DNA of 49,183 nucleotides from Caldilineaceae bacterium (GCA_022824685.1 JAJDZJ010000139.1:1-49183), one strand, 5' to 3'. Shown: positions 1-49,183, numbered from the stretch's first letter. Numbers and translations: made by a program. The notes: generated from the sequence alone by a model not told the origin.

Positions 1-273
1 GACTGAGGGCCTGATCCGCGGCGTCTTCCCGTCGATATTCAGTAAGCGCAGGGTGATTTCCACTTATTCTCGCTTTCTTCTGGCCACAATTTCAACTGAA
101 TCGGCCTACAGATTTAGATGCGATTGCCCTGGGGGGTTTTCCCTGAGATTTGACATTTTGGCGCACAGAGTTCGATTTGTTCGTCGCAGTTGCCATGGAA
201 ATGAACGGTGGGCGGCGAGCACTGGATGGTTCTGCGTGCCAGCGCACAGGATAAAGGCAGAGGACAGACGCAA
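1..273. other. Non-coding left edge
   Basis: No convincing gene is visible here. Short open frames on both strands lack ribosome-binding sites and recognisable protein sequence. A TTGACA at 150-155 resembles a -35 box, but no good -10 lies 16-18 bases downstream, so I do not call a promoter. The first 12 bases recur exactly at the right end of the window. Confidence 0.5.
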
Positions 274-1284
274 ATGAAAGCACTGATGTACCGCGGCCCA
301 TGGGAGATGCCTGTGGAGGAGATGGAGGACCCGACGCCATCGGCTGGAAAGGTCGTGGTGGAGGTGGAGGCTGTGGGCATTTGCGGTTCGGATGTTCACG
401 GGTTTACCGGGAACAGCGGGCGGCGCACGCCGGGCATTGTGATGGGCCATGAGTTTGCAGGCACGATTGGCGAAGTGGGGCCGGAGGTGGAGGGCTACGG
501 CGCAGGAGACGGTGTCGTGGTGATGCCCCTTTATTCGGTTGCGGCGAGCGCAGACCCCTATCCGATCAACCTTTCTCCGCACAGGCGGCTGACGGGGATG
601 AACGAGCACGGGGCGTACGCGCAGCGTGTGGCGGTGCGAGCGGCGCAGCTGTTTCGCAAGCCGGAGAGGATGAGTTGGGAACGCGCCGCCCTATGCGAAC
701 CGATGGCGGTCACGCTTCATGCGGCGCGCATCACGCCGATTGACCCGATGCAGAAGGTTGCCGTCGTTGGCGCGGGGCCGATCGGCCTGCTGACGATGCT
801 TGCGGCCCGTCTGAAGGGGGCGGGAACGGTGATCGCGGTTGACCGTTCGGTTCACCGGCTGGAGCTGGCCGAGGAGCTGGGCGCGGACGCTGTGATCAAC
901 GTGGACGATGGGGACGCGGCGGCAACGATACGGGAGATGACAGGGGGCGGTGTCGATGCGGCGTTTGAGGCGGTGGGGATCAGTTCGACCGCGCAACTGT
1001 CGGTTGAAGCCACGCGCAACGGAGGCAATATCACGTGGATCGGCAACAATGCGCCGATGATCGAAGTGGACATGCAGAGCATTGTGACGCGCGAGATGAG
1101 TGTGCGGGGCTCTTACGGCTTTGACGAGACCGATTTTGCGGCGGCGATCGAGGCCCTGTCCTCTGGCCGTCTGAATGTGGATCCACTGGTGGAGAAGACG
1201 TCCCCATTGGACGACGGCCCTGAGCTTTTCCGGAGCCTGGCGGCAGGCGAGACTGACCTTGTCAAAATCATTTTGAAACCGTAG
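274..1284 (+). CDS. Medium-chain (zinc-type) alcohol/polyol dehydrogenase lacking the structural-zinc loop
   Basis: This is a 336-aa cytoplasmic NAD(P)-dependent dehydrogenase of the MDR superfamily (threonine/sorbitol dehydrogenase-like), likely oxidising a secondary hydroxyl of a sugar or polyol. The catalytic-zinc ligands are visible: Cys37 in GICGSD and His59-Glu60 in MGHEFAG. The Rossmann motif is GAGPIG at 166-171. The usual four-cysteine structural-zinc lobe is absent: residues about 84-112, where it should lie, contain no cysteine. The ATG at 274 is preferred over upstream frames because AGAGGA precedes it and the family N-terminus (MKAL) starts there. The next gene, a sugar-isomerase-like TIM barrel, follows after about 100 bp on the same strand. 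The exact substrate is unknown; the family call is firm. Confidence 0.9.
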   Translation: MKALMYRGPWEMPVEEMEDPTPSAGKVVVEVEAVGICGSDVHGFTGNSGRRTPGIVMGHEFAGTIGEVGPEVEGYGAGDGVVVMPLYSVAASADPYPINLSPHRRLTGMNEHGAYAQRVAVRAAQLFRKPERMSWERAALCEPMAVTLHAARITPIDPMQKVAVVGAGPIGLLTMLAARLKGAGTVIAVDRSVHRLELAEELGADAVINVDDGDAAATIREMTGGGVDAAFEAVGISSTAQLSVEATRNGGNITWIGNNAPMIEVDMQSIVTREMSVRGSYGFDETDFAAAIEALSSGRLNVDPLVEKTSPLDDGPELFRSLAAGETDLVKIILKP

Positions 1285-1386
1285 ACAAAACGGACGGGAT
1301 TGATAGGCGCAAAATCCGGCGGCGTGCTTGTCCGATCTGTAGAGTCTATGGTTGACTGAGAAGCATCACACCACATCTTGAACCCT

Positions 1387-2277
1387 ATGAAAATCGCTGC
1401 GTTTCCCAAGTGTTATCTGGACGATATTTCGCTTCACCGCACGATGTCGGTATTTGACTGGATCGAGCAGGCGCGGGCGCTGGGCGCGGAGGGACTGGAG
1501 ATGTACGAGGGCTTTTTCTGGAGCCTGGAGGACGCGTATATCGATTCGATCGGCGAGGCCCTGGAGGGGGCCGGTTTTGCGATGCCGATGCTATGCTGCT
1601 CGCCGGATTTCACCGATCCGGACCCGGGGGCGCGTGAGCAGGCTGTGGAACGGGAAGCGGTGATGATCGACATTACACGGCGGCTGGGCGGGCCTGGCGC
1701 GGTGTGCCGGGTGCTCTCCGGTCAACGGCGGCCGGGCGTTTCGGTGGAGGAGGGCCTGGAGTGGGTAGTGGACTGCATTGAGCAGTGCATTGCCATCGCC
1801 AAGGAGAAGGATGTTGTCCTGGGTCTTGAGAATCACTATAAGGACGGATACTGGCAGTACCCTGAGTTTGCGCAGAGGGCGACAGTTTTTGTAGAGTTGT
1901 TGGAGGCTATTTCGGAGCGGGACCATTTCGGAGTGCAGTTTGATCCGTCGAATGCGCTGGTCGCGGGGGACGATCCGGTTGAACTGCTGCGCATGGTGGC
2001 GGACCGGGTGGTGACGATGCACGCCAGCGACCGATTTCTGGAGGAAGGGACGACGCTCGACGACGTGCTGTTGCCCGACGGTCTAATTGGATATCCGGAA
2101 AAGCTTCAACACGGCGTGACGGGGCAAGGAAGCAACGACTACGACATGATCTTTTCCATCCTGCGTGACCAGGGATTTGAAGGGTGGGTCAGCATCGAGG
2201 ACGGCATCAATGGCATGGAAGAGATGCGGGAGAGCATCGAATTTTTGAAGCGGAAACGCAGTGAGTATTTCGAATAG
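1387..2277 (+). CDS. Sugar phosphate isomerase/epimerase-like TIM-barrel protein
   Basis: This 296-aa protein belongs to the xylose-isomerase-like TIM-barrel superfamily (AP_endonuc_2 fold), whose members isomerise, epimerise or dehydrate sugars using a divalent metal. Visible hallmarks are the N-terminal strand with a Phe-Pro-Lys-Cys start, the acidic metal-ligand strand LGLENHY near the middle, FGVQFDPSN, the VVTMHASD strand with its His-Asp pair, and the C-terminal GWVSIEDG strand. These match the usual Glu/Asp/His/Glu metal site. An in-frame TTG lies at 1378, but the ATG at 1387 is closer to the family start. No strong Shine-Dalgarno sequence is seen. It probably shares a transcript with the flanking dehydrogenase and phosphohexomutase. 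Substrate unknown. Confidence 0.88.
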   Translation: MKIAAFPKCYLDDISLHRTMSVFDWIEQARALGAEGLEMYEGFFWSLEDAYIDSIGEALEGAGFAMPMLCCSPDFTDPDPGAREQAVEREAVMIDITRRLGGPGAVCRVLSGQRRPGVSVEEGLEWVVDCIEQCIAIAKEKDVVLGLENHYKDGYWQYPEFAQRATVFVELLEAISERDHFGVQFDPSNALVAGDDPVELLRMVADRVVTMHASDRFLEEGTTLDDVLLPDGLIGYPEKLQHGVTGQGSNDYDMIFSILRDQGFEGWVSIEDGINGMEEMRESIEFLKRKRSEYFE

Positions 2278-2295
2278 CAGGAACCGGAAGCTAAG

Positions 2296-2317
2296 GAGCG
2301 GGAGGGCGTTCCCGCTC
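2296..2317 (+). terminator. Intercistronic stem-loop
   Basis: A perfect 8-bp stem (GAGCGGGA with TCCCGCTC) and a 6-base loop lie between the isomerase stop and the Shine-Dalgarno sequence of the phosphohexomutase. There is no T-run after it. It could be an mRNA stability or attenuation element rather than a full terminator. Confidence 0.4.
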
Positions 2318-2344
2318 GATTCACAGTGCCGCGGAGGATGAGCG

Positions 2345-3799
2345 TTGGCGATAAAATTTGGGACGGATGGCTGGCGTGCCGTCATTAGCGAAGACTTTAC
2401 ATTTGAAAATGTGCGCAAGGTTGCGCAGGCGATTGCGGACGTCACGAACGACCAATTCCGGGGTTTGCCGCGTTTGCAGCCGTCGCTGGTTGTGGGATTC
2501 GACACGCGCTTTTTGAGTGATCGGTACGCGGTGGCGGTGGCGGAGGTGTTGGCGGGGAACGGCATCCGGGTCTGGCTGAGCCAGGCGGATGCGCCGACGC
2601 CGATGATCTCCTATTCGATCGTGGACAAGTGGGCCGACGGCGGCGTGATGATCACAGCCAGCCACAATCCGCCGCGCTATAACGGGATAAAACTGAAGGC
2701 GTCATACGGCGGTTCGGCGAGCGCGGCGACGCACAGGGAGGTTGAGCGGCGCATCCATTTGCGTGAACGGCGGGGAGAGCCGCCGCGGATGATGGCCTAT
2801 GATCAGGCGATCAAGGCGGGCATCATTGAGCGGTTCAACCCGCTGCCGGCCTTTCGTTCGCAGATGAGGAAGCTGGTTGATTTTGACGCAATTGAAGAGT
2901 CTGGGCTGTCCGTGGCGGTGGATGCGATGTACGGAGCGGGCCGGATCTATCTGCGGCGGTTGCTGGAGGGCGCCGAGTGCCGGGTGACCGAGCTGCGAAG
3001 CGAGATGAATCCCGGTTTCAACGGAATCCATCCAGAGCCGATCGCGAGGCATTTGCAGCCATTGGTGGCGGAGATGGCAACGGGCAAGTATCACTTAGGG
3101 CTGGCTACCGATGGGGACGCGGACCGCATTGGAGCGATTGATCCGGATGGCCGGTTTATCGATCCGCATCAGATCATGGCTCTGCTGGTCGATTATCTGA
3201 TCCAGGAGAAAGCGTTGCGGGGAAGCATCGCCAAGACGGTGAGCACGACGCAGATGTTGAACCGCCTGGCGGCGCACTATGGCCTGCATATACACGAGAC
3301 GCCGGTGGGCTTCCACTACATCAGCGATCTGATGCTGCAGGAGCCGGTCCTATTGGGCGGCGAGGAGAGCGGGGGCATCAGTATTCTGGGCCATATACCC
3401 GAGGGAGACGGCCTGCTGATGGGGCTGCTGTTGACGGAGATGGTGGCCAAGCGGCGCAAGCCGCTGGGCGCGCTGATTGACGAGTTGATGGAACGGCCCT
3501 ATGTGGGCAGGTTCTGCTATGGCCGCGACGACCGGGAGGTGAAACCGTTTGCCAAGGCAGAACTGGTGGAGGGACTGATCGCGAATACCCCGGATGCGCT
3601 GACCGGGTCGAGAGTGGCGCATGTCAACAACCAGGACGGCGTCAAGTTCATTTTGACAAACAGCAGTTGGCTTCTGATACGGCCCAGCGGCACGGAGCCG
3701 GTGCTGCGCATCTATGCAGAGGCCGGTTCGCATGAGGCAGTTGCGACGTTGCTGGCAGAGGGGACGGTGCTGGCCCAGCAGGTTTTGAAGGTAATCTGA
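2345..3799 (+). CDS. Phosphoglucomutase/phosphomannomutase family protein
   Basis: This 484-aa alpha-D-phosphohexomutase interconverts hexose 1- and 6-phosphates, linking sugar catabolism with glycogen, nucleotide-sugar and polysaccharide synthesis. All four domain signatures are present: the phosphoserine loop TASHNP with Ser106, the metal loop DGDADR at 256-261, the sugar-specificity loop GGEESGG, and the C-terminal phosphate-binding RPSGTEP at 446-452. The start is TTG at 2345, set by GGAGG at 2333-2337. It gives the typical N-terminus MAIKFGTDGWR, in which the substrate-binding GTDGWR is complete. A terminator-like hairpin follows at 3888. Sequence alone does not separate glucose from mannose preference. 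Confidence 0.95.
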   Translation: MAIKFGTDGWRAVISEDFTFENVRKVAQAIADVTNDQFRGLPRLQPSLVVGFDTRFLSDRYAVAVAEVLAGNGIRVWLSQADAPTPMISYSIVDKWADGGVMITASHNPPRYNGIKLKASYGGSASAATHREVERRIHLRERRGEPPRMMAYDQAIKAGIIERFNPLPAFRSQMRKLVDFDAIEESGLSVAVDAMYGAGRIYLRRLLEGAECRVTELRSEMNPGFNGIHPEPIARHLQPLVAEMATGKYHLGLATDGDADRIGAIDPDGRFIDPHQIMALLVDYLIQEKALRGSIAKTVSTTQMLNRLAAHYGLHIHETPVGFHYISDLMLQEPVLLGGEESGGISILGHIPEGDGLLMGLLLTEMVAKRRKPLGALIDELMERPYVGRFCYGRDDREVKPFAKAELVEGLIANTPDALTGSRVAHVNNQDGVKFILTNSSWLLIRPSGTEPVLRIYAEAGSHEAVATLLAEGTVLAQQVLKVI

Positions 3800-3887
3800 G
3801 CGGCGGCGCGAAGCGTTGGGATACGGGTCGCGTCGCGGTGGAAGGATGTTCTGCGGCCGGCCGTGTAAGGCTTGACAGGCGCAAAGG

Positions 3888-3917
3888 AAAGGCGTGAGTC
3901 TCAGGGCTCGCGCCTTT
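3888..3917 (+). terminator. Probable intrinsic terminator
   Basis: An 11-bp stem runs from AAAGGCGTGAG to CTCGCGCCTTT with one G-T pair and an 8-base loop. The A-tract on the left and T-tract on the right are part of the stem, so it can act for both the phosphohexomutase on the plus strand and the small Cys-rich gene on the minus strand. Confidence 0.55.
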
Positions 3918-3996
3918 GTGGTTCAGAGGGGGGAAGGCGTCTGCGCCGCGGGAGGCGCAGAGGTCACTCTTCCGCCGGCGGTTCATGCCGTAGCGG

Positions 3997-4320
3997 TCAG
4001 CTGGGCCTGGAGAGCGACCGCTGTCTGATTTCCTGGCGGGTTTGCTCAAAGGTTCGGCGCAGTTTCAGGTCGGAGCCTTTTTGGGCGGCGACGACGCGTT
4101 GCGCACAGGTAACGCAACCGAGCGATGCCTTGTAGCTGCTCTGGTCGCAGTTGAGGCAGTCGCACAGCCGGATCATCATGAGAGAGAAGGCAAGCGTGTC
4201 CTCCTTCCCATCGCGCTGACTTGCGACCTGTCTGACCAGATCCTGCCAGTCTGCACCTCGTTCCGCGCTCAGCTTTCGGATGGCCCGATGGGGAAAGAGA
4301 ATTTCACTTTCGGGGTACAT
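3997..4320 (-). CDS. Small Cys-rich conserved-looking hypothetical protein
   Basis: This 107-aa protein has no family I can name with certainty. Its N-terminal 40 residues begin MYPESEIL and read like a structured helical segment. The middle holds five cysteines in CDCLNC followed about ten residues later by CVTC, which looks like a zinc-ribbon or metal-binding knuckle. The C-terminus is basic and helical. It is probably real: GAGAGGAG sits six bases before the ATG, composition is balanced, and no better frame overlaps. It faces the phosphohexomutase and lies downstream of the Yip1 pair on the same strand. A DNA- or RNA-binding or redox role is possible but not shown. Confidence 0.65.
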   Translation of the reverse strand: MYPESEILFPHRAIRKLSAERGADWQDLVRQVASQRDGKEDTLAFSLMMIRLCDCLNCDQSSYKASLGCVTCAQRVVAAQKGSDLKLRRTFEQTRQEIRQRSLSRPS

Positions 4321-4429
4321 GGCGACTCCTCTCGCGGAATGTTATTGCCCTGCGGCGGTATGGATACGGGTCAGATTCGGCAACTGTTGGCCGGAAAGAT
4401 CGTTGAGCGCTCATTCGAAGGCAGGCGCA

Positions 4430-5149
4430 TCAGGCGGCGGAGACGACGAGATAGAGCAGGAGGCCGAAAAGTGCAAGGGCCAGCAGACTGAGCACTAGAA
4501 TGATCAGAAGCGGCAGGAGGACGGCGGCCAGAGAACGTGAACGGGGCAGATTTGTGACTTCCTCATTGGCCCTGGCGTAGACGATGAAGGCCCAGATGAC
4601 ACCGACTGCGCTGCAGATGCCTCCCAGGCAGGGGACGGGTGAGAGGCCGACGAGGATGAGGGGCGCGGCGGCGAAACCGGTCGCGGCGAAAAAGGGCTGG
4701 AGGCGATTGGTTGCGCCGAGGGCTTTGTTGCAGGCCATCACGAGGGCGCCATAGACGATCCAAAGGGCGAGCCAGCGCAGTGGCCAGTTGATCCATTCAC
4801 CGAGGGCGCTGAGGAAGGCGGCCAGCCAGCCTGGCAAGGGCTGCGGCAGGCCGACGATCAGCTGGACGGTCTCGCCCAGGATGACGGGGTCGAACATAGG
4901 GGAGATGAAGGTAAGGGGAGTGGCCTGAATACGGGAGGCCTGTGCGCCGAGGCGAGCGAGGGGAAGGGCGCTGCCGGCGGTTGCGGCCTGCTCCCAGTTG
5001 ACAAGAAAGGGAATGAATCCGGCCAGGAGCCCGAGAGTGAGGACCATGCCGAGGGACTGGCGCATCGTGGTTTCGGTGAAACCGGAGGCGCGAAGCTGGA
5101 CAGCGTCGCTCATTTTCTGGGGCGTGGGCAGCCAGTGGCGCGGGTTCAC
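4430..5149 (-). CDS. Yip1-like multi-spanning membrane protein (second of a coupled pair)
   Basis: This 239-aa integral membrane protein has about five hydrophobic spans: the segment after RQSLGMVLTLG, one around WLALWIVYGALVMAC, FAAAPLILVGL, a Pro/Gly/Cys-rich segment (PVPCLGGICSAVGVIWAF) and a very hydrophobic C-terminal helix. The pattern fits Yip1-domain proteins, whose bacterial role is poorly known. A soluble N-terminal stretch precedes the first span. The start is GTG at 5149, because it overlaps the stop of the preceding gene in a GTGA arrangement, implying translational coupling. ATG at 5113 is an alternative. The longer open frame upstream of this GTG is the wrong frame of the neighbouring gene. 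Confidence 0.75.
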   Translation of the reverse strand: MNPRHWLPTPQKMSDAVQLRASGFTETTMRQSLGMVLTLGLLAGFIPFLVNWEQAATAGSALPLARLGAQASRIQATPLTFISPMFDPVILGETVQLIVGLPQPLPGWLAAFLSALGEWINWPLRWLALWIVYGALVMACNKALGATNRLQPFFAATGFAAAPLILVGLSPVPCLGGICSAVGVIWAFIVYARANEEVTNLPRSRSLAAVLLPLLIILVLSLLALALFGLLLYLVVSAA

Positions 5150-5850
5150 GGGTTGCCTCCGGCAAGGAACAGCAGAAACCCCACCAAGAGTACAACGACA
5201 GCGCTGACCAGGAGGGTCAGGAGCCAGGCTCCGCCGGCCACGAGCGCGGCCGGCCAGGCAGGCAGTTCGTGGGCTACCTCCAGCCCTCGAAAGGCGATGA
5301 GGATGCCCCACACGTGGACCAGGATGGCGGCGACGGAGACGAAGGGAATCATGGAAAAGAGATAGAGCAGTCGCGGGGCGGCGCTGAGGGCGACGGCGCC
5401 CAAGGTCTGCCCCAGAGCGCCCTGGCCCCCGGCGGCGCGGGCAAGCAGGTGGCTGGTCAGGCCAAAGAGGAGCCACTGGCCGATGAGGCCGAGAGGCGTA
5501 GCCGCGAGGGTAAAGAGGCGAAACCCGACGCTATCGTAGCCGGTATAAGCAAGGAGGAGAGGCCAAAGGGTCCGCAGCGCACGTTCAGTTTCGAGCAGGG
5601 ATTCGTCTCCGAGCGCGCTCTGGCGCAGGCCTGCGAGGACCGTATTAAGGAGCGCCTCGGATTGGGGAAGCGAGACGGTCAGGAGGAGGCTGCCGACAAA
5701 CTGGGCGACCGCGACCAGGACCCCGATGGTCGCGCACAGAAACAGTCCCTCAATCCAGGGGTTGTCATCGTCGACCATTTCGACGAACGGGTCGGGTTCA
5801 AGGAGGAGGGCCTTGCCGATGAACTGCGGGTAATTCTGTGGTTGTAACAT
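5146..5850 (-). CDS. Yip1-like membrane protein (first of a coupled pair)
   Basis: This 234-aa membrane protein resembles the Yip1 fold. A soluble N-terminus (MLQPQNYPQFIGKALLLEP) contains an acidic patch and is followed by about five hydrophobic spans: LFLCATIGVLVAVAQFVGSL, a glycine-rich one around PLGLIGQWLLFGL, LLYLFSMIPFVSVAAILVHV, and two at the C-terminus. It overlaps the next gene by four bases, so the two membrane proteins are probably made together and may form a heteromer. The ATG at 5850 is chosen because it begins the family-like N-terminus. A 32-residue extension starting at 5946 is open but basic and unlike the family. No clear Shine-Dalgarno sequence precedes either start. Confidence 0.75.
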   Translation of the reverse strand: MLQPQNYPQFIGKALLLEPDPFVEMVDDDNPWIEGLFLCATIGVLVAVAQFVGSLLLTVSLPQSEALLNTVLAGLRQSALGDESLLETERALRTLWPLLLAYTGYDSVGFRLFTLAATPLGLIGQWLLFGLTSHLLARAAGGQGALGQTLGAVALSAAPRLLYLFSMIPFVSVAAILVHVWGILIAFRGLEVAHELPAWPAALVAGGAWLLTLLVSAVVVLLVGFLLFLAGGNP

Positions 5851-6135
5851 GTAGTTGCGAAGGCTGTCCGGGCGGTAGGCCCGGCGCGCGATCCGGATCA
5901 GGGTCGGGCTATGCTTGAGAATGCAACTCGCTCGCGCCAAGCCCAATGCTCGCTTGCGGCAATGATAGCACAGGACTGACCTGCCCTCGAAAATCTTGAC
6001 CGTGCCATAGGCGGGCTGCTCCGGCGGCGCCGCGGGCGAGGCTGCGCGAGCGCGGCGCGGGTCGGGCGGCCGGTGGGATGGAAGAGCGGTTTGCCGGCGG
6101 CGGCGAGAAGTGATTCAGGTGCGCAGGAGGCGGAG

Positions 6136-7164
6136 ATGTCACTGAACTTTACGATACTTCCGACTGGAAAGCTCCCGGCAGGTCTGCTGGCGCAGCTTAT
6201 CTCGACTCTGCCGATCGAGGACCCGTCTCTCTTTCTGGGACCGGCCGTAGGCGAGGATGCCGCCATAATCGAAATCGGGAGTGACACTTTTCTGGCGGCG
6301 AAGAGCGATCCGATCACTTTTGCGACCGATGAGATCGGGTACTATGCGGTCAATGTGTGCGCGAATGATCTGGCGGTTTGCGGGGCGCGCCCGCGCTTCT
6401 ATCTGCCCACGGTGTTGCTGCCCGAGGGGACGACGGAGGAGGATGTCCGGGGGATTTGCGCTCAGCTGGGCGCTGCCTGCCGTGCGCTGGACATCGCGGT
6501 GGCGGGGGGGCATACGGAGGTGACGGCGGCGGTGAATCAGGCGGTTGTGGCCGGTACGCTGTTGGGGGAGGTTGCGCGAGGCAAGGTCGTGCGCACGGGC
6601 GGCTGCCGGCCCGGCGATGCGGTGTTGCTGGCGGGGAGCGCGGGCGTTGAGGGCACGTCGATTATCGCGCGGGAGATGGGGGAGGCGCTGGTGGAGCAGG
6701 GTTGGTCTCAAGTGGATCTGGAAGCCGCGGCGAACTATCTTTACGAGCCGGGGATCAGTGTGCTGGAGCCGGCGCTGGCCGCGGCGGAGGCGGAGCTGGT
6801 GACGGCGATGCACGATCCGACGGAGGGCGGCGTGGCAACCGGCCTGTGGGAGCTGGCCGAGGCTTCGGGCTGCGGGTTGGAGGTGGATCTGTCAGCCATT
6901 CCGGTGACGCGGTTGACGGCGGCGGCGTGCGCGGCGTTCGGGCTGGAGCCGCTGGGCACGATCGCGTCAGGCGGGCTGCTGGCGACGGCTGCGCCGGAGG
7001 ATGTGGATGCGGCGCTGGGGTTGTGGGAAGAGATGGGGAGGCGAGGGCGTGTGATCGGGCGCGTTTTACCAACCTGGGAGGGCGTTTATGGGTTACGGGA
7101 GGGGCGACGGGTGGCTCTGCCGCGGTTTGATGCGGATGAGATAGTGAAGTTATGGGGGGAGTGA
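6136..7164 (+). CDS. AIR synthase-related protein (HypE/SelD/PurM-like), stand-alone
   Basis: This 342-aa ATP-dependent enzyme is of the PurM/HypE superfamily, which makes acyl-phosphate or dehydrated intermediates. The nucleotide and phosphate motifs are VGEDAA at 38-43, KSDPITF at 56, the NVCANDLAVCGARP dimer strand at 73-86, AGGHTEV, and the second-domain HDPTEGG loop. HypE itself makes the hydrogenase cyanide ligand and ends in a PRIC-type cysteine; here the C-terminus is IVKLWGE with no cysteine, and no hyp genes are near. It is therefore a HypE-like paralogue of unknown reaction rather than a maturation factor. AGGAGG at 6125-6130 fixes the ATG at 6136. It is divergent from the Yip1 pair and convergent with the Uma2 gene. 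Confidence 0.88.
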   Translation: MSLNFTILPTGKLPAGLLAQLISTLPIEDPSLFLGPAVGEDAAIIEIGSDTFLAAKSDPITFATDEIGYYAVNVCANDLAVCGARPRFYLPTVLLPEGTTEEDVRGICAQLGAACRALDIAVAGGHTEVTAAVNQAVVAGTLLGEVARGKVVRTGGCRPGDAVLLAGSAGVEGTSIIAREMGEALVEQGWSQVDLEAAANYLYEPGISVLEPALAAAEAELVTAMHDPTEGGVATGLWELAEASGCGLEVDLSAIPVTRLTAAACAAFGLEPLGTIASGGLLATAAPEDVDAALGLWEEMGRRGRVIGRVLPTWEGVYGLREGRRVALPRFDADEIVKLWGE

Positions 7165-7229
7165 AGAGCGCTGGGAATCGACCGGGGAATCCAGAACCAG
7201 GCGCGGGCTCTGGATTCCAGAGAGACGGT

Positions 7230-8195
7230 TCAGGCCGATCCATTGCTCAGGCGGGCCAATTTCGCTTCCAGTGCCTTCACTTGCTCTTCTGCCTGCCGGC
7301 GCGCAGCCGCTTCTGTGGCAGCCTGCGCCTCTGCTTGCTCGACCCGTTCTTCCGCCTGCCGGCGCGCAGCCGCTTCTGCGTCGGCCCGTGTGACAGCGAC
7401 ATGATGCTCTGGAATCACATACTCGGAATAGACTTCGTCCAGAGCCAACGCTACAAGGCGAGGCTTGCGTTGGAGATCGTCTACCCGGAATTGCAAACCG
7501 GCCAACACGTTCGAAAGAATGACACCGTTCGCGTCTGGCGGGATCTCTTCGTACTCTCCATCCGGCGCGAGCGCGTAGAAGCGCATGCGCTCTCCGTCGG
7601 GGTCGAGGATGTAGTACTCCTTCACCCCGCCCAGCGCGTAGTCTCTCTTCTTCTCCTCCGTGTCCCGCAGCACCTCCACCAGTGTGGAATCTGAGACCGC
7701 TTCGACAACCATGTCGCAGACCCCGGCAAAGTGACGCTGGTCCAACGCTCCCCACGACACGGGATTGCTGTTCAGGATAACACCGATGTCGGGCTTGCGC
7801 ACTTGAACGCGCTCACCCGAAGGGTCGGATTCGTCTTCGATTTTCAGGATGAAGCCGGTTTCCAGGTTGATGAGAGACGTGTGATCAAAGGTCTCCACGT
7901 AGCGGTGCAGGAGGGTAAGGAACCAGTTGCACAGGCCGATCTGGCGGGCGTTATGTAATGGTTTGGCCTCCAGGATGCCGTTGTTCCACTCGTAGCTGAC
8001 GTCGAGGTCCGGGTAGGGATTCTCGTACCACTTTTCCCAGTACTCTTCGAGCGTGACCCGACGTCCATGATCCGGCGCCCAGGAACTGTCCGGCGTGCGG
8101 TTCGGCGAGACGACTTCAGTTTGAATGGCGCTGTTCGACTGGGATCTATTTGTCTGCGACTGAGGAGCATCCGGCGTCCGTTCTGGGGGTTCCAT
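7230..8195 (-). CDS. Uma2 family (putative PD-(D/E)XK nuclease) with C-terminal coiled coil
   Basis: This 321-aa protein contains the Uma2 domain (DUF820), a restriction-endonuclease-like fold of unknown biological role. The core signature runs from a YEWNNGILE strand through KPDIGVI (the Asp) and MVVEAVSD (the Glu) to the EKKRDYALGGVKEYYILD helix-strand. An N-terminal Ser/Thr/Asn-rich leader of about 45 residues is poorly conserved. After the domain, residues about 265-321 form an Ala/Arg/Glu-rich coiled coil built from a repeated AAARRQAEE unit; the DNA carries the same duplication around 7290-7315 and 7350-7375. GGAGGAATAAGA before the ATG is an excellent ribosome-binding site. Families like this are often multicopy in Chloroflexota and cyanobacteria. 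Confidence 0.88.
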   Translation of the reverse strand: MEPPERTPDAPQSQTNRSQSNSAIQTEVVSPNRTPDSSWAPDHGRRVTLEEYWEKWYENPYPDLDVSYEWNNGILEAKPLHNARQIGLCNWFLTLLHRYVETFDHTSLINLETGFILKIEDESDPSGERVQVRKPDIGVILNSNPVSWGALDQRHFAGVCDMVVEAVSDSTLVEVLRDTEEKKRDYALGGVKEYYILDPDGERMRFYALAPDGEYEEIPPDANGVILSNVLAGLQFRVDDLQRKPRLVALALDEVYSEYVIPEHHVAVTRADAEAAARRQAEERVEQAEAQAATEAAARRQAEEQVKALEAKLARLSNGSA

Positions 8196-8348
8196 TCTTA
8201 TTCCTCCGGCATAGGGACTGTACGCTGTGCGATTGGCACATACATTCTAACACTGTTTTGGCTGTTGGCCCCAACGACCTTCGTTGACGGGTTGCAGTCC
8301 AAATTAGGGGCGAGTTTCAGGCTACCATTGGACAACATTAGTGGTCAG

Positions 8349-8405
8349 TTGTCTGAACGGGGATTTGGGGGGATTGAAGGGATTTTGGGGGATGGGTTGT
8401 TGGCT
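8349..8405 (+). repeat. Degenerate copy of the CTGAA...GGATTT...GATTTT...GATGG repeat
   Basis: This purine-rich segment resembles the two tandem units near 39.95-40.07 kb: TCTGAA, then GGATTTGGGG, GGATT and GATTTTGGGGGATGG in the same order. It appears to be a member of a dispersed non-coding repeat family. Confidence 0.45.
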
Positions 8406-8610
8406 GGAAGAGGATTTGGGGGCAAGCGGCGGGGAGAAGAGCAGGGGACCTGCCTATGAAGGGCGCGAGGGACGTGTTGGCGTCTCTGACTGGAGGAGAG
8501 GGTCTCTGTGCGGAGGGGCTTGGGCGCCCACAGGGGGTGGAACTGCGGTGGTCAGTGGGTGGCGGGACAGGGTTGCGCCGAGGAACTGGCAGTCGATGGA
8601 TCGGCAGGGA

Positions 8611-8640
8611 GGGCACCCACAAGGGGCGCCCTTACAGGGG
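8611..8640 (+). repeat. Dispersed CACAAGGG palindromic repeat, copy 1
   Basis: The unit has the form GGGCACCC-ACAA-GGGGCGCCC followed by TTACAGGGG. It can form a short hairpin with an ACAA loop. Similar units lie at 8736-8766 and 20975-21000. Confidence 0.6.
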
Positions 8641-8735
8641 AAGGCGGGGCGCACAAACGAAGCTAGGCGAACGTGTGAGGGGGTGGCGGGGGCGCGTATA
8701 TGCCGCGGGGCGAGCATGAGGAGGATCGGCGGGGA

Positions 8736-8766
8736 GGGCGCCCACAAGGGGTGCCCCTACAGGGGG
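8736..8766 (+). repeat. Dispersed CACAAGGG palindromic repeat, copy 2
   Basis: This is the same design as copy 1, with GGGCGCCC-ACAA-GGGGTGCCC and then CTACAGGGGG. Base changes differ between copies but the palindrome and the CCTACA tail are kept, as expected of a mobile or folding repeat. Confidence 0.6.
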
Positions 8767-8846
8767 CTGACGGTGAATGCTAGAGCCGCAGCCGTTGGAT
8801 TCGGGTGAGCCTGGCCGATGGCGGCGGAGCCTGAAGCGGCGCAGGT

Positions 8847-9959
8847 TTACAGCCCCTCCACCGTTTCGGCGGCGAGGTGGTCGACGACGGCTTTGACGTC
8901 GCCGCCGGATTCGTTGTAGACGCGCAGCTGGCGGTCGGCGCTGGAGCCGTTGGCGAGGATCTGTTCGATTGGGGCTAACTCCTCTTCGCTGCCGAGCTCG
9001 GCGATCTCCTCGCCGACCAGTTCGACCAGTTCGCGCAGGAGGGAGCGGGCGGGCAGTTCCTCCTGTTTGCCAAAGTCGATCATTTTGCCGTCCAACCCGT
9101 AACGGGCGGCGCGCCATTTGTTCTCGTCGATCAGCTCCTTGGTATAGACATTGAAGGTGACGTTGCGCTGGCGCAGCTTCCAGTGCCAGAGCACGAGGGC
9201 CTGGCAGAGCGCGACGATGGCGATCGCTTCATCGACGCGCGGGCAGATGTCACAGATGCGGAACTCCAAAGTGGGATAGAGACTGTGGGGGCGCACGTCC
9301 CACCAGATCTTGCTGGAGTCGGGGATACAGCCGGTGTTTGTAAGGGTGCTGATGAGGCGCTCGTAGGCGGCGCGGTTGGGGAAGGCGTCGGGAATACCGC
9401 TGCGGGGAAAGTCCTCAAAGACGACGGCGCGGTAGCTTTTGAGGCCGGTTGGCTGGCCCTGCCAGAAGGGGCTGCTTGCGCTCAGGGCCAGAAGATGGGG
9501 CAGCATGTAGCGAAGGACATTCATCGTGTCGATGGCAAAGTCAGGATCCTCGAGGCCGACATGAATGTGCATGCCGTAAATTAGCAGGCGCTGGGCCAGC
9601 AGTTGCATCTCCTCCAGGACGCCTTGGTAGCGGGGAAAGGGGGTGACCTCCTGCTCGGACCAGCGGCTCGAGGGGTGCGTGGACGCGGCGACGATTGCCA
9701 TTCCTCTTTCCTGGGCGAGCCGACTGATGAAGGCCCTTTGCCGGAGGAGCTCCTCTTTGGCTTCAGCGGGTGAAGCGCAAACCGGTGTGCCCAACTCCAC
9801 CATTGACTGGTGCAGCTCTGCCTTGATCTCCCGCTCCACCATCACCATCTGGCCGTCTTCGATGAAATTGGTGATGAATGAGCGCAGTTGGCCACTCTCC
9901 GGATCGATGACCTGATATTCTTCTTCAATGCCGAGCGTCAGTTGGGGTCGTTCTATCAT
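8847..9959 (-). CDS. GCS2-type carboxylate-amine ligase (YbdK-like), second of a tandem pair
   Basis: This 370-aa protein belongs to the glutamate-cysteine ligase family 2 superfamily (YbdK/EgtA-like), which activates a carboxylate with ATP and joins it to an amine. Family motifs are [11 protein letters not shown] at the N-terminus (metal-binding Glu cluster), [15 protein letters not shown] with the paired histidines, LEFRICD, and [13 protein letters not shown] near the C-terminus. The ATG at 9959 overlaps the stop of the preceding paralogue as ATGA, implying coupled translation. The longer frame upstream of this ATG is Arg-rich and is antisense-like read-through. Together with the neighbouring paralogue and the ATP-grasp protein it probably builds a small peptide-like product. 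The acceptor and donor are unknown. Confidence 0.9.
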
Positions 9960-11149
9960 AGGTTTTGCTCCGTCTGCGAAACGAGGAAGTCGACGACCGC
10001 CTTGCCGTCTTCGCCGCTTTGGCGCCACACATGGCGCTGCTGGTCGGAACTGGCCCCCCGCCGCATGATGTTGTGGAGGTGGGATACCTCTTCGCGGCAG
10101 TTGAGGCGGTCAAGAACGGGTTCGACCCGTTCCAGCAGTTCGTGCAGGAGGTCGTGAATGGGCACTTCCTGTTCGATGCCGAAGTCGAGCAGTTTTCCCT
10201 GGAGCCCGTAGCGCACGGCCCGCCATTTGTTCTCGGCAATGAGGGTGCGGTCGTAGAGGCGGAAGGACATGTTGCGATGGCGAAGGTCGACCATCCAGGC
10301 GACGGTGGCCTGGATCAGGGCGGCGACGGCGAGTACGTCGTCGATGTCGGGCAGGGCGTCGCAGACCCGAATTTCAAGCGCGGCCTGTTCGGTTGCTGAC
10401 GTTTTGGACCGGGTGTTCGCTTCGGATTCGGGGCGCGGGCGCGAAGGATCCTGCTGATGGGAGTGGGGGCGGATATCCCACCAGATGGCTTCCGAGTCGG
10501 GAATGCTGTTGGTGCGCAAGAGGGTTTCGACGTAGTCGAGGTAGTCGTTGAGGCTGCGGAAGGCGTTGGGGATGCCGGTGCGGGGCAGGGCGTCCAGGAG
10601 GACGGAGCGGTAGCTGGCCAACCCGGTATCGAGGCCCTGCCAGAAGGGAGAGGCGTTGGCAAGGCAGAGAATGTGGGGCAAGAGGTAGCGCATCGCGTTC
10701 ATGACATCGATTGCCAGATTTCTGTCTTCGATGCCGATGTGGACGTACATGCCGAAGGCGAGCAGGCGGCGGGCGATGAACTGTGTGTCCTCGATCAGGG
10801 CGCGATAGCGGGGCGACTCCTCCTGTTCCCGTTCCCAGTAGGTGAAGGGGTGCGCCCCGGCCACCATGAGTTTGAGGCCGTGCGACTCGGCCAGATCGCG
10901 CATTTCGCGGCGGATACGCAACAGATCCTGGCGGGCCTGCTTGACATCCCGGCAGATCGGGGTGCCGGCGCGGGGCGCGACCAGTTCACTCTCTTCTCTA
11001 CGGGCCTTGGCCTCACCTTTCCCCTGGGAGTCCAATAGGGTGAGCCCCTGGGCGGTGGCGAACCCGCGTAGTTCCCGGGTTTCCGGGTGGACGAACTGAT
11101 ACTCCTCTTCGATGCTGATATTGAAGGATGGTTGGCTGTACTCGGCCAT
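9956..11149 (-). CDS. GCS2-type carboxylate-amine ligase, first of a tandem pair
   Basis: This 397-aa paralogue of the following gene has the same motifs: [26 protein letters not shown] (Tyr in place of the first His of the usual MHIHVG), LEIRVCD and [13 protein letters not shown]. It carries an extra Pro/Ser/Arg-rich insertion of about 25 residues after the WWDIRPHSH segment, which the partner lacks. The two copies are clearly diverged, so the duplication is old and they may act on different substrates or as a heteromer. The ATG at 11149 follows an AAGAAGAGAG stretch. The upstream ATP-grasp gene ends 43 bases earlier. The His-to-Tyr change may affect metal binding. Confidence 0.9.
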
Positions 11150-11192
11150 TGATTGCTCTCTTCTTACGTGTCTTCGGGGCGCATCGGGTCTG

Positions 11193-12572
11193 CTACGCGT
11201 CCTTTTCTTCAACCACGAACACCGGCACGATGGAGCCCCCGCCGGCGGTAACGTTGAGGAGTGTCTCGCTGCTCAGGCGGCAGAGGCAGCCGTGAACACG
11301 TTCGCCGCGGAACAGGAAGGGATCCGAGTCTACGAGACGGGGGTCGATCGCGATACCGCCATCGTCAGTCATTGCCGGGAACTCCTCGTAGGCGATCTGT
11401 ACCCGTTCCTGGACGACCGTCGGCTCACTGGCGGCGGCAGCCAGGGCCGCGTCCCATTCAGGTTGTTGCGTTTCCCAGCCGATGCGCACACCCTTGCCGC
11501 CGTATTCGTCGTTCGGCTTGAGAACAAGATTTTCGCGGTTGGCGCTGGCCCAAGGCAGGAGGTCGATTGGATTGCCGTTCGGGTCGATGGTGGATCTTTC
11601 CTCGACGGTGCGGGTCCAAGGGATGTGCGCTTTCACCGCTTGCCGCTCGTCGGCTGTCAGGAGATGGGCATTGCGCTCGTCGCTGGCTACGGCGAGGCTG
11701 GCCTTCTTGTGGAGCAGCTTGCAACTAAAGGGGTTTACAAGGCAGATTGCGCGAGCTTGCAGCGCATCGACGATGGGATGCTCCAGGCCGTAGCGGAGGA
11801 GCAGCTCGCTAATCAGAACGCGCTTGTAGACGAAATCGACCGGTGTTCCGGAGGCATAAAGCCGTCCGTTGGTGAATTCCATCTCCTCCGGGTCGCAGAT
11901 GACGGCGGTGACGCCGTGTTCGGCGAAAAACTCGACGAATAGGTCAAATTCGCTGGCGGTGGGTACGTCGTGCCAGTCGACGATAGCGATATCGGGGAGT
12001 TTACTGCTGTCGCCGCGCCATTTGTAGTAGACTCGCAGGAACTCGTCGAGAGCCGGTCTTTTGCTGGGCAGCTTGCGCAAGGCATAGCGCCGGCCGAACT
12101 CTTGCATGACAGGCATTTCCAGAAACAGTTCGCCGAGAACGTCGGAATAGGCCATGGAGGCCGGGCTTTCGCCGTTGAACTCGACAAAACCGAGGCTGCG
12201 GCTGCCGTCCTGATTGCGGGCGAAAAAGCTGTCCAGCCGGGCGGTGGGGATGGTGGAGTGGTAGCCGTGATCGATGCGAATGAGATGCTCTTCGTCGGGT
12301 GTTGCGTGGATTTGCGCGCGCAGCCCGGCGTCGTCCAGCATGATGCGGGCGAGGCGGTCGAAGAGGCGAAGAATCAGTTCTGTGCGGTTGACCAGATAGC
12401 TCCACTCTTCGGGCGAATAGAAGAGAGGACGCAGCACTGTGCAGAGAGGGCGCTCGCCGAAGACCATGTTGCGCTGAGCCATGCGCGCGGTGAGAAGACC
12501 CCAGCTGTCGCCTGAGAGGCCAGGGCGGGAGAGGAGGTCATGGTAGCGGGAGATGGCGGTCAGTGAGTTCAT
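11193..12572 (-). CDS. Circularly permuted ATP-grasp type protein
   Basis: This 459-aa protein looks like the circularly permuted ATP-grasp family (glutathionylspermidine-synthase-like fold). These enzymes form amide bonds through acyl phosphates. Evidence includes the phosphate-loop-like [14 protein letters not shown], the [10 protein letters not shown] segment carrying likely metal-binding Glu and Asn, [12 protein letters not shown], and the C-terminal VVQERV and [21 protein letters not shown] strands, the order expected of the permuted form. It is the first gene of a minus-strand operon with two GCS2 ligases. Stand-alone ATP-grasp enzymes of this kind are often found with alpha-E or transglutaminase proteins, none of which is present here. 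The product is unknown. Confidence 0.82.
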
Positions 12573-12667
12573 AGGGCCGTTAGCCGTGCTGCGTTTCCCG
12601 GCAGCCGTCAGAGTCCTTTAGTATACGACGAGATTGCTGGTGTGTACCAAGCGCTGAAATCGGACGG

Positions 12668-13063
12668 TTATGGGCTGCAGTTGATACCGAAACCCGGTTC
12701 GCCTGCTTCGGGGTCGCGGAAGGTCAAGGTCAGGTCGAAGGTCTGGCGGTCGACCAGCTGTGCGTCCTTGCTCAGCCCTACAGTCAACATTGCTTCGACC
12801 CGGTAGGTTTCGTCGGGGGTGACAGGGTCTTTGAGGTGCAGGGTGTTGTTGAGGCGGGTATCGGTCTGGGCGAGGAGGAAGAGGCTGTTGTTTTCGGTGC
12901 CGTCCGGGTTATAGACGATCAACTCGACGTTGGGCGCGTCATCGTCGAGGCGGGCGGGCAGCCAGATGCGCACCCACAGGCGTCGCAGGTCGGGGTATGG
13001 ATAGATGAGAATTCGCTCAAACTGGAGAGGCGCGTCTTGCTCGAACAGATTGATTTCCGTCAT
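12668..13063 (-). CDS. Hypothetical beta-rich protein
   Basis: This is a 131-aa protein I do not recognise. It is rich in alternating hydrophobic and polar residues (LRRLWVRIWLPA, NVELIVYNPDG, TYRVEAMLTVG, RQTFDLTLTFRDP), the signature of a small beta-sandwich. It has no signal peptide or membrane span and ends in PGFGINCSP. The ATG at 13063 gives a sensible soluble start (MTEINLFEQ). The open frame extends 125 codons further upstream, but that part is Arg/Ser-rich and overlaps the divergent kinase gene in antisense. It lies just upstream of the ATP-grasp operon and may be its first member. Confidence 0.6.
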   Translation of the reverse strand: MTEINLFEQDAPLQFERILIYPYPDLRRLWVRIWLPARLDDDAPNVELIVYNPDGTENNSLFLLAQTDTRLNNTLHLKDPVTPDETYRVEAMLTVGLSKDAQLVDRQTFDLTLTFRDPEAGEPGFGINCSP

Positions 13064-13137
13064 TGGCGGTGGCCGGGGGGGCTTGCGTACCTGTGCAAGC
13101 GAGTTTATGCTTGAATGGACGGGCGCCATTCTAACCC

Positions 13138-13165
13138 GTGAATGTAAGTTCACATTAAGTATAGC
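13138..13165 (+). promoter_or_regulatory. Inverted repeat and possible -10 box before the DUF1537 kinase
   Basis: GTGAA and TTCAC form a 5-bp inverted repeat with 6 bases between them at 13138-13153. TATAGC at 13160-13165 could be a -10 box, and the gene starts at 13179. The repeat lies in the divergent gap between the kinase and the hypothetical gene and could be an operator. No clear -35 is present. Confidence 0.25.
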
Positions 13166-13178
13166 AGGATCTTTTTTG

Positions 13179-14435
13179 ATGAGATACCTGAAAATTCTTG
13201 CTGACGACCTGACCGGCGCGGCGGATACTGCGGCCCGTTGCCGGCGGTTTGGGCTGCCGGCAACGATTTTTCTGGATATTCCGGAACCGCCGTTGCCAGC
13301 GGGGGCGCTGGCCTTTACATCTGACTCCCGCCATCTGGCGGAGGAGGCGGCCGCGAAGGAGACGCGCAATACTGCTGCGTCGCTGCCCGCTCTGGACGGA
13401 CGGTGGTACAAGAAGATTGACTCGACCTTGCGGGGCAACGTCGGCAGTGAACTGGATGCGTTGCTGGAGCTCGTGGGCGCGCCGGCGGCGCTTGTCTGTC
13501 CGGCCTTTCCGGCTCAGGGGCGCCGCGTACGCAACGGGATTCTCTCGGCTCCGGGTCTTGGACCGCCGGAGGTTCACCTGCCCTCTCTTCTGCGCGAGCA
13601 GAGTCGATTCTCTGTAAGGGCGCTGAATCTGGAACAGGTTCGCGGCGGTGAGCTGGCGGCGAGTATGAATCGGCTCGCGCACGAGGGGGAGAGAAGCCCA
13701 GGCGCGGAACGGACTGTGATCGCGGTCGATGCGCTGACTGACGACGACCTGGACAGGGTGGTGGAGGCGCAGCGGGAGGGCGTTCCGGATGCGCTGCTGT
13801 GTGGGAGTGCCGGACTGGCGGGTGCGCTGGTTCGACGGGCGTTTGAACGCGGGGCTTTCCGAGCACGACCGGAGGGAAACCGGCGGTATGCTGTGCGTTC
13901 GGTCCTTGCGGTAGTGGGCAGCGGCAGCGAGGTTGCCCATCGGCAGATAGAATTCCTGCTGCGCGCCCAGGGCGCTGCTTCTAATCTGGCAGTCAGCCGG
14001 ATGAACGTGTTGCCGGAGACCGAAGAGGCGGCTGCGGCCGCTCTGGAGGCGGCTGATCCGATTTGGCTATTGCAGCAGCCCCGACCCCTGCCCGGCACGG
14101 TCCTGGAAGGCGCTGAGGCGCGCAAGCGGGCCGACTACCTGGGCCGTATCAGTGTGGCGGCGCTGGCGCGGCGGCCGGTCGATCTACTGCTGCTCGTGGG
14201 TGGCGATACGGCGATGCCGATACTCAGGCACCTGGGTGTAGCGCGGCTTTCGGTTGAGAAGGAGTTGCTGCCGGGCATGCCGCTCTGCAGCGCTGTCATC
14301 GCGGGGCGGCCGACGCTGGTGGTGATCAAGCCGGGGCATTTCGGGGGAGACGGGACGCTGGTGGAGTTGCTGGCCAAGGCGGGCCTGCCCAGCGGGGGAA
14401 ACGGCAGCGGTTTGGGGCCGGGGATGCGGGGCTAG
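13179..14435 (+). CDS. Four-carbon acid sugar kinase family protein (DUF1537)
   Basis: This 418-aa kinase belongs to the DUF1537 family, members of which are shown to phosphorylate threonate, erythronate and related acid sugars at C4. Hallmarks are ILADDLTGAADTA at 6-18, KKIDSTLRGN at 78-87, LCGSAGLAGAL, VVGSGSEVAH and the C-terminal nucleotide-binding LLLVGGDTA. The usual partner is PdxA2, which oxidises the 4-phospho acid so that it decarboxylates to dihydroxyacetone phosphate. A PdxA gene is encoded nearby on the opposite strand, supporting that pathway. The ATG at 13179 lies about nine bases after AGCAGGA. The last 20 residues are Gly-rich and probably disordered. Substrate stereochemistry is not determined. 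Confidence 0.9.
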   Translation: MRYLKILADDLTGAADTAARCRRFGLPATIFLDIPEPPLPAGALAFTSDSRHLAEEAAAKETRNTAASLPALDGRWYKKIDSTLRGNVGSELDALLELVGAPAALVCPAFPAQGRRVRNGILSAPGLGPPEVHLPSLLREQSRFSVRALNLEQVRGGELAASMNRLAHEGERSPGAERTVIAVDALTDDDLDRVVEAQREGVPDALLCGSAGLAGALVRRAFERGAFRARPEGNRRYAVRSVLAVVGSGSEVAHRQIEFLLRAQGAASNLAVSRMNVLPETEEAAAAALEAADPIWLLQQPRPLPGTVLEGAEARKRADYLGRISVAALARRPVDLLLLVGGDTAMPILRHLGVARLSVEKELLPGMPLCSAVIAGRPTLVVIKPGHFGGDGTLVELLAKAGLPSGGNGSGLGPGMRG

Positions 14436-14475
14436 CCGGCCCGTTGGCGTTTTGCATGATGGCGGGACGCGCGGG

Positions 14476-14541
14476 GTGTCTGGGGGGCGTTGCGGGGGGA
14501 ATCCCACCGCACAAGGGAGCCCGCTTGCGAGCGACCGCCCA
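14476..14541 (+). repeat. Dispersed GTGTCTGGGGGGCG...GACCGCCCA repeat, copy 1
   Basis: This 66-base element starts GTGTCTGGGGGGCGTTGCGG and ends GACCGCCCA. It carries a short inner palindrome (CCGCTTGCGAGCG). It sits between the convergent kinase and aminotransferase genes. A close copy lies at 21091-21157 and a partial one at 40085-40130. Confidence 0.7.
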
Positions 14542-14574
14542 AAACAGGATTGGTTCGTCAGCTATGGTCAGTGG

Positions 14575-15762
14575 TCAAAGGAGCGCGCCAACGTTTTCAC
14601 GCACTTTGAGGATGGCGCGGGCGATGTCGTCCATTTCGTCGGGCTCGGCGAGGAGGATGTTCTGGCTGATGGAGACGGCCTGCTGGCAGAGGCCTTCGCT
14701 GTTGGGGCAGGGCGTGACGCGGCTGAAGGGTTCGACGAGCGGGGGTTGGCGGTAGAGGGGGCGGGAATACAGGGGGCTGACGGGGATGTTTTCGGCCCGC
14801 AAGGCGGAGATGAACTGCTGGCGGGGCAGGCCGCCGAAGGCGTCGGCGTCGTAACGCATGAGGAAGAGATGGTGGGAATGGGCGTCGGCGCGTGGATCCC
14901 AGCGTTGCGGGGTGAGCCCGTCGATTTCCTCCAGGAAGGCGCGCAGCCGGCGGGCGTTGCTCATGCGGCGCTGGAGCTGGTTGTCGAGCCTGGCGAGCCC
15001 GGCGGAGAGGACCGCGGCCTGCCAGCCGCTCAGGCGCAGGTTTGTGCCGAGATTGGGGTGTTCGTAGCCGTGGCCTTCAGTGCTGCGTCCGCAGTTGGCG
15101 ATACTCCACATACGCTCTGCCAGCTCGGCATCGTTGGTGAGGAGCGCTCCGCCTTCGCCGGCGGTCAGGTTTTTGCTGGACTGGAAGCTGAATGAGCCGG
15201 TCTTTCCCAAGGCGCCGACGGGATTGCCATTCCAGCTGCTGCCGTGGGCGTGGGCTGCGTCTTCGATGACGTGGAGATTGTGACACCGGGCCAAGGGCAA
15301 CAGGGCATCGAAATCGACGGGCAGGCCGCCGAAGTGGACGGGAATGACGGCTTTGGCGCGGGGGCTGACTGCGGCTGCGACGGCCTCGGCTGAGAGATTC
15401 CACGATTCGAGGTCGACGTCGGCGAAGACGGGGGTGGCGCCGACGATGCGCACTGCGGCGGCGGTGGCGATAAAGGTGTAGGGAGGCACGATGACCTCGT
15501 CGCCAGGGCCGATGTCCAGGGCGCGCAGGGCGGTCTCGAGGGTGGTCGAGCCGTTGACGGTTGTGACGCAGTGTTGGGTGGCGTGCCGGGCGGCGAAGGC
15601 GGTCTCGAACTCTTCCACGGCGGTGTCGTAGCCGCCCCATTCTCCTCTTTCAAGCACAGCCAGAAGACCGGCGCGCTCGGAGTCGTCCCACTGCGGCCAG
15701 TTGGGCCACGACTGGGAGCGGACGGGCTGGCCGCCGTGGATGGCAAGCGTTGAATTTGTCAT
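14575..15762 (-). CDS. DegT/DnrJ/EryC1/StrS family aminotransferase
   Basis: This 395-aa PLP-dependent enzyme is of the sugar aminotransferase family, which transfers an amino group to keto-sugars or keto-cyclitols. The PLP lysine is Lys197 in SSKNLTAGEGG and the pyridine-N aspartate is Asp168 in EDAAHAHG. The GSTT phosphate cup and the LGTNLRLSGWQAA active-site segment are intact. The ATG at 15762 overlaps the stop of the PdxA gene as ATGA, so the two are translationally coupled. The much longer open frame (to 16299) is antisense-type read-through into PdxA. As last gene of the acid-sugar operon, it may aminate or deaminate a keto intermediate. It is one of three DegT paralogues in the window. 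Confidence 0.93.
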   Translation of the reverse strand: MTNSTLAIHGGQPVRSQSWPNWPQWDDSERAGLLAVLERGEWGGYDTAVEEFETAFAARHATQHCVTTVNGSTTLETALRALDIGPGDEVIVPPYTFIATAAAVRIVGATPVFADVDLESWNLSAEAVAAAVSPRAKAVIPVHFGGLPVDFDALLPLARCHNLHVIEDAAHAHGSSWNGNPVGALGKTGSFSFQSSKNLTAGEGGALLTNDAELAERMWSIANCGRSTEGHGYEHPNLGTNLRLSGWQAAVLSAGLARLDNQLQRRMSNARRLRAFLEEIDGLTPQRWDPRADAHSHHLFLMRYDADAFGGLPRQQFISALRAENIPVSPLYSRPLYRQPPLVEPFSRVTPCPNSEGLCQQAVSISQNILLAEPDEMDDIARAILKVRENVGALL

Positions 15763-16829
15763 ATTTGCCTCTCCGCAGGCGGGTTGTGGGCGCCTGTAAT
15801 GAGCATTTGCGCGCATAGCTTCAGGGCCTGCTTGAGGGCCTGTGGGCTGGCCTCGCCTTTGCCGACGATGTCGAAGGCGGTGCCGTGGGCCGGCGTCGTA
15901 ACCGGCGCGGGCAGGCCGCCATGGACGGTGACGCCGCGTTCGAAGCCGAGCAGTTTCATGGCGATCTGGCCCTGGTCGTGGTACATGGTAACGACGCCGT
16001 CGAACTCGCCGCGGCTTGCGCGCAGGAAGACGGTGTCGGGCGGGTAGGGGCCGGAGGCGGCGATGTCCTCTTCCTGGGCGGCTTCGACGGCAGGGCGGAT
16101 GACATCGTTTTCTTCGCTGCCGAAGAGGCCGCCTTCGCCGGCGTGGGGATTGAGACCGGCCACGGCAAGCCGGGGCGAGGGCACGCCGCTCTGACGGATT
16201 GTGTTGTGGATGAGGCGAATGGCGGGCAGGATTTCGTCGATGGAGATATGTTGATAGACGGCGCGCAAGGGGATGTGGGAGGTGACGCGGGAGGTCCAAA
16301 GCCCATCGAGCGTGTTGACTTCGCCGACGTGGCCTTCCACGCCGAGGCGTTCGGCGAAGTAGCGGAGCTCGTCCTCGTGGCGGCTGCCGGCGGCATGCAT
16401 GGCCTGTTTGTTGAGCGAGGCGTAGGTGATGCCGTCAATGACACCGGCACGGGCGAGCTCTGCGGCATAGTCGAGCGATTGGAGGACGTAGCGGCCGGCG
16501 TCCGGGCTCATGCGGCCGGGTGTGTGCGCCTCAGCGGGGAAAGATGGGCCGGTGAGGAGCACGGGTCCGGTGGACGAGAGCGGCAGGTCGACGGGTGCGC
16601 TGTAATGCGGCATGTCCAGCGAGAGATCGGCGCACTGGGCGCCCCATTCCAGGATCCAGGGTTCGCCGATGACGACGATGTTTGCGCCGCCGTAAGGGGG
16701 GGCCGTTTTGTTTTGACCGGTCGATTCCGCGAGGACGCGGGCGACGATTTCGGGTCCGATGCCGCTGGGGTCGCCGAGGAGAAGAGCGAGGCGGGGCATG
16801 CGCGTCAGTTTCGCTGAACTGGGAGTCAT
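15759..16829 (-). CDS. pdxA: PdxA family 4-phospho-acid dehydrogenase
   Basis: This 356-aa NAD-dependent dehydrogenase is homologous to 4-hydroxythreonine-4-phosphate dehydrogenase. Signatures are GDPSGIGPEI near the N-terminus, KQAMHAAGSRHEDEL with a likely metal histidine, MYHDQGQIAMK, and TTPAHGTAFDIVGKG. No other vitamin B6 genes are nearby, whereas a DUF1537 kinase is. This fits the PdxA2 subgroup that oxidises D-threonate or erythronate 4-phosphate to a beta-keto acid that loses CO2 to give dihydroxyacetone phosphate. Start 16829 is used; ATG at 16799 begins the conserved MPRLALLLGD core and is equally possible, neither having a clear ribosome-binding site. It overlaps the aminotransferase by four bases. 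Confidence 0.92.
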   Translation of the reverse strand: MTPSSAKLTRMPRLALLLGDPSGIGPEIVARVLAESTGQNKTAPPYGGANIVVIGEPWILEWGAQCADLSLDMPHYSAPVDLPLSSTGPVLLTGPSFPAEAHTPGRMSPDAGRYVLQSLDYAAELARAGVIDGITYASLNKQAMHAAGSRHEDELRYFAERLGVEGHVGEVNTLDGLWTSRVTSHIPLRAVYQHISIDEILPAIRLIHNTIRQSGVPSPRLAVAGLNPHAGEGGLFGSEENDVIRPAVEAAQEEDIAASGPYPPDTVFLRASRGEFDGVVTMYHDQGQIAMKLLGFERGVTVHGGLPAPVTTPAHGTAFDIVGKGEASPQALKQALKLCAQMLITGAHNPPAERQI

Positions 16830-16911
16830 TTGACGGTTGGATATTGATGTTCAGGTCCGGCGCCGTGCGGAAGGACGTGAACAGCGGCTGCCAGGGAGCT
16901 GTTGGTCTAAC

Positions 16912-16946
16912 GCCCAATGCTGACAGTGCCAAGGTCAGCATTGGGC
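16912..16946 (-). terminator. Perfect 13-bp stem-loop between the LarA-like and PdxA genes
   Basis: GCCCAATGCTGAC pairs perfectly with GTCAGCATTGGGC around a 9-base loop. It lies 19 bases past the LarA-like stop and 82 bases before the PdxA start. No T-run follows on the minus strand, so it may be an attenuator, processing site or protein-binding palindrome rather than a simple terminator. It splits the operon into an upstream and a downstream part. Confidence 0.6.
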
Positions 16947-16965
16947 AATTTAGTTGGCCTGCAGA

Positions 16966-18291
16966 TCAAGCATATTCCAGAATTGGCTCCATTTGCCACG
17001 GGGTCTGCATAACGCCCTCTGTGAAGGTCAGCGGCGTTTCGCCGGTGATGGTGAGGCGTGGATGGCTCTCGACTTCGGCGCGCAGGCTGGGACTGACGTA
17101 GAAATCTTCCAGGGTCAGGGTATCGCGGATGAAGACGATTTTGGCGGCTTCCTGGGGCTCTGCGCAGATGCGGAGGGAGACTTCGAGGGCGCGTTCATCG
17201 TTGGCGAAGGTGAGGGGCAGGTGGGAGCGGGTGGCGCTGAAGATGCCGGATGTCACGGCGTTCATGTAGGTGGCCTGCCAGTCGATCTTGCGGAAGACGC
17301 GTTCGGTGGTCACGTTGGCGAGGCCGAGGCCGGAGACGTTGCCGTGGGTCTCTTCGGTCAGGTCGAGGACTGTGATGATGGCGACGTCGACTTTGCCGAA
17401 GTTTTCGGGCTGGCGAGGGATGCTGAGGCGGCTGATGACATTTGTGTCCATGCCGGTGCCAGAGATGTTTTTGCCGAGGTCGCGTACGACCAGGACGTCC
17501 ACTGCCTCAAAGGGGATCTGGGCGAGGTAGTCCTTGGCCTTGACCAGCAGGTCGGCCTCTGTTTTGGTGCCGACTTCGGCCGCGGTGAGGCCGGCGATGA
17601 GAGCGGTGTCCTCGAAAGCGTTTTCGACGGGGCAGATGGCGCCGCGGAAGTTGGTGTTGGCCTCGTAGACGCGTGCGGCGGGCTCCAGGTAGATCTGGAA
17701 GTTTTTGCCGCCGCCGCTGTGCATCATGGATGCGCCGTGCTGTTTGCCCCAGCCGATGACGCACATTTTGGAGGGGCCGCTTTCCAGGTGGCTGCGGAAG
17801 TCGGTGTGCGGCTTGATGCGGCTGACGAGAATGGCGTGGTCAGCGGCGATGGAGTCTTTGCCCTGGCAGACTGCCGGCCCGTCGGGGATGCGCCCGATTT
17901 CGGCCACTTCCATGGTCGCCCTGATTTCCACGCCCATGGCATCCTCGGTGACGCCCATGCCGGCGAGGATCTCCTTTTGTCCTTCGACGGTGGCTCCGCC
18001 GTGGCTGCCCATGGCGGGGACGACGTATGGCCTCATGCCGGCGGCTTTGAGGTGGTCAACGGCCGCCCGCACGATGTGGGCGAGATTGGCGATGCCGCGG
18101 CTGCCGGCGCCGATGGCGACGGAATCGCCCGGCTGCATGGGCGCCATGATGCCGCTTTGGGTGAGGGCTCTGCCGACGGCGGCGTGGATGTCATCGACCT
18201 GGGGTGTGTCGAAGGTCTGGTGAACGGCCAGGAGCGAGTCGGGCAGGTTGGCGGGGAAGCGGATGTCCTGGATGTCTTGAAGCAGGTTCAT
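16966..18291 (-). CDS. LarA-like protein (lactate racemase/DUF2088 family)
   Basis: This 441-aa protein belongs to the LarA superfamily. LarA is a nickel-pincer (NPN) enzyme that racemises lactate, and relatives racemise or epimerise other 2-hydroxy acids, including sugar acids. Apparent counterparts of the LarA catalytic residues are His97 in MGSHGGAT, His162 in KPHTDF and Lys175 in SGPSKM; Arg65 sits in the GAGSRG loop. None of the cofactor-maturation genes (larB, larC, larE) is in the window. In this operon, with HUMPS, PdxA and dehydrogenase genes, a sugar-acid 2-epimerase role is plausible. AAGGAGAC eight bases before the ATG gives a good start. The residue assignments need an alignment to confirm. 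Confidence 0.85.
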   Translation of the reverse strand: MNLLQDIQDIRFPANLPDSLLAVHQTFDTPQVDDIHAAVGRALTQSGIMAPMQPGDSVAIGAGSRGIANLAHIVRAAVDHLKAAGMRPYVVPAMGSHGGATVEGQKEILAGMGVTEDAMGVEIRATMEVAEIGRIPDGPAVCQGKDSIAADHAILVSRIKPHTDFRSHLESGPSKMCVIGWGKQHGASMMHSGGGKNFQIYLEPAARVYEANTNFRGAICPVENAFEDTALIAGLTAAEVGTKTEADLLVKAKDYLAQIPFEAVDVLVVRDLGKNISGTGMDTNVISRLSIPRQPENFGKVDVAIITVLDLTEETHGNVSGLGLANVTTERVFRKIDWQATYMNAVTSGIFSATRSHLPLTFANDERALEVSLRICAEPQEAAKIVFIRDTLTLEDFYVSPSLRAEVESHPRLTITGETPLTFTEGVMQTPWQMEPILEYA

Positions 18292-18383
18292 CGTTTATGT
18301 CTCCTTCTGATGAGCTATGCAGGTCTCAAATGCTTGTTCTGGTTGAAGAAGATTTTGAGCAGCGCCAGCCAGCACTGCCATTT

Positions 18384-19058
18384 TTATCCTTTGACCTTGG
18401 CCACTATCTCTCGCAGAAGGCCTTCAAAGTCGTCGGTGGCGGCGGTGAAGGCGTCGGATGCGATTACGAGCGGAGCGCCGAAGACCACGATTTCGGCGCC
18501 CAGTTCGAGCGTTTCGATGGCCTGTTCGACGGTCAGCCCGCCGACGGCCTGCACGGGGATGTCGACGGCGTCGAGGATGGCCGGCAGGTCATCGAGGGGG
18601 CTGAGGCCGGGAATCATGGCGCGTTCATCAAAGCCGGTATGGACGATGATAACATCGACGCCCATTTCCTGGGCTTCTTTGGCGCGGCCGGGTTTATCGG
18701 GGCAGAGCATGACGTCGCACATGACTTTGCCGCTGCAGCGCTGCGCCATCTTGACCTGTTCGATGATGCTGGCGTCGTGGGCGACACCCATGACGACGAC
18801 GTAGTCAGCGCCGGAGTTGAACATCATTTCGGCTTCGAGGCCGGCGCCGTCCATTGTTTTGAGGTCGGCCACGATGGGATGATCGGGGAAGGCCTCGCGC
18901 ATGGCGCGGACGCTGTGGAGCCCTTCGGCAAGAATCAGGGGCGTGCCGGCTTCGAGCCAGTCGACGCCGGCGCGCACGGCGGCGCCCGCCATGTCGAGGG
19001 CCTCTTCGATGGAAGTTACGTCGAGTGAGACCTGGATGATTGGATCTTTTTTGGGCAA
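18384..19058 (-). CDS. HUMPS-family protein: 3-keto-L-gulonate-6-phosphate decarboxylase or hexulose-6-phosphate synthase
   Basis: This 224-aa (beta/alpha)8 protein is of the orotidine-phosphate-decarboxylase suprafamily. The diagnostic IVADLKTMDGAG segment has Asp65-Lys67-Asp70 in the conserved D-x-K-x-x-D arrangement. Family members decarboxylate 3-keto-L-gulonate 6-phosphate (ascorbate/gulonate route) or condense formaldehyde with ribulose 5-phosphate. The catabolic neighbours here favour decarboxylation of a keto-acid phosphate. No PHI isomerase gene, the usual partner of the synthase, is present. The start is TTG at 19058 with CGGAG seven bases before it; the N-terminal MPKKDPIIQVSLD matches the first barrel strand of the family. 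It is separated from the LarA-like gene by 92 bases. Confidence 0.88.
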   Translation of the reverse strand: MPKKDPIIQVSLDVTSIEEALDMAGAAVRAGVDWLEAGTPLILAEGLHSVRAMREAFPDHPIVADLKTMDGAGLEAEMMFNSGADYVVVMGVAHDASIIEQVKMAQRCSGKVMCDVMLCPDKPGRAKEAQEMGVDVIIVHTGFDERAMIPGLSPLDDLPAILDAVDIPVQAVGGLTVEQAIETLELGAEIVVFGAPLVIASDAFTAATDDFEGLLREIVAKVKG

Positions 19059-19111
19059 CTTTACGCTCCGCGGGAGATGGATGTGGGCGATTCCAGATGC
19101 TCTGTCGGGCT

Positions 19112-19726
19112 CTACCTACTTGCTTCAGAGAATACGTTACCTACGTCGACTTTGAAGTCTTTCAGAAGTACAGATAATGCCTCCTCGCCTGCGAGGTACT
19201 CACCATGAAGCGCGTACTCCTGTCCGCGTAACGTGAGGACGGTGATTGACACATTGGCAGGATCGACGATCCAGTATTCGGGGATCCCGGCCTGCGAATA
19301 CTCGCTGCGTTTGATTGCCTTGTCTCTATCGGGATCATTGGGGCTGACGATTTCCATGACGAGGTCTGCGCCTTCCCAGAATCTGTCAGAGCGTCGGTCA
19401 TCATTCTCAATATGCATGAACAGAATATCGGGTTCTCTGATTTTGCCTGGCCATAGTTGGACCCGCATGGGCGCCAGCAGAACAGTGCCAAGTTGCCTTT
19501 CACGGACATAATTATGGAGGAGTTCAAAAAGAGCAATGACCAGTAGCTGATGCGACTGGGTTGGCATTGGCAGGACCTCCAACTGACCGTGGGAGAATTC
19601 GATCAGATGATTGGTATCCAGCGCCAGATACTCTTCTTCGCTCCAGTGGCCTTGGGCGGGGTAGAGTTGGGCGATCTCCCAGGTCGGTTCCGGGGCGTCT
19701 ATGTGTTCTGTCGTAGGGACGGCCAT
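19112..19726 (-). CDS. Uma2 family putative endonuclease
   Basis: This 204-aa single-domain Uma2 (DUF820) protein is shorter than the copy at 7230-8195 and lacks its coiled-coil tail. The core motifs are present: HLIEFSHGQLEVLPMPT at the N-terminal strand, REPDILFMH with the catalytic-type Asp, DLVMEIVSP with the Glu, and the KRSEYSQAGIPEYWIVD helix-strand. It sits inside the dehydrogenase-HUMPS-LarA run with gaps of 44 and 53 bases, so it is probably co-transcribed, but no metabolic link is apparent. Uma2 genes are commonly scattered in such genomes. Biological role unknown. Confidence 0.9.
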   Translation of the reverse strand: MAVPTTEHIDAPEPTWEIAQLYPAQGHWSEEEYLALDTNHLIEFSHGQLEVLPMPTQSHQLLVIALFELLHNYVRERQLGTVLLAPMRVQLWPGKIREPDILFMHIENDDRRSDRFWEGADLVMEIVSPNDPDRDKAIKRSEYSQAGIPEYWIVDPANVSITVLTLRGQEYALHGEYLAGEEALSVLLKDFKVDVGNVFSEASR

Positions 19727-19770
19727 GAGTTGCCTCGCTTACATCGCCAACAGATGCGTGCGTCCTCGGG

Positions 19771-20811
19771 TCAGGCGTCCAGACGGAGGACCGATTTCAC
19801 GTTGTCGCCGTGCTCCATGCTTTCGAAAGCCTCTTCCCAGTCTTCAAGGGGGTAGATGCCGCCGATGACCGGCCCCAGATTTACCTGCCCTGTGGAGAGC
19901 AGGGTGAGCACACGCTCCCAGGTGGGGTAGAGGTGGCTGAAGGTGCCCTGGAGTGTTACGGCTTTGGCCACGAGCGGGTCGAGGCTGAAATCGAGCGGCT
20001 GCGGGCCCCAGCCGATTTTGGTGATGCGTCCGTTTGGCCGTACCAGCTCCATTGACTGTTGCAGCGCCTTGCTGACGCCGGTGGCGTCGATGACCAGGTC
20101 GGCGCCGAAGCCGTCTCCCAGCGATTCGATGAGCGCCTTTGGATCCTCGCGCTGGATGTTGAGCGTGTAATCGGCGCCGAGCTCGGCGGCCACCTCCATG
20201 CGCTTGGCGTCGGCGTCGGTGCCGAGAACGACGAGGGCGCCGGCGCCGCGGATGCGGGCGATCTGGAGGGCCATGATGCCGATTGGACCTGGGCCCTGGA
20301 TCACGACGAGGTCGCCTGGTTTCATGGCGGTTTTTTCGACGAGGGCGTTGTAGGCGACGCAGATCGGTTCAGTGAGGGCGGCGTGCTCGTCGGGCACGTT
20401 GTCCGGTACGCGGTGGAGGATCTGGGGACGGGCGGCGACGTAGCGGGTCATGGAGCCGTCGGCGAGGGCGCCGTAGCCGAGGCGGTTGGGGCAGAGGTTG
20501 TAGTTGCCGCTGAGGCAGTAGACGCAGGCGTCGCACACCTTGGCGGCGGTTTCGACGGCCACCCTGTCGCCGATCTCCCAGCCGGATACGTCGTCGCCGG
20601 CATCGACGATGACGCCGGCGAACTCGTGGCCGAGTACGAGCGGCAGCGTGATCTCCCACGACTGCATGTTGCGCCACATGTGTACATCGGAGCCGCAAAC
20701 GCCGGTGGCTTTGACCTCGACCATGACCTGGCCGGGTGCCATTTGCGGCTCGGGTACGTCGCGTATTTCTACTTCTTTATCGCCGAATCCGAACTTGGCA
20801 ACTGCTTTCAT
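19771..20811 (-). CDS. Zinc-dependent alcohol/polyol dehydrogenase
   Basis: This 346-aa MDR dehydrogenase carries both zinc sites. The catalytic site is Cys39 (GVCGSD), His62-Glu63 (GHEFAG) and a later Glu. The structural site is Cys93, Cys96, Cys99 and Cys107 in the CDACVYC-SGNYNLC segment. The Rossmann motif is GPGPIG. It resembles sorbitol, threonine and galactitol-type dehydrogenases and would oxidise a secondary hydroxyl of a sugar or sugar acid with NAD(P). It is the first gene of the minus-strand acid-sugar operon, which makes it a likely first oxidative step. It differs from the dehydrogenase at 274, which has lost the structural zinc. Its start has no strong Shine-Dalgarno sequence. 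Confidence 0.93.
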   Translation of the reverse strand: MKAVAKFGFGDKEVEIRDVPEPQMAPGQVMVEVKATGVCGSDVHMWRNMQSWEITLPLVLGHEFAGVIVDAGDDVSGWEIGDRVAVETAAKVCDACVYCLSGNYNLCPNRLGYGALADGSMTRYVAARPQILHRVPDNVPDEHAALTEPICVAYNALVEKTAMKPGDLVVIQGPGPIGIMALQIARIRGAGALVVLGTDADAKRMEVAAELGADYTLNIQREDPKALIESLGDGFGADLVIDATGVSKALQQSMELVRPNGRITKIGWGPQPLDFSLDPLVAKAVTLQGTFSHLYPTWERVLTLLSTGQVNLGPVIGGIYPLEDWEEAFESMEHGDNVKSVLRLDA

Positions 20812-20900
20812 TGGGGTGGCTCGCTGTGAGTTGTACTGATTTTCTGTGCGCTGCGGTCTTGCTGCCCAACTGTTACCAGTGGGTCTTATTGCGATAGCTG

Positions 20901-20906
20901 ATTATA
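20901..20906 (-). promoter_or_regulatory. Possible -10 box for the acid-sugar operon
   Basis: A perfect TATAAT on the minus strand lies about 90 bases before the dehydrogenase start. No good -35 hexamer is seen at 16-18 bases; the nearest (TTCGCC) is 19 bases away. An activator-dependent promoter is possible. Confidence 0.35.
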
Positions 20907-20974
20907 CCCGAAATCTGTACGGGCAGGCGAACGCGCCAGACAGAAAGGGTGCAGTCCAGTTTTGGGGTGAGAGT

Positions 20975-21000
20975 GGGCAGGCACAAGGCCTGCCCCTACC
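20975..21000 (+). repeat. Dispersed CACAAGGG palindromic repeat, copy 3
   Basis: GGGCAGG-CACAAGG-CCTGCCC forms a perfect 7-bp hairpin, followed by CCTACC. It has the same architecture as the units at 8611 and 8736 with a different but compensating stem, the expected sign of a folding constraint. Confidence 0.6.
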
Positions 21001-21090
21001 GTGGTCACGGCGGACGGCTGCGCGGCACGACTTGGGTGGGCGACCGGTGGCACAGACAGTACGCCGGCGACGCGGCGCCAACGTGGCATG

Positions 21091-21157
21091 GTGTCTGGGG
21101 GGCGTTGCGGGGGGAATCCCCCCGCACAAGGGAGGGCCGAAGGCCCGACCGCCCAAA
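21091..21157 (+). repeat. Dispersed GTGTCTGGGGGGCG...GACCGCCCA repeat, copy 2
   Basis: This is a close match to the element at 14476-14541 over its left 40 bases, with a different inner palindrome (GGGCCGAAGGCCC). A G-rich tract with repeated GGGGTCA follows to about 21195. No gene lies in 20812-21622 besides these repeats and the promoter at 21368. Confidence 0.7.
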
Positions 21158-21367
21158 GGCAGAGGTTAGGGGCGAGGGGTCAGGGGTCAGAGGCGACGGC
21201 ACTTGCCCTGATCGGGGACGCGCATTGGCGTTAGCTCAGTCGTTACCTGAGGTGTACGAAAGTTCACCCCCGTTTTGGGATGCACACGATAGAAAGGTGT
21301 TTCATGGATGGGGAGGAAAGAAACTGAAGAGTGGTTGCGCAGAGGCGCGCCGGTCCAAAAAGGGAGG

Positions 21368-21396
21368 TTGACATGAATTCATGTATATAGTATTTT
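21368..21396 (+). promoter_or_regulatory. Near-consensus sigma-70 promoter with a 12-bp palindrome in the spacer
   Basis: TTGACA at 21368-21373 is followed by exactly 17 bases and TATTTT at 21391-21396. The spacer overlaps CATGAATTCATG (21372-21383), a perfect 12-bp palindrome that would place a dimeric repressor directly on the polymerase site. The local sequence is AT-rich in a GC-rich background. The mRNA would have a leader of about 220 bases before the first gene of the DegT-ABC-DegT cassette. Confidence 0.65.
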
Positions 21397-21622
21397 GCTT
21401 ACATCTCCACAGGTCGTTGCGATCGTGTACACCTTTGAACAACCTTTTGTCGTTCATGACGAAGAATCTTAAATCACTTCAGAGAGCTAACAGCGGTCGA
21501 GGTTAACGCTCTGTCGGGCTCTTGAAACGCAGTTCCAGTTTTGGACGGGAGTGGCAGCGGCATCATCGGTACTGAGGGTGGATGGAATAGACCCCCATGC
21601 AGGACGTCGAGGGAGCCAAAAA

Positions 21623-22885
21623 ATGGCGGAGAGATTGACTGATGCGACAGCTGCGAGGCTCCGGCCCAGTGCGGGGCATGTCGAAGAAACGCTGGGTGCG
21701 TTACCCACCATGTTTCCGCGTACCGTCGGTCCGAATTGCCTCAAATACGTTCAGGAAGTCATCTCCGGTGGACTGAAGGTAAATATGGCTGAGCGCTTTG
21801 AGAAGGCGTTTGCAGAGTCACTGGGGGTGAAACATTGTGTGACGACACCAGGATGCACGTCAGCGCTGGCCACGCTCGCCGCTGCACTTGAATTCGAACC
21901 AGGCGATGAGGTAATTGTCAGTCCCGTAACGGATTTTGGCACCATTCAGGGTCTGTGCCTGGAGAATTATATTCCCGTGTTTGCCGATACGGAGGCCGGC
22001 ACGGTGAATGTGAGCGCTGAGACGATTGAGCCGTGCATTACGGATCGTACGCGGGCGGTCCTGGTCGTACACAAGACGGGACTGGTCTGCGATATGGACC
22101 CGATAAACGAACTGGCGCGCAGGCACAATCTCTTTGTTTGTGAGGACGCCTGTCAGGCGGCCTTCAGCGAGTATAAGGGTCGGGTGGTGGGGACACTGGC
22201 TGACGCGGCGGCATTTTCGTTTGATCCCGAGAAGACGATGAGTTCCGACATAGGTGGCTGTGTCGTCACCGACGATGATGCGCTGGCGTCGCGCATGCGC
22301 TTTATCGCACACGATCGCGGCGCGGTGTGGATCCCTGGCTTCGGACGTTATCATCATGAAATGGGTTACTCGTACCGGATGCCGGAATGCACTGCGGCGA
22401 TATGCCTGGGGCAGCTTGAGGTAATCCATGAGCACGCGGCCCATCGGGACAGAATCGCGCGTCTGCTGTGGCCTCTGCTTTCAGAGATCCCGGGCGTCAC
22501 ACCGCTGCCGATTCCAGACAACGTAAATCTGTTTTCGTGCTGGATGGTCGGTCTTTGGATGGACCCGTCGCAGTTCAATTGCACGGCGGAGGAACTTTCT
22601 CAACAGTTGGCCGACGCGGGAATCCCGGGCGCAGGTACTGCAAAGTATTACCTGATGCCCGAGGCCCTTGCCTTTTTGCAGAAGCGGACTGAAAGCAGGT
22701 CGCATCAGTTTTCCATACCGCCGGCGTCGCGAACATATACCTACGGCGCTGATACTTGCCCCAATGCAAAGGCATATCTTGAGAACTTCGTCCGCTGGGC
22801 GTCTGTCAGCGAAAAGTATCAGCCGGAACATTGCGAGCTTGTCGCGGACATCGTGCGGACGGTGGCGGACCGCAATCGCCATTAG
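21623..22885 (+). CDS. DegT/DnrJ/EryC1/StrS family aminotransferase (first of cassette)
   Basis: This 420-aa PLP aminotransferase is of the sugar/cyclitol type. The PLP lysine is Lys194 in DPEKTMSSDIGG, the pyridine-N aspartate is Asp165 in CEDACQAAF, and the active-site segment GYSYRMPECTAA is present. The region around VTTPGCTSALATLAAAL provides the phosphate cup. The ATG at 21623 has GAGGGAG seven bases upstream and is preferred over 21551. It opens a plus-strand cassette with a binding protein, two permeases and a second DegT enzyme. It may aminate an imported keto-sugar or, in reverse, deaminate an imported amino-sugar or aminocyclitol. Family certain, substrate unknown. Confidence 0.93.
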   Translation: MAERLTDATAARLRPSAGHVEETLGALPTMFPRTVGPNCLKYVQEVISGGLKVNMAERFEKAFAESLGVKHCVTTPGCTSALATLAAALEFEPGDEVIVSPVTDFGTIQGLCLENYIPVFADTEAGTVNVSAETIEPCITDRTRAVLVVHKTGLVCDMDPINELARRHNLFVCEDACQAAFSEYKGRVVGTLADAAAFSFDPEKTMSSDIGGCVVTDDDALASRMRFIAHDRGAVWIPGFGRYHHEMGYSYRMPECTAAICLGQLEVIHEHAAHRDRIARLLWPLLSEIPGVTPLPIPDNVNLFSCWMVGLWMDPSQFNCTAEELSQQLADAGIPGAGTAKYYLMPEALAFLQKRTESRSHQFSIPPASRTYTYGADTCPNAKAYLENFVRWASVSEKYQPEHCELVADIVRTVADRNRH

Positions 22886-22923
22886 GCTCGTGTTGAGAAG
22901 AGAAGGAGGTGGCGCATAGGAAA

Positions 22924-22989
22924 ATGTCTTCGTCGACGTGCGTGAGGAGGTCGTACAACTCTACGTTTGCTTCCAGTCCGAGACTGTAA
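22924..22989 (+). CDS. Possible 21-codon leader ORF before the binding-protein gene
   Basis: ATG at 22924 opens a 21-codon frame ending at TAA 22987-22989, ten bases before the start of the binding-protein gene. A strong GGAGGT lies at 22905-22910, though 13 bases from the ATG is a long spacing. The peptide (MSSSTCVRRSYN...) is Ser/Arg-rich and resembles nothing known. It may be a translated leader or chance. Confidence 0.25.
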   Translation: MSSSTCVRRSYNSTFASSPRL

Positions 22990-22999
22990 AGGAGGAATC

Positions 23000-24367
23000 A
23001 TGCGTCCGACAGGAAAGATCAACCGACGAGATTTCTTGCGTCTTTCTGCGGTAACGGTCGCAGGGGCGTCTGCAGTGGCCTGTGTGCCGGCCGCTCCGGC
23101 GACGGAAATGACGGACGAGGGTGATGCCGCGCCGTCCGCTGAAATGGTGGAACTGATATATTGGTACGACAACTCGTACCCTGAGGCGACGATGAGTCTG
23201 GCTGGGGAGGAGTTTAACGAGTCGCAGGGGAATATCTCGATAGAGATGGTGCCATTGCCATACGGTGAAGCGATTCAGAAGGTCTATGTCGCCCTGGCCG
23301 GCGGCGAGGCTCCTTTTGACCTGACCTTTAACCATCCAATGCAGCGGGCAACGTATGCTGTCCGCGGCGTTTTGATTCCCTTGAATGACTATATCGAAGC
23401 GGACGACCGGGTTAATGTGGATAACTTCTACCCCGGCTTGGTGGAGAATCTGTCCTGGCAGGGGCAGATATACGCCATCGCCGACGGCGCACACCCAATG
23501 TTCGTCCTGTACAATCCCAGTTTGATTGAAGCAGCAGGTCTGGAAGATCCGTGGGATGTCTATCAGGCAGGGGGATGGACGCTGGAGAAGTGGGAGCGCG
23601 AATATGCGGGGGCGCTTTCCACTGGTGAGGGAGTCGAAAGGCAGTGGGGCCGCACACCAATGTCCCGAACTATCAGACTCGAAAATCTCTGGATCTGGGG
23701 CTTTGGGGGCGATGTCTGGAACGAGGATAACACGGCGACCGTCATCAACGAGCCCGAAGCGATAGAGGCTTGGAATTGGATGGCGGATACGACGAAGTTG
23801 GGTTACACGCCGACGCCGGCGGAGGCGGAGGAGTTTCGCGGCGGCGCGGAGATGATGAACTCCGAACGTGTGGCGATGGGGTTTTTCCATCGAGAGATTC
23901 TCCCGTACTTGCGAGAGGATCTGGTTCTGGGCCAGGTTCCATTGCCCGAGATGCCCAATGGACCGACGATCACGCGCAATCCGCCTGAAGGGCCGGGCAT
24001 TTACAGCGGGAGCCCACATCCGGATGAGGCGTGGGAGTATGTATCCTTCAACACCAACCGGACGCACGAACTGCTTATTCTGGCCCATTACGGTGACCCC
24101 ACTTCACCAGAGGTGGCGGAGTCTGATCTTTGGCTGAAACAGGGTCTGCTGCCCTGGGAGAGACCTGAGGTGGTTGACATTGCGGCCGCGCAGGTCACGA
24201 GGGTCATCCTTCACATTCCGGGCATTCGGGAGATGGACGCGCTCATCCAAGGGGCTTGGGATGAAATCGTTCTGGACCGGAAGACAGCGCAGGCGGCCAT
24301 GGATGAGGTGAAGCCGGAAGTCGATCAATTGATAACAGAGTATCGCGAAGAGTACGGAGATTTCTAG
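23000..24367 (+). CDS. Tat-exported ABC sugar-binding lipoprotein (family 1)
   Basis: This 455-aa extracellular solute-binding protein belongs to a carbohydrate ABC importer. The N-terminus has a twin-arginine motif (NRRDFLRLS, Arg9-Arg10) and a lipobox ending at Cys28 (SAVAC), so it is probably exported folded through Tat and lipid-anchored. An Ala/Pro/Glu-rich linker leads to the first lobe (VELIYWYDNSYPEA), typical of family-1 proteins. GGAGG at 22991-22995 precedes the ATG. The MalF- and MalG-type permeases follow, but no ATPase does. A DegT aminotransferase flanks each end of the unit. Ligand unknown; an aminated or keto cyclitol or sugar is a guess from context. Confidence 0.92.
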   Translation: MRPTGKINRRDFLRLSAVTVAGASAVACVPAAPATEMTDEGDAAPSAEMVELIYWYDNSYPEATMSLAGEEFNESQGNISIEMVPLPYGEAIQKVYVALAGGEAPFDLTFNHPMQRATYAVRGVLIPLNDYIEADDRVNVDNFYPGLVENLSWQGQIYAIADGAHPMFVLYNPSLIEAAGLEDPWDVYQAGGWTLEKWEREYAGALSTGEGVERQWGRTPMSRTIRLENLWIWGFGGDVWNEDNTATVINEPEAIEAWNWMADTTKLGYTPTPAEAEEFRGGAEMMNSERVAMGFFHREILPYLREDLVLGQVPLPEMPNGPTITRNPPEGPGIYSGSPHPDEAWEYVSFNTNRTHELLILAHYGDPTSPEVAESDLWLKQGLLPWERPEVVDIAAAQVTRVILHIPGIREMDALIQGAWDEIVLDRKTAQAAMDEVKPEVDQLITEYREEYGDF

Positions 24368-24543
24368 CGCCAGCGGCGATGCCGACGACACAACATCCGG
24401 CAACATTGCAACTCTGAGGAGGACAGATTCAGTAACTGGAGGCGTAGTGGCGTTTACCGTTGGGCACAGTGCTCCACGGGCGCCACTTCGCCAAGCACTC
24501 GTCTCCCCGCAGGTTTGAAGCTACCAGAATAAGGAACATCCTG

Positions 24544-25455
24544 TTGAAAATGGCATCGATACAGTCCATGTTGGGTTCGCGTACGCAGTTGCGCCGAGAC
24601 ATTCTCGGATATATGTTCATAGCGCCCTGGCTGGTCGGCTTCATCGTATTTACGGCGGGTCCGATGATTGGCCTGGTGTACCTCGCCTTCACCCGCTACC
24701 CCGTCCTGTCACCGCCCACATTCAACGGGCTGGACAACCTGGAGAGGATGGTCGGAGACAGGTTCTTTACCATCTCACTATGGAACACAGCCTATTTCAC
24801 TTTTTTGGGCGTACCGGCACAGGTAGTTTGGGCACTGATGCTTGCGCTGTTGCTCAACATGCGAGTGCATGGCGTAAACGTATTCCGCACTTTGTATTAT
24901 CTGCCCACCATCATTCCCGGCGTTGCCAGTGTGTTCCTCTGGATGTACATCTTCAATCCTGACTATGGGCTGGCCAACTACATCTTGTCTTTGTTTGGGA
25001 TACCGGGCCAGGCCTGGTTGTGGGACCCTGAACTGTCCAAGCCTTCCCTTATCATCATGGAACTCTGGCGCGTGGGCACGATGATGGTGGTGTTCCTGGC
25101 TGGGTTGCAGGGTGTGCCTTCGTCGCTCTACGATGCGGCCGCGATCGACGGTGCAGGCATGTTTGCTCAGTTCAGGCATGTCACGGTGCCGATGATTACA
25201 CCGCTTATTTTCTTCAATCTGGTGGTCGGCATCATCAGTTCTTTCCAGATATTCACCGCAGCATACATCGCTACTCAGGGCGGCCCTGTTCACACTACGC
25301 TTTTCTACGTGCTTTTTGTTTATCGACATGCGTTCGAGAATCTGCGGATGGGCTATGCCTCTCTTTTGGCGTGGGTGTTGTTTTTCATTATTTTGGTCTT
25401 TACTATCGTTCAGTTCAGGATGGCGCGCTTATGGGTGTTCTACGAAGTGGAATGA
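24544..25455 (+). CDS. ABC sugar transporter permease, MalF type
   Basis: This 303-aa inner-membrane subunit has about six transmembrane helices, starting with GYMFIAPWLVGFIVFTAGPM. The cytoplasmic EAA loop, which docks on the ATPase, is SSLYDAAAIDGAGMFAQFRHVTVP. TTG at 24544 with AAGGA eight bases upstream is the likely start; ATG at 24550 is an alternative. The frame opens as far back as 24460 but that part is not family-like. It shares an ATGA overlap with the next gene. The 176-base gap after the binding-protein gene has only a weak TGCCG/CGGCA hairpin, in contrast to the strong stem-loops in the two minus-strand sets. Confidence 0.92.
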   Translation: MKMASIQSMLGSRTQLRRDILGYMFIAPWLVGFIVFTAGPMIGLVYLAFTRYPVLSPPTFNGLDNLERMVGDRFFTISLWNTAYFTFLGVPAQVVWALMLALLLNMRVHGVNVFRTLYYLPTIIPGVASVFLWMYIFNPDYGLANYILSLFGIPGQAWLWDPELSKPSLIIMELWRVGTMMVVFLAGLQGVPSSLYDAAAIDGAGMFAQFRHVTVPMITPLIFFNLVVGIISSFQIFTAAYIATQGGPVHTTLFYVLFVYRHAFENLRMGYASLLAWVLFFIILVFTIVQFRMARLWVFYEVE

Positions 25456-26300
25456 GACCTATCTCATTCCCTTTTGTGTCCAACGCGATACGGTATGCGC
25501 TGTTGATTCTTGGTGGCGTGATCTGTTTCATTCCCCTTGGGTGGATGGTGTCAACTTCTCTGAAGATGCCTGGCACAGAGTTTATCTTCCCTCCGGAGTT
25601 GATTCCGCGGCCGGTGGTTTGGAGCAACTATATCGACGCCGTTACACGTCCGGGACATCCTTTCTTTCTCTACACTCGCAATAGTGTTGTGATCACACTG
25701 GCGGCCACCTTGGGCACTGTCCTGACAAGCTCATTTGTAGCGTTTGGTTTTGCCCGAATACGCTTCAGGGGCCGTGATTTCTGGTTCATCGTGCTTCTCT
25801 CCACGTTGATGCTTCCCGATGTGGTCCGTTTGATTCCCTCATTTATTTTGTTCAAACTGTTGGGGTGGATCGATACACTGTTGCCTCTTATCGTACCGTT
25901 CTGGTTTGGCGTCAATGCTTTCTATGTTTTTCTGATTCGCCAGTACTTCAGGACGATTCCGTTGGAGCTGGATGAGGCGGCGTTGATGGATGGGGCCGCT
26001 TACGTGCGCATTTACTGGCAGGTCATTTTGCCGATTTCGGGACCGGTGCTGGGCGCGGTGACGATCTTTTCGGTCCTCAGTCATTGGAATGATTTTTTGG
26101 GGCCTCTGATATACACGAATTCAGTAGACCTGCGCACACTTGCGCTCGGACTGCGCTTCTTCATGAGTCGAACAGGCACGGACTGGAACCAGCTGATGGC
26201 TGCGTCTATCCTGATGCTAGCCCCGATACTGGCGCTGTTTTTCTCGATGCAGAGATATTTTATCCGCGGCATTCATATGACAGGCTTTGGAGGTCGGTAG
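25452..26300 (+). CDS. ABC sugar transporter permease, MalG type
   Basis: This 282-aa membrane subunit has about six helices, beginning with ALLILGGVICFIPLGWMVSTS. The EAA loop is ELDEAALMDGAAYVRIYWQVILP and the C-terminus ends in the usual MQRYFIRGIHMTGFGG. ATG 25452 overlaps the MalF stop as ATGA; another ATG at 25431 would add seven residues. It forms the permease heterodimer with the preceding gene. Because no ATPase is in this cassette, the complex probably uses the shared ATPase encoded at 30383-31465. Confidence 0.92.
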   Translation: MRPISFPFVSNAIRYALLILGGVICFIPLGWMVSTSLKMPGTEFIFPPELIPRPVVWSNYIDAVTRPGHPFFLYTRNSVVITLAATLGTVLTSSFVAFGFARIRFRGRDFWFIVLLSTLMLPDVVRLIPSFILFKLLGWIDTLLPLIVPFWFGVNAFYVFLIRQYFRTIPLELDEAALMDGAAYVRIYWQVILPISGPVLGAVTIFSVLSHWNDFLGPLIYTNSVDLRTLALGLRFFMSRTGTDWNQLMAASILMLAPILALFFSMQRYFIRGIHMTGFGGR

Positions 26301-26343
26301 TTGAATCCAGGCTTTCTGAGCGGGAACCAAGGGGGCAGACAGG

Positions 26344-27594
26344 ATGAAAGGGACAACAGAGCAACTGGCAGTTGACGGCGGGACTCCTGTTTTTGCGGAG
26401 CCAATCGGCCAGAATCTAGCTATACGCAAAGTTGGCGCAGAAGAGGCGGAAAGTGTGGCTGCGCTGATTCGCGGTGGAATAAGCGGCGATCCAATCGATG
26501 CGTTTTGCGAGGCATTCAGACAAGCCCATGGAGTGCGCCACGGGGTCGCTGTGGATTCGGGAACGGCGGCCGTTCACGTTGGAGTTGTCGCGGCCGGCGT
26601 CGAACCCGGTGATGAGGTGATTCTCCCTGCGATCAGCGACGTTGGTTCGGTGAAGGGGATCCTCGCCCATAATGCTATCCCGATATTCGCCGATGTAGAT
26701 CTGCACACCTACAATATCGATCCCGTCGATGTCGAGTCGAAGATTTCAGACAGGACTAAGGCGATCATAGCCGTCCATCTTTACGGTCAGCCGGCGCCAA
26801 TGGACGAATTGATGGATATTGGCAAGCGCCATAATGTCCCAGTCATCGAGGACTGCGCGCAGGCGCACTTCGCTGAGTACAAAGGACGGAGAGTAGGAAC
26901 TATCGGAGACATTGGAGTGTTCAGCTTCATCACCGGCAAACATATGACAACGATCACCGGCGGTATGGTGATGACGAACAATGACGAGTATGCTAAGCGG
27001 GCGGAGCTGTTCAGCATCGGGCGGGGTGAGGAAGAAGGAAAGAAAGAGGGTATGTTCTTCCGAACGCACGTAGGACTCGGACTCAATTATAGAATGAATC
27101 CACTTGGCGCGGCAGTGGGCCTTGTTCAGTTAAACAAGCTGGGCGACATCGTGGCACGGCGCAGAGAAACCGGTCAGATGCTTGACAAACTGATTCACGA
27201 CATTCCCGGACTCAGTCCGCCGCACATCGTTGACGAAGCGATGCACGCTTACTGGCTCTACGCCGTGCGCATGGACGAAGGCGCTTTCACGGCGGACACC
27301 TACGCCTTTGCCAGAGCGCTGCAGGCAGAAGGCGTGTCCTGCATGCCAAAAGACTACTATCTACTGTATGACCATCCTGCCTTTCTGGACCCGGCCCCGC
27401 CGAGAAATCCGGAGTACGCGTTTCCGCGAGCCGTGTATGACGACCGTGAGCGCTATTACAAGGGAATGTGTCCAAACGCCGAACGAGGACTGGCTGCGCA
27501 CATCGTCATCACGTGGAGCGAGTTCTATACGCGGGAAGATGTGCTTGGGGTTGAAAAGGCCCTGCGCAAAGTAGCGGATGCCTACAGAGCATAG
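26344..27594 (+). CDS. DegT/DnrJ/EryC1/StrS family aminotransferase (last of cassette)
   Basis: This 416-aa PLP aminotransferase has Lys199 in ITGKHMTTITGG as the PLP lysine, Asp170 in IEDCAQAHFAEY, and GLNYRMNPLGAAVG at the active site. The N-terminus LAVDGGTPVF is the classic StrS-type opening. It is clearly diverged from the paralogue at 21623 (different lysine-loop sequence), so the two probably act on different substrates or carbons. The last helix ends KVADAYRA. It lies 43 bases after the MalG gene, so it is likely co-transcribed. Paired cyclitol aminotransferases occur in aminocyclitol pathways, but those neighbours are missing here. Confidence 0.93.
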   Translation: MKGTTEQLAVDGGTPVFAEPIGQNLAIRKVGAEEAESVAALIRGGISGDPIDAFCEAFRQAHGVRHGVAVDSGTAAVHVGVVAAGVEPGDEVILPAISDVGSVKGILAHNAIPIFADVDLHTYNIDPVDVESKISDRTKAIIAVHLYGQPAPMDELMDIGKRHNVPVIEDCAQAHFAEYKGRRVGTIGDIGVFSFITGKHMTTITGGMVMTNNDEYAKRAELFSIGRGEEEGKKEGMFFRTHVGLGLNYRMNPLGAAVGLVQLNKLGDIVARRRETGQMLDKLIHDIPGLSPPHIVDEAMHAYWLYAVRMDEGAFTADTYAFARALQAEGVSCMPKDYYLLYDHPAFLDPAPPRNPEYAFPRAVYDDRERYYKGMCPNAERGLAAHIVITWSEFYTREDVLGVEKALRKVADAYRA

Positions 27595-27740
27595 ATGTCG
27601 GGACCAAACATGAAGGACTAGAGGCCGTCATCTTTATCAACTCATCGGCAGTGGCTTCTTTTGCCGTTAACGTCCCCGCACTTACGCGTCCACTGCGCGT
27701 GAGCCATGCCGCTTCAGAGTTGACACGCCCAATAACATAA
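27594..27740 (+). pseudogene. Possible remnant of a protein C-terminus
   Basis: In this frame, just past the aminotransferase, a 48-codon stretch reads VIFINSSAVASFAVNVP and then a Leu/Arg-rich tail before TAA at 27738. It looks like the end beta-strands of a glycoside-hydrolase-type domain, but has no start codon or ribosome-binding site. It could be decayed coding DNA or chance. The rest of the gap to 27788 shows nothing. Confidence 0.2.
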
Positions 27741-27787
27741 CCATGTTGGGGGCCGTCAGAGCCAACTTGCGCTGGACGGCCTGCTCG

Positions 27788-29269
27788 CTATTCCTGGCGC
27801 ACGTGGATGTCGGCGAAGTCCATGTAGCGCTCCCAGTCGTAGTAGGTGACGTCGTGTTTGCCGGTGCGGATGTGGTAGCCGATGGTGCTCCTGACGGGCT
27901 GGTTGACGGGGGGCAGCTCGTTGACGGCGATGCCGTCGGCGCCGAGGAGGCGGTAGACGGGGTCGGCGTTCCTGGCGCCGAGGAATTCGCCGCGGGGGTC
28001 GGCCCAGAGGTCCTCGTCGGCGCTGACGACGTAGACGGGGCGCGGGGCGACGAGGGCGATGAGCATGTGCTGGTCGACGGGCAGCTCGTCTTCCTTGTCG
28101 TTGTAGCGTTTGAAGTTTTCGCAGAACCAGTGGGGATAGGTGACGTTGGCATGGCGGGCGGTTTCGCCGAAGCGGCGGCGGAAGAGCGCGGCGCCGCCGC
28201 AGCCTGAGTTGTTGGGGATGACGAGGGCGAAGCGTTCATCCTGCGCGCCGGCCCAGAGCGCGGTTTTGCCGAGGCGGGACTGTCCCATCACGGCGACGCG
28301 AGTGTGGTCGACGTCGTCGTCGGTCTCCAGGTAGTCGAGCGCGCGGCGCAGGCCCCACGCCCAGGCGCCGATTGCGCCCCATTCATTGGCGGCGGGTTTC
28401 GTCTGCCCGGCTTTGTAATAGAGGGGATGGACGCCGTTCTGGTAGCCGTCGTCATAGTCGGGGTCGAGGTCGCCGTAGTAGATCGTGGCGATGGCGTAAC
28501 CGCGCTCGAGAATGCGCTCGACGGGCCAGCGGGAGAGAGCGTTTCCGCGGCTGGCCTCGGTGGCGCGGTGGTTGCGGATGCCGCGGTCGAAGCGGTTGCG
28601 CATCCACTGCTGTGAGATGGTGATACCGGGATCGCTATGGATCGACTGGTTGCCCTGGAAGTTGGGGACGAGGAAGGAAGGCACGGGCTTCGGTCTGTCG
28701 TTGGGCAGATAGACGAGAATGTCCATCCTGGGATCGTCGCGGCGGCCGGTGAAGTAGACGGCGATCTCTTTGCGCGTCGCCTGGCCGTCGAGGGCGCCTT
28801 CATCGACTGAGGTGACCTCAAAGGTCATATTTTCGGGACGGCCGGGCGCTACGCCGTAGACGTGCTCCTCGAAAAGGCGCAGCAGCTCGGGGCGGCGCTC
28901 TTCCCTCCACATAGCGGCTTCGGTGACTGCGCGACCGTCGGCCATGCGCAGTGGGTCGGGCAGCCCATAGGCGGGTACGCGCGCTTCATCGTAGTTGACA
29001 TCCTCGCACTGGCGAACCTGGTTGTACCAGTCGCTGGCCTGCTGGCGGGTCGGGTCCAGCTTTAAGGCCATTTCGAAGATCTCGGCGGCGAGCGGTTTGT
29101 TGTCCTGCAGGCCGTAGGCGCGGCCGAGCACTTCGTAGGTGAAGGAGTGTGTCAGCAGTTCGGGATGGATGTCCACCAGGTGTGTCAGGTTGGAGATGAT
29201 GTATTCAGGTTTGTCCCAGGTAGTCATCTCTTCCAGCAGAAGGTCCAGTTGCTCAGATACCTTGGCCAT
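27788..29269 (-). CDS. CE15-like (glucuronoyl esterase-like) alpha/beta-hydrolase with TPR-like N-terminus
   Basis: This 493-aa predicted serine hydrolase resembles bacterial CE15 glucuronoyl esterases, which split ester links between glucuronic acid of xylan and lignin alcohols. The nucleophile is Ser331 in GQSRLGK, the conserved [10 protein letters not shown] block follows, and a C-terminal His472 lies in RTGKHDV. The oxyanion-side PNFQGNQS segment is also present. Residues about 20-90 look helical and TPR-like, ending [13 protein letters not shown], an unusual addition. There is no signal peptide, so the protein is probably cytoplasmic and acts on an imported fragment. AAGGA precedes the ATG. 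It ends the minus-strand operon that includes an IolE-like gene and the sugar ATPase. Confidence 0.82.
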
Positions 29270-29348
29270 TGACAGTTCCTTGAATGTAAAACGTGCGGCG
29301 TTCCAGCCGCTGCGGGACCGAAGAATCCGGGATCGGTTGGAGCCAGGT

Positions 29349-30269
29349 TCAGATCCGGAGAACGTCTCGGAGATAGTCCCGGCTCATCTTGGCGCTCTCG
29401 ACCGGCGACCAGTTTTCGTCTCGCTGTGAACGGCCCACTGAGTCCTGCTCGACGATCATCCAGCCCTGATAGGATTGTGTTCGCAGGGCGTCAAAGAAGG
29501 CTGGAAAATCGATTGCGCCTCGCCCCAGTTCGGCAAAGATGTCCATCGCCCAGGCCTGGCGCATGTGGATCCGTTCCCGCCGCACTTTTTTCAGTTTGTC
29601 CGGCCAGACATCTTTGATATGGAGGTAGCCGATACGGTCGGCGTACCGTTGCGCGGCTTCGACGACGTCGCCGCCGCCGTAGTGGTAGTGGCCGGTATCG
29701 AGACACAGCCCGACCAGTTCGGGGTCGGTCATCGCCATGATCCGTTCAACCTCGGCGGGGGTCTCGACATAGGTGCCGGTGTGATGGTGGAAGACGGTTT
29801 TCAGGTTGAAGCTCTTTTTGCAGTGGGCGGCGACAGTCTCCAGCGCACTGGCGGCGCGTTGCCATTGCGCGTCGGTCCAGCCTTGGCTGCCATCGGCGGC
29901 AACGAAGCCGGCGACGTCAAGGCGCTCGGGCACGGTGTTGCAGGCGATGATGATTTCTGATACGCCGAAGCTGGCGAGGAGCGAGCCGACAGTTTGAACC
30001 TGCTGGAGCATCGAGTCGAGGGCTCCCTCTTCCTCTATCGGCAGGGCGACATAGGAGGAGGCCGCCTGCAGATTTCTCTTTTCCAGCTCGGCGCGCAGAT
30101 CGTCTGCTTCGGCGGGGAAAAAGCCTCCGGCGCTGATCTCAGTCCCCTCGTATCCGGCGGCTGCGATGCCGTCCAGCATCTGGGGAAAGCTGAGGCCGCT
30201 GGTTTTGCTTCCATCAAAGGAAAGGACGTCCCAACTTATCGGGGCGCTGCCTATCTTCACATTCAGCAT
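29349..30269 (-). CDS. IolE-like sugar/inosose isomerase or dehydratase (TIM barrel)
   Basis: This 306-aa TIM-barrel metalloenzyme is close in pattern to IolE (2-keto-myo-inositol dehydratase). Motifs are GSAPISWDV at the start, [13 protein letters not shown] (His161-163), [15 protein letters not shown] (Asp191, His194), IGYLHIKD (His217, Asp220) and a terminal GWMIVEQD strand that supplies the last metal ligand. IolE dehydrates scyllo-inosose; related enzymes epimerise ketohexoses. With two DegT enzymes and uptake genes in the window, inositol-like substrates are an attractive but unproven idea. GAGGAACT before the ATG supports the start. It lies between the sugar-ABC ATPase and the CE15-like esterase on the same strand. 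Confidence 0.85.
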
Positions 30270-30382
30270 AGTTCCTCACTTGGCATGTATTCGCAGGCGC
30301 CTGCGCGCCATCATATTGATTGGGTGGAGCAGAGGGAGGCGTACACTGCGCCGCCGGCGCGCGACGGCGATGGTCCTGCGGT

Positions 30383-31465
30383 TCAGCGGATGGCTGCCCC
30401 GGTATTGTCATCGAAGAGATGAAAGCGGTTGAAGGAGAGGCTGAGGTTATCGCCCTCTCGCACTTGGGTTGAGGCTACATCTTTGACCTTGAGGAGGAGG
30501 CCTTCTTTCTCAATGTCAAGAATTGTCTCCGAACCGAGTGGCTCCAGGAGGAAGACTCTGGCCTGGTTGTCGCCTTCGTCATCCGTGGTAAAGCGAATCT
30601 CTTCGGGGCGGACGCCCAGGGTACATTGGCCGCTGGGACAGAGTTCGGCCGCGCGGTCGGCCATTTCAGCGCTGACCGGGATGACAAACTGATCGCTCTT
30701 GTGGACAGTTCTGCCGTTCTCCTTTTGGAGCGCGCCGGGGATGAAGTTCATGGGTGTCGAGCCGACGAAACGGGCGACGAAGTTGTTGGCCGGCAGGTCG
30801 TAGATTTCGCTGGGGGTGCCGAGTTGCTGCAGGGTGCCCTCGTTCATGACCGCGATCTGATCGGCCATCGTCATGCCTTCGACCTGATCATGGGTCACGT
30901 AGATCATGGTTGTGCCCAGCTCGTGCTGGAGGCGCTTGATCTCGGCGCGCATATAGACACGCAGGAGGGCATCGATATTGGAGAGCGGCTCATCCATGAG
31001 GAAGACGACGGGTTCGCGCACGATGGCTCTGCCGAGAGCGATGCGCTGCTGCTCGCCGCCGGAGCAGAGACCGGGCGGCCGCTCCAGAGTGTGGCTGATG
31101 CCCAGCATTTCGGCCACGTCGCGGACGCGGCGCTCGATCTCGTCCTTTGGCGTCTTTCGCAGGCGCAAGGGGTAGGCGATGTTGTCGAAGGCGGTGAAGT
31201 GGGGGTAGAGAGCGTAGCTTTGGAAGACGAGCGCGACATCGCGTTCGCGCGGTTCGAGGTCGTTGACGCGCGTTTCGCCGATGTAGATGTCACCGTAGGT
31301 GGGGCGCTCGAGGCCGGCTACGCAGCGCATGGTGGTGGTCTTGCCGCAGCCGGAGGGGCCGAGCAGGACGACCAGATCGCCGTCCCTGACGACGAGATTT
31401 AGTTGATTTACGGCGCAGGTATCGCCGAAGTACTTTGTCAGGCCTTCTATTCTTACTTCCGCCAA
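30383..31465 (-). CDS. Sugar ABC transporter ATP-binding protein (UgpC/MsmK type)
   Basis: This 360-aa ATPase energises carbohydrate importers. Motifs are Walker A GPSGCGKTT at 36-44, Q-loop Gln82, Walker B FLMDEP with Asp158-Glu159, and H-loop His192. The signature loop is CSGGE at 134-138 rather than the usual LSGGQ. The C-terminal third is the regulatory OB-like domain with LGVRPEEIRF. The start is TTG at 31465 with AAGGAGAG eight bases upstream; the frame is open to 31504, but that would overlap the preceding permease gene and bury the ribosome-binding site. It is the only such ATPase in the window, so it may serve all three binding-protein/permease sets. Confidence 0.92.
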   Translation of the reverse strand: MAEVRIEGLTKYFGDTCAVNQLNLVVRDGDLVVLLGPSGCGKTTTMRCVAGLERPTYGDIYIGETRVNDLEPRERDVALVFQSYALYPHFTAFDNIAYPLRLRKTPKDEIERRVRDVAEMLGISHTLERPPGLCSGGEQQRIALGRAIVREPVVFLMDEPLSNIDALLRVYMRAEIKRLQHELGTTMIYVTHDQVEGMTMADQIAVMNEGTLQQLGTPSEIYDLPANNFVARFVGSTPMNFIPGALQKENGRTVHKSDQFVIPVSAEMADRAAELCPSGQCTLGVRPEEIRFTTDDEGDNQARVFLLEPLGSETILDIEKEGLLLKVKDVASTQVREGDNLSLSFNRFHLFDDNTGAAIR

Positions 31466-31481
31466 AGTGTACTCTCCTTGC

Positions 31482-32390
31482 TCACTGGCCGCTGGCGACG
31501 CCAAAGGTCAGCCCGCGCACCAAGAATCTCTGTAATGTAAAGGCGGCCACCAGCACCGGGAACACGGCGATCGTGCCGGCGGCGCTGACCACGCCCCAAT
31601 CGAGCTCGTGCTGCGGGATCTGTGCCTGGATCGCAATTGGCAGCGTCATCGTCTTCATGGAATTCACGAAATAGAGCGCGATGATGTACTCGTTCCAGTT
31701 GAAGATAAAGAGCAGGATGGCGATCGAAAAGAGGCTGGGAAATATCAGGGGCAGCAGGATGCGGCGCACTGCGCCGAAACGGGTATCGCCATCCATCAGG
31801 GCCGCTTCCTCCACATCCATGGGGACGTCCATAAAAGTGCCGCGCAGGACCCAGACGGCGAAGGCGGTGTTGAGAACGGTATAAAGGATGATCAGGGTGT
31901 ATTTTTCGTCGATGATTCCGAGATCACTGCCGAGGAGGAAGAGGGGGATGGCGGAGGCGATGGGGGGCAGGAGCGCGACGAGGCCCATGAGGCCGACGAC
32001 GATGGCGACGAACTTGAAGGGCAGGCGCATCCTGGTGGCGGCGTAGGCAGCGGGCACTGCGATAATGAGGCAGATGATGGTTGCCAGGGTGGAAACGACG
32101 AGACTGTTGTAGACGTTTTCGAGGATACGGCGTTCAAAGATGGTCACCCAGGCGTCGAGCCGGGGATCGGTCGGGAAGAAGCGGGGCGGGATGTGGGCGA
32201 GGTCGCGCAAGGACTTGATGGAAGAGATCGCGACCCAATACATGGGGACGAGGGTCCAGAAGGCGGCGAGGTAGAGGACGATGACAACGAGCAGCTTTCG
32301 CGGGTTGAGACGGCGCCCCTGCGCAGCCATTACTACATCCTGGGGCACGGGTTCGTTGGTTGTCGTCTCACTCACATCTGTTTGTGCCAT
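31482..32390 (-). CDS. ABC sugar transporter permease, MalG type (second minus-strand set)
   Basis: This 302-aa membrane subunit has an N-terminal cytoplasmic leader of about 30 residues and then about six helices, first VVIVLYLAAFWTLVPMYWV. The EAA loop is DVEEAALMDGDTRFGAVRRI. The C-terminus has LQRFLVRGLTFGVASG. It lies 33 bases after the MalF partner and its end is 16 bases from the ATPase start, consistent with one transcript. Substrate unknown. Confidence 0.92.
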   Translation of the reverse strand: MAQTDVSETTTNEPVPQDVVMAAQGRRLNPRKLLVVIVLYLAAFWTLVPMYWVAISSIKSLRDLAHIPPRFFPTDPRLDAWVTIFERRILENVYNSLVVSTLATIICLIIAVPAAYAATRMRLPFKFVAIVVGLMGLVALLPPIASAIPLFLLGSDLGIIDEKYTLIILYTVLNTAFAVWVLRGTFMDVPMDVEEAALMDGDTRFGAVRRILLPLIFPSLFSIAILLFIFNWNEYIIALYFVNSMKTMTLPIAIQAQIPQHELDWGVVSAAGTIAVFPVLVAAFTLQRFLVRGLTFGVASGQ

Positions 32391-32423
32391 CGGCTTACAC
32401 TCCTATGTAAAGGGCCTTCGGGC

Positions 32424-33380
32424 TCACCGGCTTCGGCGCTCCACCCAGAGATATCTGACGAAGATCGTGCCGGCGATATAGGTCATGAGCAGCATGACAA
32501 GCACCGCGGCTGAGGCGTAGTGGGGCTTGAGCCGCTGGAAGGACATGCCGTAGATGTACCAGGAAAGGTTCCAGGTGGCCCGGCCGGGTCCTCCTTGCGT
32601 CGTGGCCGCAATGGTGCCGATCGTGCGGGTGGACCAGACGAAGACGAGGATGGTCGCGATGGAAAACATCGGCCTGATGTAGGGGAGAGTCATGTCCCAG
32701 AAGGCGCGCCAGCGGGTTGCGCCGTCGACGGCGGCGGCCTCGTAGATGTCGCGGGGGACCTGGTTGAGGCCGGCGTAGAGAAGCAGAAATGCCAGGGGGC
32801 TGATGCGCCAGATCTCGACGACACAGAGGGCGATGAAGGCGGTATCGGCCTTCACAAGCCAGATAATCGGTTCGAGGCCGAGTGCGGAGAGGGGAACGTT
32901 CACCAGCCCCAGGGTGGGGTGGTACATGATCTTCCACATCATGCCGGCGACGATTTCGGAGACCATCAGGGGAATGATAAGGATTGAGATCCAGATCGCC
33001 TTGCGGCCGGCGTAGTCGCTGTGCACCAGAAGGGCCAGTCCCAGCCCGACAAGCAGGCACATGGGAACGACGACGATGCCCATTTTGAGGCTGAAGATCA
33101 GCGCGCCGTGGAAGATGGTGTCCCGGGTGAGCCGGGAGAGGTTGGCCAGGCCGATCCACTCCCCCTTCTCGCTAGTGAGAATCAGCCAGAAGTTGTAAAC
33201 GATGGGATAGAACTGGACCAGGATCAGGGTCAGGAGGCTGGGGATGATCAGCATGACCCCGAGGCGGTTGTCGCGAAAGCTGAAAAGTTCGGACCACATG
33301 CCCTGGGGCGGCGGCGGCTGTGAGGCGGGGCTATTCGCGCCCTGTCCGGGCAAGGGACTGACGGTCTGTTGTACGGTCAA
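32424..33380 (-). CDS. ABC sugar transporter permease, MalF type (second minus-strand set)
   Basis: This 318-aa membrane subunit starts with a Pro/Gln-rich leader of about 35 residues and then the helix VMLIIPSLLTLILVQFYPIV. The EAA loop is DIYEAAAVDGATRWRAFWDM. The start is TTG at 33380 with AAGGAGGG five bases upstream, a strong signal. A 15-bp stem-loop lies 69 bases upstream, between this gene and the binding-protein gene. It pairs with the MalG-type gene that follows. Confidence 0.92.
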   Translation of the reverse strand: MTVQQTVSPLPGQGANSPASQPPPPQGMWSELFSFRDNRLGVMLIIPSLLTLILVQFYPIVYNFWLILTSEKGEWIGLANLSRLTRDTIFHGALIFSLKMGIVVVPMCLLVGLGLALLVHSDYAGRKAIWISILIIPLMVSEIVAGMMWKIMYHPTLGLVNVPLSALGLEPIIWLVKADTAFIALCVVEIWRISPLAFLLLYAGLNQVPRDIYEAAAVDGATRWRAFWDMTLPYIRPMFSIATILVFVWSTRTIGTIAATTQGGPGRATWNLSWYIYGMSFQRLKPHYASAAVLVMLLMTYIAGTIFVRYLWVERRSR

Positions 33381-33448
33381 CGAAACCCTCCTTGGGCCGG
33401 TGGGTCAAGAGGACGGTCTGCACGCCGGTGCGTGAAGCGAGCGCACAG

Positions 33449-33484
33449 GCAAAGAGGAGTGGGGGGATTCCCACTCCTCTTTGC
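33449..33484 (-). terminator. Strong stem-loop between binding-protein and permease genes
   Basis: GCAAAGAGGAGTGGG pairs perfectly over 15 bp with CCCACTCCTCTTTGC around a 6-base loop. It begins 10 bases past the binding-protein stop. There is no T-run after it on the minus strand. Such elements typically stabilise the upstream mRNA or cause partial termination, so that much more binding protein than permease is made. Confidence 0.7.
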
Positions 33485-33494
33485 TGACATCAGG

Positions 33495-34838
33495 TTAGTT
33501 GGTAACACCCTCCATCTCGAGACGGATTTCGGCGCCAGCCTGCTCGCAGGCTTCCTGGCCGGTTATGTCACCGGCGCCGACGGCGCTGAATGCCGGTCCC
33601 AGGATGGCGAGGCTGATGCCTGTGGCCTGGGTGCTACGGGGGCGCCACTTCGGGGGCACCATCAGGGCCTCAAACTGGGCCGGGAACCAGGGCTTTTCCA
33701 GGATCAGCTCGGGGTCGTTGAAGACGGACTTGCGGAAGGGGATGCCGCCGGCGTGGGCGTAGGAGAGCGCGTGCTCCTGGTTGTAGTGCATCCACTCCAT
33801 GTAGGTCCAAGCGGCGTCCTTGTGCTCGGAATGGGCGTTGAGCACGAGGCCCCAGTGGCCCATCATGGAGACATGGGGCGCGCCGACTTCGGAGGCGGGC
33901 AGAGGCAGATAGAGCATCTTGCCGGCCACGTCTGAGTCGGTCTCGTCCTCGAAGGCGGCGTAGGCGTCGCCGGGCCAGCCGATGCCCATCATGGCGCGGC
34001 CGGAGACGACTTCGGCGACCATCTCAGTGGTGCCGTAGGTGTTGCCGCCCGGCGGCAGGTACTTGCTCAACTGCTCATAGAGGGTGAGCGCATCGCAGCC
34101 GGCCTCGTTGTCGAGGATGACGTTGAACTCATCGTCGAAGATGCCGCCGCCCATTGACCAGAGCAGAGCGAGGGCGTCACTGCCGGCGGCGCCGCGCACG
34201 TTGTAGCCATAGAAGGGCGGGTCGCAGTCGGGGCAGTGGACCTGCTCAGCGATCGCCAGTACGTCATCCCAGGTTACTGGCGGATCGAGACCTCGTTCGT
34301 CGAGTATGTCCTGGCGGATGTAGAACATGATGACGTTGCCCTGGATGGGCAGGGCGTGCAGGTCGGGGCGCTCACCGGTCTGGAAGTCCAAGGGAATGGG
34401 ACCATAGGGGGGAGGCCAGGAGAAGACATCGTAGGAGACCTGGGGCACGTCGTCGTCGCGGGTTGCGTCGTAGGCTTCGGTCAGGTTGACGGACAGCCCG
34501 CCGTCGACGATGTTGGGCATCCAGGGGTCGTCGGCGAAGATGACGTCGAATTCACCGGACTCGGTGCGGGCCAGCGAGATCACCTTTTCGAAGAATGTCG
34601 TCCAGGGGAAGGGCGCAACTTCGACCTTGATGCCCGGATTTTCTTCTTCAAATTGCGGAATCAGAGCGACGAGGCCATCAGCCAGGGGACCCTGGGCGGT
34701 GATGATGCTGATGGTTACTTCCTCGGGCATCTCCTCTTCCATGGCCCCGGTTTCTGCCGGCGCCGCGGGCGCCGCGCAAGCCGACACCATGATTGCCATC
34801 ACCAGGATGAAGATGGCTGACAGATAGAGCTTTTTCAT
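33495..34838 (-). CDS. ABC sugar-binding lipoprotein (family 1), Sec type
   Basis: This 447-aa extracellular binding protein has a Sec-type signal peptide (MKKLYLSAIFILVMAIM) and lipobox SAC with Cys21, then an Ala/Pro/Glu linker. The mature part starts TISIITAQGPL and has the family-1 hinge regions, including VIFADDPWMP and a Trp/Pro-rich mid-section. Two Cys pairs (CPDCD and NEAGCD) are unusual and could form disulphides. It is the first gene of the minus-strand unit running to the CE15-like gene. A candidate promoter lies at 34981-35009. Ligand unknown. Confidence 0.93.
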   Translation of the reverse strand: MKKLYLSAIFILVMAIMVSACAAPAAPAETGAMEEEMPEEVTISIITAQGPLADGLVALIPQFEEENPGIKVEVAPFPWTTFFEKVISLARTESGEFDVIFADDPWMPNIVDGGLSVNLTEAYDATRDDDVPQVSYDVFSWPPPYGPIPLDFQTGERPDLHALPIQGNVIMFYIRQDILDERGLDPPVTWDDVLAIAEQVHCPDCDPPFYGYNVRGAAGSDALALLWSMGGGIFDDEFNVILDNEAGCDALTLYEQLSKYLPPGGNTYGTTEMVAEVVSGRAMMGIGWPGDAYAAFEDETDSDVAGKMLYLPLPASEVGAPHVSMMGHWGLVLNAHSEHKDAAWTYMEWMHYNQEHALSYAHAGGIPFRKSVFNDPELILEKPWFPAQFEALMVPPKWRPRSTQATGISLAILGPAFSAVGAGDITGQEACEQAGAEIRLEMEGVTN

Positions 34839-34980
34839 GACTTTGCTTCCTCCTTACTGAAGTAGGTTTGGAGAGTGTTGCACTGGAGTTTTGCGCAGAT
34901 GCGATACTTTCAGGCAGTTGGCAAGGTCAAATGGCGGGGGACGAACTGTTCTGTTGGAAAAATTTGGCCATTTGGCTGGA

Positions 34981-35009
34981 ATTCTGGAGTAAAGCGCGAT
35001 TCTTGTCAA
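34981..35009 (-). promoter_or_regulatory. Candidate sigma-70 promoter for the second minus-strand ABC unit
   Basis: On the minus strand, TTGACA at 35009-35004 is followed by 17 bases and CAGAAT at 34986-34981. It points at the binding-protein gene with a leader of roughly 140 bases. The rest of the 328-base gap (34839-35166) shows no gene. Confidence 0.5.
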
Positions 35010-35166
35010 GTACCCGGAATCGGGGGCTTTGGGAACCGTATCTGCCGCTTTGGCGTTACCCATTCCAGGTTATTTCGCGGGTTCGGGCAGCGGCGGGTAG
35101 GGAAGGCGCCGGTCATGTGTTGGCGGGTGAGAGGCAGGGATTGCGAGGAAGGTGAGCTATCGGACG

Positions 35167-36291
35167 CTACGCAAGTTCCCAGCGGACGGCGACTACATAC
35201 TGGACGATGGGGCTTTCTTGGGTCCACTCGTGGAAGACGGTGAAAAGGGTACCGTCTTTGAGCTGGATGGTGGTGGGATAGCCGATGTGCCAGTAGAGAT
35301 TGGGGACTGCTTCAGGGGGTGCGATGCCGCCGGAACTGATGACAAACTCGTTCGCGACGTCCCAGTTCAGGCCGTCCTCGGAGATGCAGCCGCGAATTCC
35401 CCAGGGGTCGCGGCGGTGGCCGTAGGTGGAGAGCATGCGGCCGTCTTGCAGGAGAGTGAGGTCGGCTGGGTAGCCCCAGAGGTTGGTGGGTTCAGGCCGG
35501 CTCCAGGATTCGCCATCATTATGTGAATGGGCGGTCCACATGTGTTGGTGCCGGTTGCGGACGCCGTGCATGGTGCGCATCATGGTGACCAAGGCGCCGT
35601 CGGCAGTGCGGGCGAGCGCGGTCTCGTCGAAGGAGATGATGTTGGCGGGGTCATAGGCAATGGTGGAATAGTATTCCCAGTCCTCTCCCTTGTTGTCGGA
35701 ACGCATGAGGTATGAGCGGACGCGTTCGTGGAGGTTGTCCGTTTCCATCCAGGCGCGTGCGAACTGGTGTCCGTGGCAGGCCATGAGCAGGGAGCCGTTG
35801 GGCAGCTCCACCACGCCGTCGATGGGCTGGCCCCAACGCATTGGCGCTACGTTGGCCTTGTAGGCGGCGGTCCACGTATAGCCGTTGTCCGAGGAGGCAG
35901 TGATGCCGACGCCGTCGACATCGCGCGTGCCGCGGGGCCTGTCCTGTGGTCCGAAATCGTCCAGCATGCCCTTCTGGTCGACAAAGGCCCACTGGAAATA
36001 GTTGACGAGGAGGGTACCATCTGAGAGTTGCGTGACGGAGGGTGTGTCGCTGCCAAAGTGATGGGTGGCGGGCCAGACAGTTACTACGGGTGTCTGATCC
36101 CACGTCAGTCCATTATCTGAGGAGCGGATCAGCAGGATGCTGTCGAAGTCGGGATGTATGTAGCCGCTGGTTTCGTTGAAGACCACGACGACATCGCCGT
36201 TCTGGAGCTGCGCGGCGCCGACCTGACATGTGTAGCGGGAGGGGTCGTGATAGAGGGTGATCTTCTCCGCGTTTTTCATGATTTGACCCAT
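35167..36291 (-). CDS. BNR-repeat (sialidase-fold) protein
   Basis: This 374-aa protein has a six-bladed propeller of the sialidase superfamily. Asp-box motifs are SSDNGLTWD, SSDNGYTWT, a degenerate SDNKGEDWE and NDGESWS. Other repeats end in YPTTIQLKDGTLF-type strands. It has no signal peptide, so unlike secreted exo-sialidases it is probably cytoplasmic. It may be a glycoside hydrolase or another sugar-processing protein acting on the imported substrate of the preceding ABC genes. The ATG at 36291 has AGAGGAC seven bases upstream; 36339 is an in-frame alternative. It lies 71 bases after the MalG gene and ends that transcript. Confidence 0.82.
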   Translation of the reverse strand: MGQIMKNAEKITLYHDPSRYTCQVGAAQLQNGDVVVVFNETSGYIHPDFDSILLIRSSDNGLTWDQTPVVTVWPATHHFGSDTPSVTQLSDGTLLVNYFQWAFVDQKGMLDDFGPQDRPRGTRDVDGVGITASSDNGYTWTAAYKANVAPMRWGQPIDGVVELPNGSLLMACHGHQFARAWMETDNLHERVRSYLMRSDNKGEDWEYYSTIAYDPANIISFDETALARTADGALVTMMRTMHGVRNRHQHMWTAHSHNDGESWSRPEPTNLWGYPADLTLLQDGRMLSTYGHRRDPWGIRGCISEDGLNWDVANEFVISSGGIAPPEAVPNLYWHIGYPTTIQLKDGTLFTVFHEWTQESPIVQYVVAVRWELA

Positions 36292-36362
36292 TTTGACGTC
36301 CTCTGCTTTCCGCCTTGTTGGTTCAGTGGACTTGCCCACTATGAGGTATTGCCGTTTCGAAG

Positions 36363-37238
36363 TCAGCCTTTTATGCCGACTTGGGTGACCCCTTCAATGA
36401 AGTAACGCTGCAGGATGAGAAAGAAGATCAGCGTTGGCAGGGCGACGATGGCGACGGCAGCCATGGCTTCGCCGTAGCCGCTCTGTGTGGAGGTGCCTTG
36501 AATGTCGAGACGCGTGTAGAAGGCCATCCCCACGGGCAGCGTTTTCCACTCCGTTTTGAAGGCGACCAGCAGCGGCCAGAGGAAGGAGTTCCAGTTGCTG
36601 GTGAAGATGAGAATGGCGCCGGCCAGCGTAGCCGGCCTCGCCAGAGGCAGCGCCACGCGCATGAAGGTACCTATACGGCTGCATCCATCGATGGCGGCTG
36701 CATCTTCCAGCTCGCGCGGGAAGGAGAGAAAGAACTGACGATACAGGTAGACCGGGAAGACACTGGCCAGGGGCGGTATGATCAGGGAAATGAAACTGTC
36801 CTGGACCTCCAGCCGCAAGACGCCGATAAAGAGCGGAACAATACTCATCTCGGGCGGGATCATCAGCGAACTGATCAGCAGCCAGAAGATGACGGAACGT
36901 CCAGGGAAGTGCATCCTCGCCAGGGCGAAGCCGGTCAGCGACCCCAACACCAGGCTGCCGGCGACAACACAGACCGAGGTCACGATACTGTTGACAAACC
37001 AGCGAATTACGGGTGTGTCCGCCACCACAGTCCGGTAGTGTTCCCAGGTAATTTCGGTGGGAATCAGGTCTACCCCCGCCATGATCAGTCGATCGGGCTT
37101 GACTGAGGTGTTGAGCATCCAGTAGAGCGGGAACAGCCACAGCAGAGCCACAACGGCGCCTGGCAACCAGATTATGAAGGTGCGGATGAAACGTAGCGAC
37201 GTTTGGTTGTAGAGAGTGCTGAGGCTCAGGTTCGACAT
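36363..37238 (-). CDS. ABC sugar transporter permease, MalG type (first minus-strand set)
   Basis: This 291-aa membrane subunit has about six helices, first FIIWLPGAVVALLWLFPLYW. The EAA loop is ELEDAAAIDGCSRIGTFMRV and the C-terminus has LQRYFIEGVTQVGIKG. It starts 21 bases after the MalF stop. With the MalF partner and the binding protein it forms an importer lacking its own ATPase. Confidence 0.92.
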   Translation of the reverse strand: MSNLSLSTLYNQTSLRFIRTFIIWLPGAVVALLWLFPLYWMLNTSVKPDRLIMAGVDLIPTEITWEHYRTVVADTPVIRWFVNSIVTSVCVVAGSLVLGSLTGFALARMHFPGRSVIFWLLISSLMIPPEMSIVPLFIGVLRLEVQDSFISLIIPPLASVFPVYLYRQFFLSFPRELEDAAAIDGCSRIGTFMRVALPLARPATLAGAILIFTSNWNSFLWPLLVAFKTEWKTLPVGMAFYTRLDIQGTSTQSGYGEAMAAVAIVALPTLIFFLILQRYFIEGVTQVGIKG

Positions 37239-37259
37239 GATCGGAATGGTTTTTGGGCT

Positions 37260-38189
37260 CTAATTGCTATGTTCCCTTACCAGGCGCGCCCGCAGGAGGG
37301 TAAACAGGAGAATTGTCAGGAAGAGAAGGAGAGAAAGAGCGGCGGCAAAGCCGAGGCGAAAGCGGACAAATCCCTCATGGTAGATATAGGAAACGATGGT
37401 GGCTGAATGACCGCCCGGACCGCCGCCTGTCATCAGATAGACCTGGCCAAAGATACGGAAGGCGCTGATGATTTCGAGTGTAATGACCAGCCCCAGCGCC
37501 GGAGTCAGGAGAGGAAGGGTTATTCGCCAGAACGCCTGCCAGGCCGAGGCGCCGTCGATGACGGCAGCTTCTCCCATTTCGGCCGGAATCTCTTTGAGTC
37601 CGGCCAGTAGGATAACCATGTGGAATCCCACCGCCTGCCAGATGGTGACAAGGGAGATCGACTGGATCACCCACTTGCTTGTGGTCAGCCAACCCTGTTT
37701 GGGGATTCCGATGCCGTAGAGCGCCAGGTTGAGAAGGCCGGTCTCCTTCTCGAAAATCCAGATCCAGATGATGGCGGTGACGGTAATGGCGACGACATGG
37801 GGCGCAAAAAAGGCTGTCCGGATCGGGCCCGACAGCCACTGTTCGCGGTTGATCCATAGCGCCATCAACAGGGCAACGAGCACGGTTCCCGGCACAACGA
37901 GAGCGGCCATCTGAAAGGTATTGCCCCAGACCTTGGGGATCCAGTCATCCTGCATTGCTTCGCGGAAGTTGTCGAGCCCGACCCATTCCGGGTCACCGAC
38001 GATACCCCATTCGTTGAAGCTGATGTAGATTCCGAAGAATATGGGGAGGAGGGTGATAACGATGAAGATGAGAGCGAACGGCAGAATGAAGAGGTACGCC
38101 TGCCAGTCGACGCGGCGTCCACGGTATCTGATTCTGGAGAGTCGGGAAAGCCAACCGTCTGGCGCGGCTCTGTCTGCAAGGTGGGTCAT
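37260..38189 (-). CDS. ABC sugar transporter permease, MalF type (first minus-strand set)
   Basis: This 309-aa membrane subunit has a basic cytoplasmic leader and then helices starting AYLFILPFALIFIVITLLPI. The EAA loop is EMGEAAVIDGASAWQAFWRI. It starts 79 bases after the binding-protein stop, with a strong stem-loop in between. No clear Shine-Dalgarno sequence is seen at its ATG. Confidence 0.92.
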   Translation of the reverse strand: MTHLADRAAPDGWLSRLSRIRYRGRRVDWQAYLFILPFALIFIVITLLPIFFGIYISFNEWGIVGDPEWVGLDNFREAMQDDWIPKVWGNTFQMAALVVPGTVLVALLMALWINREQWLSGPIRTAFFAPHVVAITVTAIIWIWIFEKETGLLNLALYGIGIPKQGWLTTSKWVIQSISLVTIWQAVGFHMVILLAGLKEIPAEMGEAAVIDGASAWQAFWRITLPLLTPALGLVITLEIISAFRIFGQVYLMTGGGPGGHSATIVSYIYHEGFVRFRLGFAAALSLLLFLTILLFTLLRARLVREHSN

Positions 38190-38210
38190 GCACAGGGTTC
38201 TCGGTTACAG

Positions 38211-38259
38211 GGAGTCCGGGCAGAATGTCACCCGTCGCGAACCATTCCGCCCGGACTCC
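38211..38259 (-). terminator. Strong stem-loop between binding-protein and permease genes (first minus-strand set)
   Basis: GGAGTCCGGGC pairs with GCCCGGACTCC over 11 bp; after one mismatch the stem extends by GAATG/CATTC, with a loop of about 15 bases. It begins ten bases past the binding-protein stop. Its position matches that of the stem-loop at 33449-33484, but the sequence is unrelated. Confidence 0.65.
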
Positions 38260-38268
38260 TGGCATTTA

Positions 38269-39678
38269 TCAGCTGCGATCATCCAGTATCTTCTGCCAGG
38301 CCGCTTCGAGATCGGCCAGGCCTTCTTCGATGCTCTTCTCGCGTGCCCAAACCGGATCCATGGCCTTGGGCACGGTTGAGCTGCTGCCGGCGTAGAAGGC
38401 AAACTCGCCGCCGTCGACCATGTTCAGATAGTCGAAGAAGCTGTACTCGACGGCTTCGGCAAAGGGTTTGCGCAGTTCCCAATCGAGGCCAAGGGTCATG
38501 TAATCCGGATCGTCCAGAATGGAGCGCCGGGGCGGGGCGCCGCGTCCTTCGGTCACCCACAGCATGCAGTTATCCGAGAACCATTTGATTACCTTGGCTC
38601 CCGCGACCAGATGATCTTCGGTGCGGCCGTCGGCTGTGAAGAGCGCGAGGCCGTACTCGCGGGCCTCGGTTGTCAGCGTGTCGCCAATCAGCGAAACGGG
38701 GGCGGTGATAAAGTCAAGGCCTTCGGTGTTCACATAGCCGAAGAGTGTCCACGGACCGGTCCAGAAGATGGACCCTACCTGCTGGCCGAATGCGCCGTAG
38801 CGATCGGCAACGTCGCGGGATGACATCTCGTGCTCGTCGAAGGTATCCAGCACCCACTGCGCGGCTGCGATCGGAGCTTCGGTGTCATTGAAGGTGACGG
38901 ACGAGCGGTCTGCGTTGAGGGGCTGCGCGCCAAGCTGCTGGGCGATGATGCCGAAGACCACGTTGGGCTGCACGCTGGAGCCGGTCATGAGGAACCCTGA
39001 GCGCGTGATCTGGTCCCCTTCCTTTACGGTCATCGCTTTGGACCACTCGATCAGTGAGGGGCCGTCGGCAGGTGGATTGCTGATGTCCAAGCCGGCTTCT
39101 TCGGCATGGCCGGCATTGATCAGTGCGGCGATTGGCAGAATATCCATCGTAATGGAATAGAGTTCCCCGTCCAGAGAAGACCACTCGATGTACTGGGGCA
39201 GGAAGTCGTCCAGATCCAGCCCCACCGTCTCCATCAGGTCATCCAGAGGCGTAAGCCCGCCGGCCTGATGCCAGACGGCGACATCGTTCATCGTGCGGAA
39301 GGAGATATCGGGCGGGTCACCGGTGGCGATTGAGGCCATGATCTTCGTCCCCATTTCACCGCCGCCGACCTGCTCATACTCGAGGGTGATGTCCGGATGT
39401 TCATTTACCTCGTTGTAGTTTGCGCAGAAGCGTTCCCAGACTTGTGCGTCGGAGGCGCCCAGGTCATACCACATGACGATTGTTTCCTGCATCGGGACGG
39501 GGGCTTCTTCCTCAGCCGCGCTTTCCTCGGCAGCCGGGGCCGGCGCGCAAGATGCCAACGAAGTCATTGCAAGGCCGCCGAGGCCGACGGCCATCCCGCG
39601 CATCAGGGCGCGCCGGCTGAGCTTTGGTGAACCTGCACTGTCGTACGTGACCCTGTCTTTGGACTGTGCTTCATTCAT
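38269..39678 (-). CDS. Tat-exported ABC sugar-binding lipoprotein (family 1)
   Basis: This 469-aa extracellular binding protein has a twin-arginine signal, SRRALMRG at Arg22-Arg23, a hydrophobic stretch and lipobox ending at Cys44 (LASC), then an Ala/Glu-rich linker. The mature part begins ETIVMWYDLGA, and the family-1 lobe motifs (GDPPDISFRTMND) follow. The ATG at 39678 has AGAGGAGG about nine bases upstream and is preferred over 39708. It is the first gene of an operon with MalF, MalG and the BNR-repeat protein. A consensus -10 lies about 100 bases upstream. Its differing N-terminus and low similarity to the other two binding proteins suggest a different ligand. Confidence 0.93.
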   Translation of the reverse strand: MNEAQSKDRVTYDSAGSPKLSRRALMRGMAVGLGGLAMTSLASCAPAPAAEESAAEEEAPVPMQETIVMWYDLGASDAQVWERFCANYNEVNEHPDITLEYEQVGGGEMGTKIMASIATGDPPDISFRTMNDVAVWHQAGGLTPLDDLMETVGLDLDDFLPQYIEWSSLDGELYSITMDILPIAALINAGHAEEAGLDISNPPADGPSLIEWSKAMTVKEGDQITRSGFLMTGSSVQPNVVFGIIAQQLGAQPLNADRSSVTFNDTEAPIAAAQWVLDTFDEHEMSSRDVADRYGAFGQQVGSIFWTGPWTLFGYVNTEGLDFITAPVSLIGDTLTTEAREYGLALFTADGRTEDHLVAGAKVIKWFSDNCMLWVTEGRGAPPRRSILDDPDYMTLGLDWELRKPFAEAVEYSFFDYLNMVDGGEFAFYAGSSSTVPKAMDPVWAREKSIEEGLADLEAAWQKILDDRS

Positions 39679-39775
39679 GGCTGCTCGCCTCCTCTTTGGT
39701 GACTGCAATGATACCTGATTTCAAGTTGTTCTGGCACGAGCGACGGGTTGAAGCATGCAATGCTGATACTGAGCT

Positions 39776-39803
39776 ATTATAGTCACACTATATTGCAGTT
39801 CAA
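39776..39803 (-). promoter_or_regulatory. Candidate promoter for the first minus-strand ABC operon
   Basis: On the minus strand TTGAAC at 39803-39798 is followed by 16 bases and a perfect TATAAT at 39781-39776. The region is AT-rich relative to its surroundings, as expected for a strong promoter. Confidence 0.55.
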
Positions 39804-39942
39804 AATAACATTATTTTATCAGGAGTGGCCATACCGCTGTTTGGCAGCGGCGGATTGTCCTTACCGTTGGAGCCCGCGACAACCTGACTGGTTGACTCTT
39901 TCAGAGCTGGTAAGCGCGCCGGACAGGCGTCCTCGGCGGGGT

Positions 39943-40068
39943 GCGTTCTGCGCTGCCTAAATTAGGATTTGCGGAATTCTTGGGGATTTTCAGGATGGCT
40001 GGCGGGGGGCGTTCTGCGCTGTCTGAATCAGGACTTTTGGGATTTTCGGGATGGCTGGCGACCGGCGG
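39943..40068 (+). repeat. Two tandem imperfect repeat units
   Basis: Unit 1 (39943-40005) and unit 2 (40010-40060) both start GCGTTCTGCGCTG, then carry an A-rich AAT-AGGATT-type core, a GGGATTTT tract and GGATGGCTGGCG. Unit 2 lacks about nine bases of the core. A degenerate third copy is at 8349-8405. Non-coding dispersed repeat. Confidence 0.65.
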
Positions 40069-40084
40069 AGGGGGTCTGCAGGCG

Positions 40085-40130
40085 GTGTCCCCTCGTACAA
40101 GGGAGGGCCGAAGGCCCGACCGCCCAAAGG
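40085..40130 (+). repeat. Partial copy of the GTGTC...GACCGCCCA repeat, copy 3
   Basis: Only the right half is retained: CAAGGGAGGGCCGAAGGCCC followed by GACCGCCCAAAGG, nearly identical to the right half of the copy at 21091-21157. A purine-rich tract follows. The 39679-40241 gap holds only this, the tandem repeats and the promoter. Confidence 0.65.
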
Positions 40131-40241
40131 CTAAGGAGAGGGTGGAGATGAGTGAGGAGTGAGAATAAAAGGGAGTAAGAAGAGAGAAACGGATTCGCAA
40201 GGAGGCGTCGGTGAGCGATAAAACGTTGATGGATGGAGCGA

Positions 40242-40553
40242 CTACTCTTTCGGGGAGGAGGGGGGCGCAGGGTCCGTGCGCTGGAGGAGCTGTTTGAGCG
40301 TTGCCTGGGATCTTTCGGCCTTGCTCTGTCCCTGGATCACGGCTGAGGTGACTTTGGCGGCCGCCTCTTCAGTCTTGGCGCGCGCCTGACCGCTGGCGTC
40401 CTGCAGGCGTTCAAGGCCGGACTGGGCGCCGCCCAACACTTTTCTCATGCCCTGCACGGCCAGAAAGGAGATGGCCAGTGGAATAAGACAGATCAGGAAG
40501 AAGAATATTGAGATCCAGACGACGGACAGATTGCGCCAGAATTCGAGGGTCAT
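40242..40553 (-). CDS. Small membrane protein with Ala-rich helical tail
   Basis: This is a 103-aa protein of unknown function. A short N-terminus leads into one strong transmembrane helix (VVWISIFFFLICLIPLAISFL). A long amphipathic, Ala/Gln/Lys-rich helix (ERLQDASGQARAKTEEAAAK) then continues to a Pro/Ser-rich end. Single-pass proteins with apolipoprotein-like tails often act in the envelope. The ATG at 40553 gives a clean start; the upstream open frame is Cys/Arg-rich and unlikely. It is divergent from the RhaEW gene. Confidence 0.6.
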   Translation of the reverse strand: MTLEFWRNLSVVWISIFFFLICLIPLAISFLAVQGMRKVLGGAQSGLERLQDASGQARAKTEEAAAKVTSAVIQGQSKAERSQATLKQLLQRTDPAPPSSPKE

Positions 40554-40847
40554 GGGATGGCGTGGGTGGTCAGTGAGAACCGGTCGTTGAGGCCTGCAAA
40601 CCGCCAAAATTGGGCCGAATGGCAGGCTGTGCCGCGCCCGAATTGTAACAAAGGCGGCGGCGCACGTCCAGATTTGGCTGCCCCTTTCCCTGAGGCCAAA
40701 TGTTAGCGCAGCCCTGCGCTTTCTGCTACACTGCCAACTGCGGCGGCCAGGCGGCAGCGGCTCGCGACCAGGCAGGACGCTGAGGCAAATGGGCGCCGGG
40801 CACTGATCACAGACTACATGCCTTCTCTGCAACTTCGGAGTTTCGAT
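40554..40847. other. Divergent intergenic region
   Basis: About 290 bases separate the small membrane gene from the RhaEW gene. AGCGCA-GCCC-TGCGCT followed by TTTCT at 40705-40724 is a small hairpin. TACACT at 40727-40732 with TTAGCG 18 bases upstream is a weak candidate promoter for the plus strand. Nothing else is evident. Confidence 0.35.
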
Positions 40848-43037
40848 ATGACTGCACCCAGCGACTATCAACACGTATCCTACTTGTGGGACGACGAGAA
40901 GGCGGCGGAGCTTGATCCGGTCGGCCGTCTTGTTTACCGCTCCAATCTGCTTGGCGAGGACCAGCGCATCACCAACACGGGGGGCGGCAACACGTCTTCC
41001 AAGTATATGGAGACGGATCCGCTGACGGGCGAACTGGTCGAGGTGCTGTGGGTCAAGGGTTCGGGGGGCGACCTGCGCACGTCGAAACGGGCGAACTTTT
41101 CATCGCTCTATATGGATAAGATCCGGCAGTTGCAGGCGATATACGATGCTGCCGACGTGAAGGGCGTCAAGACGCCGATAGAAGACGAGATGGTGGGCCA
41201 GTATCTCCATTGCGTCTACGACCTCAACACGCGCGCATCGTCGATCGACACGCCGCTGCATGCGTTTATTCCCGCGCCGATCGTGGACCACACGCATCCC
41301 AATGCGGTGATTGCGATCGCTGCGGCGGAGGATGGCGAGGCGCTGACCGCGGAGATTTTCGGTGATCAGCTGGGCTGGGTAGGGTGGCAGCGGCCCGGCT
41401 TCGACCTGGGGCTGGTGATGGGGGAGATGGCGGCCGCGAACCCGGGGATGGAAGGCATCATGATGGGTGGTCACGGGCTGATCAACTGGGCCGGGGACGA
41501 CAAAGCCTGCTACGATTTGAGCCTGGATATCATCGAGAAGGCGGCCCTCTACATTGAGAGCAGAGACAGGGGCGCGAATACGTTTGGCGGCCGGAAGTAC
41601 GCGTCGCTCGGCGACGACGAGCGGGATGCCCTGTTGGTGAAACTGCTGCCGGCGCTGCGCGGCATGGTCAGCCAGGAGAATGTTTTTGTCGGCACGGTGC
41701 AGGCGGACGAGGCGATAATGCGCTTCGTGAACAGCCGCGACGCGGCCCGCCTGGCTGAGCTGGGCACCTCCTGTCCCGATCATTTCCTGCGTACCAAGAT
41801 CAAGCCCCTCTACGTGGACTGGGACCCGGAGACGAGGGATCATGAAGCGCTGCTGGCGAAACTGGAGGAAGGCCTGGCCGCGTACCGACAGGACTACGCT
41901 GACTATTACAACGCGCACAAGCGGCCCGATTCCCCTGCAATGCGAGACCCGAACCCGACGGTGATTCTCATTCCGGGGGTGGGCATGATCGCGTGGGGCA
42001 AGAACAAGAGCGAGAGCCGGGTGACGGCGGAGTTCTACACCTGCGCGGTGGAGGTGATGCGCGGCGCGGAGACGGTCAGCAAGTACGCGGCGCTGCCCAA
42101 GCAGGAGGCCTTTGACATCGAGTACTGGCTGCTTGAGGAGGCCAAGCTGCGGCGGATGCCGCCAGAGCAGGAGCTGGCGCGTAACGTGGTCGTGGTGGTC
42201 GGCGCGGGCAGCGGCATTGGCAGGGCGGTGGCGCGCCGCGTGGCAGAGGAGGGCGCGCACGTGGTGTGCGCGGACCTGAACGCGGAGGCGGCGCAGGCGA
42301 CCGCGGACGAGCTGACGGAGATATATGGAGTCGGAATCGGCGTTGCCGGCACGGGGATTTCGGCCTGCGGGCCGGCAATCGGGCTGGGCGTGGACGTGGG
42401 TGACCGGGCGAGCGTGCAGGCGCTCTTCAACCAGACGCTGCTGGCCTACGGCGGGCTCGACCATCTGGTGATTACGGCGGGATACTACTACCCGCCGGAT
42501 GCCGGCGGCCAGATTCCCGACGAGAGGTGGGACACCACGTTCGACGTGAACGTGAAGGGGGCCTATATTGTCGCGGATGAGGCGCGCAAGATCTGGGAGG
42601 CGCAGGGGCTGCCCGGCTCGCTGGTGATCGCGACGAGCGTCAACGGCGCGGTGGCCAAGAAGGGTTCGCTGGCCTACGACACGAGCAAGGCGGCGGCGAA
42701 CCACCTGGTGCGGGAGCTGGCGATTGAACTGGCGCCCAACGTGCGGGTGAACGGGCTGGCCCCGGCCACGGTGGTGACGGGCAGCTCGATGTTTCCGAGA
42801 GAGCGTGTAATTTCGGGGCTGCGGAAGTACGGCCTTCCGTTCGACGAAAGTGAGGAAACGGACGCTCTGCGAGACCGGCTGGCGCAGTTTTACGCTGAGC
42901 GCACGCTGACGAAGCAGGCGATTCTGCCGGAGGACCAGGCCGAGGCCGCCTACCTCCTGCTGAGCGGGGCGCTGGCCAAGACGACGGGGCAGATTCTGAA
43001 CGTGGACGGCGGGCTGGTGGAGGCGTTCCTGCGCTAG
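40848..43037 (+). CDS. rhaEW: Bifunctional rhamnulose-1-phosphate aldolase/lactaldehyde dehydrogenase type protein
   Basis: This 729-aa fusion joins two enzymes. The N-terminal half is a class II aldolase with GGGNTSSK, zinc-ligand-type HTHPNAVI and GGHGLINW motifs. The C-terminal half is a short-chain dehydrogenase with the nucleotide loop VGAGSGIGRA, and YDTSKAAANH holding the Tyr-Lys pair. This matches the RhaEW type, known from Chloroflexus and Bacillus, which splits L-rhamnulose 1-phosphate to dihydroxyacetone phosphate and L-lactaldehyde and oxidises the latter to lactate. The ATG at 40848 has GGAG seven bases upstream. No other rhamnose genes (isomerase, kinase) are present, so it may act on another deoxy-sugar phosphate. 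An amidase follows. Confidence 0.9.
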   Translation: MTAPSDYQHVSYLWDDEKAAELDPVGRLVYRSNLLGEDQRITNTGGGNTSSKYMETDPLTGELVEVLWVKGSGGDLRTSKRANFSSLYMDKIRQLQAIYDAADVKGVKTPIEDEMVGQYLHCVYDLNTRASSIDTPLHAFIPAPIVDHTHPNAVIAIAAAEDGEALTAEIFGDQLGWVGWQRPGFDLGLVMGEMAAANPGMEGIMMGGHGLINWAGDDKACYDLSLDIIEKAALYIESRDRGANTFGGRKYASLGDDERDALLVKLLPALRGMVSQENVFVGTVQADEAIMRFVNSRDAARLAELGTSCPDHFLRTKIKPLYVDWDPETRDHEALLAKLEEGLAAYRQDYADYYNAHKRPDSPAMRDPNPTVILIPGVGMIAWGKNKSESRVTAEFYTCAVEVMRGAETVSKYAALPKQEAFDIEYWLLEEAKLRRMPPEQELARNVVVVVGAGSGIGRAVARRVAEEGAHVVCADLNAEAAQATADELTEIYGVGIGVAGTGISACGPAIGLGVDVGDRASVQALFNQTLLAYGGLDHLVITAGYYYPPDAGGQIPDERWDTTFDVNVKGAYIVADEARKIWEAQGLPGSLVIATSVNGAVAKKGSLAYDTSKAAANHLVRELAIELAPNVRVNGLAPATVVTGSSMFPRERVISGLRKYGLPFDESEETDALRDRLAQFYAERTLTKQAILPEDQAEAAYLLLSGALAKTTGQILNVDGGLVEAFLR

Positions 43038-43113
43038 TGGAACGGAACGAATGGTTGGACCGACTGCTACAGAGAAAAACATCGTTTTACGTGTGCGATA
43101 GGGAGAAAAGTTG

Positions 43114-44409
43114 ATGCCTGACAGAGGATTTCCAAGCCCTGCTGCGCTGCGTAACGGCGAGGTTGACCTGATTGCGCACGTTGAGGCGATTTGCGACCGG
43201 GTCGACGCCGAGGACCCACAGATTCAGGCGCTTTTGCCGGAGCCGGCGCGGCGGCAACGGCTGCTAAGTGAGGCCGAAGCGCTGCTGGCGCGCTTCCCCG
43301 ACCCGGAGGGGCGGCCCCCGCTGTTCGGGTTGCTTGTGGGCGTGAAGGATTTCTTTCGGGTGGACGGGTTTGCCACAAAGGCCGGATCCAAGCTGCCGGC
43401 GGAGCTGTTTGAGGGCCCGGAATCGGCGGTCGTCACGCTTCTCAGACGGCACGACGCGCTGATTGCGGGCAAGGCGGTCACCACCGAGTTCGCCTACTTC
43501 CAGCCGGGCCCCACGCGCAACCCGCACAATCTGGAACATACGCCGGGCGGCTCGAGCAGCGGCTCGGCCGCGGGCGTGGCGGCAGGATTTTATCCGCTGG
43601 CGCTGGGTACGCAGACGATTGGCTCTGTGATCCGGCCGGCGGCGTTTTGCGGGATCATCGGTTTCAAGCCCAGTTATGACCGCATTTGCACCGATGACAT
43701 GCTCTTTTTCTCGCCGTCTGTGGACCATATTGGGCTCTTTACCCAGGATGTGGCGACGATGCGTCTGGCCTGCTCGGCGTTGTGCCAGGATTGGGAAGGC
43801 GGAGTGGGCGCGCCTGCTGACAGTTTGCCGGTCCTGGCCGTTCCGGACGGGCCCTATCTGGATGAGGCGGAGAAGATCGGCCGGCAGCATTTTGAGGAGA
43901 CACTGGAGCGGCTGGCCGGGGAAGGGTTCGGCATTAGACGGATCCCGTTCTTCCCGAACTATGCGGAGCTCAACAAGCGGCACCGCCGCCTGACCGCGGT
44001 GGAAGTCGCCGAGATTCACAATGACTGGTACAAAGAGCATTCTGACCGCTACAGTGTGCATATGCACGAGATCATGCGGACGGGGGCGACGATCTCTGAC
44101 GAGGAACGGGACGAGATACGCGCCGACCAGTTGCGATTGCGGCACAAGATGGAGGAGGCGCTTCTCGCCAGCGGCGCCGATCTGTGGATTGCGCCGGCCG
44201 CGCCGGGTCCTGCGCCGCATGGGATCCATTCGACCGGCAACCCGATCATGAATCTGCCGTGGACGAACGCGGGCGTTCCCGCGCTGGCAGTTCCGGCGGG
44301 CGATACGGAAGACGGTCTGCCGCTGGGCGTGCAGTTCTGCGCGCCGTTTGGGGCGGATGAGCGGCTGTTGGCGTGGGGCGAGGCGATCGAAGTGTTGGTA
44401 CGGGGGTAA
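43114..44409 (+). CDS. Amidase-signature enzyme
   Basis: This 431-aa Ser-Ser-Lys hydrolase of the amidase signature family has catalytic Lys78 (VGVKDFF), cis-Ser147 (GGSSSGSAAG) and nucleophile Ser171 in GTQTIGSVIRPAAFCG. The spacing between the two serines, 24 residues, is as in the family. The Asp usually found before the second glycine is a Gln (GTQ rather than GTD). GGGAG eight bases before the ATG supports the start; a TTG three bases earlier is also in frame. It lies in a plus-strand run after RhaEW and four bases before a Kelch lipoprotein gene. Amide substrate unknown. Confidence 0.9.
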   Translation: MPDRGFPSPAALRNGEVDLIAHVEAICDRVDAEDPQIQALLPEPARRQRLLSEAEALLARFPDPEGRPPLFGLLVGVKDFFRVDGFATKAGSKLPAELFEGPESAVVTLLRRHDALIAGKAVTTEFAYFQPGPTRNPHNLEHTPGGSSSGSAAGVAAGFYPLALGTQTIGSVIRPAAFCGIIGFKPSYDRICTDDMLFFSPSVDHIGLFTQDVATMRLACSALCQDWEGGVGAPADSLPVLAVPDGPYLDEAEKIGRQHFEETLERLAGEGFGIRRIPFFPNYAELNKRHRRLTAVEVAEIHNDWYKEHSDRYSVHMHEIMRTGATISDEERDEIRADQLRLRHKMEEALLASGADLWIAPAAPGPAPHGIHSTGNPIMNLPWTNAGVPALAVPAGDTEDGLPLGVQFCAPFGADERLLAWGEAIEVLVRG

Positions 44410-44413
44410 GAAA

Positions 44414-45418
44414 GTGAAGAGAATTTCTGCAGCCGCGACGTTTGCCCTGCAGACGGTCGCGGCTCTTTTGCTTTTGGCGGCCTGCGCGGCAGGACAGATT
44501 CCGGCGGCGCCCGCCGCCGGGGAGGCCGATGGGCCGAGCCCGGCTGACGCCGCTGAACAGGCGGACGGCTGGCTGAGCGGCGCGGCGATGCCGACGGCCC
44601 GCTCGGAGATGCGTGCGGCGGTTGTGGACGGAATCATCTACGTGCCGGGCGGCTTTGGCGGCTTGACCAGTTTTGAGGCGTACGATCCGGCGAACGACAG
44701 CTGGACTGAGCTGGCGCCGATGCCGGAACCGGCCCACCATATGATGGTGGCAGGTCACAGTGGCAAGGTCTTTGTTTTTGGCGGTGGACCTGATATGAGC
44801 TGGCAAGCTACGGCGTCGATCTTCGTGTATGACCCATCTGAGGGAGTGTGGACGGCGGGAGGCGCGATGCCGGAGCGGCGCATGAGCGGCGAAGCGGTCC
44901 CGTTGGAGGATTTCATCTATCTGGTCGGCGGCACGGGCGGCACGACGGCGCTGCTTCGTTTTGAACCGGCGGAGGACGCATGGTCGGTGCTTCCCGGCCC
45001 GTCACAGGCGCGCGATCATGTGGCTGCGGTGGCCTTCAGAGGCGAGCTGTGGGTCATTGGCGGGCGTTGGGGCGGGACGGGCGCGCTGGCGACGGTGGAG
45101 ATTTTCGATCCGGCCAGCGGCGCTTGGCGGGCCGGGCCGGAGATGAACGAGGCGCGCAGCGGGTTCGGCGCGGCGGTGGTGGGCGGCCGCATCGTGGTTG
45201 CAGGCGGCGAGATTCTGGGCGCCCGCCCGTGGACGGCGCTGGCGAGCGCGGAGGTGTACGATCCGGAAACGGGCGCGTGGGCGTTTCTGCCGGCGCTGCC
45301 GGCGGGCATTCACGGGATGCCGGTGGCGGCCTATGAGGGGACGGCGATTGTGCTGGGCGGCTCGGACCGGGCTGGGGAGATTGACAACCGGGGGCGGGTC
45401 TTGAGGTTGAGTCCATAA
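44414..45418 (+). CDS. Kelch-repeat lipoprotein
   Basis: This 334-aa secreted lipoprotein has signal peptide ISAAATFALQTVAALLLLAAC with the lipobox ending at Cys24, then an Ala/Pro/Asp linker and about six Kelch blades. Each blade has the GG doublet, a Tyr/Phe-Asp-Pro turn and a Trp: GGFGGL...YDPANDSW, YDPSEGVW, FEPAEDAW, FDPASGAW, YDPETGAW. Such propellers bind carbohydrate or protein. The start is GTG at 44414, four bases after the amidase stop, so the two are coupled. Substrate recognition at the cell surface is a reasonable guess. No catalytic residues are evident. Confidence 0.88.
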   Translation: MKRISAAATFALQTVAALLLLAACAAGQIPAAPAAGEADGPSPADAAEQADGWLSGAAMPTARSEMRAAVVDGIIYVPGGFGGLTSFEAYDPANDSWTELAPMPEPAHHMMVAGHSGKVFVFGGGPDMSWQATASIFVYDPSEGVWTAGGAMPERRMSGEAVPLEDFIYLVGGTGGTTALLRFEPAEDAWSVLPGPSQARDHVAAVAFRGELWVIGGRWGGTGALATVEIFDPASGAWRAGPEMNEARSGFGAAVVGGRIVVAGGEILGARPWTALASAEVYDPETGAWAFLPALPAGIHGMPVAAYEGTAIVLGGSDRAGEIDNRGRVLRLSP

Positions 45419-45794
45419 GGAAGCGGCCTGAAGTTCGCAGGTCGTCACTAGACGTACCGAGATCCCCTGTGTGCTTTTCGCGTCGCCAGCCCCACTTCTT
45501 CGGCAGATCCTTTTTGAACGCTAGAAGGACAGCACAAATGCCGCTGGCGCTGTTCCGGTGAGTGTTACCCTCTCCTCACCCGGAGGGCTCACACCATTTC
45601 TCACCTTTTCATCGGCCTTTTCTGTGAACACACAGATAGAGCTGAGTGCAGTACTCTCGAATAGGTTCCAGAATAGAGCGCGAGATACAAGAACGCCATG
45701 TTGGTCTGCGTTACGCATTCTGTCCGTGCAACAGAGTAATTCGGCAAAGTAGGACAGTCTTCGTCTCCAACTACCACTGAGGATAACCACAGCC
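45419..45794. other. Intergenic region with no clear gene
   Basis: About 375 bases without a supported gene. A minus-strand frame ending at 45521 reads like the end of a beta-rich protein (VSPPGEERVTLTGTAP), but it lacks a family match and start site. No promoter or hairpin stands out. Composition is less GC-rich than the flanking genes. Confidence 0.4.
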
Positions 45795-46850
45795 ATGTAC
45801 CTAGAACTACAACCGGCTGACTATCAACCCGTCCTGCCCTCCGATCTGCGCTATGGCATTGGCTTTGTCGGGTGCGGCAATATCGTCCTGAGATCGCAGA
45901 TGCCTGCTTACAAGAGGGCGGGCTACCGCGTTGTCGCATGTTGCGACAAGAAGGTGGAAAAGGCGCGCGACATAGCAGCCAATTTCGACAACCCACTGGT
46001 TACAGCCGATGTGGAAGAGCTGGTTGCGCATCCTGAGGTGGATATTGTTGACCTGGCCGTGCATGCTCACCAGCGCCTGCCTCTGGTCGAGCAGATCGCC
46101 GCGGCAGGCAAGCACATCTTTTCGCAGAAGCCACTGGCTCCCAGTTTGCAGGAGGCGGAGCGAATTGTTGATATTTGCCGCGACGCCGGGGTGACGCTGA
46201 TGGTCAATCAGCAGGCGCGGTGGGCGCCGCCGCACCGGGCACTCAGACTCCTGGTGGAGCGCGGGGAGTTGGGGCATGTCTACGCCGTTACCCACATCCA
46301 CCGGGCTTATCAGGACTATGGCTGGTACGCTGAGCATGAGGATTTCAACATTGTTGATCATGGCATCCACTATATTGATTTGAGCCGCTACTTTACCGGT
46401 CACACTCCGCTGCGGGTGAAAGCGACGACTACGATGACGCCCGGTCAGAATGCGGTCTCGCCGATGATCTATACAATCCTCCTGGAATACGAGCCTTCGG
46501 CCCAGGTCATGTCGACATTACATTTTAACAACATCGTTTCAGCGCCCGCTCTCTATGATCACCATTGGTACCTGGATGGGACGCACGGGAGCGCGCTGCT
46601 GAGCAATCCCATGGGGGAGGCCACGTTGAGCGTGTCGTTCAAGGATTCCCCGGAGCAGGCGCAGACTTTTGAGATCGCGGGGACATGGGGTTATGAGGGA
46701 TTCGCCGGTTCGATGGGAGAGATGTTGCGCGCCATGGAGGACGGGCGGGAGCCGGCGTGTTCGGGCCGCGACAACCTGGATAGCATTCGAATGGCAGTCG
46801 CGGCAGTGGAAAGTTCCAACACGGGTGAGAGTGTCGAATTGAGTCGGTAG
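45795..46850 (+). CDS. Gfo/Idh/MocA family oxidoreductase
   Basis: This 351-aa NAD(P)-dependent dehydrogenase is of the glucose-fructose oxidoreductase/inositol dehydrogenase family. The Rossmann motif is GFVGCGNI at 23-30. The catalytic-lysine motif is QKPLA at 111-115, with Gln in place of the usual Glu of EKP; Lys112 is kept. The DFNIVDHGIHYIDLSRYF helix supplies the Asp/His pair. It probably oxidises an axial or secondary hydroxyl of a sugar or cyclitol. A TIM-barrel isomerase gene follows after 47 bases, a pairing common in inositol-like pathways. Substrate unknown. Confidence 0.92.
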   Translation: MYLELQPADYQPVLPSDLRYGIGFVGCGNIVLRSQMPAYKRAGYRVVACCDKKVEKARDIAANFDNPLVTADVEELVAHPEVDIVDLAVHAHQRLPLVEQIAAAGKHIFSQKPLAPSLQEAERIVDICRDAGVTLMVNQQARWAPPHRALRLLVERGELGHVYAVTHIHRAYQDYGWYAEHEDFNIVDHGIHYIDLSRYFTGHTPLRVKATTTMTPGQNAVSPMIYTILLEYEPSAQVMSTLHFNNIVSAPALYDHHWYLDGTHGSALLSNPMGEATLSVSFKDSPEQAQTFEIAGTWGYEGFAGSMGEMLRAMEDGREPACSGRDNLDSIRMAVAAVESSNTGESVELSR

Positions 46851-46897
46851 GCGGCCCCGTACCCCCCTCGGAAAACTTTCTACAGGAGCGTCAGGCC

Positions 46898-47722
46898 ATG
46901 CGGATATGCAGCGGCTTCTATCGCTGGTCTCAACACTATGGTTGGGACCATCTGACCGAGCGCATTGACGAGGTTGCGACCGGCTTGGCCCAGGCGGGAT
47001 TCACCTACTTTGAGGGCCTTCTCGATCCGTTGGAGGGAGAAGGGGACTGGGCAGGCCGCTGGCAGAGCGCGCTGGAGAGGCATGGTGTGCGGCTGGCGGG
47101 GGCTTACGTGCATGCGCTGCTGCATGAAACCAATTTGCAGGCGCAGTCGATCGAAACAATTCTTGCAAGAGCGCGGCTTTTGCTACCGATGGGAGCCGAG
47201 TTTATCAATGCCAATCCACAACCCATTGGCGCGCGCAAGACCGAGGAGATGCTGGAAACCCAGGCCGAAGGATACGCTCTGTTGGGCGCTGCGCTGAGGA
47301 GAGAGGGCCTACGTCTCACAGTTCATCATCATCTGCCGGAACTGGCCGAGGAAGGTCGCGAACTGCGCCACCTCCTGGAGCATACCGACCCGGAAGAGGT
47401 GGGACTGACAGTGGATGCAGATTGGATGTGGCGGGGCGGCCAGGATGCAAATGCGTGGATAAGGAAATACGCGTCCAGGCTTGACATTGTGGAACTGCGA
47501 AGTTCACAGAATGGGATTTGGGACGAAACTGTGGGTGATGGTGAACCTGATTGCCGGACGTTGGCGCATACGCTGGCCGAGGTACGCTTTGAAGGATGGC
47601 TTGTGGTCGAGCTGGCTCGCGAGGAAGGCAGTCCCCACACGATGAATCCGGTCCAGGCGCATGCACGCAGCCTGGAATACGTGCGCGAAATCTTCGGCGT
47701 GCACGGCCAGGTTCTCTCCTGA
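46898..47722 (+). CDS. Sugar phosphate isomerase/epimerase-like TIM-barrel protein
   Basis: This is a 274-aa xylose-isomerase-like barrel. Strand motifs are FTYFEGLLDP, LAGAYVHALLHE, GAEFINANPQP, LTVHHHLPELAEEG, VGLTVDADWMWRGG and LDIVELRSSQNG, ending GWLVVELAREEG, which carries the expected C-terminal metal Glu. CAGGAG precedes the ATG at 46898. It is co-directional with the Gfo/Idh/MocA gene and probably acts on its product. It is one of three members of this superfamily in the window (1387, 29349, 46898), each different enough to have its own substrate. Confidence 0.9.
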   Translation: MRICSGFYRWSQHYGWDHLTERIDEVATGLAQAGFTYFEGLLDPLEGEGDWAGRWQSALERHGVRLAGAYVHALLHETNLQAQSIETILARARLLLPMGAEFINANPQPIGARKTEEMLETQAEGYALLGAALRREGLRLTVHHHLPELAEEGRELRHLLEHTDPEEVGLTVDADWMWRGGQDANAWIRKYASRLDIVELRSSQNGIWDETVGDGEPDCRTLAHTLAEVRFEGWLVVELAREEGSPHTMNPVQAHARSLEYVREIFGVHGQVLS

Positions 47723-47804
47723 CCAATCATCTTCGGCAGAGACGCAGCTCGGGGTACCGTCTGCGAAGGCTGTAAATCCACTCAACCCCTTGGAAAAAAC
47801 GGGG

Positions 47805-47836
47805 TTGCCAACCTCCTGGCTTTCAATTATTATAAT
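47805..47836 (+). promoter_or_regulatory. Possible promoter in an AT-rich island
   Basis: TTGCCA at 47805-47810 precedes TATTAT at 47828-47833 (17-base spacer) and overlapping TATAAT at 47831-47836 (20-base spacer). A CAACCCC/GGGGTTG hairpin sits just before it at 47783-47807. It could drive the family-5 binding-protein gene through a leader of about 720 bases. Confidence 0.4.
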
Positions 47837-48560
47837 AGCATATTTATTTTCCCTGCATTTGATTGAAGACAGGTATTTGCAAGACGGCGCAATGCGTCGA
47901 CCGGGAATTGCGCCAGCGGGTTGCGGTAAAGTGAATGCGCAGCCAGTTGGGCTTCCGCTACTACCTCAGCTACTTCCGGGTTGTCCCGGTTGAGCATATT
48001 CGCTTCCAAAAATAGTTCGCCAAAATTTTGTGGGTGGAAAGGGTCAAATCCCGTATCGGATCTTAGTCGCGCAATCGGGCCGTTCGGGCAATGGAACTAA
48101 TGGGGAACCATAAACTTAACACCCCCTGGCCTGAATGAGTGACTGCCGAGGAGTAAGAAAGTGAACAGGTGTGGGAATCCACCAACTTCGTGGAGCAGAT
48201 CGAGATCACTGTCTTTCCCATCATCTTCGTTCCGGTTCAATCAGTAGGAGCCCTGCTCAATATCTGGTATTGCATAGGAAAGTGGATTCCGGGCGGACAG
48301 TTAGCGGTTGTGTGTCATGTACAGTTCCCCATTATTGCACTTCACAGCCCGAAAGAGTCCAGCATAATCGGATGTAGCGGATCTTTTCTTTCCGGCATGA
48401 ACTGATGTGGAAGCCGGTCTGGCGACTCCATATCGTGCAAGATTGTCGGGAGGTCGATTTACAAAAGGAGGTGATACCCAGCCAAAAGCAAGGAGCACTC
48501 GGTACCAAGCGTTTGTCGGGCCTATCGCTCTCTATCTGGATACAGAAAGGAGATCAGGAA
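47837..48560 (+). other. Long leader region before the last gene
   Basis: About 720 bases with no convincing gene. Small frames at 48169-48405 and nearby lack ribosome-binding sites and similarity. A 12-base AAAGGAGGTGAT at 48464-48475 is a near-perfect complement of the 16S 3' end. No riboswitch I can recognise is present, although the length would allow one. Confidence 0.4.
48464..48475 (+). promoter_or_regulatory. Exceptionally long Shine-Dalgarno-like sequence
   Basis: AAAGGAGGTGAT matches the full anti-Shine-Dalgarno complement. No ATG follows at normal spacing; the nearest ATG is the binding-protein start at 48561, which has its own AAAGGAG at 48545-48551. It may be a ribosome standby site or the start signal of an undetected peptide. 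Confidence 0.45.
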
Positions 48561-49160
48561 ATGAACCCGTTTCGTGTACGAATTGGCTACCGTCGTTCTC
48601 TGATTTTTGTGGCTGCATTGAGCATTGCAGCCCTGATTGTCGCAGCTTGCGTACCTGTGGCCGCGCCGGCCGCCGACGCCCCGGCGGAAGCAGCTGCCGC
48701 AGCCGATGAGGGCGGCACCCTTACGATCGGCTCCGTACAGGGCAGCGCGGCCATCCCCACCTTCCTTCCCTGGAAAGCGCATAGCAGCGCTCAGTCGTTC
48801 CACTGGAACCTCTTCATGAACTCACTGGTCATGCAGGAGCACAGCACGCTCGAGTGGGTTCCGGATTTGGCTGAGAGCTATGAGATCAGCCCCGACGGGC
48901 TGACTTACACGTTCCACCTGCGCGAAGGCGTGACGTGGCATGACGGCATGCCATTTACCGCCAACGACGTCTCTTTCTCCTTCCACGCGGCGTTACTGCC
49001 CGAAGGCGGGTCAACGGCGTCGGGAGGCCTGAAGGATGCGATCGTCAGGGCGATTGCATCTAAATTGGGTCAGAACATCGAAATGCAGCCGAATACTCTT
49101 CCAGGTCGGGGTAAGACACAGGGAAATGTACGAAAGATGGCACGTAGACGGAGAATTTAA
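48561..49160 (+). pseudogene. Truncated family-5 (peptide/oligosaccharide-type) ABC binding lipoprotein
   Basis: The first 160 residues are a good family-5 extracellular binding protein. The signal peptide ends at lipobox Cys30 (IVAAC), then come an Ala/Pro/Glu linker, GGTLTIGS, PDLAESYEISPDG and FHLREGVTWHDGMPFTANDV. The family is normally over 500 aa. Here the frame leaves the family pattern after about residue 163 and stops at 199 with a basic tail (RKMARRRRI). The cause is a frameshift, a deletion, an insertion junction or an assembly break at the edge of the window. ATG 48561 with AAAGGAG 10 bases upstream is the start; the frame extends upstream to 48405 without support. Confidence 0.75.
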
Positions 49161-49171
49161 CTTATCTCGCC

Positions 49172-49183
49172 GACTGAGGGCCT
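49172..49183 (+). repeat. 12-base copy of the left terminus
   Basis: The last 12 bases, GACTGAGGGCCT, are identical to bases 1-12. This is either a short contig overlap (circular or graph end), the edge of a repeated element, or chance. No IS or phage gene supports an element. Confidence 0.5.

Follow-up and report, generated by a model that had tools for sequence, protein, structure and literature searches.

DegT/StrS enzymes are normally annotated as proteins of amino-sugar biosynthesis and are known almost only from that role. The best sequence matches of the two DegT proteins described here (DegT1 and DegT2) are NDP-sugar DegT transaminases. GDP-perosamine synthase (3bn1/3dr4), ArnB, WecE, and PseC share the catalytic Lys and Asp with both proteins and the fold with the modelled DegT1, whereas DegT1 and DegT2 fall into a separate, supported clade, have an altered GEGG motif, and are encoded in a cassette with no recognised NDP-sugar genes nearby. 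Some described members of the family act on other substrates. BtrR and RbmB (L-glutamine:2-deoxy-scyllo-inosose) use a non-nucleotide substrate and are similar in length to DegT1 and DegT2, including much of the C-terminal part. KdnA (8-amino-3,8-dideoxy-octulosonate transaminase, 5k8b) uses a free sugar acid, aligns with residues 62-407 of DegT2, and carries an EDACQA motif resembling that of DegT1; in our tree, however, it is not in the clade that holds DegT1 and DegT2 but groups with three other DegT proteins of the same genome (C241, C80, and C127). On the transport side, the closest described systems are the CUT1 sugar ABC importers, which have the SBP_bac_1 binding protein and the MalF/MalG permeases in common with our locus, although the latter is without an ATPase gene of its own. 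The open-access papers searched yielded nothing relevant on DegT proteins in catabolic operons or on a combination of DegT with CE4 and isochorismatase.

Organization of the cassette

The window is the whole 49,183-nt stretch of Caldilineaceae DNA under analysis (GCA_022824685.1 JAJDZJ010000139.1), one contig of a 5.2-Mb assembly. Its positions 21623-27594 hold, all on the + strand, the genes for DegT1, a solute-binding protein (SBP), two ABC permeases of the MalF and MalG types, and DegT2, in that order (Table 1); profile matches and coordinates confirm these five genes and their arrangement as given in an earlier note on this DNA. The intergenic gaps of 114, 182, -4, and 43 nt are nearly identical in relatives, and a site scan listed no terminator-like sites in them. 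The nearest MalK gene is part of a syntenic operon on the opposite strand. Inside the cassette there is no kinase, aldolase, or hydrolase to complete a catabolic route. Nor is there a nucleotidyl- or glycosyltransferase, as the earlier note had observed, and the surroundings of this cassette and of its syntenic relatives held no recognisable gene for either of these, for an N-acetyltransferase, or for a flippase.

DegT1 is preceded by the sole sigma-70-like site on the + strand in the 7.1 kb scanned. When the sequences upstream of the orthologous cassettes are aligned, a core TTGACA-N17/18-TATTAT stands at the same position in seven other genomes, so that this promoter is more than a chance match; of the remaining two cassette genomes, G003 has no upstream sequence and that of G005 is unrelated. 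The site had been read as a promoter with a palindromic operator. The promoter stands, but the palindrome in its spacer is found in the window alone and in none of the seven relatives with an aligned promoter region; the operator is therefore unsupported, and we rejected it.

Table 1. Positions of the cassette genes and associated features in the window
Feature	Position	Strand	Remarks
Block missing in G013 and G002	20936..27790		Empty sites in these genomes, between the ADH gene and the glucuronyl-esterase-like gene
Sigma-70-like promoter, TTGACA-N17-TATTTT	21368..21396	+	Core shared with seven other genomes of the genus
14-bp palindrome ACATGAATTCATGT	21371..21384		In the promoter spacer; window only
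DegT1	21623-22885	+	PLP aminotransferase; PF01041, 245 bits; ATG at 21623
SBP	23000-24367	+	Tat-type lipoprotein solute-binding protein; SBP_bac_1, 72 bits
MalF-type ABC permease	24550-25455	+	BPD_transp_1; ATG at 24550
MalG-type ABC permease	25452-26300	+	BPD_transp_1; 4-nt overlap with MalF
DegT2	26344-27594	+	PF01041, 300 bits
Nearest MalK	30386-31504	-	Outside the cassette

Conservation, gain, and loss within the genus

Within one Caldilineaceae genus, a group of uncultured Chloroflexota, 10 of 17 genomes have the cassette with its gene order intact, a count that takes in G003, whose last cassette gene is split by a contig end; the flanking genes are syntenic wherever contigs extend. Some bins of this genus are probably sponge-associated, to judge from their names. 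The complete order was not found outside the genus, and searches of the genus and of a 400-genome sample of the phylum returned DegT2 orthologues from this genus only, with none in the other genomes of the sample at E<=1e-100. The predicted conservation of gene order in relatives is thus borne out within the genus, to which the exact order is restricted. Comparison with four relatives indicates purifying selection, with dN/dS values of 0.02-0.09 except for two in the close G008 pair (MalF, 0; DegT1, 0.21). With its order and promoter kept and its genes under purifying selection, the cassette is a single conserved unit, as had been proposed.

In G013 and G002, the glucuronyl-esterase-like and ADH genes that flank the cassette are only about 280 and about 260 nt apart, respectively, so that a stretch of 6.9 kb is missing as a block. 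Four further genomes have the same slot occupied by genes with ABC-ATPase similarity. Without the block, the flanking genes form one co-directional series.

DegT1 and DegT2

The two DegT proteins are about 34% identical to each other, and their PF01041 scores (Table 1) compare with a cut-off of 19.8. Alignments show the Schiff-base Lys and the PLP-binding Asp in both: the Lys aligns with the one mutated in 3dr4 (K186A), and the Asp with that of the perosamine synthase motif EDAAEA. The predicted model of DegT1 (pLDDT 88) has 3bn1 as its best Foldseek match (E 3e-32), which assigns it to the fold type I aminotransferases. Neither protein reaches any of the NCBIfam equivalog cut-offs (ArnB, WecE, PseC, LegC-type, DesI), the best scores being 157 for DegT1 (cut-off 375) and 202 for DegT2 (cut-off 423.5).

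In a phylogeny of 45 rows (IQ-TREE, LG+C20 PMSF), a single 28-row clade with support 100/96 unites DegT1, DegT2, four other DegT proteins of the window's genome (C205, C50, C49a, and C49b), and plasmid-encoded DegT proteins of Rhizobium and Azospirillum. Outside it lie ArnB, WecE, perosamine synthase, AHBA synthase, BtrR, RbmB, KdnA, and Fic25, a small reference set of eight characterised enzymes, some of them partial sequences as printed by the PDB search. DegT1 and DegT2 therefore belong to a DegT clade that has no characterised members in the reference set used. The canonical Lys-xx-TTGEGG motif is altered to SSDIGG in DegT1 and TTITGG in DegT2; no row of the 28-row clade has the Glu of GEGG, whereas all eight references do, and it is also missing in three rows outside the clade (7b0m, C241, and C167). 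As for the known StrS clades, among the eight references neither protein sits in one with an established substrate, and the aminocyclitol guess of the earlier note finds no support. A forced grouping of DegT2 with the DOI aminotransferases was rejected (p-AU 0.0019), while DegT1 is placed outside BtrR/RbmB in the supported tree.

The importer and its binding protein

The binding protein and the two MalF/MalG-type permeases of the cassette correspond to those of a CUT1 ABC sugar importer. The SBP bears the twin-arginine motif NRRDFLRLS, with a Pfam TAT_signal score of 20.5 bits, slightly below the 22.7 cut-off, and a probable lipobox, SAVAC. The nearest solved SBPs in a sequence search are diverse sugar binders with weak scores, and for this reason we predict no ligand; the predicted SBP model (pLDDT 39) was unusable as a ligand clue.

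The window's genome is very rich in permeases: there are at least 150, and their 5-kb surroundings span about 20% of the genome or more. Nearness to an importer alone is consequently weak evidence, and we discarded it as a stand-alone argument. Five other DegT genes of this genome lie near ABC importer genes (C205, C50, C241, C167, and C80) and one adjoins Gfo/Idh-type dehydrogenases (C49a), although some of these neighbours were named from inspection of their sequences; MalF/MalG were confirmed by profile near C241, C167, and C80, and permeases by Pfam near C205, C50, C241, and C80.

The wider DegT1 family and a second cassette

DegT1 is a member of an unnamed DegT family with about 60% identity across many phyla and the signature FSFDxEK and EDxCQA. 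Used as the query against GTDB genome contigs, a DegT1 alignment returned 205 relatives, the best 80 of which (58-93% identity) were examined. All 80 come from MAGs, and 62 lie outside the Caldilineaceae; the phyla represented are Chloroflexi, Armatimonadota, Latescibacterota, Hydrogenedentota, Gemmatimonadota, Omnitrophota, Planctomycetota, Lentisphaerae, Kiritimatiellaeota, and others. In the flanks of these 62 non-Caldilineaceae loci (from the best 80 of 205), a CE4-like gene of the polysaccharide-deacetylase family is present in 47, an isochorismatase-like gene in 31, a nitrilase-like gene in 12, and a creatininase-like gene in 5; any of these four C-N hydrolase types occurs in 50 of the 62, and MalF/MalG of the window type in just 6. 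The same four types are found around none of nine other DegT neighbourhoods of the window's genome. Although the hydrolase profiles derive from these very loci, Pfam confirmed the family identities. CE4 and the other hydrolases are absent from the window-type cassettes, and a search for CE4 or isochorismatase-like partners elsewhere in the window's genome found none, which is a weak negative; the DegT1 pathway here would accordingly differ from the usual one.

A second cassette in the genus, its order read where the contig allows, runs SBP'-MalF'-MalG'-DegT1'-CE4-nitrilase-like-class V aminotransferase-M20-like-creatininase-like. The class V aminotransferase-like protein is SufS-like by NCBIfam, below the cut-off, and the M20 label comes from reading the sequence. 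DegT1', present in 11 genomes, is 64-66% identical to DegT1, and MalF'/MalG' are 54-57% identical to their window counterparts, compared with just 22-24% for SBP' and the window SBP. That the linkage was kept while the binding protein diverged argues that MalF/MalG and DegT1 work together, and is to our mind the best single argument for a joint function.

Related DegT proteins that are 36-38% identical to DegT2 over almost the whole length are encoded on plasmids of Rhizobium leguminosarum, R. ruizarguesonis, and Azospirillum brasilense. Their genes neighbour those for altronate dehydratase, a DHDPS-family protein, a shikimate-dehydrogenase-like protein, and aldehyde dehydrogenase, along with GntR/LacI regulators and with importers nearby; the gene set resembles a cluster for the breakdown of sugar acids, and its hosts can be cultured. 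These proteins share the 28-row clade with the window pair, but their clusters have one DegT and different importer types. CE4 enzymes are active in biosynthesis as well, which counts against a catabolic reading; a further related DegT, on a haloarchaeal plasmid, is grouped with glycosyltransferases and a deacetylase.

Proposed role and alternatives

We propose to read the cassette as a self-contained module for the uptake and transamination of a carbohydrate-like, non-nucleotide solute that resembles an amino- or keto-sugar, probably carrying out the first steps of its use as a carbon and nitrogen source; we give this reading about equal chances of being right or wrong. The Tat-exported lipoprotein SBP and MalF/MalG would import the solute, for which they probably use a shared MalK-type ATPase, and the two PLP-dependent DegT proteins would add an amino group to the free imported compound or its product or take one away, with DegT1 most likely removing the amino group to leave a keto compound. 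From gene arrangement and comparison we infer a single transcript, the sharing of an ATPase, a non-nucleotide substrate, a catabolic direction, and a division of labour between DegT1 and DegT2. Since the window version is missing the hydrolases and has a different SBP, its ligand may already bear a free amino or keto group. Transaminase reactions are reversible; the deaminating direction is favoured here because the DegT1 family is linked to de-acylating and C-N-hydrolysing enzymes, so that an amine would be freed upstream and then removed. The catabolic or salvage route put forward in the earlier note is strengthened by related DegT proteins beside importers and hydrolases and by the Rhizobium/Azospirillum operon; it is plausible rather than proven. 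A published survey credits sponge Caldilineae with the degradation of sugars, inositol, and uronic acids (PMC6306507), which fits a catabolic role, though it does not name this module.

The DegT proteins might instead aminate an imported sugar or keto-sugar and so produce amino sugars for use in a surface glycan, a compatible solute, or a small molecule. The characterised DegT enzymes matched by sequence or fold bear biosynthetic names, the catalytic residues are present in both proteins, and the related haloarchaeal gene is clustered with glycosyltransferases and a deacetylase. Yet none of the transferases or flippases named above was recognised near the cassette or its syntenic relatives, the surroundings of the wider DegT1 family are rich in hydrolases, and both proteins score far under the NDP-sugar equivalog cut-offs, so that we hold such an anabolic or tailoring module to be unlikely. 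A chemistry other than transamination, such as dehydration or elimination by one of the two proteins on the imported compound, is suggested by the altered Lys-xx-TTGEGG motif in both and the Glu missing in the whole clade. ColD-type dehydratases, which have the same fold, carry a His at the Schiff-base Lys position, whereas every member compared retains the Lys, and this weakens the idea to the point where we regard it as very improbable.

It is also conceivable that the importer and the two DegT proteins serve separate pathways and are merely carried along as one unit of gain and loss. The presence or absence of the block as a whole between the same flanks would agree with this, as would the ABC-ATPase-similar genes in the same slot of four genomes and the abundance of importers in the genome. 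Against it stand the nearly constant gaps and the 4-nt overlap in relatives, the conserved promoter, and the second cassette, in which paralogous MalF-MalG are again paired with a DegT1 paralogue; we consider independent functions quite unlikely.

Implications

For the wider family we suggest, tentatively and with more doubt than confidence, that DegT1 and CE4 mark an unrecognised pathway spread over numerous phyla, mostly uncultured. It would de-acylate an amino-sugar-like compound that is N-acylated and then deaminate it by a DegT enzyme that runs opposite to its usual biosynthetic direction; the Caldilineaceae cassette would be a variant specific to its lineage, equipped with an importer and with a second DegT. 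A supported DegT clade that is linked to importers and C-N hydrolases would imply that many DegT annotations in environmental genomes have the direction of the pathway wrong. DegT1 and CE4 offer a defined enzyme pair, and Rhizobium and Azospirillum offer cultured hosts, for testing catabolic sugar transamination.

Variable slot and related cassettes

The slot between the ADH gene and the glucuronyl-esterase-like gene varies across the genus: it holds the DegT1-SBP-MalF-MalG-DegT2 cassette in 10 genomes, genes similar to ABC ATPases in four, and is empty in two. The flanking glucuronyl-esterase-like gene carries a single in-frame stop codon in G013 (locus L103) and likewise in G012 (L116).

A second importer cassette, with the DegT1 paralogue DegT1', is present in 11 genomes of the genus; it was not found in G000, the genome of the window itself. 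G000 does have, at locus L217, a gene order similar to that of the window cassette: SBP, MalF and MalG come after a DegT on one strand. This DegT is of a different lineage and falls in the tree within the clade on the side of KdnA (8-amino-3,8-dideoxy-octulosonate transaminase).

Features beside the slot and elsewhere
Feature	Location	Strand	Genes
Variable slot	window 20936-27790		
Second importer cassette	L053-L063		DegT1'; CE4-like (polysaccharide deacetylase family); nitrilase-like; class V aminotransferase-like; creatininase-like
L217	G000, contig C80, 8196-12787	+	DegT, SBP, MalF, MalG
Upstream gene set	window 14578-20811	-	ADH; Uma2-like; hexulose-6-phosphate-synthase-like; LarA homologue; PdxA-like; third DegT
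IolE-like protein	window 29352-30269	-	
Adjacent similar pair	window 8850-11149	-	

Other genes of the window

The gene set upstream of the cassette is operon-like and its synteny is conserved. Against the NCBIfam model 'nickel pincer cofactor-dependent isomerase, group 22', its LarA homologue scores higher than the cut-off, and the third DegT groups with AHBA synthase in the tree; the Uma2-like label comes from reading the sequence.

Both members of the adjacent pair carry an 'IEEEYQ' motif near the start and, judged by sequence only, are perhaps tandem carboxylate-amine ligase-like proteins. The IolE-like protein belongs to an importer operon and scores 206 bits against the myo-inosose-2 dehydratase model, below its cut-off of 290; at loci L123 and L124 the IolE-like gene occurs as two tandem copies.
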